From Archivesica marissinica (taxonomy: Eukaryota > Mollusca > Bivalvia > Venerida > Vesicomyidae): a stretch of 64,000 bases of DNA. How positions within the stretch are numbered: position 1 is the stretch's first letter; the number at the start of each line of letters is the position of its first letter. The notes beneath the pieces were generated by a model that was not told the origin of the DNA, did no database searches, and was given only the letters and a program-made list of their open reading frames with translations. The translations under genes and the position numbers were made by a program. Shown here one piece after another: positions 1 to 64,000 of the stretch. The stretch spans positions 1,260,261 through 1,324,260 of the forward strand of contig CM026404.1 in assembly GCA_014843695.1 (NCBI GenBank). Direction: 5' to 3'.

Positions 1-1515
1 CCCGCATCTATCATGGAACAGATAGACAGACGAGACAGATCAATGTATTATACCCGCATCTACCATGGAACAGATAGACAGACGAGACAGATCAATGTAT
101 TATACCCGCATCTACCATGGAACAGATAGACAGACGAGACAGATCAATGTATTATACCCACATCTACCATGGAACAGATAGACAGACGAGACAGATCAAT
201 GTATTATACCCGCATCTACCATGGAACAGATAGACAGACGAGACAGATCACTGTATTATACCCACATCTACCATGGAACAGATAGACAGACGAGACAGAT
301 CAATGTATTATACCCGCATCTATCATGGAACAGATAGACAGACGAGACAGATCAATGTATTATACCCACATCTACCATGGAACAGATAGACAGACGAGAC
401 AGATCAATGTATTATACCCGCATCTACCATGGAGCAGATAGACAGACGAGACAGATCAATGTATTATACCCACATCTACCATGGAACAGATAGACAGACG
501 AGACAGATCAATGTATTATACCCACATCTACCATGGAACAGATAGACAGATGAGACAGATCAATGTATTATACCCGCATCTATCATGGAACAGATAGACA
601 GATGAGACAGATCAATGTATTATACCCGCATCTACTATGGAACAGATAGACAGACGAGACAGATCAATGTATTATACCCGCATCTATCATGGAACAGATA
701 GACAGACGAGACAGATCAATGTATTATGCCCGCATCTACCATGGAACAGATAGACAGACGAGACAGATCAATGTATTATACCCGCATCTACCATGGAACA
801 GATAGACAGACGAGACAGATCAATGTATTATACCCGCATCTACCATGGAACAGATAGACAGACGAGACAGATCAATGTATTATACCCGCATCTACCATGG
901 AACAGATAGACAGACGAGACAGATCAATGTATTATACCCACATCTACCATGGAACAGATAGACAGACGAGACAGATCAATGTATTATACCCGCATCTATC
1001 ATGGAACAGATAGACAGACGAGACAGATCAATGTATTATACCCGCATCTACCATGGAACAGATAGACAGACGAGACAGATCAATGTATTATACCCGCATC
1101 TATCATGGAACAGATAGACAGACGAGACAGATCAATGTATTATACCCGCATCTACCATGGAACAGATAGACAGACGAGACAGATCAATGTATTATACCCG
1201 CATCTACCATGGAACAGATAGACAGACGAGACAGATCAATGTATTATACCCACATCTACCATGGAACAGATAGACAGACGAGACAGATCAATGTATTATA
1301 CCCACATCTACCATGGAACAGATAGACAGACGAGACAGATCAATGTATTATACCCGCATCTATCATGGAACAGATAGACAGACGAGACAGATCAATGTAT
1401 TATACCCGCATCTATCATGGAACAGATAGACAGACGAGACAGATCAATGTATTATACCCGAATCTACCATGGAACAGATAGACAGACGAGACAGATCACT
1501 GTATTATACCCGTAT
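1..1515. repeat. 52-bp minisatellite, about 29 units (HLTF intron 7)
   Basis: Head-to-tail 52-bp units containing CATGGAACAGATAGACAGAC and AGATCAATGTATTATACCC. Units differ by single bases (cgcatc/cacatc, taccat/tatcat). The array begins before base 1, so its true length is unknown. It ends about 120 bp before the exon 7 donor. Confidence 0.98.
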
Positions 1516-1637
1516 CTATCAAAGTGGGCAAAAATATAATACCTGTGCATATTCGTGACATGGTTTGTTTTTAAATTTGAATTTTCAAATAATGCAAATT
1601 CCACTAATTAAAAAACACACATTCATATATAGCTAAC

Positions 1638-1789
1638 CTTTGTCTTCTGTGATGCCGACCTATCAAATTTTGATTGCCTGACTAGGCCTTCAACAGGGAC
1701 AGCGAGGGGTCTATTGTCCGTGAAGTTTGTCACAATCAACGTGATCATCTCCAGAGTCTTACCCAGACCCATATCATCGGCAAGTATAC
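1638..1789 (-). CDS. HLTF: HLTF coding exon 7 (Walker A / motif I exon)
   Basis: Acceptor ATACTTACAG|GTATAC, donor ACAAAG|GTTAGC, phase 1 in and 0 out. It encodes GILADDMGLGKT (the ATP-binding P-loop with its catalytic Lys), then LEMITLIVTNFTDNRPLAV and a linker. The acceptor and the first ten exonic bases are the last unit of the 29-bp array at 1783-3345. Confidence 0.95.
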
Positions 1790-4700
1790 CTGTAAGTATA
1801 GGGAAATAGCAAGTATACCTGTAAGTATAGGGAAATAGCAAGCATACCTGTAATTATAGGGAAATAGCAAGTATACCTGTAAGTATAGGGAGATAGCAAG
1901 TACACCTGTAATTATAGGGAAATAGCAAGTATACCTGTAAGCATAGGGAAATAGCAAGTATACCTGTAAGCATAGGGAAATAGCAAGTACACCTGTAATT
2001 ATAGGGAAATAGCAAGTATACCTGTAATTATAGGGAAATAGCAAGTATACCTGTAAGTATAGGGAGATAGCAAGTATACCTGTAAGTATAGGGAAATAGC
2101 AAGTATACCTGTAATTATAGGGAAATAGCAAGTATACCTGTAAGTATAGGGAAATAGCAAGTACACCTGTAAGTATAGGGAAATAGCAAGTATACCTGTA
2201 ATTATAGGGAAATAGCAAGTATACCTGTAAGTATAGGGAGATAGCAAGTATACCTGTAATTATAGGGAAATAGCAAGTATACCTGTACTTATAGGCAAAT
2301 AGCAAGTATACCTGTATGCATAGGCAAATAGCAAGTATACCTGTAAGTATAGGGAAATAGCAAGTATACCTGTAAGTATAGGGAAATAGCAAGTATACCT
2401 GTAATTATAGGGAAATAGCAAGTATACCTGTAATTATAGGGAAATAGCAAGTATACCTGTAATTATAGGGAGATAGCAAGTACACCTGTAATTATAGGGA
2501 AATAGCAAGTATACCTGTAAGTATAGGGAAATAGCAAGTATACCTGTAATTATAGGGAAATAGCAAGTATACCTGTAATTATAGGGAAATAGCAAGTATA
2601 CCTGTAAGTATAGGGAGATAGCAAGTATACCTGTAAGTATAGGGAGATAGCAAGTATACCTGTAAGCATAGGGAAATAGCAAGTATACCTGTAATTATAG
2701 GGAAATAGCAAGTACACCTGTAATTATAGGGAAATAGCAAGTACACCTGTAAGTATAGGGAAATAGCAAGTACACCTGTAATTATAGGGAAATAGCAAGT
2801 ATACCTGTAAGTATAGGGAAATAGCAAGTATACCTGTAATTATAGGGAAATAGCAAGTATACCTGTAATTATAGGGAAATAGCAAGTATACCTGTAATTA
2901 TAGGGAGAAAAGCAAGTATACCTGTAAGTATAGGGAGATAGCAAGTATACCTGTAAGTATAGGGAGATAGCAAGTATACCTGTAAGCATAGGGAAATAGC
3001 AAGTATACCTGTAAGTATAGGGAGATAGCAAGTATACCTGTAATTATAGGGAAATAGCAAGTATACCTGTAATTATAGCAAGTATACCTGTAAGTATAGG
3101 GAGATAGCAAGTATACCTGTAAGTATAGGGAAATAGCAAGTATACCTGTAATTATAGGGAAATAGCAAGTATACCTGTAAGTATAGGGAAATAGCAAGTA
3201 TACCTGTAAGTATAGGGAAATAGCAAGTATACCTGTAATTATAGGGAAATAGCAAGTATACCTTAAGTATAGGAAAATAACAAGTATACCTGTAATTATA
3301 GGGAAATAGCAAGTATACCTGTAATAATAGGGAAATAGCTTTTGTAAAGCCTGTGCAACAACGTTTGTGGAAGGGGGGGTACAAATTAAAATTATGATGG
3401 TGGTTGGGCATTTCTTAGATTAAAATTCAGTGGGTGAGGGTATTACTCAAATTCACATTCTGCGGTTGGGATTGCAATGGAAATTGGTGCTGTTAACATA
3501 TATACATGTGTCCATTAGTCTGGTCACTGGAGGTGAACTGATTAAATGCATAGAGTCAGTACCATGGGAGGTAAGCTGATTAAATGCATAGAATCAGTAC
3601 CATGGGAGGGGAGCTGATTAAATGCATAGAATCAGTACCATGGGAGGGGAGCTGATTAAATGCATATAATCAGTACCATGGGAGGGGAGCTGATTAAATG
3701 CATAGAATCAGTACCATGGGAGGGGAGCTGATTAAATGCATAGAATCAGTACCATGGGAGGGGTGCTGATTAAATGCATAGAATCAGTACCATGGGAGGG
3801 GAGCTGATTAAATGCATAGAATCAGTATCATGGGAGGGGAGCTGATTAAATGCTAGAATCAGTACCATGGGAGGTGAGCTGATTAAATGCATAGAATCAG
3901 TACCATGGGAGGTGAGCTGATTAAATGCATAGAATCAGTACCATGGGAGGGGAGCTGATTAAATGCATAGAATCAGTACCACGGGAGGGGAGCTGATTAA
4001 ATGCATAGAATCAGTACCATGGGAGGGGAGCTGATTAAATGCATAGAATCAGTACCATGGGAGGGGAGCTGATTAAATGCATAGAATCAGTACCATGGGA
4101 GGGGAGCTGATTAAATGCTAGAATCAGTACCATGGGAGGGGAGCTGATTAAATGCATATAATCAGTACCATGGGAGGGGTGCTGATTAAATGCATAGAAT
4201 CAGTACCATGGGAGGGGTGCTGATTAAATGCATAGAATCAGTACCATGGGAGGGGAGCTGATTAAATGCTAGAATCAGTATCATGGGAGGGGTGCTGATT
4301 AAATGCATAGAATCAGTACCATGGGAGGGGAGCTGATTAAATGCTAGAATCAGTATCATGGGAGGGGAGCTGATTAAATGTTAGAATCAGTACCATGGGA
4401 GGGGAGCTGATTAAATGCATAGAATCAGTACCATGGGAGGGGAGCTGATTAAATGCTAGAATCAGTATCATGGGAGGGGAGCTGATTAAATGCTAGAATC
4501 AGTACCATGGGAGGGGAGCTGATTAAATGCTAGAATCAGTATCATGGGAGGGGAGCTGATTAAATGCTAGAATCAGTATCATGGGAGGGGAGCTGATTAA
4601 ATGCATAGAATCAGTACCATGGGAGGGGAGCTGATTAAATGCATAGAATCAGTACCATGGGAGGGGAGCTGATTAAATGCATAGAATCAGTACCATGGGA

Positions 4701-7700
4701 GGGGAGCTGATTAAATGCTAGAATCAGTACCATGGGAGGGGAGCTGATTAAATGCATAGAATCAGTATCATGGGAGGGGAGCTGATTAAATGCTAGAATC
4801 AGTACCATGGGAGGGGAGCTGATTAAATGCATAGAATCAGTACCATGGGAGGGGAGCTGATTAAATGCTAGAATCAGTACCATGGGAGGGGAGCTGATTA
4901 AATGCTAGAATCAGTACCATGGGAGGGGAGCTGATTAAATGCTAGAATCAGTATCATGTTCTCCAAATTATGCTTGTACTCAATGATTACTTCTTCATTC
5001 AATTTTCAAAACTTATTGAACAATTTTTCTCTGAGATGTTAATGTCTTGCAAAAATTCTTCAAGAGATTTTCATGATCTGTAAATAATTCTTCAAGAGAT
5101 TTTCATGATCTGTAAATAATTCTTGATGAGATTTTCATGATCTGTAAATAATTCTTGATGAGATTTAATATCATTTTCATGATCTGCAAATAATTCTTCA
5201 AGAGATTTTCATGATCTGTAAATAATTCTTGATGAGATTTTCATGATCTGCAAATAATTCTTCAAGAGATTTTCATGATCTGTAAATAATTCTTCAAGAG
5301 ATTTTCATGATCTGTAAATAATTCTTCAAGAGATTTTCATGATCTGTAAATAATTCTTCAAGAGATTTTCATGATTTGTAAACAATTCTATATAAGATTT
5401 TCATGATTTGTAAACCATCGTTATGGAGCTACATCTTACATCGTCATGGAGTTACGTCTTACATCGTTATGGAGTTACATCTTACATCGTCATGGAGTTA
5501 CGTCTTACATCGTTATGGAGTTACCTCTTACATCGTTATGGAGCTACGTCTTACATCGTTATGGAGCTACGTCTTACATCGTTATGGAGCTACATCTTAC
5601 ATAGTTATGGAGCTACGTCTTACATAGTTATGGAGCTACGTCTTACATCGTTATGGAGTTACCTCTTACATCGTTATGGAGCTACGTCTTACATCGTTAT
5701 GGAGCTACGTCTTACATAGTTATGGAGCTACGTCTTACATCGTTATGGAGTTACGTCTTACATCGTTATGGAGTTACCTCTTACATCATTATGAGCTACG
5801 TCTTACATCGTTATGGAGCTACGTCTTACATCGTTATGAGCTACCTCTTACATCATTATGGAGCTTCGTCTTACATGGAGTTATGAGCTACGTCTTATAT
5901 AGTTATGGAGCTACGTCTTACATAGTTATGGAGCTACGTCTTACATCGTTATGGAGCTACATCTTACATAGTTATGGAGTTACCTCTTACATCGTTATGG
6001 AGCTACGTCTTACATCGTTATGGAGTTACATCTTACATAGTTATGGAGTTACGTCTTACATAGTTATGGAGTTACATCTTACATAGTTATGGAGTTACCT
6101 CTTACATCGTTATGAGCTACCTCTTACATCGTTATGGAGCTACGTCTTACATCGTTATGGAGTTACGTCTTACATAGTTATGGAGCTACGTCTTACATCG
6201 TTATGGAGCTACATCTTACATAGTTATGGAGCTACGTCTTACATAGTTATGGAGCTACGTCTTACATCGTTATGGAGTTACGTCTTACATAGTTATGGAG
6301 CTACGTCTTACATCGTTATGGAGTTACCTCTTACATCGTTATGGAGTTACCTCTTACATCGTTATGGAGTTACCTCTTACATCGTTATGGAGCTACGTCT
6401 TAACATCGTTATGAGCTACATCTTACATAGTTATGGAGCTACGTCTTACATCGTTATGGAGTTACCTCTTACATCGTTATGGAGCTACGTCTTACATAGT
6501 TATGGAGCTACATCTTACATCGTTATGAGCTACCTATTACATCATTATGGAGCTTCGTCTTACATGGAGTTATGGAGCTACGTCTTACATCGTTATGGAG
6601 CTACGTCTTACATCGTTATGGAGCTACCTCTTACATCGTTATGGAGCTACGTTTTACATCGTTATGAGCTACCTCTTACATCATTATGGAGCTTCGTCTT
6701 ACATCGTTATGGAGCTACGTCTTACATAGTTATGGAGCTACATCTTACATCGTTATGGAGCTACATCTTACATCGTTATGAGCTACCTCTTACATCATTA
6801 TGGAGCTTCGTCTTACATGGAGTTATGGAGCTACGTCTTACATCGTTATGGAGTTACCTCTTACATTGTTATGAGCTACATCTTACATAGTTATGGAGCT
6901 ACGTCTTACATCGTTATGGAGCTACGTCTTACATAGTTATGGAGCTTCGTCTTACATGGAGTTATGGAGCTACGTCTTACATCGTTATGGAGCTACGTCT
7001 TACATCGTTATGGAGCTACGTCTTACATCGTTATGGAGCTACCTCTTACATCGTTATGGAGCTACGTTTTACATCGTTATGAGCTACCTCTTACATCATT
7101 ATGGAGCTTCGTCTTACATCGTTATGGAGCTACGTCTTACATAGTTATGGATAGGGGTGACTATTGGGGTCAATTTTACTATTGCGATAGTATTGCGATA
7201 GTTAAAATACTATTGCAATAGTATTGCGATAGTATTGCGATAGTTGTAGGACTATTGCAATAGTATTGTGTAAATACATATTAATTAAAAAAATATTCTG
7301 TTTCGCATGGAATACACAAGTTTTGTGTATTTATTTATTAGCATGCAATTTTTTCTTTAATATCATGACATCGAACACACTGCACTAATTTACTTGTCCG
7401 TAGTGAAAAGTTGAAAACCCACTTGCCCGTATATCCGAACTTTATATGTTTAAATAATATAAACCAACCTTATTTAAAAATCGATACACAGTCCCGCTAA
7501 GTTACATGATTGTTTACCTGTCGTCTTCAATAATAAGGCTGCGTCACGTATCCGTTCCCGTATATCGATTTAGCGACCGCGTAGTATACTTGTAACTGAC
7601 GCATGCGCTATAGCACTTTAAATTACCCATACCCGGGATTATGGGGGTCACATCGCCTACTTTGCTCACTATTCAGTACCAAAGAAGCCATTTTCGACAG

Positions 7701-10700
7701 TAGTTTTTTTTATTGACAGCTGGCTTGTTTTGAGCGGAAAATACATTACATACCCACCGCATTTTACACAGTTTTTATGTGACGGGCGATAACTCTTGAC
7801 ATTTCCGGTTCTTATTCAGGTTATTGTCGGCTGGAAATGTTGTCCGCCACCGTTGTCGGCTGGCTTGTGTTTATTGCGGAAGTTCCACAGGAAAATAAAC
7901 AAGAACATTTGCCGATGCTTTCTCATTAAAATACGATTTAAATGCCATGGGAACATAAAGTAAATGCACACGCCGGTATTTTTACTTGTCCACGGACAAG
8001 TTACATTCGAAAATCTACTTGCCCGGCGTAACAAATGACCGATTTCGCCATCCCTGGCAACTATCGAAACTATTGCGATAGTACTGCCGCAATAGTCAAT
8101 ACTATCGATGGTCATATTTACCATCGATGGTTGACTATCGTGACGCTGTCTATTGCGATGCATCGATATTTCGATGCATCGTTACACCCCTAGTTATGGA
8201 GCTACATCTTACATCGTTATGGAGCTACATCTTACATCGTTATGAGCTACCTCTTACATCATTATGGAGCTTCGTCTTACATGGAGTTATGAGCTACGTC
8301 TTACATCGTTATGGAGCTACCTCTTACATCATTATGGAGCTTCGTCTTACATGGAGTTATGGAGCTACGTCTTACATCGTTATGGAGTTACCTCTTACAT
8401 TGTTATGAGCTACATCTTACATAGTTATGGAGCTACGTCTTACATCGTTATGGAGCTACGTCTTACATAGTTATGGAGCTTCGTCTTACATGGAGTTATG
8501 GAGCTACGTCTTACATCGTTATGGAGCTACGTCTTACATCGTTATGGAGCTACGTCTTACATCGTTATGGAGCTACCTCTTACATCGTTATGGAGCTACG
8601 TTTTACATCGTTATGAGCTACATCTTACATAGTTATGGAGCTACGTCTTACATCGTTATGGAGCTACGTCTTACATAGTTATGGAGCTACGTCTTACATC
8701 GTTATGGAGCTACCTCTTACATCATTATGGAGCTTCGTCTTACATGGAGTTATGGAGCTACGTCTTACATCGTTATGGAGCTACGTCTTACATCGTTATG
8801 AAGCTACGTCTTACATCGTTATGGAGCTACGTCTTACATCATTATGGAGCTACGTTTTACATCGTTATGAGCTACATCTTACATAGTTATGGAGCTACGT
8901 TTTACATCGTTATGAGCTACATCTTACATAGTTATGGAGCTACGTCTTACATCATTATGGAGCTTCGTCTTACATGGAGTTATACGTACCACCTCTCACA
9001 CTCTCTGGCCTCGAGTTGGACGTGAAATTTAGCACAGTATTGAAATATTTCCCATTTTTCTCCTGCCAGAACGGGGGTAAAGTGGAACTATTTTCACACT
9101 TGATCATCCAGTTAAGAGCTTGTTTCTGGTGCGGATACAGAGGGGTATCTATTGCCTGTGTAATCAAATGGAACAAAACACATTCTAATTTTTTATCAAC
9201 ACTTGTAACAATATCATCGGTATAACAAGAGGCGTATAACAGCGAGCTTCCTAATTACCTCGGGAAACACTGAGGTTATCTCATGCTCCGGTCCACCTCC
9301 GGGGTCGAGTGGTTACAGTCGCCGACTTGTATACCACTGTAACCTATCATCACTGATGGTCACGGGTTCGAGCCCCGCTCAGGCCGTGTCTCATTTATAT
9401 GAAAAAGTTGGCAGTTTCTTACGGAGGTTGGTGCGCCTAAGTACTGTTTAACCGCTGGAGCCTTCCCAGGAAAGGTGTTGTTAGGTAAACTGCCCGCCGG
9501 TGATATAGCCCAAAATGGTGCTGATGCAGGCGTAAAACCCGAAATATAACATAAAATATAACTCATGCTCCGATATACTGTGACCATTATTGGAAGCTTA
9601 CCCAGATAGGTAACACTCCCAGCCTATGATTAGCTTAACAGGGCTCATTCTAGAGGGCGAATTGGGCGACTATTTCACCCTAGGGACCCCGACTTTGCCC
9701 CTGCAGGCGTCACTTCTCCCTAAAATAATAAAATTAGTTTTTTACAATTTTCATTGAGAATTTTGTCCAGTAAGATACACTGGCCCATTATAAAGCACTC
9801 CTATTCAAATGTTGTATTGAATGGTCACACTGCATTTTAACCATATTTTGTTGAAATTTATTAAATAACACCATTTTAGGAAGCGATCTCACTTCTCCCA
9901 ACAATTCTGACCTAGAATGAGCCGTGAGCTATTATGCATCAGTCGATTATCTGTCAGCAATCTGTGCGACTACCACAGACATAAGATTTGGTGCCTCTAA
10001 AATAGCAGAGTTTGTAAGATGTAGCTAACATCTGAACATCCTTATATGGACACTCACTAGGTGAACTAGAATACTGTTCCTGAACCTGGGAAATTGTGTT
10101 CAATTACCGGTACTTGATTAAAATGTAGATGTTAAAAAAGTGAATACGCTGTTTCTTCTTCCACGCAGTTTCTTAATTGACCGACATGGTACTATGTTAC
10201 AACCTTTCTATTAATGTTAATCTACGTAACGTATTACATAAACTACAATCCACGCAGTTCCTTAATTGACCGACATGGTACTATGCTACAACCTTTCTAT
10301 TAATGTTAATCTACGTAACGTATTACATAAACTACAATCCACGCAGTTCCTTAATTGACCGACATGGTACTATGCTACAACCTTTCTATTAATGTTAATC
10401 TACGTAACGTATTACACAAACTACAATCCATGCAGTTCCTTAATTGACCGACATGGTACTATGCTACAACCTTTCTATTAATGTTAATCTACGTAACGTA
10501 TTACATAAACTACAATCCACGCAGTTCCTTAATTGACCGACATGGTACTATGCTACAACCTTTCTATTAATGTTAATCTACGTAACGTATTACACAAACT
10601 ACAATCCACGCAGTTCCTTAATTGACCGACATGGTACTATGCTACAACCTTTCTATTAATGTTAATCTACGTAACGTATTACATAAACTACAATCCACGC

Positions 10701-13700
10701 AGTTCCTTAATTGACCGACATGGTACTATGCTACAACCTTTCTATTAATGTTAATCTACGTAACGTATTACATAAAGCACATTTATCTCTATTGTTGAGC
10801 TGGGTTGTCCAGCACCCAAGTGAACCGGTTGCATGGTGAGAAACAGCATTGAACATTGTGGTTTTCTAAGTCATTTACAGGCAACCGAGATGATACATGC
10901 CGATCTCATAGTCTCCCATTATCATCCTACACGGCTATGGGCGTAGTCCCAATATTCGTGTGCCCCGCATCTCCGTAATTTCTGAGAAGAGATTTGAAAT
11001 GTTGGCACTCATTTGTCCTAGTTTTAAGAAAAAGTGACCTAATTTCAGCTCTTGAAAGAGGACCACCCAATGATCAGTGCTGTGAAGTTTCATGATGATT
11101 GGACAAGTGGTTCACGAGATGTCATTGGAAGCAAACACTGGACGACATGCACCATGTTCTCAAGTGGGGTAAAACTCCCCCCTACCTGAATATATTGTAC
11201 TGTAGAATACCAGCTTAACCCACATAGACTGGTACACAACACCAGGTAACCCACATGGACTGGTACACAACACCAGGTAACCCACATGGACTGGTACACC
11301 AGGTAACCCACATGGACTGGTGCACCAGGTAACCCACATGGACTGGTGCACCAGGTAACCCACATGGACTGGTACACCAGGTAACCCACATGGACTGGTA
11401 CACCAGGTAACCCACATGGACTGGTACACCAGGTAACCCACATGGACTGGTACACCAGGTAACCCACATGGACTGGTACACCAGGTAACCCACATGGACT
11501 GGTACACCAGGTAACCCACATGGACTGGTACACCAGGTAACCCACATGGACTGGTGCACCAGGTAACCCACATGGACTGGTACACCAGGTAACCCACATG
11601 GACTGGTACACCAGGTAACCCACATGGACTGGTACACCAGGTAACCCACATGGACTGGTACACCAGGTAACCCACATGGACTGGTACACCAGGTAACCCA
11701 CATGGACTGGTACACCAGGTAACCCACATGGACTGGTACACCAGGTAACCCACATGGACTGGTACACCAGGTAACCCACATGGACTGGTGCACCAGGTAA
11801 CCCACATGGACTGGTGCACCAGGTAACCCACATGGACTGGTGTACCCATTCAACACCAGGTAACCCACATGGACTGGTGTACCCATTCAACACCAGGTAA
11901 CCCACATGGACTGGTACACCAGGTAACTGACATGGACTGGTACACCAGGTAACTGACATGGACTGGTGTACCCATTCAACACCAGGTAACTCACATGGAC
12001 TGGTGTACCCATTCAACACCAAGTAACTCACATGGACTGGTGTACCCATTCAACACCAGGTAACTGACATGGACTGGTGTACCCATTCAACACCAGGTAA
12101 CTGACATGGACTGGTGTACCCATTCAACACCAGGTAACTGACATGGACTGGTGTACCCATTCAACACCAAGTAACTGACATGGACTGGTGTACCCATTCA
12201 ACACCAGGTAACTGACATGGACTGGTGTACCCATTCAACACCAGGTAACTGACATGGACTGGTGTACCCATTCAACACCAGGTAACTGACATGGACTGGT
12301 GTACCCATTCAACACCAGGTAACTGACATGGACTGGTGTACCCATTCAACACCAGGTAACTGACATGGACTGGTGCATTCAACACCAAGTAACTGACATG
12401 GACTGGTGCATTCAACACCAGGTAACTGACATGGACTGGTACATTCAACACCAGGTAACTGACATGGACTGGTACATTCAACACCAGGTAACTGACATGG
12501 ACTGGTACATTCAACACCAGGTAACTGACATGGACTGGTACATTCAACACCAGGTAACTGACATGGACTGGTACATTCAACACCAGGTAACTGACATGGA
12601 CTGGTACATTCAACACCAGGTAACTGACATGGACTGGTGCATTCAACACCAGGTAACTGACATGGACTGGTACATTCAACACCAGGTAACTGACATGGAC
12701 TGGTACATTCAACACCAGGTAACTGACATGGACTGGTACATTCAACACCAGGTAACTGACATGGACTGGTACATTCAACACCAGGTAACTGACATGGACT
12801 GGTACATTCAACACCAGGTAACTGACATGGACTGGTGCATTCAACACCAGGTAACTGACATGGACTGGTGCATTCAACACCAGGTAACTGACATGGACTG
12901 GTACATTCAACACCAGGTAACTGACATGGACTGGTACATTCAACACCAGGTAACTGACATGGACTGGTCCATTCAACACCAGGTAACTGACATGGACTGG
13001 TACATTCAACACCAGGTAACTGACATGGACTGGTACATTCAACACCAGGTAACTGACATGGACTGGTACATTCAACACCAGGTAACTGACATGGACTGGT
13101 ACATTCAACACCAGGTAACTGACATGGACTGGTGCATGATATTTAACCCATTCAACACCAGGTAACTGACATGGACTGGTGCATGATATTTAACCCATTC
13201 AACACCAGGTAACTGACATGGACTGGTGCATGATATTTAACCCATTCAACACCAGGTAACTGACATGGACTGGTGCATGATATTTAACCCATTCAATACC
13301 AAGTAACTGACATGGACTGGTGCATGATATTTAACCCATTCAATACCAAGTAACTGACATGGACTGGTGCATGATATTTAACCCATTCTTGGACTAGTGG
13401 CCCAGGATATGTTGTAGAAGCATAATGTTGAGGACAGACACAGGGCAGAGTCGTTACGATTGTGCCCTTAGGCAAGGCATTTAAATTCCACGTTGCCTCT
13501 TCTCTCTCCCTCTCTCCCTCGTAGAGATGAATTCCATCAGGAATGAGGTCTCGAGAGTGATTAATATAAATTGAAATAACTTGTTTCGCAATCGAGCTAA
13601 AATAAATTTGTATAAACTAACGACACAATGCGATTATAAAGCTTCTGCTCAGGTGAGGTAAACATGATGAAACAAGCTGTGAAGTATGCAGCCGATGGCG

Positions 13701-16700
13701 CTGAATATGCCCCACTTATGAATCCAAAATCCTCTACTACGTGAAGCCAAATCATACTAGTGTTCAAAGAAAGGTACATAATGTATAATAAAACAAAAAA
13801 TATAAATAAGATAATAAAATGCCATCTCTTACATGAGCAGGACTTGCTAAGCTGGTCTTGTCTCCCTCTTGTATATTCTCAAACAGCTTATCCAACTCAT
13901 TCTTCACCTAGTACAACACAACATGTTTACAACTCATTCTTCACCTAGTACAACACGACATATTTACTTCATATTAGGGATGGCAACGAATAACGATTTC
14001 GCTATTCAAATATTCGATCGAGAAGGTATTCGAATAGTCGATAGAATTCTATCAAAAACTCAAAATCACTCAAGAGTCTCCTCTGGTTCATTTACGTGCA
14101 CGGTGTAAAGCACCGACACGAGACCACGATTCCCATCTGAAAGACTATTAATTTTATTAGGGACAGACAGAGGGTCGAACCTGCGATCACTGGATTACCA
14201 GCCTGGCGTGTTAACCACTGGACTATAGGATGGTCACAGTTTTGACATCATAATTAAATACTACACACCTTAGCACCTACTGCAATTATCCGATTACATG
14301 GCACAAAGTGTCAATTAACACCTGCCAATGCAGCCATGGATGCGACAGCATAATGATTTATTCACACATCCTCTAGCGATTTCTTTTGTATTGGAAGGTT
14401 TTATGATGGTTTCAAAAGAAAACAAAGTATCTGATTTTACTGTCAGTTATATTTCATTTTTGCAAATATATTATTATTTTCCGAATTACGAATACTGGAA
14501 TAGTATTCGAATATTTGTTGCCATCCCTACTTCATATCCATATCACCAAATGTATGTCTATCTTGTACATGTGAAGAGGACCTAAGCAGACATGTGTTAC
14601 AACTATATTCTTGGTATATTAATATTTACAGAATTAAAAATACCGTTAAGTGTATAAAGACAACTCTAGAAATAACGTGATTAGGAACCATCATTCATTA
14701 AAATAAACGTGGTTTGTGAAATCAATCATTGCAATTACATGAACAAAGCACAGGCTTTACAAGTATAATCCTACACAATGCTGCATGCTTGGACATGGAA
14801 TTAAGCGCGTCTACTATACAGTTTAACCCTTTAACTGCCGAATAAATTGGACGGAATGTGCAAACAACATAGATCCAGATCAGCATATGTTATTTGCTAT
14901 TCAGAGAAGTGTTTTAGCTCCACTATCTGAATATCAAACAGCATAGAGCCAGATCAGACAGCATGTTCTGTGCCATCTGATCTGGCTCTATGTTGATTGC
15001 AAAAACGACGTTAGTTGTGATTGACAGGTTAAGGGTTAATTGCTTTCTCTATCATTATTGGGACAGTTAGAGGTGTATTTCGTTCAAATGAATTTAGTTT
15101 CGCTGTATATTACGAGGATGACCCGACTTGCGCAAGCAAAATGTCATCATCATTTAGGAAATATTTGGAATGACTCGATATTATCGAATGCTCATCTACA
15201 ATGTACGCAAATAATTTATCTCTGCATATCATCACATAGAATTCAAGTGACTGTACCTCTGCAGGGGTAAGGTATGTCCGTCGTGGTTGAACAGCAGCAA
15301 TGGAGAAGCTAGCACCATCACATGTTGCCCCGGTAACGGTGCTGGCCGATGGTTGGGTTCCTCCAGTCAAGTAGAAACCGCATGTCTTCAATTTATCCAC
15401 AGCAGTCTTCTGGTGTTCTGGTTTCCCCCACAGGGTGATTTCAACAGGCATAGAGTACGTGTTCTGGGCGCCGAATGGCACAACTCTAAGCAAACAACAA
15501 AATACTCCATACTATTGAATTCCATTTCCAAATTACCTACATTACGGGCATCGCTTACTACAATGGGTATGCTTACATAAACCTAGGAACTAGGCTGTTC
15601 GATATGCGCAGTGGTTAGCGCGCTCACTTCTCACCAATGCAACCCGGGTTCGTGAGATGGTATTCTGGTCGCCAGATCGGACAGGTGGGTTTTCTCCGGG
15701 TACTCCGGTTTCCTCCCACACGAATAACTACATTTACGCTTTCATCCGCGCCAACGAGAGTGATTAATATAAGTTGTTAGAACTTGCTTTGCAATCGGTT
15801 TTTTTAACAATCTTGTAACATGGTATTATGTTTCAGATATTAATTTGTGTACAACATCTTTTGAAGAGCATCTATTCTGCCTCTCCGATTAGTGCAGTGG
15901 TTAGCACGCTCGTTTCTCACCAATGCAACCAGGGTTCGAACCAGGAAGTATGTCAGATGGTCCGGTGGTTGCCAGATCGGACAGGTGGGTTTCTTTTTAA
16001 AGGGCAGGCTTAGTGGGAGGAAACCGGAGCACCCTGAGAAAAATACACCTGTCCAATCTGGCGACCACCATACAATCTCACATACTTCCCGGTCTGAGGA
16101 TCAAACCTGCGTTGCTTTGGTGAGAAGCGAGTGTGCTAACCACTTCTCCCTTGATTGAAGAGCATACCCTTCGGGCACAGGGTAGAACTACCAACCTTCC
16201 GCAAGCCAGATGGATATTTCCTCACATGAAATAATTCACAAGTATGTATACAAATGACAGGTCTACAAGTCTAGTCAGAGATTAAGTAAGATTTCATTTA
16301 CTTACCCTTCCAACCTAGCCAGCCCTTTGTCCATGATAAAGGCCATGGGTTTGGCGAGCTCCCTTTTAATATGTCCCACTTGTACATTGCCAACATTCTT
16401 CACTTTGATGGCATTTATGTCGTAGCGATTCTGTGGCTCACGTTCCAAAGCAACCATCTCTTTTTTATTTACCTACAACACTTACAAACTTTACAAAGTT
16501 ATTTATTCAATGGGTTTGATTTTTTAATTTTGTGAGTTTGTTTTGGGGTTAAATATAACACTGATACTTTCACAGATGCCCTCAATGTGGAAGTTGTGAT
16601 AGCGCAGCGGATGCGCGTTCGCTTCAGGTGCGAAAGGTCTGGAGTTTGAGCCCCGCTGGAGCCATTACGATTGTGCCCTTAGGCAAGGCATTTAAATTCC

Positions 16701-19700
16701 ACATGCCTCTTCTTTCTCCCTCGTGGCGATGGATTCCCTCAGGAATGAGGTCTCGAGAGTGATTAATAAAAGTTGTTAAGAACTTGTTTCACAATCGAGC
16801 TAAAATAAATTTGTATAAACTACAGGTGCCCCTCAATGCAGCATAGCAGTCACTCACATACATCATCCATGTAGAACCACATTTCTTCCACAAGTCAGCT
16901 GGGTAGTTTCCTCCAGTGCCTTTATGGCTGGAGCTAGAGGACAATTTGGGGCAAATACTCTCCCCGAGCTCCCTCAGATTCTCCCTACTTTGGACTCGGG
17001 AGAAGTATATATATATATACAGAGGTTACAAGGCTGTGTCATCAAACTTCTCCCTTATTAACCTTCTCACTACTATGCAGGTCTACAATTAGTCCTGACA
17101 TTTCTTTTGTTCAGGTTTTTGTTGAGGGTAAAGCAACCAAAGCCCGGGAAGTATGCGAGTTGGTACGGTAGTCGCCATCGGACAGGTAGGTTTTCTCCGG
17201 GTACTCCGGTTTCCTCCCACACGAATGACCACATATATGCTTTCATCCGTGCCAACGAGAGTGATTAATATAAGTTGTTAAGACTTGCTTCGCAATCGTT
17301 GTAAAATAAATAAAGTTTAAACTAAAGCAACCAAACTTCTGCAAGCCAGCTGGATAATTTCATCATATGTAAGAAGATGTGAACCTACAGTGGTGAGAGG
17401 CAAGTGCAAGAAGTGAAAAACCTTAACCGCTCGGCAACCCCTGATGGCAATCTAGCACTTTTCATGTATAACTTATACTTACAGTGCCCAAGTAATACTG
17501 CAGGCCTACAATGTGTCCACGCAGAGAACCAAAGCAAATCTCATCATCCAGATCATCACGACCCATCTCATCATCGTCATCATCATCATCATCATCATGG
17601 ATCACCACTGATTGACTCGCCTGCGACAAACTCGCAACGGATGTACCTGAGGAAGAAAATACATTGTATACGGTAGTATTAAACTCACAGAATGAGAAAT
17701 CTTAAGCGGAAATTATTAATTCTTACTGGAGGACCATTTTGTGTTTTGAATCAATGTGTTTTTCTTAATAAGCATGTCATGAAGGTTAGCTATAGATAAG
17801 TTACACCCTCAACAAGGGCCTCTAAAATCGCCGGTCTCCCGGTCCAAGACCAAATTTTAAACTGGCGAAACGAGTGTAGAACCAAAAAGTCATTAAAAAA
17901 AATCGGTCCAGAAAATTGTTGCCAAGAAATCCATCAAATAGATTTTCAAACAAACCTAAATTGGTAAATATAATCTCTTGATAAGGTGTATAATTGTTCA
18001 CACCTGGATTGATATGCAACCTGCTTGACTAATCCATGTTAATTGACCCTATTGTGGGATAATCCAAAAGCCATACATAACCCATCCGAGACATGTTTTG
18101 CCCGAGGCACTAAATTGTCAATAAGATTATAGTCTATAAAAGGGAAGTAACCGCTACGGAGCTTCTTACAGACGGATCTGTAGTCCAGTGGTTAACATGT
18201 TGGACTGGTAATCCAGGGATCGCAGGTTCGATCCCCCATCTGACCATAATAAAATTAAGTCTTTCAGATGGGACGTTAAACCGAGGTTTCGTGTCGGTGC
18301 TTTACACCGTGCACGTAAAAGAACCAGAGGAGATTCTGGAATGGTGTCTGTCTGTATCATTGCACTATCCTCCAAAAATCTAAAATAACTACTCTCTTCA
18401 GGAGGCGTCGCTCATATGGGCAACCGGTAGCGACGATAAATAAGCGTAAAACACACACGGAACTTCTTCACAACAGGTGCGTGTCTAAAAATAGATATGG
18501 AATTTCTGTGTTTTCTAGAAAATTAATTTTACTACACAGTGTGGACTTGTGTGTGTTGATGAGTTGATGCCATAGGCAGCCGATTGCATTGATACGCCCA
18601 TGCAGCTCTGACATATACATGTATGCGGTCAACCCATACCCTATTAACTTGACCCTTGACCACGTCTTACGCCGTAGTACCCCTGGCCGATGTACACAGC
18701 GATTTTCGATTTCAATGAATGACAAGCACTTCACTGTTCAAATGTCAACACACTTTACTATAAAAGCCTTGTTTTTATAACTGATAACAAAAAAACCACA
18801 CCAATTGTTATGTTATGTTATATTTCGGGTTTTACGCCTGCATCAGCACCATTTTGGGCTATATCGCCGGCGGGCAGTTTACTTAACAACACCTTTCCTG
18901 GGCAGGCTCCAGCGGTTAACCAGTACTTGGGTGCACCAACCTCCGTAAGAAACTGCCAACTTTTTCATATAAATGAGACACGGCCTGAGCGGGGCTCGAA
19001 CCCGTGACCATCAGTGATGATAGGTTACAGTGGTATACAAGTCAGCGACCTTAACCACTCGACCACGGAGGCGGACCACACCAATTGTGCTATACAAATA
19101 TGTACAAAAATATTAGAATGACATGGACGCGATTTCTACCTGGACCGATTTGGTTTTGAAAATTTTAGAAGACCTCGAAATATATGATAAAACAACAGGA
19201 GGGAGCATATGAGAGTGCAAGTAAGGGCTCCAGGACGATTTGGGAGTTATCTCCCACAGCTGTCTCACTTCTGTCTATACATACAGAACACTTAATTGCG
19301 TCAACAAATTTCTCCTTTGTACACATTAAATTTCTCCTGACCTTCAGTCATGTAAGCACCCATTTTATGGTCAAAAACCTATAAAACAAAGACCATAAGA
19401 ATGCTAGAGGTAAGATTATAATGAATTCCTTCTATGCCTATTCCATTCTGACTGCGAATCAGTTAGATTTTGCCGACTTGATTACGGAAAAGGCCAGCTA
19501 GATATCGGGTATGTAGTCTGGTGGTTCTTCAGGTAAGTATATCGTACACAAGACATATCGCCAAATTTATCTCTGCTCATGATCACAAGATACAACTACA
19601 GGGCATCTTACATAAATCTGTGTTGGAAACTATGACACGAGTACCGTACACTCTCTGTTACGCCTTACCAAGACCGAAATTCCTCTCAGCCAGATCCTTC

Positions 19701-19834
19701 TGAAGGATCAAACTTAAATACGAGTAGTCCTCCAAGTCCTCCAAGCTCTCTCTGACATGTCTCGAGTAGCGCGAGTTCCCTGTACTTCTCTTCCAACCCC
19801 AACTACTGCTATTTCTCCACCATCCACGCCCCAT
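1638..19834 (-). CDS. HLTF: HLTF-like SNF2/RAD5 family DNA translocase, seven 5' coding exons (partial, continues beyond the left edge)
   Basis: Seen: seven minus-strand blocks (19669-19834, 17483-17646, 16306-16472, 15257-15485, 13833-13907, 8990-9155, 1638-1789) join at GT-AG sites with matching phases into 373 codons without a stop. In order they encode a 55-residue N-terminus, an acidic run, a HIRAN domain (about residues 90-205, starting FGSLRGHIVGLQYY), the SNF2 Q-motif region (TPLYPHQKQALNWM) and the Walker A/motif I (ILADDMGLGKT, lysine about residue 333). Known: HLTF/RAD5 proteins use HIRAN to grip 3' DNA ends, SNF2 motors to reverse stalled replication forks, and a RING finger to polyubiquitinate PCNA, in the nucleus. 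The remaining helicase motifs and RING are outside the window. The order HIRAN then SNF2 with this spacing separates HLTF from SHPRH or other SNF2 proteins. Introns are long and repeat-filled. Confidence 0.93.
1783..3345 (-). repeat. 29-bp minisatellite that contains the HLTF exon 7 acceptor
   Basis: About 54 units of 29 bp. On the minus strand each unit carries a pyrimidine-rich stretch, CTTACAG or ATTACAG, and GTATACTTGC. That is the exon 7 acceptor plus its first ten coding bases, and the true acceptor (cut at 1789/1790) is the terminal unit. Variants alternate between ACTTACAG and AATTACAG. One shortened unit occurs near 3070 and one degenerate unit near 3265. Confidence 0.97.
3526..4957. 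repeat. 37/38-bp minisatellite, about 38 units (HLTF intron 6)
   Basis: Units share GGAGGGGAGCTGATTAAATG and GAATCAGTACCATG. A 1-bp length variant (ATGCATAG versus ATGCTAG) is scattered through the array, mostly in the right half. Confidence 0.97.
5058..5413. repeat. 32-bp minisatellite, about 11 units (HLTF intron 6)
   Basis: Units contain CTTCAAGAGATTTTCATGAT and CTGTAAATAATT. It runs directly into the 23-bp array at 5414. Confidence 0.95.
5414..7143 (-). repeat. 23-bp minisatellite, distal block (HLTF intron 6)
   Basis: Roughly 75 units built on GTTATGGAGCTACGTCTTAC, with shorter units lacking one or a few bases (TATGAGC). It is the same array as 8193-8985, split by the hAT element at 7152-8192. 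On the minus strand every unit reads ATGTAAGA, a donor-like hexamer. Confidence 0.97.
7152..8192. mobile_element. Non-autonomous hAT element, 1041 bp, with perfect 8-bp target duplication
   Basis: The ends are TAGGGGTG and CACCCCTA. The flanks are GTTATGGA at 7144-7151 and GTTATGGA at 8193-8200, so removing the element plus one copy restores the 23-bp array exactly. Near both ends are short palindromic motifs (CTATTGCGATAG, ATCGATGCATCG), the sub-terminal repeats typical of hAT elements. The interior has no convincing transposase reading frame. Established: 8-bp duplications and short TIRs define hAT. Confidence 0.88.
8193..8985 (-). repeat. 23-bp minisatellite, exon-proximal block (abuts HLTF exon 6 donor)
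   Basis: About 34 units of the same repeat as 5414-7143. The last recognisable unit ends within a few bases of the exon 6 donor (cut between 8989 and 8990). Confidence 0.97.
8990..9155 (-). CDS. HLTF: HLTF coding exon 6 (start of SNF2 domain)
   Basis: Acceptor ATTACACAG|GCAATA, donor AGAGGTG|GTACGT, phase 0 in and 1 out. It encodes AIDTPLYPHQKQALNWMIKC, then the LPPFW segment and the SRPESVRGG end that leads into motif I. The Q-motif region of SNF2 translocases precedes Walker A. The donor sits seven bases from a 23-bp minisatellite. Confidence 0.95.
9291..9561 (+). mobile_element. tRNA-headed SINE (family A), full length
   Basis: The head has an A-box-like GGGTCGAGTGGTTA and a B-box GGGTTCGAGCCCC. 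A shared body follows, then an A/T-rich end. Flanking direct repeats CTCATGCTCCG lie at 9280-9290 and 9562-9572. A reverse copy sits at 18809-19074. Confidence 0.85.
9640..9926. mobile_element. Candidate MITE with hAT-like ends
   Basis: The ends are inverted (GGCTCATTCTAG at 9642-9653 and CTAGAATGAGCC at 9912-9923), preceded by CAG and followed by GTG. The flanks are only imperfectly alike, so the target duplication is not proven. No coding capacity. Confidence 0.5.
10161..10777. repeat. 89-bp tandem repeat, 7 units (HLTF intron 5)
   Basis: Units are nearly identical. Each begins CCACGCAGTTCCTTAATTGA and ends near TACGTAACGTATTACATAAA. The period of 89 is read from successive CCACGCAG starts at 10161, 10250 and 10339. 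Confidence 0.97.
10778..11215. other. Unique intronic DNA (HLTF intron 5)
   Basis: No exon, RNA gene or clean mobile-element ends seen. The part near 11060-11130 (GTGAAGTTTCATGATGATTG) has the look of an old dispersed repeat, but this could not be tested here. Confidence 0.4.
11216..13395. repeat. Composite minisatellite with four unit lengths (26, 37, 33, 47 bp)
   Basis: All units share the 20-bp core GGTAACTGACATGGACTGGT (GGTAACCCACATGGACTGGT in the left part). From left to right the linkers give 26-bp units (about 11216-11845), 37-bp units (about 11846-12370), 33-bp units (about 12371-13130) and 47-bp units (about 13131-13395). A few 26-bp and 37-bp units mix at the boundary. Confidence 0.96.
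13430..13622 (+). mobile_element. SINE family C, 5'-truncated
   Basis: Shares the body GTGCCCTTAGGCAAGGCATT and the tail GAGAGTGATTAATATAA...TTTGTATAAACTA with the full-length copy at 16588-16821. The tRNA head is missing. Confidence 0.75.
13833..13907 (-). CDS. HLTF: HLTF coding exon 5 (25-codon linker exon)
   Basis: Acceptor TACTAG|GTGAAG, donor CAT|GTAAGA, phase 0 on both sides. It encodes VKNELDKLFENIQEGDKTS and six more residues, matching the linker helix just before the helicase domain of HLTF (the ..FDKLFEDL.. segment in human). It is too short for ORF finders. The acceptor and the first 15 exonic bases are duplicated 37 bp upstream of it. Confidence 0.88.
13894..13957 (-). repeat. 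37-bp duplication of the HLTF exon 5 acceptor
   Basis: AACTCATTCTTCACCTAGTA, followed by CAACAC, occurs at 13894 and again at 13931. On the minus strand each copy is an acceptor (TACTAG) plus GTGAAGAATGAGTTG. The downstream one is the true exon start (13907). The other is a decoy. Confidence 0.9.
13975..14529. mobile_element. hAT-type MITE, 555 bp, with perfect 8-bp target duplication
   Basis: Ends TAGGGATGGCAAC and GTTGCCATCCCTA are perfect inverted repeats. Flanks are CTTCATAT at 13967-13974 and 14530-14537. Sub-terminal TATTCGAATA-like motifs follow each end. A SINE fragment (about 14079-14237) lies inside. No transposase. Confidence 0.9.
14079..14237 (-). mobile_element. SINE family E fragment nested in the hAT MITE
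   Basis: In reverse orientation it matches the head and body of the SINE at 18168-18457: B-box GATCGCAGGTTCGA-like, then TTTCAGATGGGA-like, TGTCGGTGCTTTACACCGTG and CCAGAGGAGA. The 3' end is missing. Confidence 0.75.
14821..15038. mobile_element. MITE-like palindromic element
   Basis: Outer ends TTTAACCCTTTAAC and GTTAAGGGTTAA are inverted. Inside, a perfect 17-bp stem CATAGAGCCAGATCAGA (14942-14958) is repeated in reverse at 14976-14992 around a short loop, with a further related half-site near 14870. No coding capacity. Confidence 0.6.
15257..15485 (-). CDS. HLTF: HLTF coding exon 4 (end of HIRAN and linker)
   Basis: Acceptor GCTTAG|AGTTGT, donor GCAGAG|GTACAG, phase 2 in and 0 out. VVPFGAQNTYSMPVEITLWG completes the HIRAN fold. 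The rest (GTQPSASTVTG..., AAVQPRRTYLTPAE) is the linker toward the helicase domain. Confidence 0.93.
15589..15810 (+). mobile_element. SINE family B copy
   Basis: tRNA-like head (GCAGTGGTTAGCGCGCTC, then a damaged GGGTTCG B-box), body GTTTTCTCCGGGTACTCCGG, and tail GAGAGTGATTAATATAAGTT followed by AACTTGCTTTGCAATCG. Confidence 0.8.
15884..16010 (+). mobile_element. SINE family B, head half, left arm of an inverted pair
   Basis: Contains GCAGTGGTTAGCACGCTCG, the B-box GGGTTCGAACC, and GATCGGACAGGTGGGTTT. It breaks off there, next to a reverse copy. Confidence 0.75.
16014..16155 (-). mobile_element. SINE family B, head half, right arm of an inverted pair
   Basis: Reverse-orientation copy of the same SINE region (GGAGGAAACCGG, CACCTGTCCAATCTGGCGAC, AGAAGCGAGTGTGCTAACCA). 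Together with 15884-16010 it makes an inverted repeat of about 130-bp arms. Confidence 0.75.
16306..16472 (-). CDS. HLTF: HLTF coding exon 3 (HIRAN core)
   Basis: Acceptor GTTGTAG|GTAAAT, donor GAAGG|GTAAGT, phase 0 in and 2 out. The product carries EMVALEREPQNRYDINAIKV and VGHIKRELA, the most diagnostic HIRAN block of HLTF. The Tyr-Asp pair (RYDINA) and the Gly-His of VGHIK are kept. Confidence 0.95.
16588..16821 (+). mobile_element. SINE family C, full length
   Basis: tRNA-like head TGATAGCGCAGCGGATGCGC with B-box-like GAGTTTGAGCCCC, body GTGCCCTTAGGCAAGGCATT, tail as in family B. Imperfect flanking repeats (ACAGATGCCCTCAATG / ACAGGTGCCCCTCAATG) lie at 16572-16587 and 16822 onward. Confidence 0.85.
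17139..17325 (+). mobile_element. SINE family B, 5'-truncated
   Basis: Body TTTTCTCCGGGTACTCCGGT and CCTCCCACACGAATGACC, then tail GAGAGTGATTAATATAAGTT and GCAATCGTTGTAAAATAAAT. The head is largely lost. Confidence 0.8.
17483..17646 (-). CDS. HLTF: HLTF coding exon 2 (acidic run and start of HIRAN)
   Basis: Acceptor TTCCTCAG|GT, donor ACT|GTAAGT, phase 1 in and 0 out. A run of Asp codons (an imperfect GAT/GAC microsatellite, seen as CATCAT repeats on the plus strand near 17577-17597) precedes DDEICFGSLRGHIVGLQYY. The last part matches the first strand of the HIRAN domain of HLTF. Confidence 0.9.
18168..18457 (+). mobile_element. SINE family E, full length
   Basis: tRNA-like head GTAGTCCAGTGGTTAACATG with B-box GCAGGTTCGATCC, body TCAGATGGGACGTTAAACCG and GTCGGTGCTTTACACCGTGC, tail GCGACGATAAATAAGCGTAA and an (AC)n end. 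Near-identical flanks CGGAGCTTCTT (18157-18167) and CGGAACTTCTT (18458-18468). Confidence 0.87.
18809..19074 (-). mobile_element. SINE family A, full length, reverse
   Basis: Reverse copy of 9291-9561. Perfect 14-bp flanking repeats ACCACACCAATTGT lie at 18795-18808 and 19075-19088. The head is at the right end (CGAACCCGTGACC, ACCACTCGACC). Confidence 0.9.
19669..19834 (-). CDS. HLTF: HLTF coding exon 1 (N-terminus)
   Basis: Begins at an ATG (MGRGWW...) three bases inside what looks like an acceptor (TTGCAG|ATA-ATG), so an upstream untranslated exon is likely. It ends LAERNFGLG at donor G|GTAAGG in phase 1, which fits the two leading bases of exon 2. The residues are rich in Ser, Arg and Trp with an acidic stretch (ESLEDLEDY). 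Human HLTF also has a poorly conserved N-terminus, so the assignment rests on phase, strand and position. Confidence 0.7.
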
Positions 19835-19967
19835 TATCTGCAAAAGATTGTAAGTAATAGGTTATAAAATTGACTTTCAATGATGTGTGTTTTACTGTTT
19901 AGGCAGAATGGTCTTACATTGTCATTTGTGTTCTTCCTTGGTGAAACTTTTTATTTTATACTTTTAT

Positions 19968-20190
19968 TTATTTTACAATGATTGCGAAGCAAGTTTTAAC
20001 AACTTATATTAATCACTCTCGTTGGCTCGGATGAAAGCATATATGTGGTCATTCATGTGGGAGGAAACCGGAGTACCCGGAGAAAACCCACCTGTCCGAT
20101 CTGGCGACCATCGTACCATCTCACATACTTCCCTGTCCGAGGATCGAACCCGGGTCGCATTGGTGAGAAGCGAGCGCGCTAACCACTGCG
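19968..20190 (-). mobile_element. SINE family B, full length, reverse
   Basis: Reversed tail (ACTTATATTAATCACTCTCG), body (AACCGGAGTACCCGGAGAAA), B-box (GGATCGAACCCGGGT) and head (GAGCGCGCTAACCACTGCG). It lies just upstream of HLTF exon 1. Confidence 0.85.
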
Positions 20191-20321
20191 TGGGAGTTCA
20201 TGTCCGAAAAGCTTCAAAATATTGGTCAGAAATCTCGCCATCAGATCAGGATGGAAAGTGTCACATTCAGGATGGAAAGTGTCACATTTTTCAAGTGTAG
20301 ATATTTGGACTAAACAGTGGC

Positions 20322-20450
20322 CCGGCTAGCTCAGTTGGTAGAGCTGTCCGACTAGTGTTTGGGAGGTCGTGGGTTGGAGTCCCACGTCGGGTCACTAACT
20401 TTTCCGCTCTTTCTTTGCTTGGTCACTTTAATGGACGAGGATATATGGTA
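20322..20450 (+). mobile_element. tRNA-Lys-derived SINE (family D)
   Basis: The head GGCCCGGCTAGCTCAGTTGG, TAGAGC, then GGAGGTCGTGGGTTGGAGTC and CCACGTCGGG closely follows a tRNA-Lys. The anticodon arm no longer pairs well and the B-box has GGTTGG for GGTTCG. A shared tail CACTAACTTTTCCGCTC and TTTGCTTGGTCACTTTA follows. A second start of the same head is at 20548-20572. Confidence 0.75.
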
Positions 20451-20653
20451 CGGGCAAAGAAGTAGGGGTGCGGCTCCAGGAATCGGAGTGTGGCTCCTAA
20501 AGAATAACAGAGGGAAGAGTGTAGTGTATTTCCATGTGGGTAGAACAGCGGCCCGGCTAGCTCAGTTGGTATCCTCTAGTGTCCTCAAATCGTGATACCT
20601 TCATTTTCGTTACCCCGTAAGTATTTACAATACTGCACGCGGTCGGTGTTTTC

Positions 20654-20668
20654 TGACGTCACCAATCA
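20654..20668. promoter_or_regulatory. CRE plus CCAAT motif pair, candidate HLTF promoter element
   Basis: A perfect palindromic TGACGTCA (20654-20661) is followed at once by CCAATCA (20662-20668). Full CREs and CCAAT boxes are typical of animal promoters. The site is about 820 bp upstream of the HLTF ATG exon in unique DNA. That it drives HLTF is an inference from position. Confidence 0.4.
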
Positions 20669-20674
20669 GGAATA

Positions 20675-22040
20675 GATAGTGTCAAAGGTCATTTTCCATA
20701 TTTGGCAACAAAAATGCTCCGTATAATCGTTGGAGGCGTAAGATATCGGTTATTTTCCTTGGATTGGTATAAAACATGCTATCTTTCATAATGCAATATT
20801 GCATCACCATTTGTCCATTTGATTTACTGCAAAATATTGACCATTTCCAGTTTTGTTTTGCGTTGTCTGATTTGTTTACCTACCTGTCATTTAATGTGAA
20901 GGTCAAAATAGACTGGGTTACAATTTTAATTAGTGTAAGGGGAGATAGTTTTGGAGACTTCTCTTATTAGCAACCACCACGCATCTCGCAATCGGTGTTC
21001 CGATAAAAAACTGACCCCAAAATATGTCCTGTGTATTACGGTCTTGTATGAACAGAGCAAAGGCTTTCCGATTGAAATATTTGCATAAGTGGGAGGAGAT
21101 ATGACCAAATATGGCGTATATGCCCATTTGGCTGTTACGCAGTATATATTTACAGTTCAAAACCGAAAGTGAAAATTTCAAATATCATAAATTTGTCCAA
21201 AACGGCCATATACGCTAATGAAATTGGTATTTTATGATAGATATATCAGTATTCTTTTCATTCTGGGCACTTCCAAGAATGTAATTTGACGTATATCCTG
21301 TGTATTTGGCTCGCATCCGAGTGACATGACAAGTCTCACCTGACAAGGGAAGTAATCAAACTTAACTATTACCAATATTCCACTTCCGCCGTCGTAATCG
21401 TAATTCATGCAGAGTAAAAAAAACATTAACATATTGCAAAGTGTGTCCTTCTCTCAAGCTCGATTGAGGTATAAATAGATACGGTATTGTGGTTTGGAAT
21501 AAACGCAAATATGCATTTGCGCTCACTGAAGATTAATTAGCTTGTATTTGCAATTTTCTAAAATCAAAATGGCTGTTCGTACACAGTTCATTCGTACTCG
21601 GTTACCGTACACCGTTCATTCGTACTCGGTTACGAGTCGGTATATTAAAACTATATTAATTTATAAGTGTGTTGTAAGTACTGTGTGCATAAAATTGTTA
21701 CAGAACAGGTGAGAAATGTTTATAGAAGAACATAACACTGACTACTATGTAGAATACCGTTTCATGATCAAGTAATAAGCTGGGGTCAACTTTTTTAAGA
21801 AATTGAAAATCAAGCCTTTTCTGACTGCAATTTTTCATCATTTACAAGTCCATTAATTTCAAAATTTGTGGTGTAACAAAGTTAAACTATACATTTTTGC
21901 AAATGGTTTGATGAGATCTACCAGAAAATGTATAGTTTTACATGTATTATAGCTGTTAATAAAATCATTGAATGTTGCTACTCTTATATTGTTTTGAGGT
22001 CCATACAGTGGTTTGCTGTCATCGTCAACTTAAAAAATTA
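20675..22040. other. Unique intergenic DNA
   Basis: A/T-rich, no supported exon. A short imperfect duplication (TTCATTCGTACTCGGTTAC) occurs near 21588 and 21619. Open frames are short and have no recognisable domain. Confidence 0.5.
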
Positions 22041-22065
22041 CAGGCAATATTCATCAACAGCCCTT

Positions 22066-22182
22066 ACAAATGGACACAGTGTGACATATGTGACCATTGG
22101 ACCCACCTCATTTACTGTTCAAGTCAGGTTTACAAGAAGAGGTGATGAATTCAGTTGTCCACATTGTGAAAATGCTTGTTAA
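22066..22182 (+). pseudogene. Degraded PHD-like zinc-finger fragment
   Basis: One frame reads YKWTQCDICDHWTHLIYC. After a one-base frame change the next reads GDEFSCPHCENAC and stops. Together this is the second half of a PHD-type finger (C-x2-C, W-x-H, C, then C-x2-C). The frame break and lack of flanking exons point to a dead fragment, perhaps from a transposon-encoded protein. Confidence 0.45.
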
Positions 22183-22511
22183 ACTGTGAAAAGAAATATT
22201 CATCAAAATAATAGAAATTATCATTATGCTGCACAAAACGTGTTCGTTTTATATTTACACTCATTCGATGTTACGCAAAATTGATTTTCTGAAAGGTCAT
22301 GAAAAAACTCCGGTACCAGTAACCACATATGTCGGTTTCGGGTCATGGTAAAAATACAGCGACCGTTGTTATTTACGTAGTCATATTCATTTCTAATTCT
22401 TTGGAATAAAAGAAGAACGTTACTTTATTTACATAATGCATTTAGAAACTATGTAGTTTTAAGATTCGTTTTGTTGAATGCCGATCATTTCTTATCATAA
22501 CGGAAACCGGA

Positions 22512-22612
22512 AACTCGAGCTGTCCGACTAGTGCTTGGGAGGTCGTGGGTTCGAGTCCCACGTCGCGATACTAACTTTTCCGCTCTTTCTTTGCTTGGTC
22601 ACTTTAGTAGAA
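22512..22612 (+). mobile_element. SINE family D, truncated
   Basis: GAGCTGTCCGACTAGTGCTT, GGTCGTGGGTTCGAGTCCC and the same tail (CTAACTTTTCCGCTCTTTC, GCTTGGTCACTTTA) as 20322-20450, without the first part of the head. Confidence 0.75.
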
Positions 22613-22866
22613 CTAAAGACTTAAACGAGATACTATGTTTCGATACCATAAACAAGCCGGTCACAAACCTGTTAATGAGGCTAAATAATCTTATTTATCA
22701 GACGACTGACAGCTCCCGCAAATATTTTCCCGGGAAATTTGTTTTAACCGGTGTGCGTACAATTAGCAAATTATAAAAATAACGTTCTTTGTAGTGTACC
22801 CCTATTGAAATGATCAGCCATTTCTGACTTATGAGACACCTCTTATGAATAGCAGGCGCCTAGCTG

Positions 22867-22891
22867 ATGATGATGATGATGATGATGATGA
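22867..22891. repeat. (GAT)n microsatellite
   Basis: About eight GAT units in intergenic DNA. Confidence 0.95.
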
Positions 22892-23009
22892 TTGAGCGTA
22901 TTTACCCTCGTCTCCGACGAACAATATGGGCGAGCGTACTAAGGAGCTTAGTTAACACGCATATATTATAAACTAAGGTGCTTAAGTTGTGTGTGTTAAT
23001 AATACGATT

Positions 23010-23310
23010 TGAATGCTCAGCCCAGGAGTCACTCTATACTGTCTCATATTCGTAGATGTATGAATATGTTTGATGTATAATATTATTTGCATGCTCAGCC
23101 CGGCCATAGATTAGGCTACACGCACCAAAATGTATAGAGTCGGTACAGGAGTCACGCTGTACTAATACGCATCTTAATTCTAGAATGTGTGAATTAGATG
23201 GGTAATGTTATTTGATAACTCAGCCCGACCATAACTTAGGCTACAAGCATCAAAATACATAGGGTCTGTTTAGGAGTCACTCTAAACTGTCCTCGTATCT
23301 CTTGTAATTA
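23010..23310. repeat. Old diverged tandem repeat, about 125-bp units
   Basis: Motifs CTCAGCCCGGCCATA or CTCAGCCCGACCATA, AGGCTACA and AGGAGTCACTCTA recur at about 23015, 23092 and 23217 in the same order with many differences. Unlike the fresh intronic arrays, this one is heavily diverged. Confidence 0.6.
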
Positions 23311-23911
23311 TATATCTTTTCCATGTTCGCTAAAGCCTAATCTCTATGTCCTCGCACGCGACGCGCGACCAATTCTCGACCCGATTTATTATGCATCTCG
23401 TCGTTTATATGTCTTTTTTATGATTCAAACAGTCACAAATCTCCAAAAACGGACATCAGAAACAATTTAACGTTTGAATGTTTTCGGCTAGATCCAGCGT
23501 TTGTAAGGATGTGTTTTCATTGTTTGTTAGGTCCTAGCTCGAACTGTTTACTGATTGGCTGATTTACTATCCGTTTTTGAAGCCTAGCTCAGAGCAAATT
23601 TGTAACCACAAGAACCTGTACTCATGTTAATAATACAAACTGTATTTATTTGTTTGCTTATGACTAAAATAATTACATACGTTATGCTTAAATATATACA
23701 ATGTTTTAATGAAAACATTACGTCTAGCTTATTGTTATCTACACTTGAATATTTCATATCAGTTCAAGAGGCTATATATAACCATAACATTCTGTAGATA
23801 TATAATGTGGTTCTATAATTGACCTTTCTGCAAACGCTACTTAGGCACGCCCCCCCCCCCCCATAGTTACAGGTGCTCGCTGTAACCACGCAAGACAAGC
23901 TATCTAACAAA

Positions 23912-24027
23912 ATGGCGTCTAACGCAGACCTGCATCGAGTTAATCTAGATCAAATTCCGTCGAATTTCTCGGTTTTATTTCACCCAGATAAGAATATCTC
24001 GTTGAAAGCAAGAAGGCAAGGTTTTAG
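23912..24027 (+). CDS. Possible small exon or orphan ORF, unknown
   Basis: ATG GCG TCT opens a 38-codon frame (MASNADLHRVNLDQIP..., then FHPDKNISLKARR) that closes near 24030, close to a possible donor AG|GTGAAT. The amino-acid make-up is more protein-like than its surroundings, but I do not recognise it and see no second exon. Could be chance. Confidence 0.2.
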
Positions 24028-24296
24028 GTGAATTCAGGTGATTTCGTATAACCCCTTGTTCGTCTAATGGTAGTTTCGTATACTAGTGCATTCGTATAAT
24101 CACAGGTTCGTATTTAATATATATATAGTACTGCACTATACAGGCCCATTATAATAATGCTATTATTAGCTATTTAGGTAATTAGACAGAATTATGAATG
24201 GGACTATGTAGCCGTGTGTTTGCCATACCAGGAGTGATTATCTATTTAGGTTTCAGGCCACTAATCAAGATTAATTAAAGTGAATGGGGGAGAATA

Positions 24297-24412
24297 AATA
24301 AATCATTCCGCATTTTCGATGATTCCAACGGTGGCACTTATCGCAGCTAAGAGCATGCATACGGCTGGAAACGTGACGAGAGCAAAAAACGCATGGAAAA
24401 ATAGACGCCATG
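24297..24412 (-). pseudogene. PHD/FLYWCH-associated zinc-finger fragment
   Basis: From an ATG the minus strand reads MASIFPCVFCSRHVSSRMHA, then CDKCHRWNHRKCG, before degenerating. The pattern C-x2-C ... C-x2-C-x2-W-x-H-x2-C resembles the N-terminal zinc module found on many invertebrate MULE/FLYWCH-type proteins. No continuation was found, so it is probably an isolated exon or relic. Confidence 0.4.
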
Positions 24413-24419
24413 GTTGTAA

Positions 24420-26922
24420 TGAAATTGATGTGAAGAGCATGATATTTATACATGATTCAAGGGCTTGGACATACGGCACGGCTCAGCTCTAAAGCTGATA
24501 AAACATGGGCATACAAGCCAGCATCACAAATGTTTGAGCCGACCAATCAAGGTGTGAACAATAATATATTCTCCAGTAATTGATTAATTTGTCAACAGCC
24601 CATCTCATAATAGACGTAGGTGTTAAGGTTATTTCTCTAAAATAAGATATATTTAACGGGTGAGGTCGTGTTAAGTGTTCGTGGAAAATGCTTGCGCAGT
24701 CAACGGAAGAGTGAACAACCACATCGTGTCAACTTTGACATCAAAAGAAATGAAATATGCCACCGTCTTGAGAGACTCGACCCTATGCCTCCTAGAAGAC
24801 TCGAACATTAGGCCCAACAACTGAACACCAGTACGTTCACTGAGCTAATATGGGAATCCCACAGCTCTGCACATGCATGGGTACTATCTGATCCCTAGTC
24901 CACCATCCACGGCAATATGTATGAACCACATGTATAATCACCACTATACTCACATATCTCTTGTGAACGGTATATCTATTAATGCAGAATATATTTTTTC
25001 GAAATATTTTATTATGCATAAATAAATTAATTTCAACTTATTTTTGTGCAAATATATCTGTTTGCATTAATTTTGGATGTATTCAGCTGGTCGTTTGGTC
25101 GTTCACACAACTTAATCCACCTTAGACATTTTTTCAAGATTTGAACCGTAACTACATCTTTTCACCATTGTCAATAACAGACAGCATTAATTAATTTGTA
25201 ATTATTTTTCAAAAAATAATTTCAGATCACGATCACTCGTTATCAGATTTGATTAAAATGTTACTACATAACTCGTTTGTCTAACAGAACGATAAAACAA
25301 TGACTCGGTGTAGTAATCAATTATATAATTATGTGCACACATTTTATAATTGACCAATTAGCACAGTCAGTGCATTCACAATAAATTCCGATGTGAAATA
25401 CTTTGATCTTGATAATAGCAGTAGGCCCCTATCGGGGGCGGTCTCTGTGATGTACCGTGAGTCGGTAAGTTGTTGATTACTCCCAATAAACAGTGTGATA
25501 CACTTAAATTTGATTGCTGTGTTTGTGAGAAAAGAATGACTATATGGGGTCAGTCGGTGTTTTTATAGATGCATTGTTTTTAAAGCAGCTGTCTGGTATT
25601 TTGTGGTTCATATACACACTTTTAGATTTGTCCAAGGATTTTGAAATGGGTTGAATTTAACGTCGATCACCAGGATATCGACTAATTTTGTACTATAACT
25701 AACCCACACACCAAAGCGACACATTTTCAACATCATTAAAACAATTTTAAACCCGTATTTTCGATCAAATTCATTTTCAAATTTGTCTACTCGTTACTAG
25801 TGTGTCTAATATGCATTGTTTGTCTAACAAGATGGCGGCGATAAACCGTTGCCGGGGGTGTGCGCGAATGGTGCGATGCGATTGGCTAACGCCAGCTGTC
25901 AATTGATGCATATTCTGAAATAGGTAGAAACTGTTCCAAGAGGTATTTGGATCAGTGTGGTCAAATTTTTTCAGAAAAACATTCTAGATCTTTCTTGAAG
26001 CTTGACCAAACGGCCTTGTTGTATGTTCTGACCAAGCTCTTTGTCTGCCCAGCTTTCCGCGAGATGATCACTTTCACATTCTGGGGAAGCATCAAACTAA
26101 CGAAGAAGAGGTATCTTAAGAATTAATGGGATCTTTTACAGACTTTTTTATGCATCTTGTAGACGAAATATTTACTCCGTGGTTTTAGGAATACATTGTT
26201 TCTCGTAATAAAAGTGAATATACTGATTGATAAAACACAGTATCGACCATACGAGTCGTGATCATGAATTATCTGAACGTACAGGCAGTTTATTTACATT
26301 TTCCAACCAAGCATTGACTGGACATAGTTTTTGAACATATTCACTATCGATATTGAATTATTCTCAACAAACGAATCCCGAAGAAACGTACCGGGATAGT
26401 TTGTGAATAAATGTTAAGTATTAATTTATTTATAATTTTATTATATGATTATTCCAATCTGATATATAAATAATTTTCAAATGTACAAGTTAATTAATTT
26501 AGTTTCGAATATAATGGTGGAAAGTGTGAATGGTGCAGTGTGGGGTTTCCAGTCACCTGTGTATAACGTCACTGTGTTTACACACTGTATTCCTCCCCCA
26601 AATAGTACGGTATATCAACATTCAGTTTGCCTGAATTCTTATACCACACATCAACTAGTCCAAAGTCTTCTCAAGTCTCATAATTTCTCAAAAACACAAA
26701 TACTATACACTGCCTGTCATGAAAATGCATTTTTACCAAAATGAAAAAAGAACTATTTGGACTACATTCGGCCGCGAATGCACTTCTGCCTATTTACGTT
26801 CATACAACCTTGTTGCGTGGTTACTTCGTCTGAGGTCTGTTCATTAGATAGTTTGCTAACTGCACGGGTTGTACGCATTAGCTAACAACTTATTTACATA
26901 GCAATTCAAAACCTACATCAAG
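24420..26922. other. Unique intergenic DNA before gene 2
   Basis: A/T-rich with no tandem arrays and no supported gene. The open frame at 26481-26744 (87 codons) has no recognisable domain and weak composition. The stretch just upstream of 26923 presumably contains the gene 2 promoter and 5' UTR, but no core motif stands out. Confidence 0.5.
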
Positions 26923-27065
26923 ATGTTATTTAAATCGGCAGCAAAAGCTGTGTGCAACTGGCCGAATGCCTTATTGTTCATTCTGGCTTTTTGCACGTTA
27001 GGCATGATTCCAGATTTCAACGGTTCACCAGCAACCAGTAGTGCCGCCCCGGCCTCCAGTGAAAG
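26923..27065 (+). CDS. Gene 2 exon 1 (N-terminal hydrophobic segment)
   Basis: ATG at 26923 opens [20 protein letters not shown] and continues with a hydrophobic stretch to residue 30, then a Ser/Ala/Pro-rich tail. Donor GAAAG|GTATGT, phase 2. It could be a signal anchor or signal peptide. A cleavage site is not obvious. Confidence 0.6.
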
Positions 27066-30000
27066 GTATGTGTATCTGTTATAATGAATTGAAAAGTCAT
27101 GCTTCTTGTCTATTGAATATTTGACCTAGCAGGACTCTGTAGTGGTACATATATCTATTGACGTATTGTCTATTGAATATTTTACATAAAATGAATCTGT
27201 ACATATCTACTGTCTAGTGAATATTTTATCTAGCAGGACTCTGTAGTGGTACATATCTACTGTCTATTGAATATTTTACCTAGCAGGACTCTGTAGTGGT
27301 ACATATCTACTGTCTATTGAATATTTTACCTAGCAGGACTCTGTAGTGGTACATATCTATTGTCTATTGAATATTTTACCTAGCAGGACTCTGTAGTGGT
27401 ACATATCTATTGTCTATTGAATATTTTACCTAGCAGGACTCTGTAGTGGTACATATCTATTGTCTATTGCATATTTTACCTAGCAGGACTCTGTAGTGGT
27501 ACATATCTATTGTCTATTGCATATTTTACCTAGCAGGACTCTGTAGTGGTACATATCTATTGTCTATTGCATATTTTACCTAGCAGGACTCTGTAGTGGT
27601 ACATATCTATTGTCTATTGCATATTTTACCTAGCAGGACTCTGTAGTGGTACATATCTACTGTCTATTGAATATTTTACATATAATGACTCTGTAGTTGT
27701 ACATATCTACTGTCTATTGAATATTTTACATAGACTGACTCTGTAGTGGTACATATCTATTGTCTATTGAATATTTTACCTAGCAGGACTCTGTAGTTGT
27801 ACATATCTACTGTCTATTGAATATTTTACATAGAATGACTCTGTAGTGGTACATATCTATTGTCTATTGAATATTTTATCTAGCAGGACTCTGTAGTGGT
27901 ACATATCTACTGTCTATTGCATATTTTACCTAGCAGGACTCTGTAGTGGTACATATCTATTGTCTATTGAATATTTTACATAGAATGACTCTGTAGTGGT
28001 ACATATCTACTGTCTATTGAATAGTTTACATAGAATGACTCTGTAGTGGTACATATCTACTGTCTATTGAATATTTTACATATACTGACTCTGTAGTGGT
28101 ACATATCTATTGTCTATTGAATATTTTATCTAGCAGGACTCTGTAGTGGTACATATCTACTGTCTATTGAATATTTTACCTAGCAGGACTCTGTAGTTGT
28201 ACATATCTACTGTCTATTGAATATTTTACATATAATGACTCTGTAGTGGTACATATCTACTGTCTATTGAATATTTTACATAGAATGACTCTGTAGTGGT
28301 ACATATCTACTGTCTATTGAATATTTTACATAGACTGACTCTGTAGTGGTACATATCTATTGTCTATTGAATATTTTACCTAGCAGGACTCTGTAGTTGT
28401 ACATATCTACTGTCTATTGAATATTTTACATAGAATGACTCTGTAGTGGTACATATCTATTGTCTATTGAATATTTTATCTAGCAGGACTCTGTAGTGGT
28501 ACATATCTACTGTCTATTGCATATTTTACCTAGCAGGACTCTGTAGTGGTACATATCTATTGTCTATTGAATATTTTACATAGAATGACTCTGTAGTGGT
28601 ACATATCTACTGTCTATTGAATAGTTTACATAGAATGACTCTGTAGTGGTACATATCTACTGTCTATTGAATATTTTACATAGACTGACTCTGTAGTGGT
28701 ACATATCTATTGTCTATTGAATATTTTACCTAGCAGGACTCTGTAGTTGTACATATCTACTGTCTATTGAATATTTTACATAGAATGACTCTGTAGTGGT
28801 ACATATCTATTGTCTATTGAATATTTTATCTAGCAGGACTCTGTAGTGGTACATATCTACTGTCTATTGAATATTTTACCTAGCAGGACTCTGTAGTTGT
28901 ACATATCTACTGTCTATTGAATATTTTACATAGAATGACTCTGTAGTGGTACATATCTACTATCTATTGAATACTTTACATAGAATGACTCTGTAGTGGT
29001 ACATATCTACTGTCTATTGAATATTTTACATAGAATGACTCTGTAGTGGTACATATCTACTGTCTATTGAATATTTTACATAGACTGACTCTGTAGTGGT
29101 ACATATCTATTGTCTATTGAATATTTTACCTAGCAGGACTCTGTAGTTGTACATATCTACTGTCTATTGAATATTTTACATAGAATGACTCTGTAGTGGT
29201 ACATATCTATTGTCTATTGAATATTTTATCTAGCAGGACTCTGTAGTGGTACATATCTACTGTCTATTGAATATTTTACCTAGCAGGACTCTGTAGTTGT
29301 ACATATCTACTGTCTATTGAATATTTTACATATAATGACTCTGTAGTGGTACATATCTATTGTCTATTGAATATTTTACATAGCAGGACTCTGTAGTGGT
29401 ACATATCTACTGTCTATTGAATACTTTACCTAGCAGAACTCTGTAGTGGTACATATCCAGTGGCGCCGCGCCTATGACGGCTGGGGCGGTTGTGGCCGCC
29501 CCAATAATTCGGCAAGAAACGGCAATTTAAAAGAAACAAAAAATATATAGGTGAAGAAAAAAAACCAGCAAACATCTCTGCCGTAGAGTCGAGAGCTATC
29601 TACACGCACTGTTACGGACATGCCCTGAACCTGGCGATCTGTGATACAATGAAAGCATCGAAAGTAATGAGAGACACTATGGACACTGTCTATGAGATTT
29701 CAAAGTTAATTAAGTACTCTCCAAAGCGTAACGCCAAACTACAAGAGTTGAAACATCAGATGTGCCCTGACACACCAGGCTTCCGGACTCTATGTCCGAC
29801 TAGGTGGACAGTGAGAGCAGCCAGCCTAGAGAGCGTTTTACTTAACTATACTGTGCTCCAATCACTGTGGGAAGAGTGCTATGAGAGCATCAAGGACAGT
29901 GAACTTCGTGCGCGTGTGATTGGTGTTCAGACGAAAATGAGGACCTTTGATTTCCTGTTTGGTGTGTGTTTTGGACACGATATTTTGCGGCATACGGACA

Positions 30001-33000
30001 ACCTCAGCAAAGCCTTGCAACATAAAGAGATGTCTGCAGCCGAAGGACAGTTACTCTCTGCCATGACCATCGACACGTTACGGGAACTGCGCTGTGAGAC
30101 AGCGTACGACTCAATCTGGGCACGTGTCAACGAGCACCTCGACAAATTCGACGTGGACGAACCAGTTCTACCCCGCCAACGAAAGATGCCAAAGAGGTTC
30201 GAGACAGGCAGCGCCCCGTGTGAATATCCAACGACAGTCAAGGACATGTACCGCCAGAAATACTTTGAAGCTTTTGATCTGGTCACAACCAGCATTACTG
30301 AGCGTTTCGACCAGCCCGGCTACAAGACCTACCGCCATCTAGAAGACATGCTTCTCAAGTGCGTCGCCGGTGATCCAACCTACGTGGACGACATAACTCA
30401 CGTCGTGGACTTCTATGGGTCAGACATCGAGAAGTCGTCACTCTCCACTCAGCTGGAAACACTCCGAGTGTATATTAAAAACAACGGCATCGGTGTTAAG
30501 ACCTTGAACGATATTGTCAGTGTAGTCAGAAGCATGAAGTCAGCTACCAAAATGTTGTTTAGCGAGGTTGTGACTGTCCTGACGCTGATTCTAGTAATGC
30601 CAGCCACGAACGCAACTAGCGAACGCTCATTTTCGGCACTTCGTCGGGTAAAACGTACCTTCGCGCCAACATGACACAGGAACGTCTTAATCACCTGATG
30701 CTGTTACATGTGCACAGAGAGGCTACTGATGACATGGACCTGAACTGTGTTGCTAATATGTTTGTCATGGCAAAGGAATCACGTACTAGCGTGTTTGGAC
30801 GACACTGAACAATTACTTAAAGCTTTAGCTATATAGACAATCATGGAATATGTTACCACATGTATGAGATTTGAAATTTTTGAGTTGAGTTGAATCTCAA
30901 GCTGAGAAGTTTTGTGAAATTATAAAATGTCATAATTCAGTTTCGCTTTTTCATATTTATTAAAGTTCTTTGTGTGCCTTATACATGTAGTTGTATTAGT
31001 TTTGTCTAAAATTTAGAAGTAACAGAATAAATGGTTCAAAGGCCTGCAAATAGCCCTAGTTATGTCACAAGGTTCAGCAAAAAAATCTCCAGCAAAGGAG
31101 AGCCCTTAGGGGAAACCCCTACCATACCCAAATGACAGGGATGATATACTGCTATAGGAGGCCTCACGGGTGTGTAAAATATACGCCAAAACGCACCAGA
31201 GACGTTCTAGGGTTTCAAATTTTCGGGGGGATATCCCCCAGACCCCCCTGGTGGGAAGGGGAAACCCCTCCCACACCCTCCCAAATCGGCACTCAGTGGG
31301 CCGCCCCAATCGCTAAGACCGCGCGGCGCGCCTGATATCTACTATCTATTGAATATTTTACCTTTTCTCATTGCAGTTGCTGTGGCGTGGAAGATGTCGG
31401 CATATGGACTTTGTTTTCAATGTTGCCAAAGTCTGTTCAGGAAACAGGTACTATTATAAAATTATGTGACCTTGGGGAGCAATGTTTATAATTATATTTT
31501 ACAACATTTATAATATACTATTCTAGGAATAGTCACAAACTCAGCCTTTAGTTTTAACATTAATTTCAGTCAAACTTAGTTGCCTCGAACTCGCTTAATT
31601 AGAACACACCCGATTGCCCGAACACGTGGTCTGCCATCTTCCACTATTTCAAAACAGTCAAAGATAGCATTTTCATTCACTTTGAAGTTCAATCATTCGT
31701 TGGAAAGCATATAAGAAATATCGACTATTGTATTGTTTCAGGATTTGGACTATGGAGGATGTACCAAGGCGACAGAAACACTGCTGAGCCAGATTGTGCC
31801 CCTATATCTGGACACAGTGTCGATGACAATACTGTGATGTCAGCGATAGGGTACTTCATGCTCCTTTGTTTCACCGTCATGCTTATTGCGATGTGTTTTT
31901 TACGTTGCTTCGCAAGAAAAGGTAAGTTGTATGTTCATGCTACACTTTTAGGTTGGAGTTTGTCTTCCAAATGTGGCTTTAGTTTATACAAATTTATTCG
32001 AGTTTGATTGCGAAACAAGTTCTTATAACTTATATTAATCACTCTTGAGACCTCATTCCTGATGGATTCCATCGCCACGAGGGAGAGAGAAGAGGTATAT
32101 GGAATTTAAATGCCTTGTCTAAGGGCACAATCATAACGGCTCCAGCGGGGCTCAAACTCCGGACCTTTCGCACCTGAAGGGAACATGCAACCGCTGAGCT
32201 ATCACGACTTCCACATGGCTTTCTTCTTTCCAAAATGTCATGTATTATGCAAATATCATTCTGCATCAGAGTCTGAGAGAAACTATGTAGAAGGTAACAC
32301 AAAAAAGATATGGCAGTTTTTGGCACCATCTAAATAAATGTTGATAGTCTGTACCACATATACCGAAAACCGGTATGCCCATGGTACTTTTAGTTCTCCG
32401 CAGCACCCATTTGTGTATCGAACGATGTTGGTCTGAACATCTACCTCTCCTTGTTACACAGGAAAAATAAACATATTCTTTTGCGATTTGACCTACATGC
32501 CAGGCTATCATAGAATGGATACCAAGCCGTTTTGCGCCTTCTCTTCCACTGTGCAGAGCCGGAAAGAAATTTACCTGCGCGCCAACATTTAAAGACATAG
32601 CATACATAGTTTTAAAATCATCTTCTTAAAAACCACAATGTCCAGAGCTTTTATATTTGCATATATCATCATCTAGTGGACCACTACTAAGTTTGTTCAA
32701 ATGGTGATCCAGGGGTCAATGCATAGCTCACATAGTTTACATATACAGTACAAATATTTAAAAATCATCTCTGAAACCACACTGCCCAAATCATTGACAT
32801 TTTGAAAGCACCATTACCTAGTGAACCTCATATTGTGAACATTTGAGTTATAATTGACCACATGAGTAGGTTTTACAGTCATCTACTTAGAAACCACAAT
32901 TTCCAGAGATTTGATATTTTGCATGTAGAGTCAAAAGTGTTTATAGCGTACATATATTAAGAAATAACCTGCCTTAAACACAGATCCATAGCTCTTGCAA

Positions 33001-36000
33001 TTAAAATTATTTGAATGTATGCACTTTTCCCCCATTGATTCATACAACTTACACAGGATGATTCTCTTCTCAATAAGTAACCATATATACCATATATTGA
33101 TATGTCTTTCTGAGATTCCTGTCCGGACCATATGTTCACTACTTGAAGATATACAGATACCAAACTAATTGGCAAGTGGATACATCTAAGGATGGTTGTT
33201 TGTCGTATACTAAAGTACATATCTGGGCTATTTTTCCTATGCCATCCGACATAAAGGTACCAAAGTATCTATGCAGATATTTGTGTTGCAACTATAATCG
33301 TTCAATGGGTTACCTGTTAAAATAATATTATGAATGAATTTGATATACCTAGTACTTTTAAAACGAATGTGCAAACTTCCAGGTGAGCGATCATAGGGCC
33401 TTCATGACCCTCTTGTTTGTTGATTGGCCTCTGTTGCTTACCGGTAGTCTGTTTGGCTGTACATCGACGTCCTGACCCCATGGTTATTAAACCTTTCTCA
33501 GACCTCAAACCCAAGTAATAATCACTAATTTGATTGGTCAATTCTCAGATTTACTGTCAGCTGAACCAATCAGAAGCTTGAGACTGAGTTTGAGATTGGT
33601 GAAAAGTTTTATGACCTCGAGGCCTGGTCATTCTGCAGTGCAGTTCCCGGTTGTAATGTACTTGGTATGTCGTCTAATAAACTTGGTACAAGTAACATTG
33701 TATCATTGTCCAAGTAACATTGTATCATTGTCCAAGTAACATTGTATCATTGTCCCAGTAACATTGTATCATTGTCCCAGTAACATTGTATCATTGTCCA
33801 AGTAACATTGTATCATTGTCCCAGTAACATAGTATCATTGTCCAAGTAACATAGTATCATTGTCCAAGTAACACTGTATCATTGTCCCAGTAACATTGTA
33901 TCATTGTCCAAGTAACATTGTATCATTGTCCAAGTAACATTGTATCATTGTCCCAGTAACATTGTATCATTGTCCAAGTAACATTGTATCATTGTCCAAG
34001 TAACATTGTATCATTGTCCAAGTAACATTGTATCATTGTCCAAGTAACATTGTATCATTGTCCAAGTAACATTGTCCAAGTAACATTGTATCATTGTCCA
34101 AGTAACATTGTATCATTGTCCCAGTAACATAGTATCATTGTCCAAGTAACATTGTATCATTGTCCCAGTAACATAGTATCATTGTCCAAGTAACATAGTA
34201 TCATTGTCCAAGTAACACTGTATCATTGTCCAAGTAACATAGTATCATTGTCCAAGTAACACTGTATCATTGTCCCAGTAACATAGTATCATTGTCCCAG
34301 TAACACTGTATCATTGTCCCAGTAACATTGTATCATTGTCCCAGTAACATTGTATCATTGTCCAAGTAACATTGTATCATTGTCCCAGTAACATTGTATC
34401 ATTGTCCCAGTAACATTGTATCATTGTCCAAGTAACATTGTATCATTGTCCCAGTAACATTGTATCATTGTCCAAGTATCATTGTATCATTGTCCCAGTA
34501 ACATTGTATCATTGTCCAAGTAACATTGTATCATTGTCCAAGTAACATTGTATCATTGTCCAAGTAACATAGTATCATTGTCCAAGTAACATTGTATCAT
34601 TGTCCCAGTAACATTGTATCATTGTCCAAGTAACATTGTATCATTGTCCAAGTAACATAGTATCATTGTCCCAGTAACATTGTCCAAGTAACATTGTATC
34701 ATTGTCCAAGTAACATTGTATCATTGTCCAAGTAACATTGTCCAAGTAACATTGTATCATTGTCCAAGTAACATTGTATCATTGTCCAAGTAACATTGTC
34801 CCAGTAACATTGTATCATTGTCTAAGTAACATTGTATCATTGTCCAAGTAACATTGTATCATTGTCCAAGTAACATAGTATCATTGTCCAAGTAACATTG
34901 TATCATTGTCCCAGTAACATTGTATCATTGTCCAAGTAACATTGTATCATTGTCCAAGTAACATAGTATCATTGTCCCAGTAACATTGTCCAAGTAACAT
35001 TGTATCATTGTCCAAGTAACATTGTATCATTGTCCAAGTAACATTGTCCAAGTAACATTGTATCATTGTCCAAGTAACATTGTATCATTGTCCAAGTAAC
35101 ATTGTATCATTGTCCAAGTAACATTGTCCAAGTAACATTGTATCATTGTCCAAGTAACATTGTATCATTGTCCAAGTAACATTGTCCCAGTAACATTGTA
35201 TCATTGTCTAAGTAACATTGTATCATTGTCCCAGTAACATTGTATCATTGTCCAAGTAACATTGTATCATTGTCCAAGTAACATAGTATCATTGTCCAAG
35301 TAACACTGTATCATTGTCCCAGTAACATTGTATCATTGTCCCAGTAACATTGTATCATTGTCCAAGTAACATTGTATCATTGTCCAAGTAACATTGTATC
35401 ATTGTCCAAGTAACATAGTATCATTGTCCCAGTAACACTGTATCATTGTCCCAGTAACATTGTATCATTGTCCCAGTAACATTGTATCATTGTCCCAGTA
35501 ACATTGTATCATTGTCCCAGTAACATTGTATCATTGTCCCAGTAACATTGTATCATTGTCCAAGTAACATTGTATCATTGTCCAAGTAACATAGTATCAT
35601 TGTCCCAGTAACATTGTATCATTGTCCCAGTAACATTGTATCATTGTCCAAGTAACATTGTATCATTGTCCAAGTAACATTGTATCATTGTCCAAGTAAC
35701 ATAGTATCATTGTCCCAGTAACACTGTATCATTGTCCCAGTAACATTGTATCATTGTCCCAGTAACATTGTATCATTGTCCCAGTAACATTGTATCATTG
35801 TTCCAGTAACATTGTATCATTGTCCAAGTAACATTGTATCATTGTCCAAGTAACATAGTATCATTGTCCAAGTAACATTGTATCATTGTCCAAGTAACAT
35901 TGTCCCAGTAACATTGTATCATTGTCTAAGTAACATTGTATCATTGTCCCAGTAACATTGTATCATTGTCCCAGTAACATTGTATCATTGTCCCAGTAAC

Positions 36001-39000
36001 ATTGTATCATTGTCCCAGTAACATTGTATCATTGTCCCAGTAACATTGTATCATTGTCCAAGTAACATTGTATCATTGTCCAAGTAACATAGTATCATTG
36101 TCCAAGTAACATTGTATCATTGTCCAAGTAACATTGTCCCAGTAACATTGTATCATTGTCCAAGTAACATTGTATCATTGTCCCAGTAACATTGTATCAT
36201 TGTCCAAGTAACATTGTATCATTGTCCAAGTAACACTGTATCATTGTCCAAGTAACACTGTATCATTGTCCCAGTAACATTGTATCATTGTCCCAGTAAC
36301 ATTGTATCATTGTCCAAGTAACATTGTATCATTGTCCCAGTAACATTGTATCATTGTCCAAGTAACATTGTATCATTGTCCAAGTAACATTGTATCATTG
36401 TCCAAGTAACATTGTATCATTGTCCAAGTAACATTGTATCATTGTCCAAGTAACATTGTATCATTGTCCAAGTAACATTGTATCATTGTCCAAGTAACAT
36501 TGTATCATTGTCCAAGTAACATTGTCCAAGTAACATTGTATCATTGTCCAAGTAACATTGTATCATTGTCCCAGTAACATTGTATCATTGTCCAAGTAAC
36601 ATTGTATCATTGTCCCAGTAACATTGTATCATTGTCCAAGTAACATAGTATCATTGTCCAAGTAACACTGTATCATTGTCCAAGTAACATAGTATCATTG
36701 TCCAAGTAACACTGTATCATTGTCCCAGTAACATAGTATCATTGTCCAAGTAACACTGTATCATTGTCCCAGTAACATTGTATCATTGTCCCAGTAACAT
36801 TGTATCATTGTCCAAGTAACATTGTATCATTGTCCAAGTAACATTGTATCATTGTCCCAGTAACATTGTATCATTGTCCAAGTAACATTGTATCATTGTC
36901 CCAGTAACATTGTATCATTGTCCAAGTATCATTGTATCATTGTCCCAGTAACATTGTATCATTGTCCAAGTAACATTGTATCATTGTCCAAGTAACATTG
37001 TATCATTGTCCAAGTAACATAGTATCATTGTCCAAGTAACATTGTATCATTGTCCCAGTAACATTGTATCATTGTCCAAGTAACATTGTATCATTGTCCA
37101 AGTAACATAGTATCATTGTCCCAGTAACATTGTCCAAGTAACATTGTATCATTGTCCAAGTAACATTGTATCATTGTCCAAGTAACATTGTCCAAGTAAC
37201 ATTGTATCATTGTCCAAGTAACATTGTATCATTGTCCAAGTAACATTGTCCCAGTAACATTGTATCATTGTCTAAGTAACATTGTATCATTGTCCAAGTA
37301 ACATTGTATCATTGTCCAAGTAACATAGTATCATTGTCCAAGTAACATTGTATCATTGTCCCAGTAACATTGTATCATTGTCCAAGTAACATTGTATCAT
37401 TGTCCAAGTAACATAGTATCATTGTCCCAGTAACATTGTCCAAGTAACATTGTATCATTGTCCAAGTAACATTGTATCATTGTCCAAGTAACATTGTCCA
37501 AGTAACATTGTATCATTGTCCAAGTAACATTGTATCATTGTCCAAGTAACATTGTATCATTGTCCAAGTAACATTGTCCAAGTAACATTGTATCATTGTC
37601 CAAGTAACATTGTATCATTGTCCAAGTAACATTGTCCCAGTAACATTGTATCATTGTCTAAGTAACATTGTATCATTGTCCCAGTAACATTGTATCATTG
37701 TCCAAGTAACATTGTATCATTGTCCAAGTAACATAGTATCATTGTCCAAGTAACACTGTATCATTGTCCCAGTAACATTGTATCATTGTCCAAGTAACAT
37801 TGTATCATTGTCCAAGTAACATTGTATCATTGTCCAAGTAACATTGTATCATTGTCCAAGTAACATAGTATCATTGTCCCAGTAACATGTATCATTGTCC
37901 CAGTAACATTGTATCATTGTCCAAGTAACATTGTATCATTGTCCCAGTAACATTGTATCATTGTCCCAGTAACATTGTATCATTGTCCCAGTAACATTGT
38001 ATCATTGTCCAAGTAACATTGTATCATTGTCCAAGTAACATAGTATCATTGTCCAAGTAACACTGTATCATTGTCCCAGTAACATTGTATCATTGTCCAA
38101 GTAACATTGTATCATTGTCCAAGTAACATTGTATCATTGTCCAAGTAACATTGTATCATTGTCCAAGTAACATAGTATCATTGTCCCAGTAACACTGTAT
38201 CATTGTCCCAGTAACATTGTATCATTGTCCCAGTAACATTGTATCATTGTCCCAGTAACATTGTATCATTGTTCCAGTAACATTGTATCATTGTCCAAGT
38301 AACATTGTATCATTGTCCAAGTAACATAGTATCATTGTCCAAGTAACATTGTATCATTGTCCAAGTAACATTGTCCCAGTAACATTGTATCATTGTCTAA
38401 GTAACATTGTATCATTGTCCCAGTAACATTGTATCATTGTCCCAGTAACATTGTATCATTGTCCCAGTAACATTGTATCATTGTCCCAGTAACATTGTAT
38501 CATTGTCCCAGTAACATTGTATCATTGTCCAAGTAACATTGTATCATTGTCCAAGTAACATAGTATCATTGTCCAAGTAACATTGTATCATTGTCCAAGT
38601 AACATTGTCCCAGTAACATTGTATCATTGTCCAAGTAACATTGTATCATTGTCCAAGTAACATTGTATCATTGTCCAAGTAACATTGTATCATTGTCCAA
38701 GTAACACTGTATCATTGTCCAAGTAACACTGTATCATTGTCCAAGTAACATTGTATCATTGTCCCAGTAACATTGTATCATTGTCCAAGTAACATTGTAT
38801 CATTGTCCAAGTAACATTGTATCATTGTCCAAGTAACATAGTATCATTGTCCAAGTAACATTGTATCATTGTCCAAGTAACATAGTATCATTGTCCAAGT
38901 AACATAGTATCATTGTCCAAGTAACACTGTATCATTGTCCCAGTAACATTGTATCATTGTCCAAGTACACTGTATCATTGTCCAAGTAACATTGTATCAT

Positions 39001-42000
39001 TGTCCAAGTAACATTGTATCATTGTCCCAGTAACATTGTATCATTGTCCAAGTAACATTGTATCATTGTCCCAGTAACATTGTATCATTGTCCAAGTAAC
39101 ATTGTATCATTGTCCAAGTAACATTGTATCATTGTCCAAGTAACATAGTATCATTGTCCAAGTAACACTGTATCATTGTCCCAGTAACACTGTATCATTG
39201 TCCAAGTAACATAGTATCATTGTCCAAGTAACACTGTATCATTGTCCCAGTAACATTGTATCATTGTCCAAGTAACATTGTATCATTGTCCAAGTACACT
39301 GTATCATTGTCCAAGTAACATTGTATCATTGTCCAAGTAACATTGTATCATTGTCCAAGTAACATAGTATCATTGTCCAAGTAACACTGTATCATTGTCC
39401 CAGTAACATTGTATCATTGTCCAAGTAACATTGTATCATTGTCCAAGTAACATTGTATCATTGTCCAAGTAACATTGTATCATTGTCCAAGTAACATTGT
39501 ATCATTGTTCAAGTAACATTGTCCAAGTAACATTGTATCATTGTCCAAGTAACATTGTATCATTGTCCCAGTAACATAGTATCATTGTCCAAGTAACATT
39601 GTATCATTGTCCCAGTAACATAGTATCATTGTCCAAGTAACATAGTATCATTGTCCAAGTAACACTGTATCATTGTCCAAGTAACATAGTATCATTGTCC
39701 AAGTAACACTGTATCATTGTCCAAGTAACATAGTATCATTGTCCCAGTAACACTGTATCATTGTCCCAGTAACATTGTATCATTGTCCCAGTAACATTGT
39801 ATCATTGTCCAAGTAACATTGTATCATTGTCCAAGTAACATTGTATCATTGTCCAAGTAACATTGTATCATTGTCCAAGTAACATTGTATCATTGTCCAA
39901 GTAACATTGTATCATTGTCCAAGTATCATTGTATCATTGTCCCAGTAACATTGTATCATTGTCCAAGTAACATTGTATCATTGTCCAAGTAACATTGTAT
40001 CATTGTCCAAGTAACATAGTATCATTGTCCAAGTAACATTGTATCATTGTCCCAGTAACATTGTATCATTGTCCAAGTAACATTGTATCATTGTCCAAGT
40101 AACATAGTATCATTGTCCCAGTAACATTGTCCAAGTAACATTGTATCATTGTCCAAGTAACATTGTATCATTGTCCAAGTAACATTGTCCAAGTAACATT
40201 GTATCATTGTCCAAGTAACATTGTATCATTGTCCAAGTAACATTGTCCCAGTAACATTGTATCATTGTCCAAGTAACATTGTATCATTGTCCAAGTAACA
40301 TTGTATCATTGTCCAAGTAACATAGTATCATTGTCCAAGTAACATTGTATCATTGTCCCAGTAACATTGTATCATTGTCCAAGTAACATTGTATCATTGT
40401 CCAAGTAACATAGTATCATTGTCCCAGTAACATTGTCCAAGTAACATTGTATCATTGTCCAAGTAACATTGTATCATTGTCCAAGTAACATTGTCCAAGT
40501 AACATTGTATCATTGTCCAAGTAACATTGTATCATTGTCCAAGTAACATTGTATCATTGTCCAAGTAACATTGTCCAAGTAACATTGTATCATTGTCCAA
40601 GTAACATTGTATCATTGTCCAAGTAACATTGTCCCAGTAACATTGTATCATTGTCTAAGTAACATTGTATCATTGTCCCAGTAACATTGTATCATTGTCC
40701 AAGTAACATTGTATCATTGTCCAAGTAACATAGTATCATTGTCCAAGTAACACTGTATCATTGTCCCAGTAACATTGTATCATTGTCCCAGTAACATTGT
40801 ATCATTGTCCCAGTAACATTGTATCATTGTCCAAGTAACATTGTATCATTGTCCCAGTAACATTGTATCATTGTCCAAGTAACATTGTATCATTGTCCAA
40901 GTAACATTGTATCATTGTCCAAGTAACATTGTATCATTGTCCCAGTAACATTGTATCATTGTCCAAGTAACATTGTATCATTGTCCAAGTAACATTGTAT
41001 CATTGTCCAAGTAACATTGTATCATTGTCCAAGTAACATTGTATCATTGTCCAAGTAACACTGTATCATTGTCCCAGTAACATTGTATCATTGTCCAAGT
41101 AACATTGTATCATTGTCCAAGTAACATTGTATCATTGTCCAAGTAACATTGTATCATTGTCCAAGTAACATTGTATCATTGTCCAAGTAACATTGTATCA
41201 TTGTCCAAGTAACATTGTATCATTGTCCAAGTAACATTGTATCATTGTCCAAGTAACATTGTATCATTGTCCAAGTAACATTGTATCATTGTCCAAGTAA
41301 CATTGTATCATTGTCCAAGTAACATTGTATCATTGTCCAAGTAACATTGTATCATTGTCCAAGTAACATTGTATCATTGTCCAAGTAACATTGTATCATT
41401 GTCCAAGTAACATTGTATCATTGTCCAAGTAACGTTGTATCATTGTCCAAGTAACATTGTATCATTGTCCAAGTAACATTGTATCATTGTCCAAGTAACA
41501 TTGTATCATTGTCCAAGTAACATTGTATCATTGTCCAAGTAACACTGTATCATTGTCCAAGTAACACTGTATCATTGTCCAAGTAACATTGTATCATTGT
41601 CCAAGTAACATTGTATCATTGTCCAAGTAACATTGTATCATTGTCCAAGTAACATTGTATCATTGTCCAAGTAACATTGTATCATTGTCCAAGTAACATT
41701 GTATCATTGTCCAAGTAACATTGTATCATTGTCCAAGTAACATTGTATCATTGTCCAAGTAACATTGTATCATTGTCCAAGTAACATTGTATCATTGTCC
41801 AAGTAACATTGTATCATTGTCCAAGTAACATTGTATCATTGTCCAAGTAACATTGTATCATTGTCCCAGTAACATTGTATCATTGTCCAAGTAACATTGT
41901 ATCATTGTCCAAGTAACATTGTATCATTGTCCAAGTAACATTGTATCATTGTCCAAGTAACATTGTATCATTGTCCAAGTAACATTGTATCATTGTCCAA

Positions 42001-45000
42001 GTAACACTGTATCATTGTCCAAGTAACATTGTCCAAGTAACATTGTATCATTGTCCAAGTAACATTGTATCATTGTCCAAGTAACATTGTATCATTGTCC
42101 AAGTAACATTGTATCATTGTCCAAGTAACATTGTATCATTGTCCAAGTAACATTGTATCATTGTCCAAGTAACATTGTATCATTGTCCAAGTAACATTGT
42201 ATCATTGTCCAAGTACACTGTATCATTGTCCAAGTAACATTGTATCATTGTCCCAGTAACATTGTATCATTGTCCAAGTAACATTGTATCATTGTCCAAG
42301 TACATTGTATCATTGTCCAAGTAACATTGTATCATTGTCCAAGTACATTGTATCATTGTGATAATGTCACAGATAATAAACGTTTAGGATCAATGTTTTG
42401 GATGGGAAGATATTAGTGAGGTTGGGTCAAACATTCAATGCAACTTTCTTTTATTTTCAGGAGCACAAAAGGACAGAAATCCTCGTACTAAGCGTGTTAT
42501 AAGGAAGAAACAGTCTAGCAGAACTTGCCAATCTGCTAGGAATACAAAGCCAGTTATCGATGCTGTTACTAAGGCCCATTGCCTTAGTTTCAGCATCGAG
42601 GAACAATCATTGCCACATCGTATTATGCGTGTGGCAACATATTTGTTTGTTCCCAACTGGCCCATACATGTATGGCGAATCATCAAGGGTGAAATGCTAA
42701 CTGAAAGTTTTCACACGGGTGACAAAGTAAGTAGGTTTAGATTGTACAGACTTTCCATTCAAACGCATACAGTGCACAGTGCGTACATATCCCAATGTGC
42801 ATTTATTAACGAGATTACATGAGCCTAATAATTAGTCTTGTCTTCTCCTGTATTGCAAAAGATCATTGCTTAATTTGCAATTGCTATGTTATCGAGGATA
42901 TTTGTGTTTATTAGTGTAATTGCAATTCTGTGATGATTTAAATTCATATGTGCACGAATTTTAAACAATTGTGTACAGCTATATAATATATTGTAAACAA
43001 TTGTTACTTTGACTCATGTGGCTGACTAATGAACCTTTGTCTTGTTTGTCACAGGTGTGAGCATTCAAATAATAAAGCAATAATACATTATAGTATCAGC
43101 AACCAACTGTGACACTTTATATGTTGCCAATGCATCGCTTAGATGTTTTATATCATTCCTAATATTAATAACTAATATTTTATTATTAAAAACAAGAAAC
43201 AATCTTTTTTGACGAGAACACAAGTTGACAAGTACCAATTCAGTACTAGCGTAATTTTGTTGTTCACCGAGTTCTCGAGTACTGGTTTTATACCAATCTA
43301 TGTTACAGACTCACGGTCCATGTTCTTTGCTATTTTACCACTTCTATTCCTATTTTATTACCATACGTCAACCTTTATCATCCAGAAATGTGATGAAAGT
43401 AATATGGCCGAGCTCGACTTATGGCCAGGTATATACGGTACTTGTGTTTCCATTTTACCTAATTTTTCTATTGTTTTACTTTTGTTTGTGTTTCTATTTT
43501 ACCACATTTGTTTCTATATTGCCTTGTAGATTATAGACCCGAAAAGCGATGAGCCCAATGAGGATAAAAATGAAGAAATGGAAAATCCTGCTAAATCCAA
43601 CGATCAGGAAATCAACGACTCAAAGGAGGAGCCTGACCACATAGAAGAAAGCAAGAAACAAACTTCTATGGCATCAAATGCCCAGGAAGTCAGCAGGTCG
43701 AAAGAAAATGTGGATGAGGTCACTAAGCCTGATCCTCACATCGAGGAAGAGTCAACAAATCAGGCTGACAAAGAGTCTGATGACCTGAAGTTGGAAGGAA
43801 AAGAAAATAAGAAATGTTGGTGGCGCAGTGTGGTCGCTGGTGGAGTGTCAGGTGCAGTGTCACGCACCTTAACAGCTCCACTCGATCGGCTGAAAACCCT
43901 GTTTCAGGTGAGAGTTTAATACAATTAATATTGTTGATGAATGTACAGAATATACTCGGCCACAGGTTCACCTTAATTGCTGCTCGTCCATATGGCTCAC
44001 CGGTGGCCAGGTTACTAAGCTCAATCATCATCAACACCTTATGTGCTTCCAATATGTCATCTAACACGATTCGAAAGATTTTAACGTGCAACGATTAAAC
44101 ACAGTTCTGTTACATGAAATTTGATTGGTTGTCCGTAAACATGTGGTTTATTTTTACACCATGTTGAATTCATGTGCGAGTGAAATTGTAGTTTTAGTTG
44201 AGAATGAGAACTTTACATAATAATATTATTTCATCTGCTGTAAAAGTGATTGAGTACAAGTTATTCACCAACAAACCTTAGATGACCGAAAACCGGTATG
44301 ACCATGATACATCTGTGATATTTAATTTTGATATACTAATAATATTTGTAATTTACCGTAGTTGTAGTAATAATCAATAATTCATAATCGATTGTTACCG
44401 ACTACGGTAGATGTTGACGTTTGGTTTTTGCCGGGACAGGGGTTTTCTCAATTTAATAAATAAATAATTGGATATCAGATGATAGAGTTATATAGTTACG
44501 TTACGTTATATAGTTATATATATATAGTTACGTTACGTTATATAGTTATATATATATAGTTACGTGTGTGTTTCGTATATGTATGTGTGTGTGTGTGTGT
44601 TTTACGTTTATTTATCGTCGCTACTTGTTGCCCATATAACGACGCCGCCTGAAGAGATTACCATTTTAGAGGATAGTGCAATGATACTGAGATAGACCCA
44701 TTCCAGAGTCTCCTCTGGTTCTTTTACATGCACAGTGTAAAGCACCGACACGAAACCTCGGTTTAACGTCCCATCTGAAAGACTGTTAATTTTATTATGG
44801 TCAGACGGGGGATCGAACCTGCGATCCCTGGATTACCAGTCCGGGGGATCGAACCTGATCCAGCAACAGAATCCTAGCTAGGTGAAGTCATAAAAATGAA
44901 CTATGAAGTCCTATTGGTGGTTGTTTAACAACCTTAATTGGTATATGCCACTGGCACTGGTGACAAACTGTCTGCTGATAATTATATACTGTGCAAGTCG

Positions 45001-48000
45001 TTGAAGTCAATATGCAGCTTAATGCATGGTCAAACTGTTTTCATTTTGTCTCTATGGGAAAAGACACCTAGGATTCTTTTGAATTGGTGCTGTAACAATA
45101 CTTAGTAGCTAATACATATAACAGTATAATAGTAGACTGCTAGTTGTTATGAAGGGTGGGGGGTACCTTTATCTATATTTCCCATTCTGCCTGCATTGAA
45201 TTAACCCTTTCAACACTACAGGTCTCTAAATAGACTTACAAAAGGTGTACATCCATATGAGCCGGTTCGTGACGAGCCTTGTTAAACTGTTAATGTAAAA
45301 ATGTAAAATACAATATTTTTGTTGTCGATATAAATTGTTCTCGATCCGCAAAATGTGAACGGGGATGAAAATTAAGCAATTAATTAATAATGTCTTAAAT
45401 CTCTCAGTATTAGATACATCTTCAAATATTTATACATGCTTATATATGATATCAGGTACACAATGTAGGATCGGAGGGAGACAAGAAGGAGAAATTGACC
45501 ATTAGAGGCGGGTTCCAACACATGATCAAGGAGGAGGGATTTAGGTCGATGTGGCGAGGTAACGGCATCAACGTCGTTAAAATAGCTCCAAGACAAGGCA
45601 TAAAGTTCTTGATATATGAGCAGGTAAGACAACAGAAACTCACTATAATAACACAGTACAATTATAGAGACATTACTGGTTTTTCTATTACCTCCCTTGA
45701 TGGATAAAGTCCCTAAATGTATATTGGTCCTTTCAGTTTGAATCCTTTGTTTTTACTGTTGTCGTCTAAACAGATATTGCTTTAGGATAAATGTAATTTT
45801 ATCAAAATCGTGTTAATTAATTGAACCAATTTTTACAATAAGGTATCCATTGGACATGCTAAAGGATATCTGTCGAGATTTATTAATTCATAATTATAAG
45901 ACGCAAATACGGATAAGAATGGAAAACATGTGGTGCAAAGGAAACAACGATAAAAACAGAGGAAACCAATTAAGAGAACCAATATACTATTAGGAGTATT
46001 CAGGGGCAGTAACTGACTAATATTTCTCATTATGAATAGGTACAATTATGAATATATTCGCTATTCTGTTTAAATGCTCTAGTAACTACATGATGCAGTA
46101 TGTGTATCTGGCTGTCTGTAAACTATTCTGTTTAAATGTCTCTAGTAACTACATGATGCAGTATGTGTATCTGGCTGTCTGTAAACTATTCTGGTTTACA
46201 TTATTCTGCTGTTTAAGTAACCCAATTAGTTCTCCATCTTATCTTCCTTTATATTGTGTGTTTTAGTTGAAGCCAGAAGACAAGGACCTTGGAATAGTAC
46301 GATCGTTTGTAGTTGGAGCCTGGGCCGGTTTAATTTCTCAGGCACTCATATACCCGATGGAGGTAAGATTCAGTACATGTAGTTCTAAGCTGTTTGGTTA
46401 ATAGGTGCAGTTGTTATTACATTGTTCATGCTCACAATCAGTATTAGAAATGCATGTTGGTGTTCATGCTCACAATCAGTATAGAAGTGCACGCACACAA
46501 CAAAAAATGCACGGTTCAACCTCACAATCAGTATTAGAAATGCATGTTGGTGTTCATGCTCACAATCAGTATTAAAAATGCACGTTGGTGTTCATGCTCA
46601 CAATCAGTATTAGAAATGCATGTTGGTGTTCATGCTCACAATCAGTATTAGAAGTGCACACTGGTGTTCATGCTCACAATCAGTATTAGAAGTGCACATT
46701 GGTGTTCATGCTCACAATCAGTATTAGAAATGCATGATGGTGTTCATGCTCACAATCAGTATTAGAAGTGCACGTTGGTGTTCATGCACACAATCAGTAT
46801 TAGAAGTGCACGTTGGTGTTCATGCTCACAATCAGTATTAGAAGTGCACATTGGTGTTCATGCTCACAATCAGTATTAGAAGTGCACGTTGGTGTTCATG
46901 CTCACAATCAGTATTAGAAATGCATGTTGGTGTTCATGCTTACAATCAGTATTAGATATGCATGTTGGTGTTCATGCTCACAATCAGTATTAGAAGGGCA
47001 TGTTGGTGTTCATACTTACAATCAGTATTAGAAATGCATGTTGGTGTTCATGCTCACAATCAGTATTAGAAGGGCATGTTGGTGTTCATACTTACAATCA
47101 GTATTAGATATGCATGTTGGTGTTCATGCTTACAATCAGTATTAGATATGCATGTTGGTGTTCATGCTCACAATCAGTATTAGANNNNNNNNNNNNNNNN
47201 NNNNNNNNNNNNNNNNNNNNNNNNNNNNNNNNNNNNNNNNNNNNNNNNNNNNNNNNNNNNNNNNNNNNNNNNNNNNNNNNNNNNNNNNNNNNNNNNNNNN
47301 NNNNNNNNNNNNNNNNNNNNNNNNNNNNNNNNNNNNNNNNNNNNNNNNNNNNNNNNNNNNNNNNNNNNNNNNNNNNNNNNNNNNNNNNNNNNNNNNNNNN
47401 NNNNNNNNNNNNNNNNNNNNNNNNNNNNNNNNNNNNNNNNNNNNNNNNNNNNNNNNNNNNNNNNNNNNNNNNNNNNNNNNNNNNNNNNNNNNNNNNNNNN
47501 NNNNNNNNNNNNNNNNNNNNNNNNNNNNNNNNNNNNNNNNNNNNNNNNNNNNNNNNNNNNNNNNNNNNNNNNNNNNNNNNNNNNNNNNNNNNNNNNNNNN
47601 NNNNNNNNNNNNNNNNNNNNNNNNNNNNNNNNNNNNNNNNNNNNNNNNNNNNNNNNNNNNNNNNNNNNNNNNNNNNNNNNNNNNNNNNNNNNNNNNNNNN
47701 NNNNNNNNNNNNNNNNNNNNNNNNNNNNNNNNNNNNNNNNNNNNNNNNNNNNNNNNNNNNNNNNNNNNNNNNNNNNNNNNNNNNNNNNNNNNNNNNNNNN
47801 NNNNNNNNNNNNNNNNNNNNNNNNNNNNNNNNNNNNNNNNNNNNNNNNNNNNNNNNNNNNNNNNNNNNNNNNNNNNNNNNNNNNNNNNNNNNNNNNNNNN
47901 NNNNNNNNNNNNNNNNNNNNNNNNNNNNNNNNNNNNNNNNNNNNNNNNNNNNNNNNNNNNNNNNNNNNNNNNNNNNNNNNNNNNNNNNNNNNNNNNNNNN

Positions 48001-51000
48001 NNNNNNNNNNNNNNNNNNNNNNNNNNNNNNNNNNNNNNNNNNNNNNNNNNNNNNNNNNNNNNNNNNNNNNNNNNNNNNNNNNNNNNNNNNNNNNNNNNNN
48101 NNNNNNNNNNNNNNNNNNNNNNNNNNNNNNNNNNNNNNNNNNNNNNNNNNNNNNNNNNNNNNNNNNNNNNNNNNNNNNNNNNNNGCGTTTACGTTATATA
48201 GTTATATATATTAGTTACGTTATATAGTTATAATATATAGTTACGTTATATAGTTATATATATATAGTTACGTTACGTTATATAGTTATATATATATAGT
48301 TACGTTACATAGTTATATATATATAGTTACGTTACGTTATATAGTTATATATATATAGTTACGTTACATAGTTATATATATATAGTTACGTTACGTTATA
48401 TAGTTATATATATATAGTTACGTTATATAGTTATATATATATAGTTACGTTATATAGTTATATATATATAGTTACGTTATATAGTTATATATTGACTGAC
48501 TGACTGACTGAATCTTTATTTCCTCCTCTCGGGAGATTCACATATATATTGACATTACATTAACAATTACATTTACAACACATTACATATAAAACAATTA
48601 TTATAAATTATGAATAACATAAATAGCATACATATAAGTGTAATGCACAGACGTTATATATCTATATCACTTTCAATTGTATAGTAACGAATTCCCCCTC
48701 CGTGTAGTCAACTTGACTCTTCAAAGTAAATAATATGTGTAATTATTTAGCGACTATGATTAAGCAGTCTATAATGTAGTCATACGAAATTTCTAAGAAC
48801 TTTGAGTTACTTTCGATACTGTAGTTTGGGTCATTATCTGACATCCCGCCTAACAATTTAATAGTATATGTTTTTTCACTCAGTAGTCTTAAACTTGTTG
48901 TAAAATCAATATCAAAATTCGATGACAAAGCTGCATGGTATTCGTCTCGCCTTATAGCGCTAATTGAACAATGCGATATTACATGTGATAGGTAATCGCC
49001 ATAGATACTGCCACATATATCACATAGTTCATTTTCAATGTGTATGGACCTCGCCCAGATACCTGCAATAATTTCGTTTTTAATTTTGTTTGTAACACCT
49101 TTACCAATGCTGTAGACGATAGTTGTTCTAATGTCCGTCTGTAGGTGTTTAAAATAATCAAACTCGGAGTCGGCTTCCAAGCGTCCCCTCCATAGAGCAG
49201 ATTCACTAGCAGTTATTGTATCAATGACTTTCTTTTTCCAGGCGTATTTTGATGGAATTATATGATAGGTAAAGTAGTCGTTTATAATATATTGAAGGTC
49301 GTATTTAGTCAAAATGTTACATATATCTGGAATATAACCAGTACGAACAGAGGACTTATCTTCTATGTATAACAGGTATTTTCGAACAAAAATACTGTTT
49401 GAAACAGACATACAGGGTAAGGATAGGATTTTGTACAAGAACATCAGTTTGTGTTTTTCTACCTCGGATGATAACCTATATAGTCCAAGCATAGACTCGC
49501 AAATATCTGATCGTGTTAATACCGGAAACCCCTGGATCTTTTTAACGATGAAATGCTGTAGCCGATTAATTATGCCTATATCCGTGTCAGTCATTCCGTG
49601 CCATAACTCTGACCCGTAGAGTGCAATTGGGATTATAACTTTCTTGTATAGACTTGTGGCTGTCTCAGGTTTGATCCCTTGTGGATGAAGTCCGAGACCC
49701 GACATTGCGTAAAACGCGTTCTTTGCTTTTTGACAGCGCTCTTCAATGCGTTTATTAACTTTCATATTATCATCTTGTCGTATTCCAAGGTGTTTCGTAC
49801 TTTTGACTTGTTCTAGTATTATATAGCCGTAATATATACACACAGGTGCATGCGTTCGTTTTTTTGTGTAAATAATAATATTTGATTTAGTGGCACTGAT
49901 GTCAAAATACCATATTGTGGCATATTGGTAAACAATATCCACCAAATGTTGAAGACCGGCCGGTGATATTGCAATCAGCGAGATATCGTCTGCGAAAGTG
50001 GGGCTCCCAGAATTTTTGGAAAGGACACATGCTCCTGACTGATTGCTTTGTAACAGGTTGAGCAATTCGTCTACGTAGACTAGATAAAACAGAGTTGAAA
50101 GAACCCCACCCTGACGGACACCACGTTCAACAATGACCGGAAGTGACGTCATCGATTGAAGACGAATGACGCATTGGAGGTCGCTGTAAGAGTTAATTAG
50201 CAATCTCAGAGTTTTGCCTGTAACGCCCAATTCACCTAATTTGAAAAATAGACCGTCATGCCATACGACGTCGAACGCACCCTTTATATCTAGATATGCT
50301 GTGTATACGTCAGACTGCCGATCCATTTGGAATAGGATTGTTTCCTGTAAATTAAAGGAGGCTGTGATGCAACTAAAGCCTTTTTGAAAGCCCTGCTGTT
50401 GCTGAGAGGGGAATTTTGGTGATCTTATCTTAAGATATTCTGTTAAACGTTCCAGTAATACCTTTTCGAAAAGCTTGTTCAAGCAGGTTAAAAGAGATAT
50501 TGGCCTGTAGCTGTTAGGATCAGACTTGCTTTTGCCATTGCCTTTGTATATTGGGATGATTATACTAGTTTTCCACTTGCTAGGGATAGTTTCACTAGAA
50601 ATAATGGTATTAAAGAGCAAAGTTATGGCTTTGATAAGTGATGGGCCACCTCGTATAATATGTTCATTATAGTTATATATATATAGTTACGTTACGTTAT
50701 ATAGTTATATATATATATAGTTACGTTACATAGTTATATATATATAGTTACGTTACGTTATATAGTTATATATATATAGTTACGTTACATAGTTATATAG
50801 TTATATATATATAGTTACGTTACGTTATATAGTTATATATATATAGTTACGTTATATAGATATATATTTATAGTTACGTTATATAGTTACGTTATATAGT
50901 TATATATATATAGTTACGTTATATAGATATATATATATAGTTACGTTACGTTATATAGATATATATATATAGTTACGTTGCGTTATATAGATATATATAT

Positions 51001-54000
51001 ATAGTTACGTGTGTGTTTTACGTTTATATAGAGTTATATAGTTACGTTACGTTATATAGTTATATATATATAGTTACGTGTGTGTTTTACATTTATTTAT
51101 CGTCCCTACTTGTTGCCCATATAAACGACGCCGCCTGAAGAGATTAGCCATTTTAGAGGATAGTGCAATGATACTGAGAGAGACCCATTCCAGAGTCTCC
51201 TCTGGTTCTTTTACATGCACGGTGTAAAGCACCGACACGAAACCTCGGTTTAACGTCCCATCTGAAAGACTGTTAATTTTATTATGGTCAGACGGGGGAT
51301 CGAACCTGCGATCCCTGGATTACCAGTCCGGGGGATCGAACCTGATCGAGCAAAAGAATCCTAGCTAGGTGAAGTCATAGAAATGAACTATGAAGTCCTA
51401 TTGGTGGTTGTTTAACAACCTTAATTGGTATATGCCACTGGCACTGGTGACAAACTGTCTGCTGATAATTATATACTGTGCAAGTTGTTGAAGTCAATAT
51501 GCAGCTTAGTGCATGGTCAAACTGTTTTCATTTTGTCTCTATGGGAAAAGACACCTAGGATTCTTTTGAATTGGTGCTGTAACAATACTTAGTAGCTAAT
51601 ACATATAACAGTATAATAGTAGACTGCTAGTTGTTATGAAGGGTGGAATGTGGGGGGGTACCTTTATCTATATTTCCCATTCTGCCTGCATTGAATTAAC
51701 CCTTTCAACACTACAGGTCTCTAAGTAGACTTACAAAAGGTGTACATCCATATGAGCCGGTTCGTGACGAGCCTTGTTAAACTGTTAATGTAAAAATGTA
51801 AAATACAATATTTTTGTTGTCGATATAAATTGTTCTCGATCCGCAAAATGTGAACGGGGATGAAAATTAAGCAATTAATTAATAATGTCTTAAATCTCTC
51901 AGTATTAGATACATCTTCAAATATTTATACATGCTTATATATGATATCAGGTGCACAATGTAGGATCGGAGGGAGACAAGAAGGAGAAATTGACCATTAG
52001 AGGCGGGTTCCAACACATGATCAAGGAGGAGGGATTTAGATCGATGTGGCGAGGTAACGGCATTAACGTCGTTAAAATTGCTCCAAGACAGGGCATAAAG
52101 TTCTTGATTTATGAGCAGGTAAGACAACAGAAACTCACTATAATAACACAGTACAATTATAGAGACATTACTGGTTTTTCTATTACCTCCCTTGATGGAT
52201 AAAGTCAGATTTATCCCTAAATGTATATTGGTCCTTTCAGTTTGAATCCTTTGTTTTTACTGTTGTCGTCTAAACAGATATTGCTTTAGGATAAATGTAA
52301 TTTTATCAAAATTGTGTTAATTAATTGAACCTATTTTTACAGTAAGGTATCCATTGGACATGCTAAAGGATATTTGTCGAGATTTAATAATTTCATAATT
52401 ATAAGACGCGAATACAGATAAGAATGGAAAACATGTGGTGCAAAGGAAACAGCGATAAAAACAGAGGAAACCAATTAAGAGGACCAATATACTATTAGGA
52501 GTATTCAAGGGCAGTAACTGACTAATGTTTCTCATTATGAATAGGTACAATTATGAATATATTCGCTATTCTGTTTAAATGTCTCTAGTAACTACATGAT
52601 GCAGTATGTGTATCTGGCTGTCTGTAAACTATTCTGGTTTACATTATTCTGCTGTTTAAGTAACCCAATTAGTTCTCCATCTTATCTTCCTTTATATTGT
52701 GTGTTTTAGTTGAAGCCAGAAGACAAGGACCTTGGAGTAGTACGATCGTTTGTAGTTGGAGCCTGGGCCGGTTTAATTTCTCAGGCACTCATATACCCGA
52801 TGGAGGTAAGATTCAGTACATGTAGTTCTAAGCTGTTTTGGTTAATAGGTGCAGTTGTTATTACATTGTTCATGCTCACAATCAGTATTAGAAGTGCACG
52901 TTGGTGTTCATGCTCACAATCAGTATTAGAAATGCACGTTGGTGTTCATGCTCACAATCAGTATTAGAAGTGCACGTTGGTGTTCATGCTCACAATCAGT
53001 ATTAGAAGTGCACGTTGGTGTTCATGCTCACAATCAGTATTAGAAGTGCATGTTGGTGTTCATGCTCACAATCAGTATTAGAAGTGCACATTGGTGTTCA
53101 TGCTCACAATCAGTATTAGAAGTGCACATTGGTGTTCATGCTCACAATCAGTATTAGAAATGCATGTTGGTGTTCATGCTCACAATCAGTATTAGAAGTG
53201 CACGTTGGTGTTCATGCTCACAATCAGTATTAGAAATGCATGTTGGTGTTCATGCTCACAATCAGTATTAGAAGTGCATGTTGGTGTTCATGCTCACAAT
53301 CAGTATTAGAAGTGCACATTGGTGTTCATGCTCACAATCAGTATTAGAAATGCATGTTGGTGTTCATGCTCACAATCAGTATTAGAAGTGCACGTTGGTG
53401 TTCATGCTCACAATCAGTATTAGAAATGCATGTTGGTGTTCATGCTCACAATCAGTATTAGAAGTGCATGTTGGTGTTCATGCTCACAATCAGTATTAGA
53501 AGTGCACATTGGTGTTCATGCTCACAATCAGTATTAGAAATGCATGTTGGTGTTCATGCTCACAATCAGTATTAGAAGTGCACGTTGGTGTTCATGCTCA
53601 CAATCAGTATTAGATATGCACGTTGGTGTTCATGCTCACAATCAGTATTAGAAGTGCACGTTGGTGTTCATGCTCACAATCAGTATTAGAAATGTATCAG
53701 GGCCCGCGCTGGCAATAGCCAGAGTAGCCATTGGCTAAAATATGGCAAAATTGGCTAATAAAAACTCAGTTTGGCTAAAATGATAAACACTGCAAAAATC
53801 TGTAAAGTGAAGAACTTACATCTTAATGATAAATAAACCATGACAAGTCAAGAGCTTACATCTTAATGATAAATAAACCATGACAAGTGAAGAACTTACA
53901 TCTTAATGATAAATAAACCATGACAAGAACTTACATCTTAATGATAAATAAACCATGACAAGAACTTACATGTTAATGATAAATAAACCAAGACAAGAAC

Positions 54001-57000
54001 TTACATCTTAATGATAAATAAACCATGACAAGTCAAGAACATACATCTTAATGATAAATAAACCATGACAAGTGAAGCACTTACATCTTAATGATAAATA
54101 AACCATGACAAGTGAAGCACTTACATCTTAATGATAAATAAACCATGACAAGTAAAGAACTTACATCTTAATGATAAATAAACCATAACAAGTCAAGAAC
54201 ATACATCTTAATGATAAAATAAGCCATGAAGTCAAGAACTTACATTCGACCCCCAAACAATCTGGCCATTCTCTCATAAATCTGAAAAGCCAGTGGGCCT
54301 GTTTCTAAGCAAATCTTGGGCATGTTGAAAAATTTATTTTTTCAAATTTCCTGTCTCTGAAACGACAATCGTAAAATAACCAATGACTAAATCAATCAAC
54401 CATTGTTTTCTGTTTACAACCCATTAGCGGCTGTAACACCTCAATTATAGCCCCCAATAAGGCCCTAATAGCGACTGTAACACCTCAATTATAGTCCCCA
54501 ATAAGGCCCCAATAGCAGCTGTAACACCTCAATTATAGCCCCCAATAAGGCCCCATTAGCGGCTGTAACACCTCAATTATAGCCCTCAATTAGCCCCCAA
54601 TAGCGGCTGTAACACCTCAATTATAGCCCCCAATAGCGGCTGTAACACCTCAATTATAGCCCTCAATTAGGCCCCAATAGCAGCTGTAACACCTCAATTA
54701 TAGCCCCCAATAGCGGCTGTAACACCTCAATTATAGCCCCCAATAAGGCCCCATTAGCGGCTGTAACACCTCAATTATAGCCCTCAATTAGGCCCCATTA
54801 GCGGCTGTAACACCTCAATTATAGTCCCCAATAGCGGCTGTAACACCTCAATTATAGCCCCCAATAGCGGCTGTAACACCTCAATTATAGCCTTCAATTA
54901 GGCCCCAATAGCAGCTGTAACACCTCAATTATAGCCCCCAATAAGGCCCCATTAGCGGCTGTAACACCTCAATTATAGCCCTCAATTAGGCCCCATTAAC
55001 GGCTGTAACACCTCAATTATAGTCCCCAATAGCGGCTGTAACACCTCAATTATAGTCCCCAATAGCAGCTGTAACACCTCAATTATAGCCCCCAATAGCG
55101 GCTGTAACACCTCAATTATAGCCCTCAATTAGGCCCCAATAGCAGCTGTAACACCTCAATTATAGCCCCCATTAGCGGCTGTAACACCTCAATTATAGCC
55201 CTCAATTAGGCCCCATTAGCGGCTGTAACACCTCAATTATAGCCCCCAATAAGGCCCCAATAGCGGCTGTAACACCTCAATTATAGCCCCCAATAGCGGC
55301 TGTAACACCTCAATTATAGTCCCCAATAGCGGCTGTAACACCTCAATTATAGCCCCCCAATAGCGGCTGTAACACCTCAATTATAGCCCCCAATAGCGGC
55401 TGTAACACCTCAATTATAGCCCCCAATAGCGGCTGTAACACCTCAATTATAGCCCTCAATTAGGCCCCATTAACGGCTGTAACACCTCAATTATAGTCCC
55501 CAATAGCGGCTGTAACACCTCAATTATAGTCCCCAATAGCGGCTGTAACACCTCAATCATAGCCCCCAATAGCGGCTGTAACACCTCAATTATAGCCTTC
55601 AATTAGGCCCCAATAGCAGCTGTAACACCTCAATTATAGCCCCCAATAAGGCCCCATTAGCGGCTGTAACACCTCAATTATAGCCCTCAATTAGGCCCCA
55701 TTAACGGCTGTAACACCTCAATTATAGTCCCCAATAGCGGCTGTAACACCTCAATTATAGTCCCCAATAGCGGCTGTAACACCTCAATTATAGCCCCCAA
55801 TAGCGGCTGTAACACCTCAATTATAGCCCTCAATTAGGCCCCAATAGCAGCTGTAACACCTCAATTATAGCCCCCATTAGCGGCTGTAACACCTCAATTA
55901 TAGCCCTTAATTAGGCCCCATTAGCGGCTGTAACACCTCAATTATAGCCCCCAATAAGGTCCCAATAGCGGCTGTAACACCTCAATTATAGCCCCCAATA
56001 GCGGCTGTAACACCTCAATTATAGTCCCCAATAGCGGCTGTAACACCTCAATTATAGCCCCCCAATAGCGGCTGTAACACCTCAATTATAGCCCCCAATA
56101 GCGGCTGTAACACCTCAATTATAGCCCCCAATAGCGGCTGTAACACCTCAATTATAGTCCCCAATAGCGGCTGTAACACCTCAATTATAGTCCCCAATAG
56201 CGGCTGTAACACCTCAATTATAGCCCCCAATAGCGGCTGTAACACCTCAATTTTAGCCCTCAATTAGGCCCCAATAGCAGCTGTAACACCTCAATTATAG
56301 CCCCCAATAAGGCCCCATTAGCGGCTGTAACACCTCAATTATAGCCCCCAATAAGGCCCCAATAGCGGCTGTAACATCTCAATTATAGCCCCCAATAGCG
56401 GCTGTAACACCTCAATTATAGTCCCCAATAGCGGCTGTAACACCTCAATTATAGCCCCCAATAGCGGCTGTAACACCTCAATTATAGCCCCCAATAGCGG
56501 CTGTAACATCTCAATTATAGCCCCCAATAGCGGCTGTAACACCTCAATTATAGCCCCCAATAGCGGCTGTAACACCTCAATTATAGCCCCCAATAAGGCC
56601 CTAATAGCGGCTGTAACACCTCAATTATAGCCCCCAATAGCGACTGTAACACCTCAATTATAGCCCCCAATAGCGACTGTAACACCTCAATTATAGTCCC
56701 CAATAGCGGCTGTAACACCTCAATTATAGCCCCCAATAACGGCTGTAACACCTCAATTATAGTCCCCAATAGCGGCTGTAACACCTCAATTATAGCCCCC
56801 AATAAGGCCCTAATAGCGGCTGTAACACCTCAATTATAGCCCCCAATAGCGGCTGTAACACCTCAATTATAGCCCCCAATAGCAGCTGTAACACCTCAAT
56901 TATAGCCCCCAATAGCGGCTGTAACACCTCAATTATAGCCCCCAATAGCGGCTGTAACACCTCAATTATAGCCCCCAATAGCGGCTGAAACACCTACATT

Positions 57001-60000
57001 ATAGCCCCCAATAAGGCCCCATTAGCGGCTGTAACACCTCAATTATAGCCCCCAATAGCGGCTGTAACACCTCAATTATAGCCCCCAATAAGGCGATTAA
57101 ACAACTAATTGATCCTGCTGAGAAACTCTCAAAACATTAACATACCACTTGTTCACGACGGCGGCCATTTTGGATTTTGTGCTCTATGGAGTTACTTCGC
57201 AATTTCCCAGAGGGTCATGGGCGCTCATTTTCTTCTAAAATGGTCCAGGTAGCATTATCAACAATAAAAAAAAGGTAGGAACATAATAGTCACGGAACCT
57301 TGGGAAATGACCCTACTACATACGACTTGCTGTAAGATTAACATGAATTTTGTTACTGATTTTCTTATTAACTGTTTGTATGTTAGAGATATCATTAGAC
57401 AGTATCTATAAGTTTTATGTCACAGTTTCGGTAATGAATAAATATCAAAGCACAATTGTAATTCCAGGTCTTGAAAACCCGAATGTCCATCAGTAAGACA
57501 GGGCAATATAAAGGATATATAGACCTTGCTTGCCAATTATTCAAGACCGAAGGAGCACGTGCATTTGGTGCTGGCTTCGTACCAGAGATGGTTGGTGTTG
57601 TGCCATTTGCCGGAATAGAGCTGTGCATATATGAGGTAAGTAAAACCGCGAACACCAGAATTACCCATAATTTATAAGGGGAAAGCGTGTATCGCCTATA
57701 GATAAAATGAGACATGTGCAGACAAAATATACATGAAAAAGAACAGAAGGATTAATAATCAATTTATTATATTATTATTTATTATACTCGCAAATAATTT
57801 TCGTGAACCGATCATTTATCACCAGATCGGACAGATGGGTTTTCTCCGAGTTCCTCCCACACGAATGACCATATCTACGCTTTCATCCGCGCCAACGAGA
57901 GTGATTAATATAAGTTGTTAAAACTTGCTTCGTTTAAATAAATAGTTTAAGCTTAAAATCAATTTGGGTCTGGTAATTCCAAACTTTTTCATTTTGGCCT
58001 CATTTAAAAAAGAAAAGAAAATGTAACCAATGGTCTATTTGTATTGGAGGACCCAATCTAATGGTGATATAACTTATGGTCCAACCCATTTGTATATGTT
58101 GTATATGTATGACTGTATTGAAATGATTTCATTGTATTTATAAATGTATATTTATGTATTTGTAGACATTAAGAAGGTTGTACATGCAAAAACACGAGGA
58201 CAAACAACCTACTAAGACTGTTGACTCGATGTTTGGTGTCACGGGTGCCGTATGTGCAGTTGCTGCCACATATCCATTTGCATTGGTTAGAACCCAAATG
58301 CAGACACAAGGTTGGTTTCTCTTCTATTGTTATTAGGGTGTTTAAAGTTACATGTTAGAGTGGGTGGTGTCATTGACATGAAATCACTTGCCTTTCACCG
58401 GTGTAGATTTCAACGGTTGGTGGCACTACCTGATTGCACTGAGTGTAAACCTGTTTATATATGTAGGTCACCCGGTACCTGTCTCGGTGTAAACCTGTTT
58501 GTGTAGGTAGCATCTGGTACCTGTCTCTGTGTAAACCTGTTTGTGTAGGTAGCACCCGGTACCTGTCTCGGGGTAAACCTGTTTGTGTAGGTAGCATCTG
58601 GTACCTGTCTCTGTGTAAACCTGTTTGTGTAGGTAGCACCCGGTACCTGTCTCGGTGTAAACCTGTTTGTATAGGTAGCATCCTGTACCTGTCTCTGTGT
58701 AAACCTGTTTGTGTAGGTAGCACCCGGTACCTGTCTCGGTGTAAACCTGTTTGTATAGGTAGCATCCTGTACCTGTCTCTGTGTAAACCTGTTTGTGTAG
58801 GTAGCATCCTGTACCTGTCTCTGTGTAAACCTGTTTGTATATGTAGCATCCGGTACCTGTCTCGGTGTAAACCTGTTTGTGTAGGTAGCATCCGGTACCT
58901 GTCTTGGTGTAAACCTGTTTGTATATGTAGCATCCGGTACCTGTCTCGGTGTAAACCTGTTTGTGTAGGTAGCATCCGGTACCTGTCTCGGTGTAAACCT
59001 GTTTGTGTAGGTAGCATCCGGTACCTGTCTCGGTGTAAACCTGTTTGTATAGGTAGCATCCGGTACCTGTCTCGGTGTAAACCTGTTTGTGTAGGTAGCA
59101 TCTGGTACCTGTCTCGGTGTAAACCTGTTTGTATAGGTAGCATCCGGTACCTGTCTCGGTGTAAACCTGTTTGTATATGTAGCATCTCGTACCTGTCTCG
59201 GTGTAAACCTGTTTGTATAGGTAGCATCCGGTACCTGTCTCGGTGTAAACCTGTTTGTATAGGTAGCATCCGGTACCTGTCTCGGTGTAAACCTGTTTGT
59301 ATAGGTAGCATCCGGTACCTGTCTCGGTGTAAACCTGTTTGTATATGTAGCATCTGGTACCTGTCTCGGTGTAAACCTGTTTGTGTAGGTAGCATCCGGT
59401 ACCTGTCTCGGTGTAAACCTGTTTGTATATGTAGCATCTGGTACCTGTCTCGGTGTAAACCTGTTTGTATATGTAGCATCTGGTACCTGTCTCAGTGTAA
59501 ACCTGTTTATACAGTTAGCATCCGGTACCCATCTCATGTGATTTCAAGCTTACATAGAGATATGATGCCAAGCTTACATCGAGATCCAATTTCCCCCCAA
59601 ATAATTGTTGTGGAATACGACACACCAAGTGGGAAGGGGGCACATCCCAAGTGGGAAGGGGGTATACCCCAAGTGGAAGGGGGGCACACCCCAAGTGGGA
59701 AGGGGATATATCCCAAGTGGGAGGAGGCACACCCCAAGTGGAAGGGGGGCACACCCCAAGTGGGAAGGGGGCACACCCCAAGTGGGAAGGGGATATATCC
59801 CAAGTGGAAGGGGGGCACATCCCAAGTGGGAGGAGGCACACCCCAAGTGGAAGGGGGGCACACCCCAAGTGGGAAGGGGGCACACCCCTAGTGGAAGGGG
59901 GGCACACCCCAAGTGGGAAGGGGGCACACCCCAAGTGGGAGGGGATATACCCCAAGTGGGAAGGGGGCACACCCCAAGTGGGAGGGGGCACACCCCATAT

Positions 60001-61360
60001 GGGAAGGGGGTACACCCCAAGTGGGAAGGGGGGTACACCCCAAGTGGGAGGGGTATACCCCAAGTGGGAAGGGGGCACACCCCAAGTGGAAAGGGGGTAC
60101 ACCCCAAGTGGGAGGGGGCACACCCCAAGTGGGAAGGGGGCACACCCCAAGTGGGAGGGGGCACACCCCAAGTGGGAGGGGGCACACCCCAAGTGGAAGG
60201 GGGCACACCCCAAGTGGGATATACCCCAAGTGGGAAGGGGCACACCCCAAGTGGAAGGGGGCACACACCCCAAACACACCCAAGTGGGAAACCAAGTGGG
60301 GCACCCCAAGTGGGAAGGGGGCACACCCCAAGTGGGAAGGGGGCACACCCCAAGTGGGAGGGGGCACACCCCAAGTGGAAAGGGGGCACACCCCAAGTGG
60401 AAGGGGGGCACACCCCAAGTGGGAAGGGGATATATCCCAAGTGGAAGGGGGGCACATCCCAAGTGGGAGGAGGCACACCCCAAGTGGAAGGGGGGCACAC
60501 CCCAAGTGGGAAGGGGGCACACCCCTAGTGGAAGGGGGCACACCCCAAGTGGAAGGGGGCATACCCCAAGTGGGAAGGGGGCACACCCCAATGGGAGGGG
60601 GATATACCCCAAGTGGGAAGGGGGCACACCCCAAGTGGGAGGGGGCACACCCCATATGGGAAGGGGGTACACCCCAAGTGGGAAGGGGGGTACACCCCAA
60701 GTGGGAGGGGATATACCCCAAGTGGGAAGGGGGCACACCCCAAGTGGAAAGGGGGTACACCCCAAGTGGGAGGGGGCACACCCCAAGTGGGAAGGGGGCA
60801 CACCCCAAAGGGGGGGGCACACCCCAAGTGGGAGGGGGCACAACCCCAAGTGGAAGGGGGCAAACCCCAAGTGGGAGGGGGGGCACACCCCAAGTGGGAG
60901 GGGGCACACCCCAAGTGGAAGGGGGCACACCCCAAGTGGGAGGGGGGGCACACCCCAAGTGGGAGGGGGGCACACCCCAAGTGGGAAGGGGGTACACCCC
61001 AAGTGGGAGGGGGTACACCCCAAGTGGGAGGGGGCACACCCATGTCCTTTGTACACTTGTATGCATTTTGTTATATTTCTTAATACGTACCTTTGATTAA
61101 ATAATAAATATAGATACTGTTTTTATTATTATTTGGGCCTCTATTTAATACCTATTCTATTCCTGTTTTCAGCCACCACTTCCAAAATGGGAATGAATGC
61201 CACATTTAGGAAGATCTACCAAAGCCAAGGCTTCAAGGGTTTGTATAGAGGTGTCACTCTGAACATGATGAAGGTGGCACCAGTCGCTGCCATTACGTAC
61301 TATACGTACAGGGCAGTCCAAAATATTTTCACACCTAAAGATGACCCTAAAAAAAAATAA
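26923..61360 (+). CDS. ATP-Mg/phosphate-type mitochondrial carrier (SCaMC/SLC25A23-25/41-like) with an unrecognised two-TM N-terminal region
   Basis: Seen: exons 26923-27065, 31377-31447, 31742-31921, 42461-42726, 43530-43907, 45456-45623, 46267-46362, 57468-57635, 58166-58310 and 61173-61360 join in phase to about 600 codons. Residues 317-590 form a full carrier: PLDRLK (337-342), PME/VLK (432-437, split by an intron) and PFALVR (527-532), plus [12 protein letters not shown] and [11 protein letters not shown] typical of SCaMC. Known: these proteins exchange ATP-Mg and phosphate across the inner mitochondrial membrane, and most carry N-terminal EF-hands. Here residues 1-220 have no EF-hand but two hydrophobic stretches (about 13-30 and 107-127), followed by a very acidic linker. 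The carrier identity is firm. That exons 1-4 belong to the same transcript is inferred from phase only. Exons 6 and 7 appear again at 51951 and 52710. Confidence 0.75.
27105..29457. repeat. 50-bp minisatellite with higher-order structure (gene 2 intron 1)
   Basis: About 47 units containing CTGTAGTGGTACATATCTA, TGTCTATTGAATATTTTAC and one of three spacers (CTAGCAGGA, ATAGAATGA, ATAGACTGA). The order of spacers and of the TAGTTGT variant recurs with a period near 350-400 bp from about 28180. The array resumes at 31335 after the hAT element and ends about 20 bases before the exon 2 acceptor. Confidence 0.96.
29458..31334 (+). mobile_element. hAT DNA transposon, internally deleted, 1877 bp
   Basis: Starts CAGTGGCGCCGCGCC and ends GGCGCGCCTG. 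The reverse complement of the right end (CAGGCGCGCCGCGC) matches the left end, giving short TIRs starting CAG as in hAT. The element interrupts the 50-bp array. Only ATATC (5 bp) is clearly repeated at the two flanks, not the usual 8 bp. Confidence 0.85.
29517..30809 (+). pseudogene. hAT transposase, N-terminally truncated and frameshifted
   Basis: An open frame leads into [15 protein letters not shown] (RNase-H-fold region) and MKASKVMRD at 29649, continues with [10 protein letters not shown] and ends in the C-terminal hATC dimerisation motif [18 protein letters not shown]. Just after it one A appears missing in an A-run near 30648, so the frame stops at 30674. The next frame carries on as [18 protein letters not shown] and ends at about 30809. 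The BED-type DNA-binding end and much of the catalytic core are absent. Resembles the ZMYM1/TTF-type hAT proteins. Not functional as read. Confidence 0.85.
31377..31447 (+). CDS. Gene 2 exon 2
   Basis: Acceptor CTCATTGCAG|TTGC, donor ACAG|GTACTA, phase 2 in and 1 out. It encodes [20 protein letters not shown] plus QET. A Cys pair at its start is the only notable feature. Confidence 0.55.
31742..31921 (+). CDS. Gene 2 exon 3 (transmembrane segment)
   Basis: Acceptor TTGTTTCAG|GATTTG, donor AAAAG|GTAAGT, phase 1 in and 1 out. It encodes [19 protein letters not shown] and then a clear membrane span ([20 protein letters not shown]) followed by ARK. Confidence 0.6.
31988..32215 (-). mobile_element. 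SINE family C, reverse
   Basis: Reversed tail (TTATACAAATTTATTCGAG, ACTTATATTAATCACTCT), body (AATGCCTTGTCTAAGGGCAC) and B-box-like GGGGCTCAAACTCC. Confidence 0.85.
32216..33688. other. Intron 3 left part: old dispersed repeat monomers and unique DNA
   Basis: Three diverged copies of a roughly 130-bp monomer are visible near 32628, 32775 and 32888 (AAACCACAATGTCCAGAG, AAACCACACTGCCCAAAT, AAACCACAATTTCCAGAG). Short open frames here have no domains. GAAAACCGGTATG also occurs at 44288. Confidence 0.5.
33689..42359. repeat. 22-bp satellite, 8.7 kb, about 390 units (gene 2 intron 3)
   Basis: Units are GTAACATTGTATCATTGTCC followed by AA or CA, with 14-bp units that lack TATCATTG scattered through. 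Rare marker variants recur at fixed distances: TCTAAG at 34821/37271 and 35208/37658 (2450 bp), TTCCAG at 35801/38272 (2471 bp), and AAGTATC at 34471/36921/39918 (2450 and 2997 bp). So the array itself contains duplicated blocks of about 2.5 and 3.0 kb. The right end (after about 40850) is the most uniform. Confidence 0.98.
42461..42726 (+). CDS. Gene 2 exon 4 (basic cytosolic-type segment)
   Basis: Acceptor TATTTTCAG|GAGCAC, donor GACAAA|GTAAGT, phase 1 in and 0 out. The product begins with a basic stretch ([16 protein letters not shown]) after the membrane span of exon 3 and ends [15 protein letters not shown]. No domain recognised. Read-through of the donor would stop at 42822. Confidence 0.55.
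43530..43907 (+). CDS. Gene 2 exon 5 (acidic linker and first carrier helix)
   Basis: Acceptor CTTGTAG|ATTATA, donor TTTCAG|GTGAGA, phase 0 on both sides, 126 codons. The first 90 residues are Glu/Asp/Lys/Ser-rich ([12 protein letters not shown]). Then [19 protein letters not shown] and [11 protein letters not shown] give helix 1 and the first carrier signature. If exons 1-4 are a different gene, translation could start at Met 43578. Confidence 0.85.
44495..44578. repeat. TATATAGTTACGTTACG tandem repeat, short allele (copy A)
   Basis: A few units of an A/T-rich repeat with TAGTTACGTTACGTTATA. The same repeat is far longer at 48188-48492 and 50669-51077. Confidence 0.9.
44582..44852 (-). mobile_element. 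SINE family E, reverse (copy A side)
   Basis: (GT)n end, reversed tail (TTACGTTTATTTATCGTCG), body (GTGTAAAGCACCGACACGAA) and head (GGATCGAACCTGCGATCCC). The same insertion is present at 51078-51333. Confidence 0.85.
45456..45623 (+). CDS. Gene 2 exon 6 (carrier, first copy)
   Basis: Acceptor ATATCAG|GTACAC, donor GAGCAG|GTAAGA, phase 0 on both sides, 56 codons. It encodes [34 protein letters not shown] and [19 protein letters not shown]: the matrix helix and even-numbered helix of repeat 1. Confidence 0.92.
46066..46195. repeat. Tandem duplication, about 66 bp, present only in copy A
   Basis: TAGTAACTACATGATGCAGT, followed by the same flanking bases, occurs twice in a row here and once at the matching place in copy B (about 52585). 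Confidence 0.9.
46267..46362 (+). CDS. Gene 2 exon 7 (carrier, first copy)
   Basis: Acceptor GTGTTTTAG|TTGAAG, donor ATGGAG|GTAAGA, phase 0 on both sides, 32 codons. It encodes [20 protein letters not shown] and ends at QALIYPME, the start of the second carrier signature, which continues as VLK in exon 8. Confidence 0.92.
46430..47184. repeat. 38-bp minisatellite (copy A), cut by the N gap
   Basis: Units contain GGTGTTCATGCTCACAATCA and GTATTAGAA. Starts about 60 bases after the exon 7 donor and runs into the gap. The same array follows the second exon 7 copy at 52865-53695. Confidence 0.96.
47185..48184. other. Assembly gap, exactly 1000 N
   Basis: A round-number gap placed between two repeat arrays. 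Its real size is unknown. Open frames that cross it are artefacts. Confidence 0.99.
48188..48492. repeat. TATATAGTTACGTTACG tandem repeat, left of the LINE
   Basis: Units of ATATATAGTTACGTTA and TATAGTTATA, continuing at 50669-51077 on the other side of the inserted LINE. Confidence 0.93.
48493..50668 (-). mobile_element. Non-LTR retrotransposon (LINE), 5'-truncated
   Basis: Inserted within the TATATAGTTACG array. The 3' end carries AATAAAGATT and a short (CAGT)n tail (plus-strand GACTGACTGACTGACTGA at 48494-48511). The 5' end stops abruptly inside coding sequence at about 50664, as usual for incomplete reverse transcription. Subfamily not settled: Jockey/CR1/I-like by domain layout. Confidence 0.85.
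48743..50664 (-). CDS. LINE reverse transcriptase (C-terminal part of ORF2)
   Basis: About 640 codons without a stop. RT motifs in order: [47 protein letters not shown] (catalytic Asp), [15 protein letters not shown] and FADDISLIA (catalytic Asp pair). A CCHC knuckle [19 protein letters not shown] lies near the C-terminus. The endonuclease domain and any ORF1 are lost by 5' truncation, so the copy cannot move alone. The intact frame implies a recent insertion. Confidence 0.9.
50669..51077. repeat. TATATAGTTACGTTACG tandem repeat, right of the LINE
   Basis: Same units as 48188-48492. It leads into the SINE at 51078. Confidence 0.93.
51078..51333 (-). mobile_element. SINE family E, reverse (copy B side)
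   Basis: Same insertion as 44582-44852 with a few base differences. Confidence 0.85.
51951..52118 (+). CDS. Gene 2 exon 6, second copy
   Basis: Same splice sites and phase as 45456-45623. Six base differences were counted (GTA/GTG, AGG/AGA, ATC/ATT, ATA/ATT, CAA/CAG, ATA/ATT) and all are synonymous, so the protein is identical. Best read as the other haplotype of the same exon. Including both copies in one transcript would repeat half a carrier module. Confidence 0.85.
52710..52805 (+). CDS. Gene 2 exon 7, second copy
   Basis: Same splice sites and phase as 46267-46362. One base differs (GGAATA/GGAGTA), giving Ile or Val at one position. Confidence 0.85.
52865..53695. repeat. 38-bp minisatellite (copy B), about 22 units
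   Basis: Same units as 46430-47184 (GGTGTTCATGCTCACAATCA). Unit variants differ at AAATGCATG / AAGTGCACG / AAGTGCACA. Confidence 0.96.
53809..54235. repeat. 40-bp tandem repeat with 33-bp variants, about 11 units
   Basis: Units contain CTTACATCTTAATGATAAAT and AAACCATGACAAG. Some lack the GTGAAGA or GTCAAGA spacer. Preceded at 53699 by CAGGGCCCGCGCTGGC, which could be the end of a lost hAT element. No partner end was found. Confidence 0.9.
54417..57090. repeat. 33-bp minisatellite with 42/43-bp variants, about 75 units (gene 2 intron 7)
   Basis: Core GCGGCTGTAACACCTCAATT plus ATAGCCCCCAATA. Longer units insert an extra AGGCCCCAAT-type segment. A block of about 0.55-0.6 kb (near 54870 and 55580) recurs with the same variant order. 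Confidence 0.96.
57100..57467. other. Unique intronic DNA before exon 8
   Basis: Includes GACGGCGGCCATTTTGGATT but no supported feature. It ends in a normal acceptor. Confidence 0.5.
57468..57635 (+). CDS. Gene 2 exon 8 (carrier repeat 2)
   Basis: Acceptor AATTCCAG|GTCTTG, donor TATGAG|GTAAGT, phase 0 on both sides, 56 codons. [19 protein letters not shown] finishes the second signature. [19 protein letters not shown] is the even-numbered helix with the PFAGIEL contact region. Confidence 0.93.
57815..57945 (+). mobile_element. SINE family B, 5'-truncated
   Basis: GATCGGACAGATGGGTTTTC, CACGAATGACC and the common tail GAGAGTGATTAATATAAGTT. Confidence 0.8.
58166..58310 (+). CDS. Gene 2 exon 9 (carrier repeat 3 start)
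   Basis: Acceptor ATTTGTAG|ACATTA, donor ACACAAG|GTTGGT, phase 0 in and 1 out. It encodes [20 protein letters not shown] and the third signature [13 protein letters not shown]. Ala in place of Asp/Glu and final Arg is the usual SCaMC form. Confidence 0.92.
58452..59519. repeat. 42-bp minisatellite, about 25 units (gene 2 intron 9)
   Basis: Units contain GGTACCTGTCTCGGTGTAAA and CCTGTTTGTGTAGGTAGCAT. The period is a multiple of three, which creates a long antisense open frame (58370-59479) of a 14-residue repeat. It is not supported as coding. Confidence 0.97.
59622..61035. repeat. 22-bp G/C-block minisatellite, about 64 units (gene 2 intron 9)
   Basis: Core AAGTGGGAAGGGGGCACACC followed by CC. 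Variants replace GGGGGCACA by GGGGGTACA or GGGGATATA and the length changes by one or a few bases. Each unit is G-rich then C-rich (GGGGG-CACA-CCCC). A block of about 0.65 kb recurs (59780-60100 is close to 60430-60770). Long open frames on both strands are by-products of low stop density. Confidence 0.97.
61173..61360 (+). CDS. Gene 2 exon 10 (carrier C-terminus, stop)
   Basis: Acceptor TGTTTTCAG|CCACCA, phase 1 in. It encodes [31 protein letters not shown] and a lysine-rich end, stop TAA at 61358-61360. RGVTLNMMK is the usual contact motif of the last carrier helix. AATAAA overlaps the stop codon, so the true poly(A) signal is unclear. Confidence 0.93.
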
Positions 61361-61432
61361 ACAAACCTGCAATATTTATTTAACGACATTATTACTTATT
61401 TTATCATGCTCTTATATTATTACTGTTATCTT

Positions 61433-62592
61433 ACCTTCATATTATTTTATATTGATATTATTTTACCTTCATATTATTTTATATTGATATTATTTTACCT
61501 TCATATTATTTTATATTGATATTATTTTACCTTCATATTATTTTACCTTCATATTATTTTACATATTATTTTACCTTCATATTATTTTACCTTCATATTA
61601 TTTTACCTTCATATTATCTTACCTTCATATTATTTTATATTGATATTATTTTACCTTCATATTATTTTACCTTCATATTATTTTATATTGATATAAAAAA
61701 CCCATATTATTTTAATTACCTTCATATTATTTTATATTGATATTATTTTACCTTCATATTATTTTACCTTCATATTATTTTACATATTATTTACCTTCAA
61801 AACCCAAAACCCAAACACCCAAAAAATATTATTTTACCTTCATATTTTTTACCTTCATATTATTTTATATTGATATATTTACCTTCATATTATTTTACCT
61901 TCATATTATTTTACCTTCATATTATTATATATTGATATTATTTTACCTTCATATTATTTTATATTGATATTATTTTACCTTCATATTATTTTACCTTCAT
62001 ATTATTTTACATATTATTTTACCTTCATATTATTTTACCTTCATATTATTTTACCTTCATATTATCTTACCTTCATATTATTTTATATTGATATTATTTT
62101 ACCTTCATATTATTTTACCTTCATATTATTTTATATTGATATTATTTTACCTTCATATTATTTTACCTTCATATTATTTTATATTGATATTATTTTACCT
62201 TCATATTATTTTACCTTCATATTATTTTACCTTCATATTATTATATATTGATATTATTTTACCTTCATATTATTTTATATTGATATTATTTTACCTTATA
62301 TATTTACCTTCATATTATCTTACCTTCATATTATCTTACCTTCATATTATCTTACCTTCATATTATCTTACCTTCATATTATCTTACCTTCATATTATCT
62401 TACCTTCATATTATCTTACCTTCATATTATCTTACCTTCATATTATCTTACCTTCATATTATTTTACCTTCATATTATCTTACCTTCATATTATCTTACC
62501 TTCATATTATTTTACCTTCATATTATCTTACCTTCATATTATTTTACCTTCATATTATTTTACCTTCATATTATCTTACCTTCATATTATTA
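61433..62592. repeat. 16-bp A/T-rich minisatellite in the 3' flank or 3' UTR of gene 2
   Basis: Units TTACCTTCATATTATT, with TTACCTTCATATTATC dominating after 62300 and interspersed TATATTGATATTATT units. An approx. 0.45-kb block (61490-61740) is repeated at about 61960. Starts only 70 bases after the stop codon. Confidence 0.96.
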
Positions 62593-62774
62593 TAATATAC
62601 TATATTTATTGTGTGGTAAGCAAAAGGTTTCTTTTTGTGTGGTTACCGGTAATATGTTGGCAGGTGCTAGATCAGAGAAGACACAGCAAAGAGATGATGG
62701 CGCCCTTGAAGAAATGGCTAATAGATGGTGGAACATGTAAAAGAAAGAATTACATGCAGCTAAAGTGGCACAGG

Positions 62775-62885
62775 CAGAAACAGGGACAGAGCACAGGCAA
62801 TGACTGAAACAGGGACAGAGCACAGGCAATGACTGAAACAGGGACAGAGCACAGGCAAGGATTGAAACAGGGAAAGAAGAGCAGA
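62775..62885. repeat. 29-bp tandem repeat, 3-4 units
   Basis: Units GAAACAGGGACAGAGCACAG plus GCAATGACT. The last unit is diverged. Confidence 0.93.
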
Positions 62886-63116
62886 GAATGTGAATTATTA
62901 AAATAAATGATACAAATCTAATACCAAATGTTATTTTGTAATTTTAGTTTTATGTTGGGAATATCCGTATTATGACTCGCCACAAGGAAAATGGCCCAAT
63001 TGAGAGTGTTTGACCAGTGTAACTCCTAACATTTCTCATTAGAATAAATGTGTCGGCAACTAACTGCGATCACAGATGTTCAAGCGTTAGCGATCTTATT
63101 TAGTGTATGTGTCGTG

Positions 63117-63760
63117 CGGAAATCATTGCATTACCATGTACATGTCGGGTAAACATTGTACAATCGTGAAAAGTGTGCACCCGTACTATGTTTGCATAAA
63201 ATGCCATTCAACTGTTGATTTAATGAAAACCCTGGTCTAGGCGTGCACCCGTACTATGTTTGCATCAAATGACATTCAACTGTTGATTTAATGAAAACCC
63301 TGGTCTAGGCGTGCACCCGTACTATGTTTGCATCAAATGACATTCAACTGTTGATTTAATGAAAACCCTGGTCTAGGCGTGCAAGAGAAATGTGTGAATG
63401 TATGCAAAGGCTTTGAATCATTGATTTGATAGATTTTCGAGTATACACATCGAATACATCAACATTGTATATTTACATTACAAGGCTCTCAGAAGTCTCG
63501 GCCCGGCCGGCTCTCAGAAGTGTGGGCCCGGCCCGCTTCAATTTGTGAAATTGCGCGTACACACGGCACTTCTCGTGCACGCCTGGACCATGTACGGGTG
63601 CACGCCTGAACCATGTACGGGTGCACGCCTGGACCAAGGTTTTCACTAAATCAGCAGTTGAATGTCATTTGGTGCACACAAAGCATGGGTGCACACTTTT
63701 CACGATTGTAGAATGGTTACCCGACAATGTACGTGGTGATGTAATCATTTCCGAGGGACA
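63117..63760. mobile_element. Foldback-type inverted-repeat element
   Basis: The left arm begins CGGAAATCATTGCATTACCA and contains TCGGGTAAACATTGTACAAT. The right arm ends in the reverse (TTACCCGACAATGTACGTGG, GATGTAATCATTTCCG). The left arm holds three 68-bp units (GTGCACCCGTACTATGTTTG... at 63183, 63251, 63319). The right arm holds inverted fragments of them. A GC-rich spacer (63485-63560) lies between. Confidence 0.75.
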
Positions 63761-63803
63761 GATAAAGTAAAAAGACTGCTACATATAATTTTCATAATTA
63801 ATG

Positions 63804-64000
63804 GCCTCAAGTATATATTACATTGTTATTTAATATACATAGTGGATTGTGCCTCAAGTATATATTACATTGTTGTTTAATATACATAGTGGATTGTGCC
63901 TCAAGTATATATTACATTGTTGTTTAATATACATAGTGGATTGTGCCTCAAGTATATATTACATTGTTGTTTAATATACATAGTGGATTGTGCCTCAAGT
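63804..64000. repeat. 47-bp tandem repeat running off the right edge
   Basis: Units GCCTCAAGTATATATTACAT plus TGTTGTTTAATATACATAGT and GGATTGT. Starts are at 63804, 63851 and 63898. At least four units. Confidence 0.97.

Follow-up and report, generated by a model that had tools for sequence, protein, structure and literature searches.

How could an exon be spliced correctly if its acceptor is the last of some 54 near-identical acceptors in tandem, and where would such an array have come from? The question is raised by an intron of the HLTF gene of Archivesica marissinica, found in a window (the whole stretch of DNA analysed) of 64,000 nucleotides. Coordinates of the features are collected in Table 1.

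The HLTF gene and the array at its exon f acceptor

The last 29-bp unit of the array runs into an exon reading GILADDMGLGKTLEMITLIVTNF, which matched the SNF2 family. Joining exons a to f gave a single open frame of 317 amino acids, the product of which carries HIRAN and SNF2 domains and found its best match among HLTF HIRAN structures (E 7e-44). The closest HLTF relative was that of Dreissena (63%, full-length HLTFs lying outside the length limits of the search). Exons g to r were located in the 60 kb downstream of the window. Exons h to r were consistent in all ten phases, with a stop codon after them; exon g, of which we are less sure, was left unjoined. Of the 18 exons located, the HLTF frame is intact across 17 (six, a to f, plus eleven, h to r).

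Exon e ends in GGTG/GTACGT and exon f starts with GTATACTTGCC, which places the junction in phase 1 inside a Gly codon (joined reading ...GGT G/GT ATA CTT GCC...). Six of eight aligned homologues continue through GGILADDMGLGKT at this junction without extra residues. The GGILADDMGLGKT stretch is absent from the bivalve predictions P0241 (Dreissena) and P0260 (Tegillarca), in which GILADDMGLGKTLE or more is missing at this point, and annotation of the exon f start may be difficult in further bivalves as well. An earlier note on this DNA had the acceptor right, but the exon start is corrected to 1789 and the AG to 1791-1790 on the minus strand. The note was also right in assigning the exon to HLTF; the number 7 that it gave was not established, the N-terminal exons not having been located, and the exon is named f here.

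TRF reported a period of 29 with 54.1 copies and 93% match, and splitting the array on the exon-start motif gave 54 units spaced by exactly 29 nucleotides in 50 of 53 cases (the remaining three were 28, 21, and 30). The unit consists of 19 intron nucleotides, including the AG, plus 10 exon nucleotides, such that each unit has the pyrimidine-rich stretch, AG/GT and the first ten exon bases. The AG is followed directly by GT in 54 of 54 units, one of which reads TTAAG/GT. Fifteen unit types were present among the 54, with 17 of the 29 columns variable and the four bases flanking the junction (A, G, G, and T) invariant. Exon-derived columns varied less often (3 of 10) than intron-derived columns (14 of 19), although this is a weak test (P 0.046). 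At intron-derived position -6, A occurs in 27 units and C in 27; the A form creates an in-frame TAA and the C-form units are open in three frames (judged by eye). No higher-order repeats were apparent within the array: unit types recurred in runs of four at most, a length equalled in 225 of 1000 shuffles. Both ends of the founder segment have a GC (AAAAGC/TATT and TTGC/CGAT) that may be microhomology, though it is too short to count.

The array contains 26 yTnAy motifs, all of them CTTAC, and 23 sit 32 nt ahead of the next AG. As the sole such motif lying 18-45 nt upstream of the true acceptor falls in the preceding unit, the working exon f acceptor may need two 29-bp units, with the qualification that at four of eleven other acceptors no yTnAy motif was found within 50 nt.

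To place the unit in the 1.54-Gb genome, a 30-nt unit probe was used with up to two mismatches allowed, and 49 of 49 matches lay inside the 29-bp array (genome match counts for this and the 23-bp probe described below are lower bounds). As the probe was found at one place only, the array was born there from the exon edge. Moreover, the ten exon-derived bases encode conserved Gly-Ile-Leu-Ala and hence the exon was the source, with copying from exon to array. Chance resemblance was considered and rejected, given ten consecutive bases shared with the start of a conserved coding exon and no second place in the genome. We have high confidence in both the anatomy of the array and its origin in situ. 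The earlier note had described an array of about 54 units, of which the last is the real acceptor, that had grown from the acceptor plus exon start; TRF and the unit split agree with the former claim, and the unit anatomy and single-locus probe with the latter.

Table 1 Features of the window discussed in the text
Feature	Position	Strand	Basis or detail
29-bp minisatellite, 54 units, mirage-type	1780..3339	-	TRF, unit split, and genome probe
Exon-proximal unit	1780..1808	-	true acceptor AG 1791-1790, exon bases 1789-1780
CTTAC, candidate branch point, penultimate unit	1821..1825	-	A at 1822, 32 nt from acceptor G 1790
TAA in frame	1854..1856	-	reached via the third upstream decoy
HLTF exon a	17483..17646	-	HIRAN start
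HLTF exon b	16306..16472	-	HIRAN
HLTF exon c	15257..15485	-	HIRAN end
HLTF exon d	13833..13907	-	
HLTF exon e	8990..9155	-	ends ...GGTG/GTACGT, donor at 8989
HLTF exon f	1638..1789	-	SNF2 motif GILADDMGLGKT, donor GT at 1637
23-bp array, donor end of exon e-f intron	8193..8975	-	TRF edge 14 nt from donor
Second block of 23-bp family, exon e-f intron	5416..7151	-	70 GTAAGA sites
38-bp array, exon e-f intron	3529..4958	-	37 CTGAT...CAG acceptor-like cassettes
37-bp duplication, two copies	13893..13967	-	exon d acceptor and start copied once
Reverse transcriptase ORF, 647 aa, open	48746-50686	-	RVT_1, E 2e-25
388-aa ORF	29508-30671	+	hAT dimerisation match below curated cut-off, E 0.002

Coding outcome of the decoys and their likeness to the true site

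Exon e was joined to each of the 53 upstream units and the product read through exon f. All 53 joins met a stop before exon f had been read to its end, and 17 of them were in frame with exon f. The earlier note had stated that upstream units 1 and 2 shift the frame, that unit 3 is in frame but meets the TAA at 1856-1854, and that almost every decoy gives nonsense; the joins bear this out, and almost every can be replaced by every. The premature stops are no special design, since a random intron would give likewise.

That the decoy sites are near-identical, as had also been claimed, was confirmed by unit comparison. Across all 29 nt, ten decoys match the true unit exactly (11 units are of that type when the true one is included) and two of the ten (AG 3175 and AG 2341) also share an identical preceding unit. 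Given two decoys identical over two whole units, the true site cannot be told apart by the intron sequence around it, and the locus provides a natural test of how the spliceosome chooses among 54 near-identical acceptors. When scored with a small matrix, 34 of the 53 decoys were at or above the true acceptor.

Matrices built from 11 acceptors and 10 donors had suggested an exceptional decoy density, which for the acceptors was gone with leave-one-out scoring. Equally good AGs were then found at 8.1/kb in the array intron versus 0 to 17/kb in nine other introns, and at a fixed threshold the values were 8.1/kb versus 1.0-9.1/kb elsewhere. The donor density of the array intron (17.8/kb) was the highest of ten, the next being 14.1 (or 9.6 at a fixed threshold). 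The decoys stand out by near-identity, not by acceptor density. RNA hairpins that would hide the decoys were also rejected, as they were no stronger than those of several other arrays: self-pairing of CAGGUAUACUUG had a z of -4.7 versus dinucleotide shuffles and of -1.97 versus tandem-preserving shuffles, and 9 of 46 other arrays were lower.

Other arrays of the same gene and their excess at exon edges

The exon e-f intron contains three further tandem blocks (Table 1). In the 23-bp array at its donor end, 31 GTAAGA donor-like sites lie over 8191-8983, and 58 of 58 genome matches to a 23-bp unit probe (a lower bound) were in one locus. The cassettes of the 38-bp array have the CAG 12-18 nt after CTGAT and are home to most of the top-scoring AGs of the intron.

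Copies of the other HLTF junctions were sought with a 24-nt junction word (12 exon plus 12 intron nucleotides, up to five mismatches), an array being called where at least three further copies lay within 9 kb. Junction-spanning arrays were found at 5 of 35 HLTF junctions, one acceptor (f, 52 further copies) and four donors (h, m, n, and o with 8, 14, 30, and 10 further copies, respectively). Hence, mirage-type arrays are present at four HLTF junctions beyond that of exon f, all donors, and these are new. When up to six mismatches were allowed, the copied AG was intact in 53 of 53 cases at f (one shifted unit fell outside the count) and the copied GT in 8/9 at h, 34/34 at m, 36/36 at n, and 11/12 at o, true sites included. 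Use of the donor decoys (four mismatches in 18 allowed) led to stops in 7/7 at h, 46/46 at m, 44/44 at n, and 9/9 at o, a total of 106. Beside the h donor, a 148-copy array of 39 bp contains 135 diverged copies of the exon end, each followed by GTAAG. The exon d duplication resembles the first step of the process behind these arrays and, together with the four donor arrays, would show it at several stages.

The number of such arrays was compared with a null model in which founder segments of the 39 HLTF arrays were placed uniformly in each intron. Five junction-spanning arrays were observed versus 0.62 expected (P 0.00025), and without the exon e-f intron, which had been chosen for having an array, there were four versus 0.59 (P 0.0023). 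An array edge lay within 30 nt of the junction at 9 of 34 intron ends versus 1.96 expected (0/20000 simulations); with that intron omitted the values were 7 of 32 versus 1.78 (P 0.0004). Arrays spanned none of the 11 junctions of the SLC25A24-like gene of the window, four of which occur once more owing to a larger duplication, and none of 15 junctions in three partial genes from random samples (recognised by eye from coding-like ORFs). The comparison of HLTF with these four genes (5/35 versus 0/26 junctions) gave P 0.066, at which HLTF can be called neither special nor typical. We have moderate confidence in the excess of arrays at HLTF junctions. This excess suggests that minisatellites may arise preferentially at exon edges, or be preferentially retained there, which has implications for the growth of introns and perhaps also for faulty annotation of mollusc genomes.

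Tandem arrays occupied a mean of 46.5% of the sequence in 20 samples, each of 10 kb, from chromosome C19 (median 41%, range 0 to 100%) and were common in these samples well beyond HLTF. The window itself has an 8.7-kb array of a 44-bp unit in ~202 copies (33689-42359). A bolder reading, which we put forward as doubtful, is that splice junctions are seeds. An array at a junction would keep a unit protected by selection from which it could regrow, whereas arrays in intron interiors could shrink away; in a genome that readily generates minisatellites, these would therefore pile up at exon edges, with AG/GT arrays surviving by re-splicing of wrong joins. If this were true, HLTF would exemplify a functional gene that harbours copied splice signals by the hundred.

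Origin of the arrays, known systems and neighbouring features

The exon f array is most readily explained, with a probability that we put at roughly three in four, as a mirage-type minisatellite, that is, a junction-spanning tandem duplication that grew near-neutrally while exon definition kept splicing in place and decoy products decayed. A tandem duplication, its founder segment spanning the 3' splice site of the HLTF intron, would have come first and presumably grew to 54 units by slippage or unequal exchange. The unit touching the exon would be kept constant by its coding and splicing role, leaving the other 53 as free copies. By exon definition, splicing most likely still occurs at the exon-proximal site, since no other site adjoins exon f together with the 5' splice site of that exon, and any transcript spliced to a decoy would meet a premature stop and be expected to be degraded. 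The array would be tolerated rather than useful. The intact HLTF frame is consistent with regular splicing having been kept, although we have low confidence in anything that these data suggest about splicing in the cell. Two points run counter to the mirage-type explanation: decoys should win if each acceptor is taken up as soon as it has been transcribed, and the exon-derived columns are less variable than pure neutrality predicts, albeit by a weak test.

Several other explanations were weighed. As AG is immediately followed by GT in every unit, exon e joined to a decoy would recreate a donor (GTG/GTATAC) that could be respliced to later units until the last was reached, a recursive ladder by which wrong choices would be repaired. 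Such a ladder would explain why mRNA is normal despite similar arrays in amphioxus, and excerpts of PMC8605326 define an intronic ratchet point by AG/GT juxtaposition. However, these excerpts have recursive splicing require a cryptic exon with its own donor, to which weakened ratchet donors lose (exceptions include hth). The recreated donor scored mostly 1.0 (range -1.5 to 3.8), which is lower than, or among the lowest of, the 11 real donors of the window (1.8 to 11.6, leave-one-out); AG/GT itself read as donor scored mostly 3.1, low yet within 1.8-11.6 (small matrix). Moreover, the exon starts with GT because the Gly codon at the junction is GGT, and this GT needs no function. We judge the ladder improbable. 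The stops in all 53 decoys, and decoy scores like that of the true acceptor (34/53 at or above it by the small matrix), would also suit a rheostat in which decoys divert splicing according to array length, such that unit number sets HLTF protein via decay. This is quite improbable given an acceptor decoy load within the range of nine other introns (8.1/kb versus 0 to 17/kb), albeit by a weak measure.

The remaining alternatives question the array itself. The assembly could have collapsed, inflated or misplaced it, or the exon could begin elsewhere, and in the same window a gene segment is indeed duplicated on the two sides of a gap of 1000 N, which points to an imperfect assembly. Unit order and type vary, however (15 types among 54), the unit probe found no second place and frame and homologues pin down where the exon joins, all of which make an assembly or gene model error very improbable. 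Last, a dispersed satellite might have been inserted beside the acceptor and resemble it by chance, the sampled chromosome being rich in tandem arrays. This is hardly credible, and the single-locus probes already contradict it: 49 of 49 matches for the 29-bp unit and 58 of 58 for the 23-bp unit (lower bounds) are in this one intron and the ten shared bases are conserved coding sequence. Unlike dispersed satellite DNA, the unit is found at one locus rather than at many.

Minisatellites are reportedly able to multiply splice signals elsewhere, Turri et al. in 1995 being said to have described one that gives multiple splice donors in an interferon-induced transcript (human 6-16/IFI6). The HLTF f array resembles it in that tandem repeat units carry a splice signal and differs in being on the acceptor rather than the donor side.

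The mirage-type explanation rests on likeness to arrays of amphioxus. According to excerpts of PMC3087553 and PMC3902484, mirage minisatellites occur in Adh3, the globins BflGb6 and BflGb9, and PGBD5 (the excerpts of PMC3902484 add PGBD5 and troponin C) and consist of repeats that span an exon-intron boundary, acceptor or donor, in many units having AG/GT signals. Unit lengths are 10-72 bp in Adh3 and 150-160 bp in the globins, and in these excerpts the amphioxus arrays are reported not to disturb splicing. The HLTF f array likewise spans the boundary (19 intron plus 10 exon nucleotides in 54 units), its units carry the splice dinucleotides (AG/GT in 54/54), and both boundary types are hit in HLTF (one acceptor plus four donor arrays). 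Judged by its nucleotide sequence, the HLTF f array has the structure that defines a mirage minisatellite. The earlier note, whose interpretation is partly supported, did not name this class and passed over the donor-like GT of each unit, the yTnAy motif of the preceding unit, and the four donor arrays. Differences are also evident. The host is a bivalve rather than a cephalochordate, and one whose tandem arrays make up ~46% of 20 sampled chromosome stretches; there are 54 units versus the 3 or 6 that the excerpts give for BflGb6 haplotypes; and 5 of 35 junctions are affected in a single gene (the affected Adh3 junctions were outside this comparison). Among the literature matches listed, in a search that mostly left out subscription papers, no mollusc arrays of the mirage kind were reported. 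Our findings would extend mirage arrays to a mollusc from amphioxus, the sole host in the excerpts of PMC3087553 and PMC3902484.

In excerpts of PMC4039745 an intronic minisatellite of C. elegans is linked to alternative splicing. The recursive splice sites of the PMC8605326 excerpts share the AG/GT juxtaposition of acceptor and donor dinucleotides, but are single sites in long introns, whereas HLTF has 54 in tandem every 29 nt with a donor half that scored low. The Rogers model of intron gain by tandem duplication of AG/GT, as cited in excerpts of PMC3087553, likewise has AG/GT-bearing segments duplicated, but HLTF multiplies an existing intron edge and no new intron is evident.

Of 2849 SCaMC relatives 120 were listed, among which the top named identities were Mactra (54%), Mercenaria (53%), and Mya (51%); Dreissena and Branchiostoma both reached 49%, and some vertebrates up to 51%. 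Ranking of the same 120 by E-value put two vertebrate records and a scorpion first. Taken together, the protein matches indicate that the host is a heterodont bivalve rather than an amphioxus. Two SLC25A24-like exons are duplicated at 45430-46420 and 51930-52880, flanking the gap of 1000 N (47185-48184), and are the result of either recent duplication or unmerged haplotypes. Relatives of the 647-residue reverse transcriptase include proteins filed under MAGs of Sedimenticola and Candidatus Thiodiazotropha. As we take these to be bivalve symbionts, the reverse transcriptase entries in their MAGs are probably host contamination. The 388-residue hAT-like ORF is perhaps a transposase remnant.
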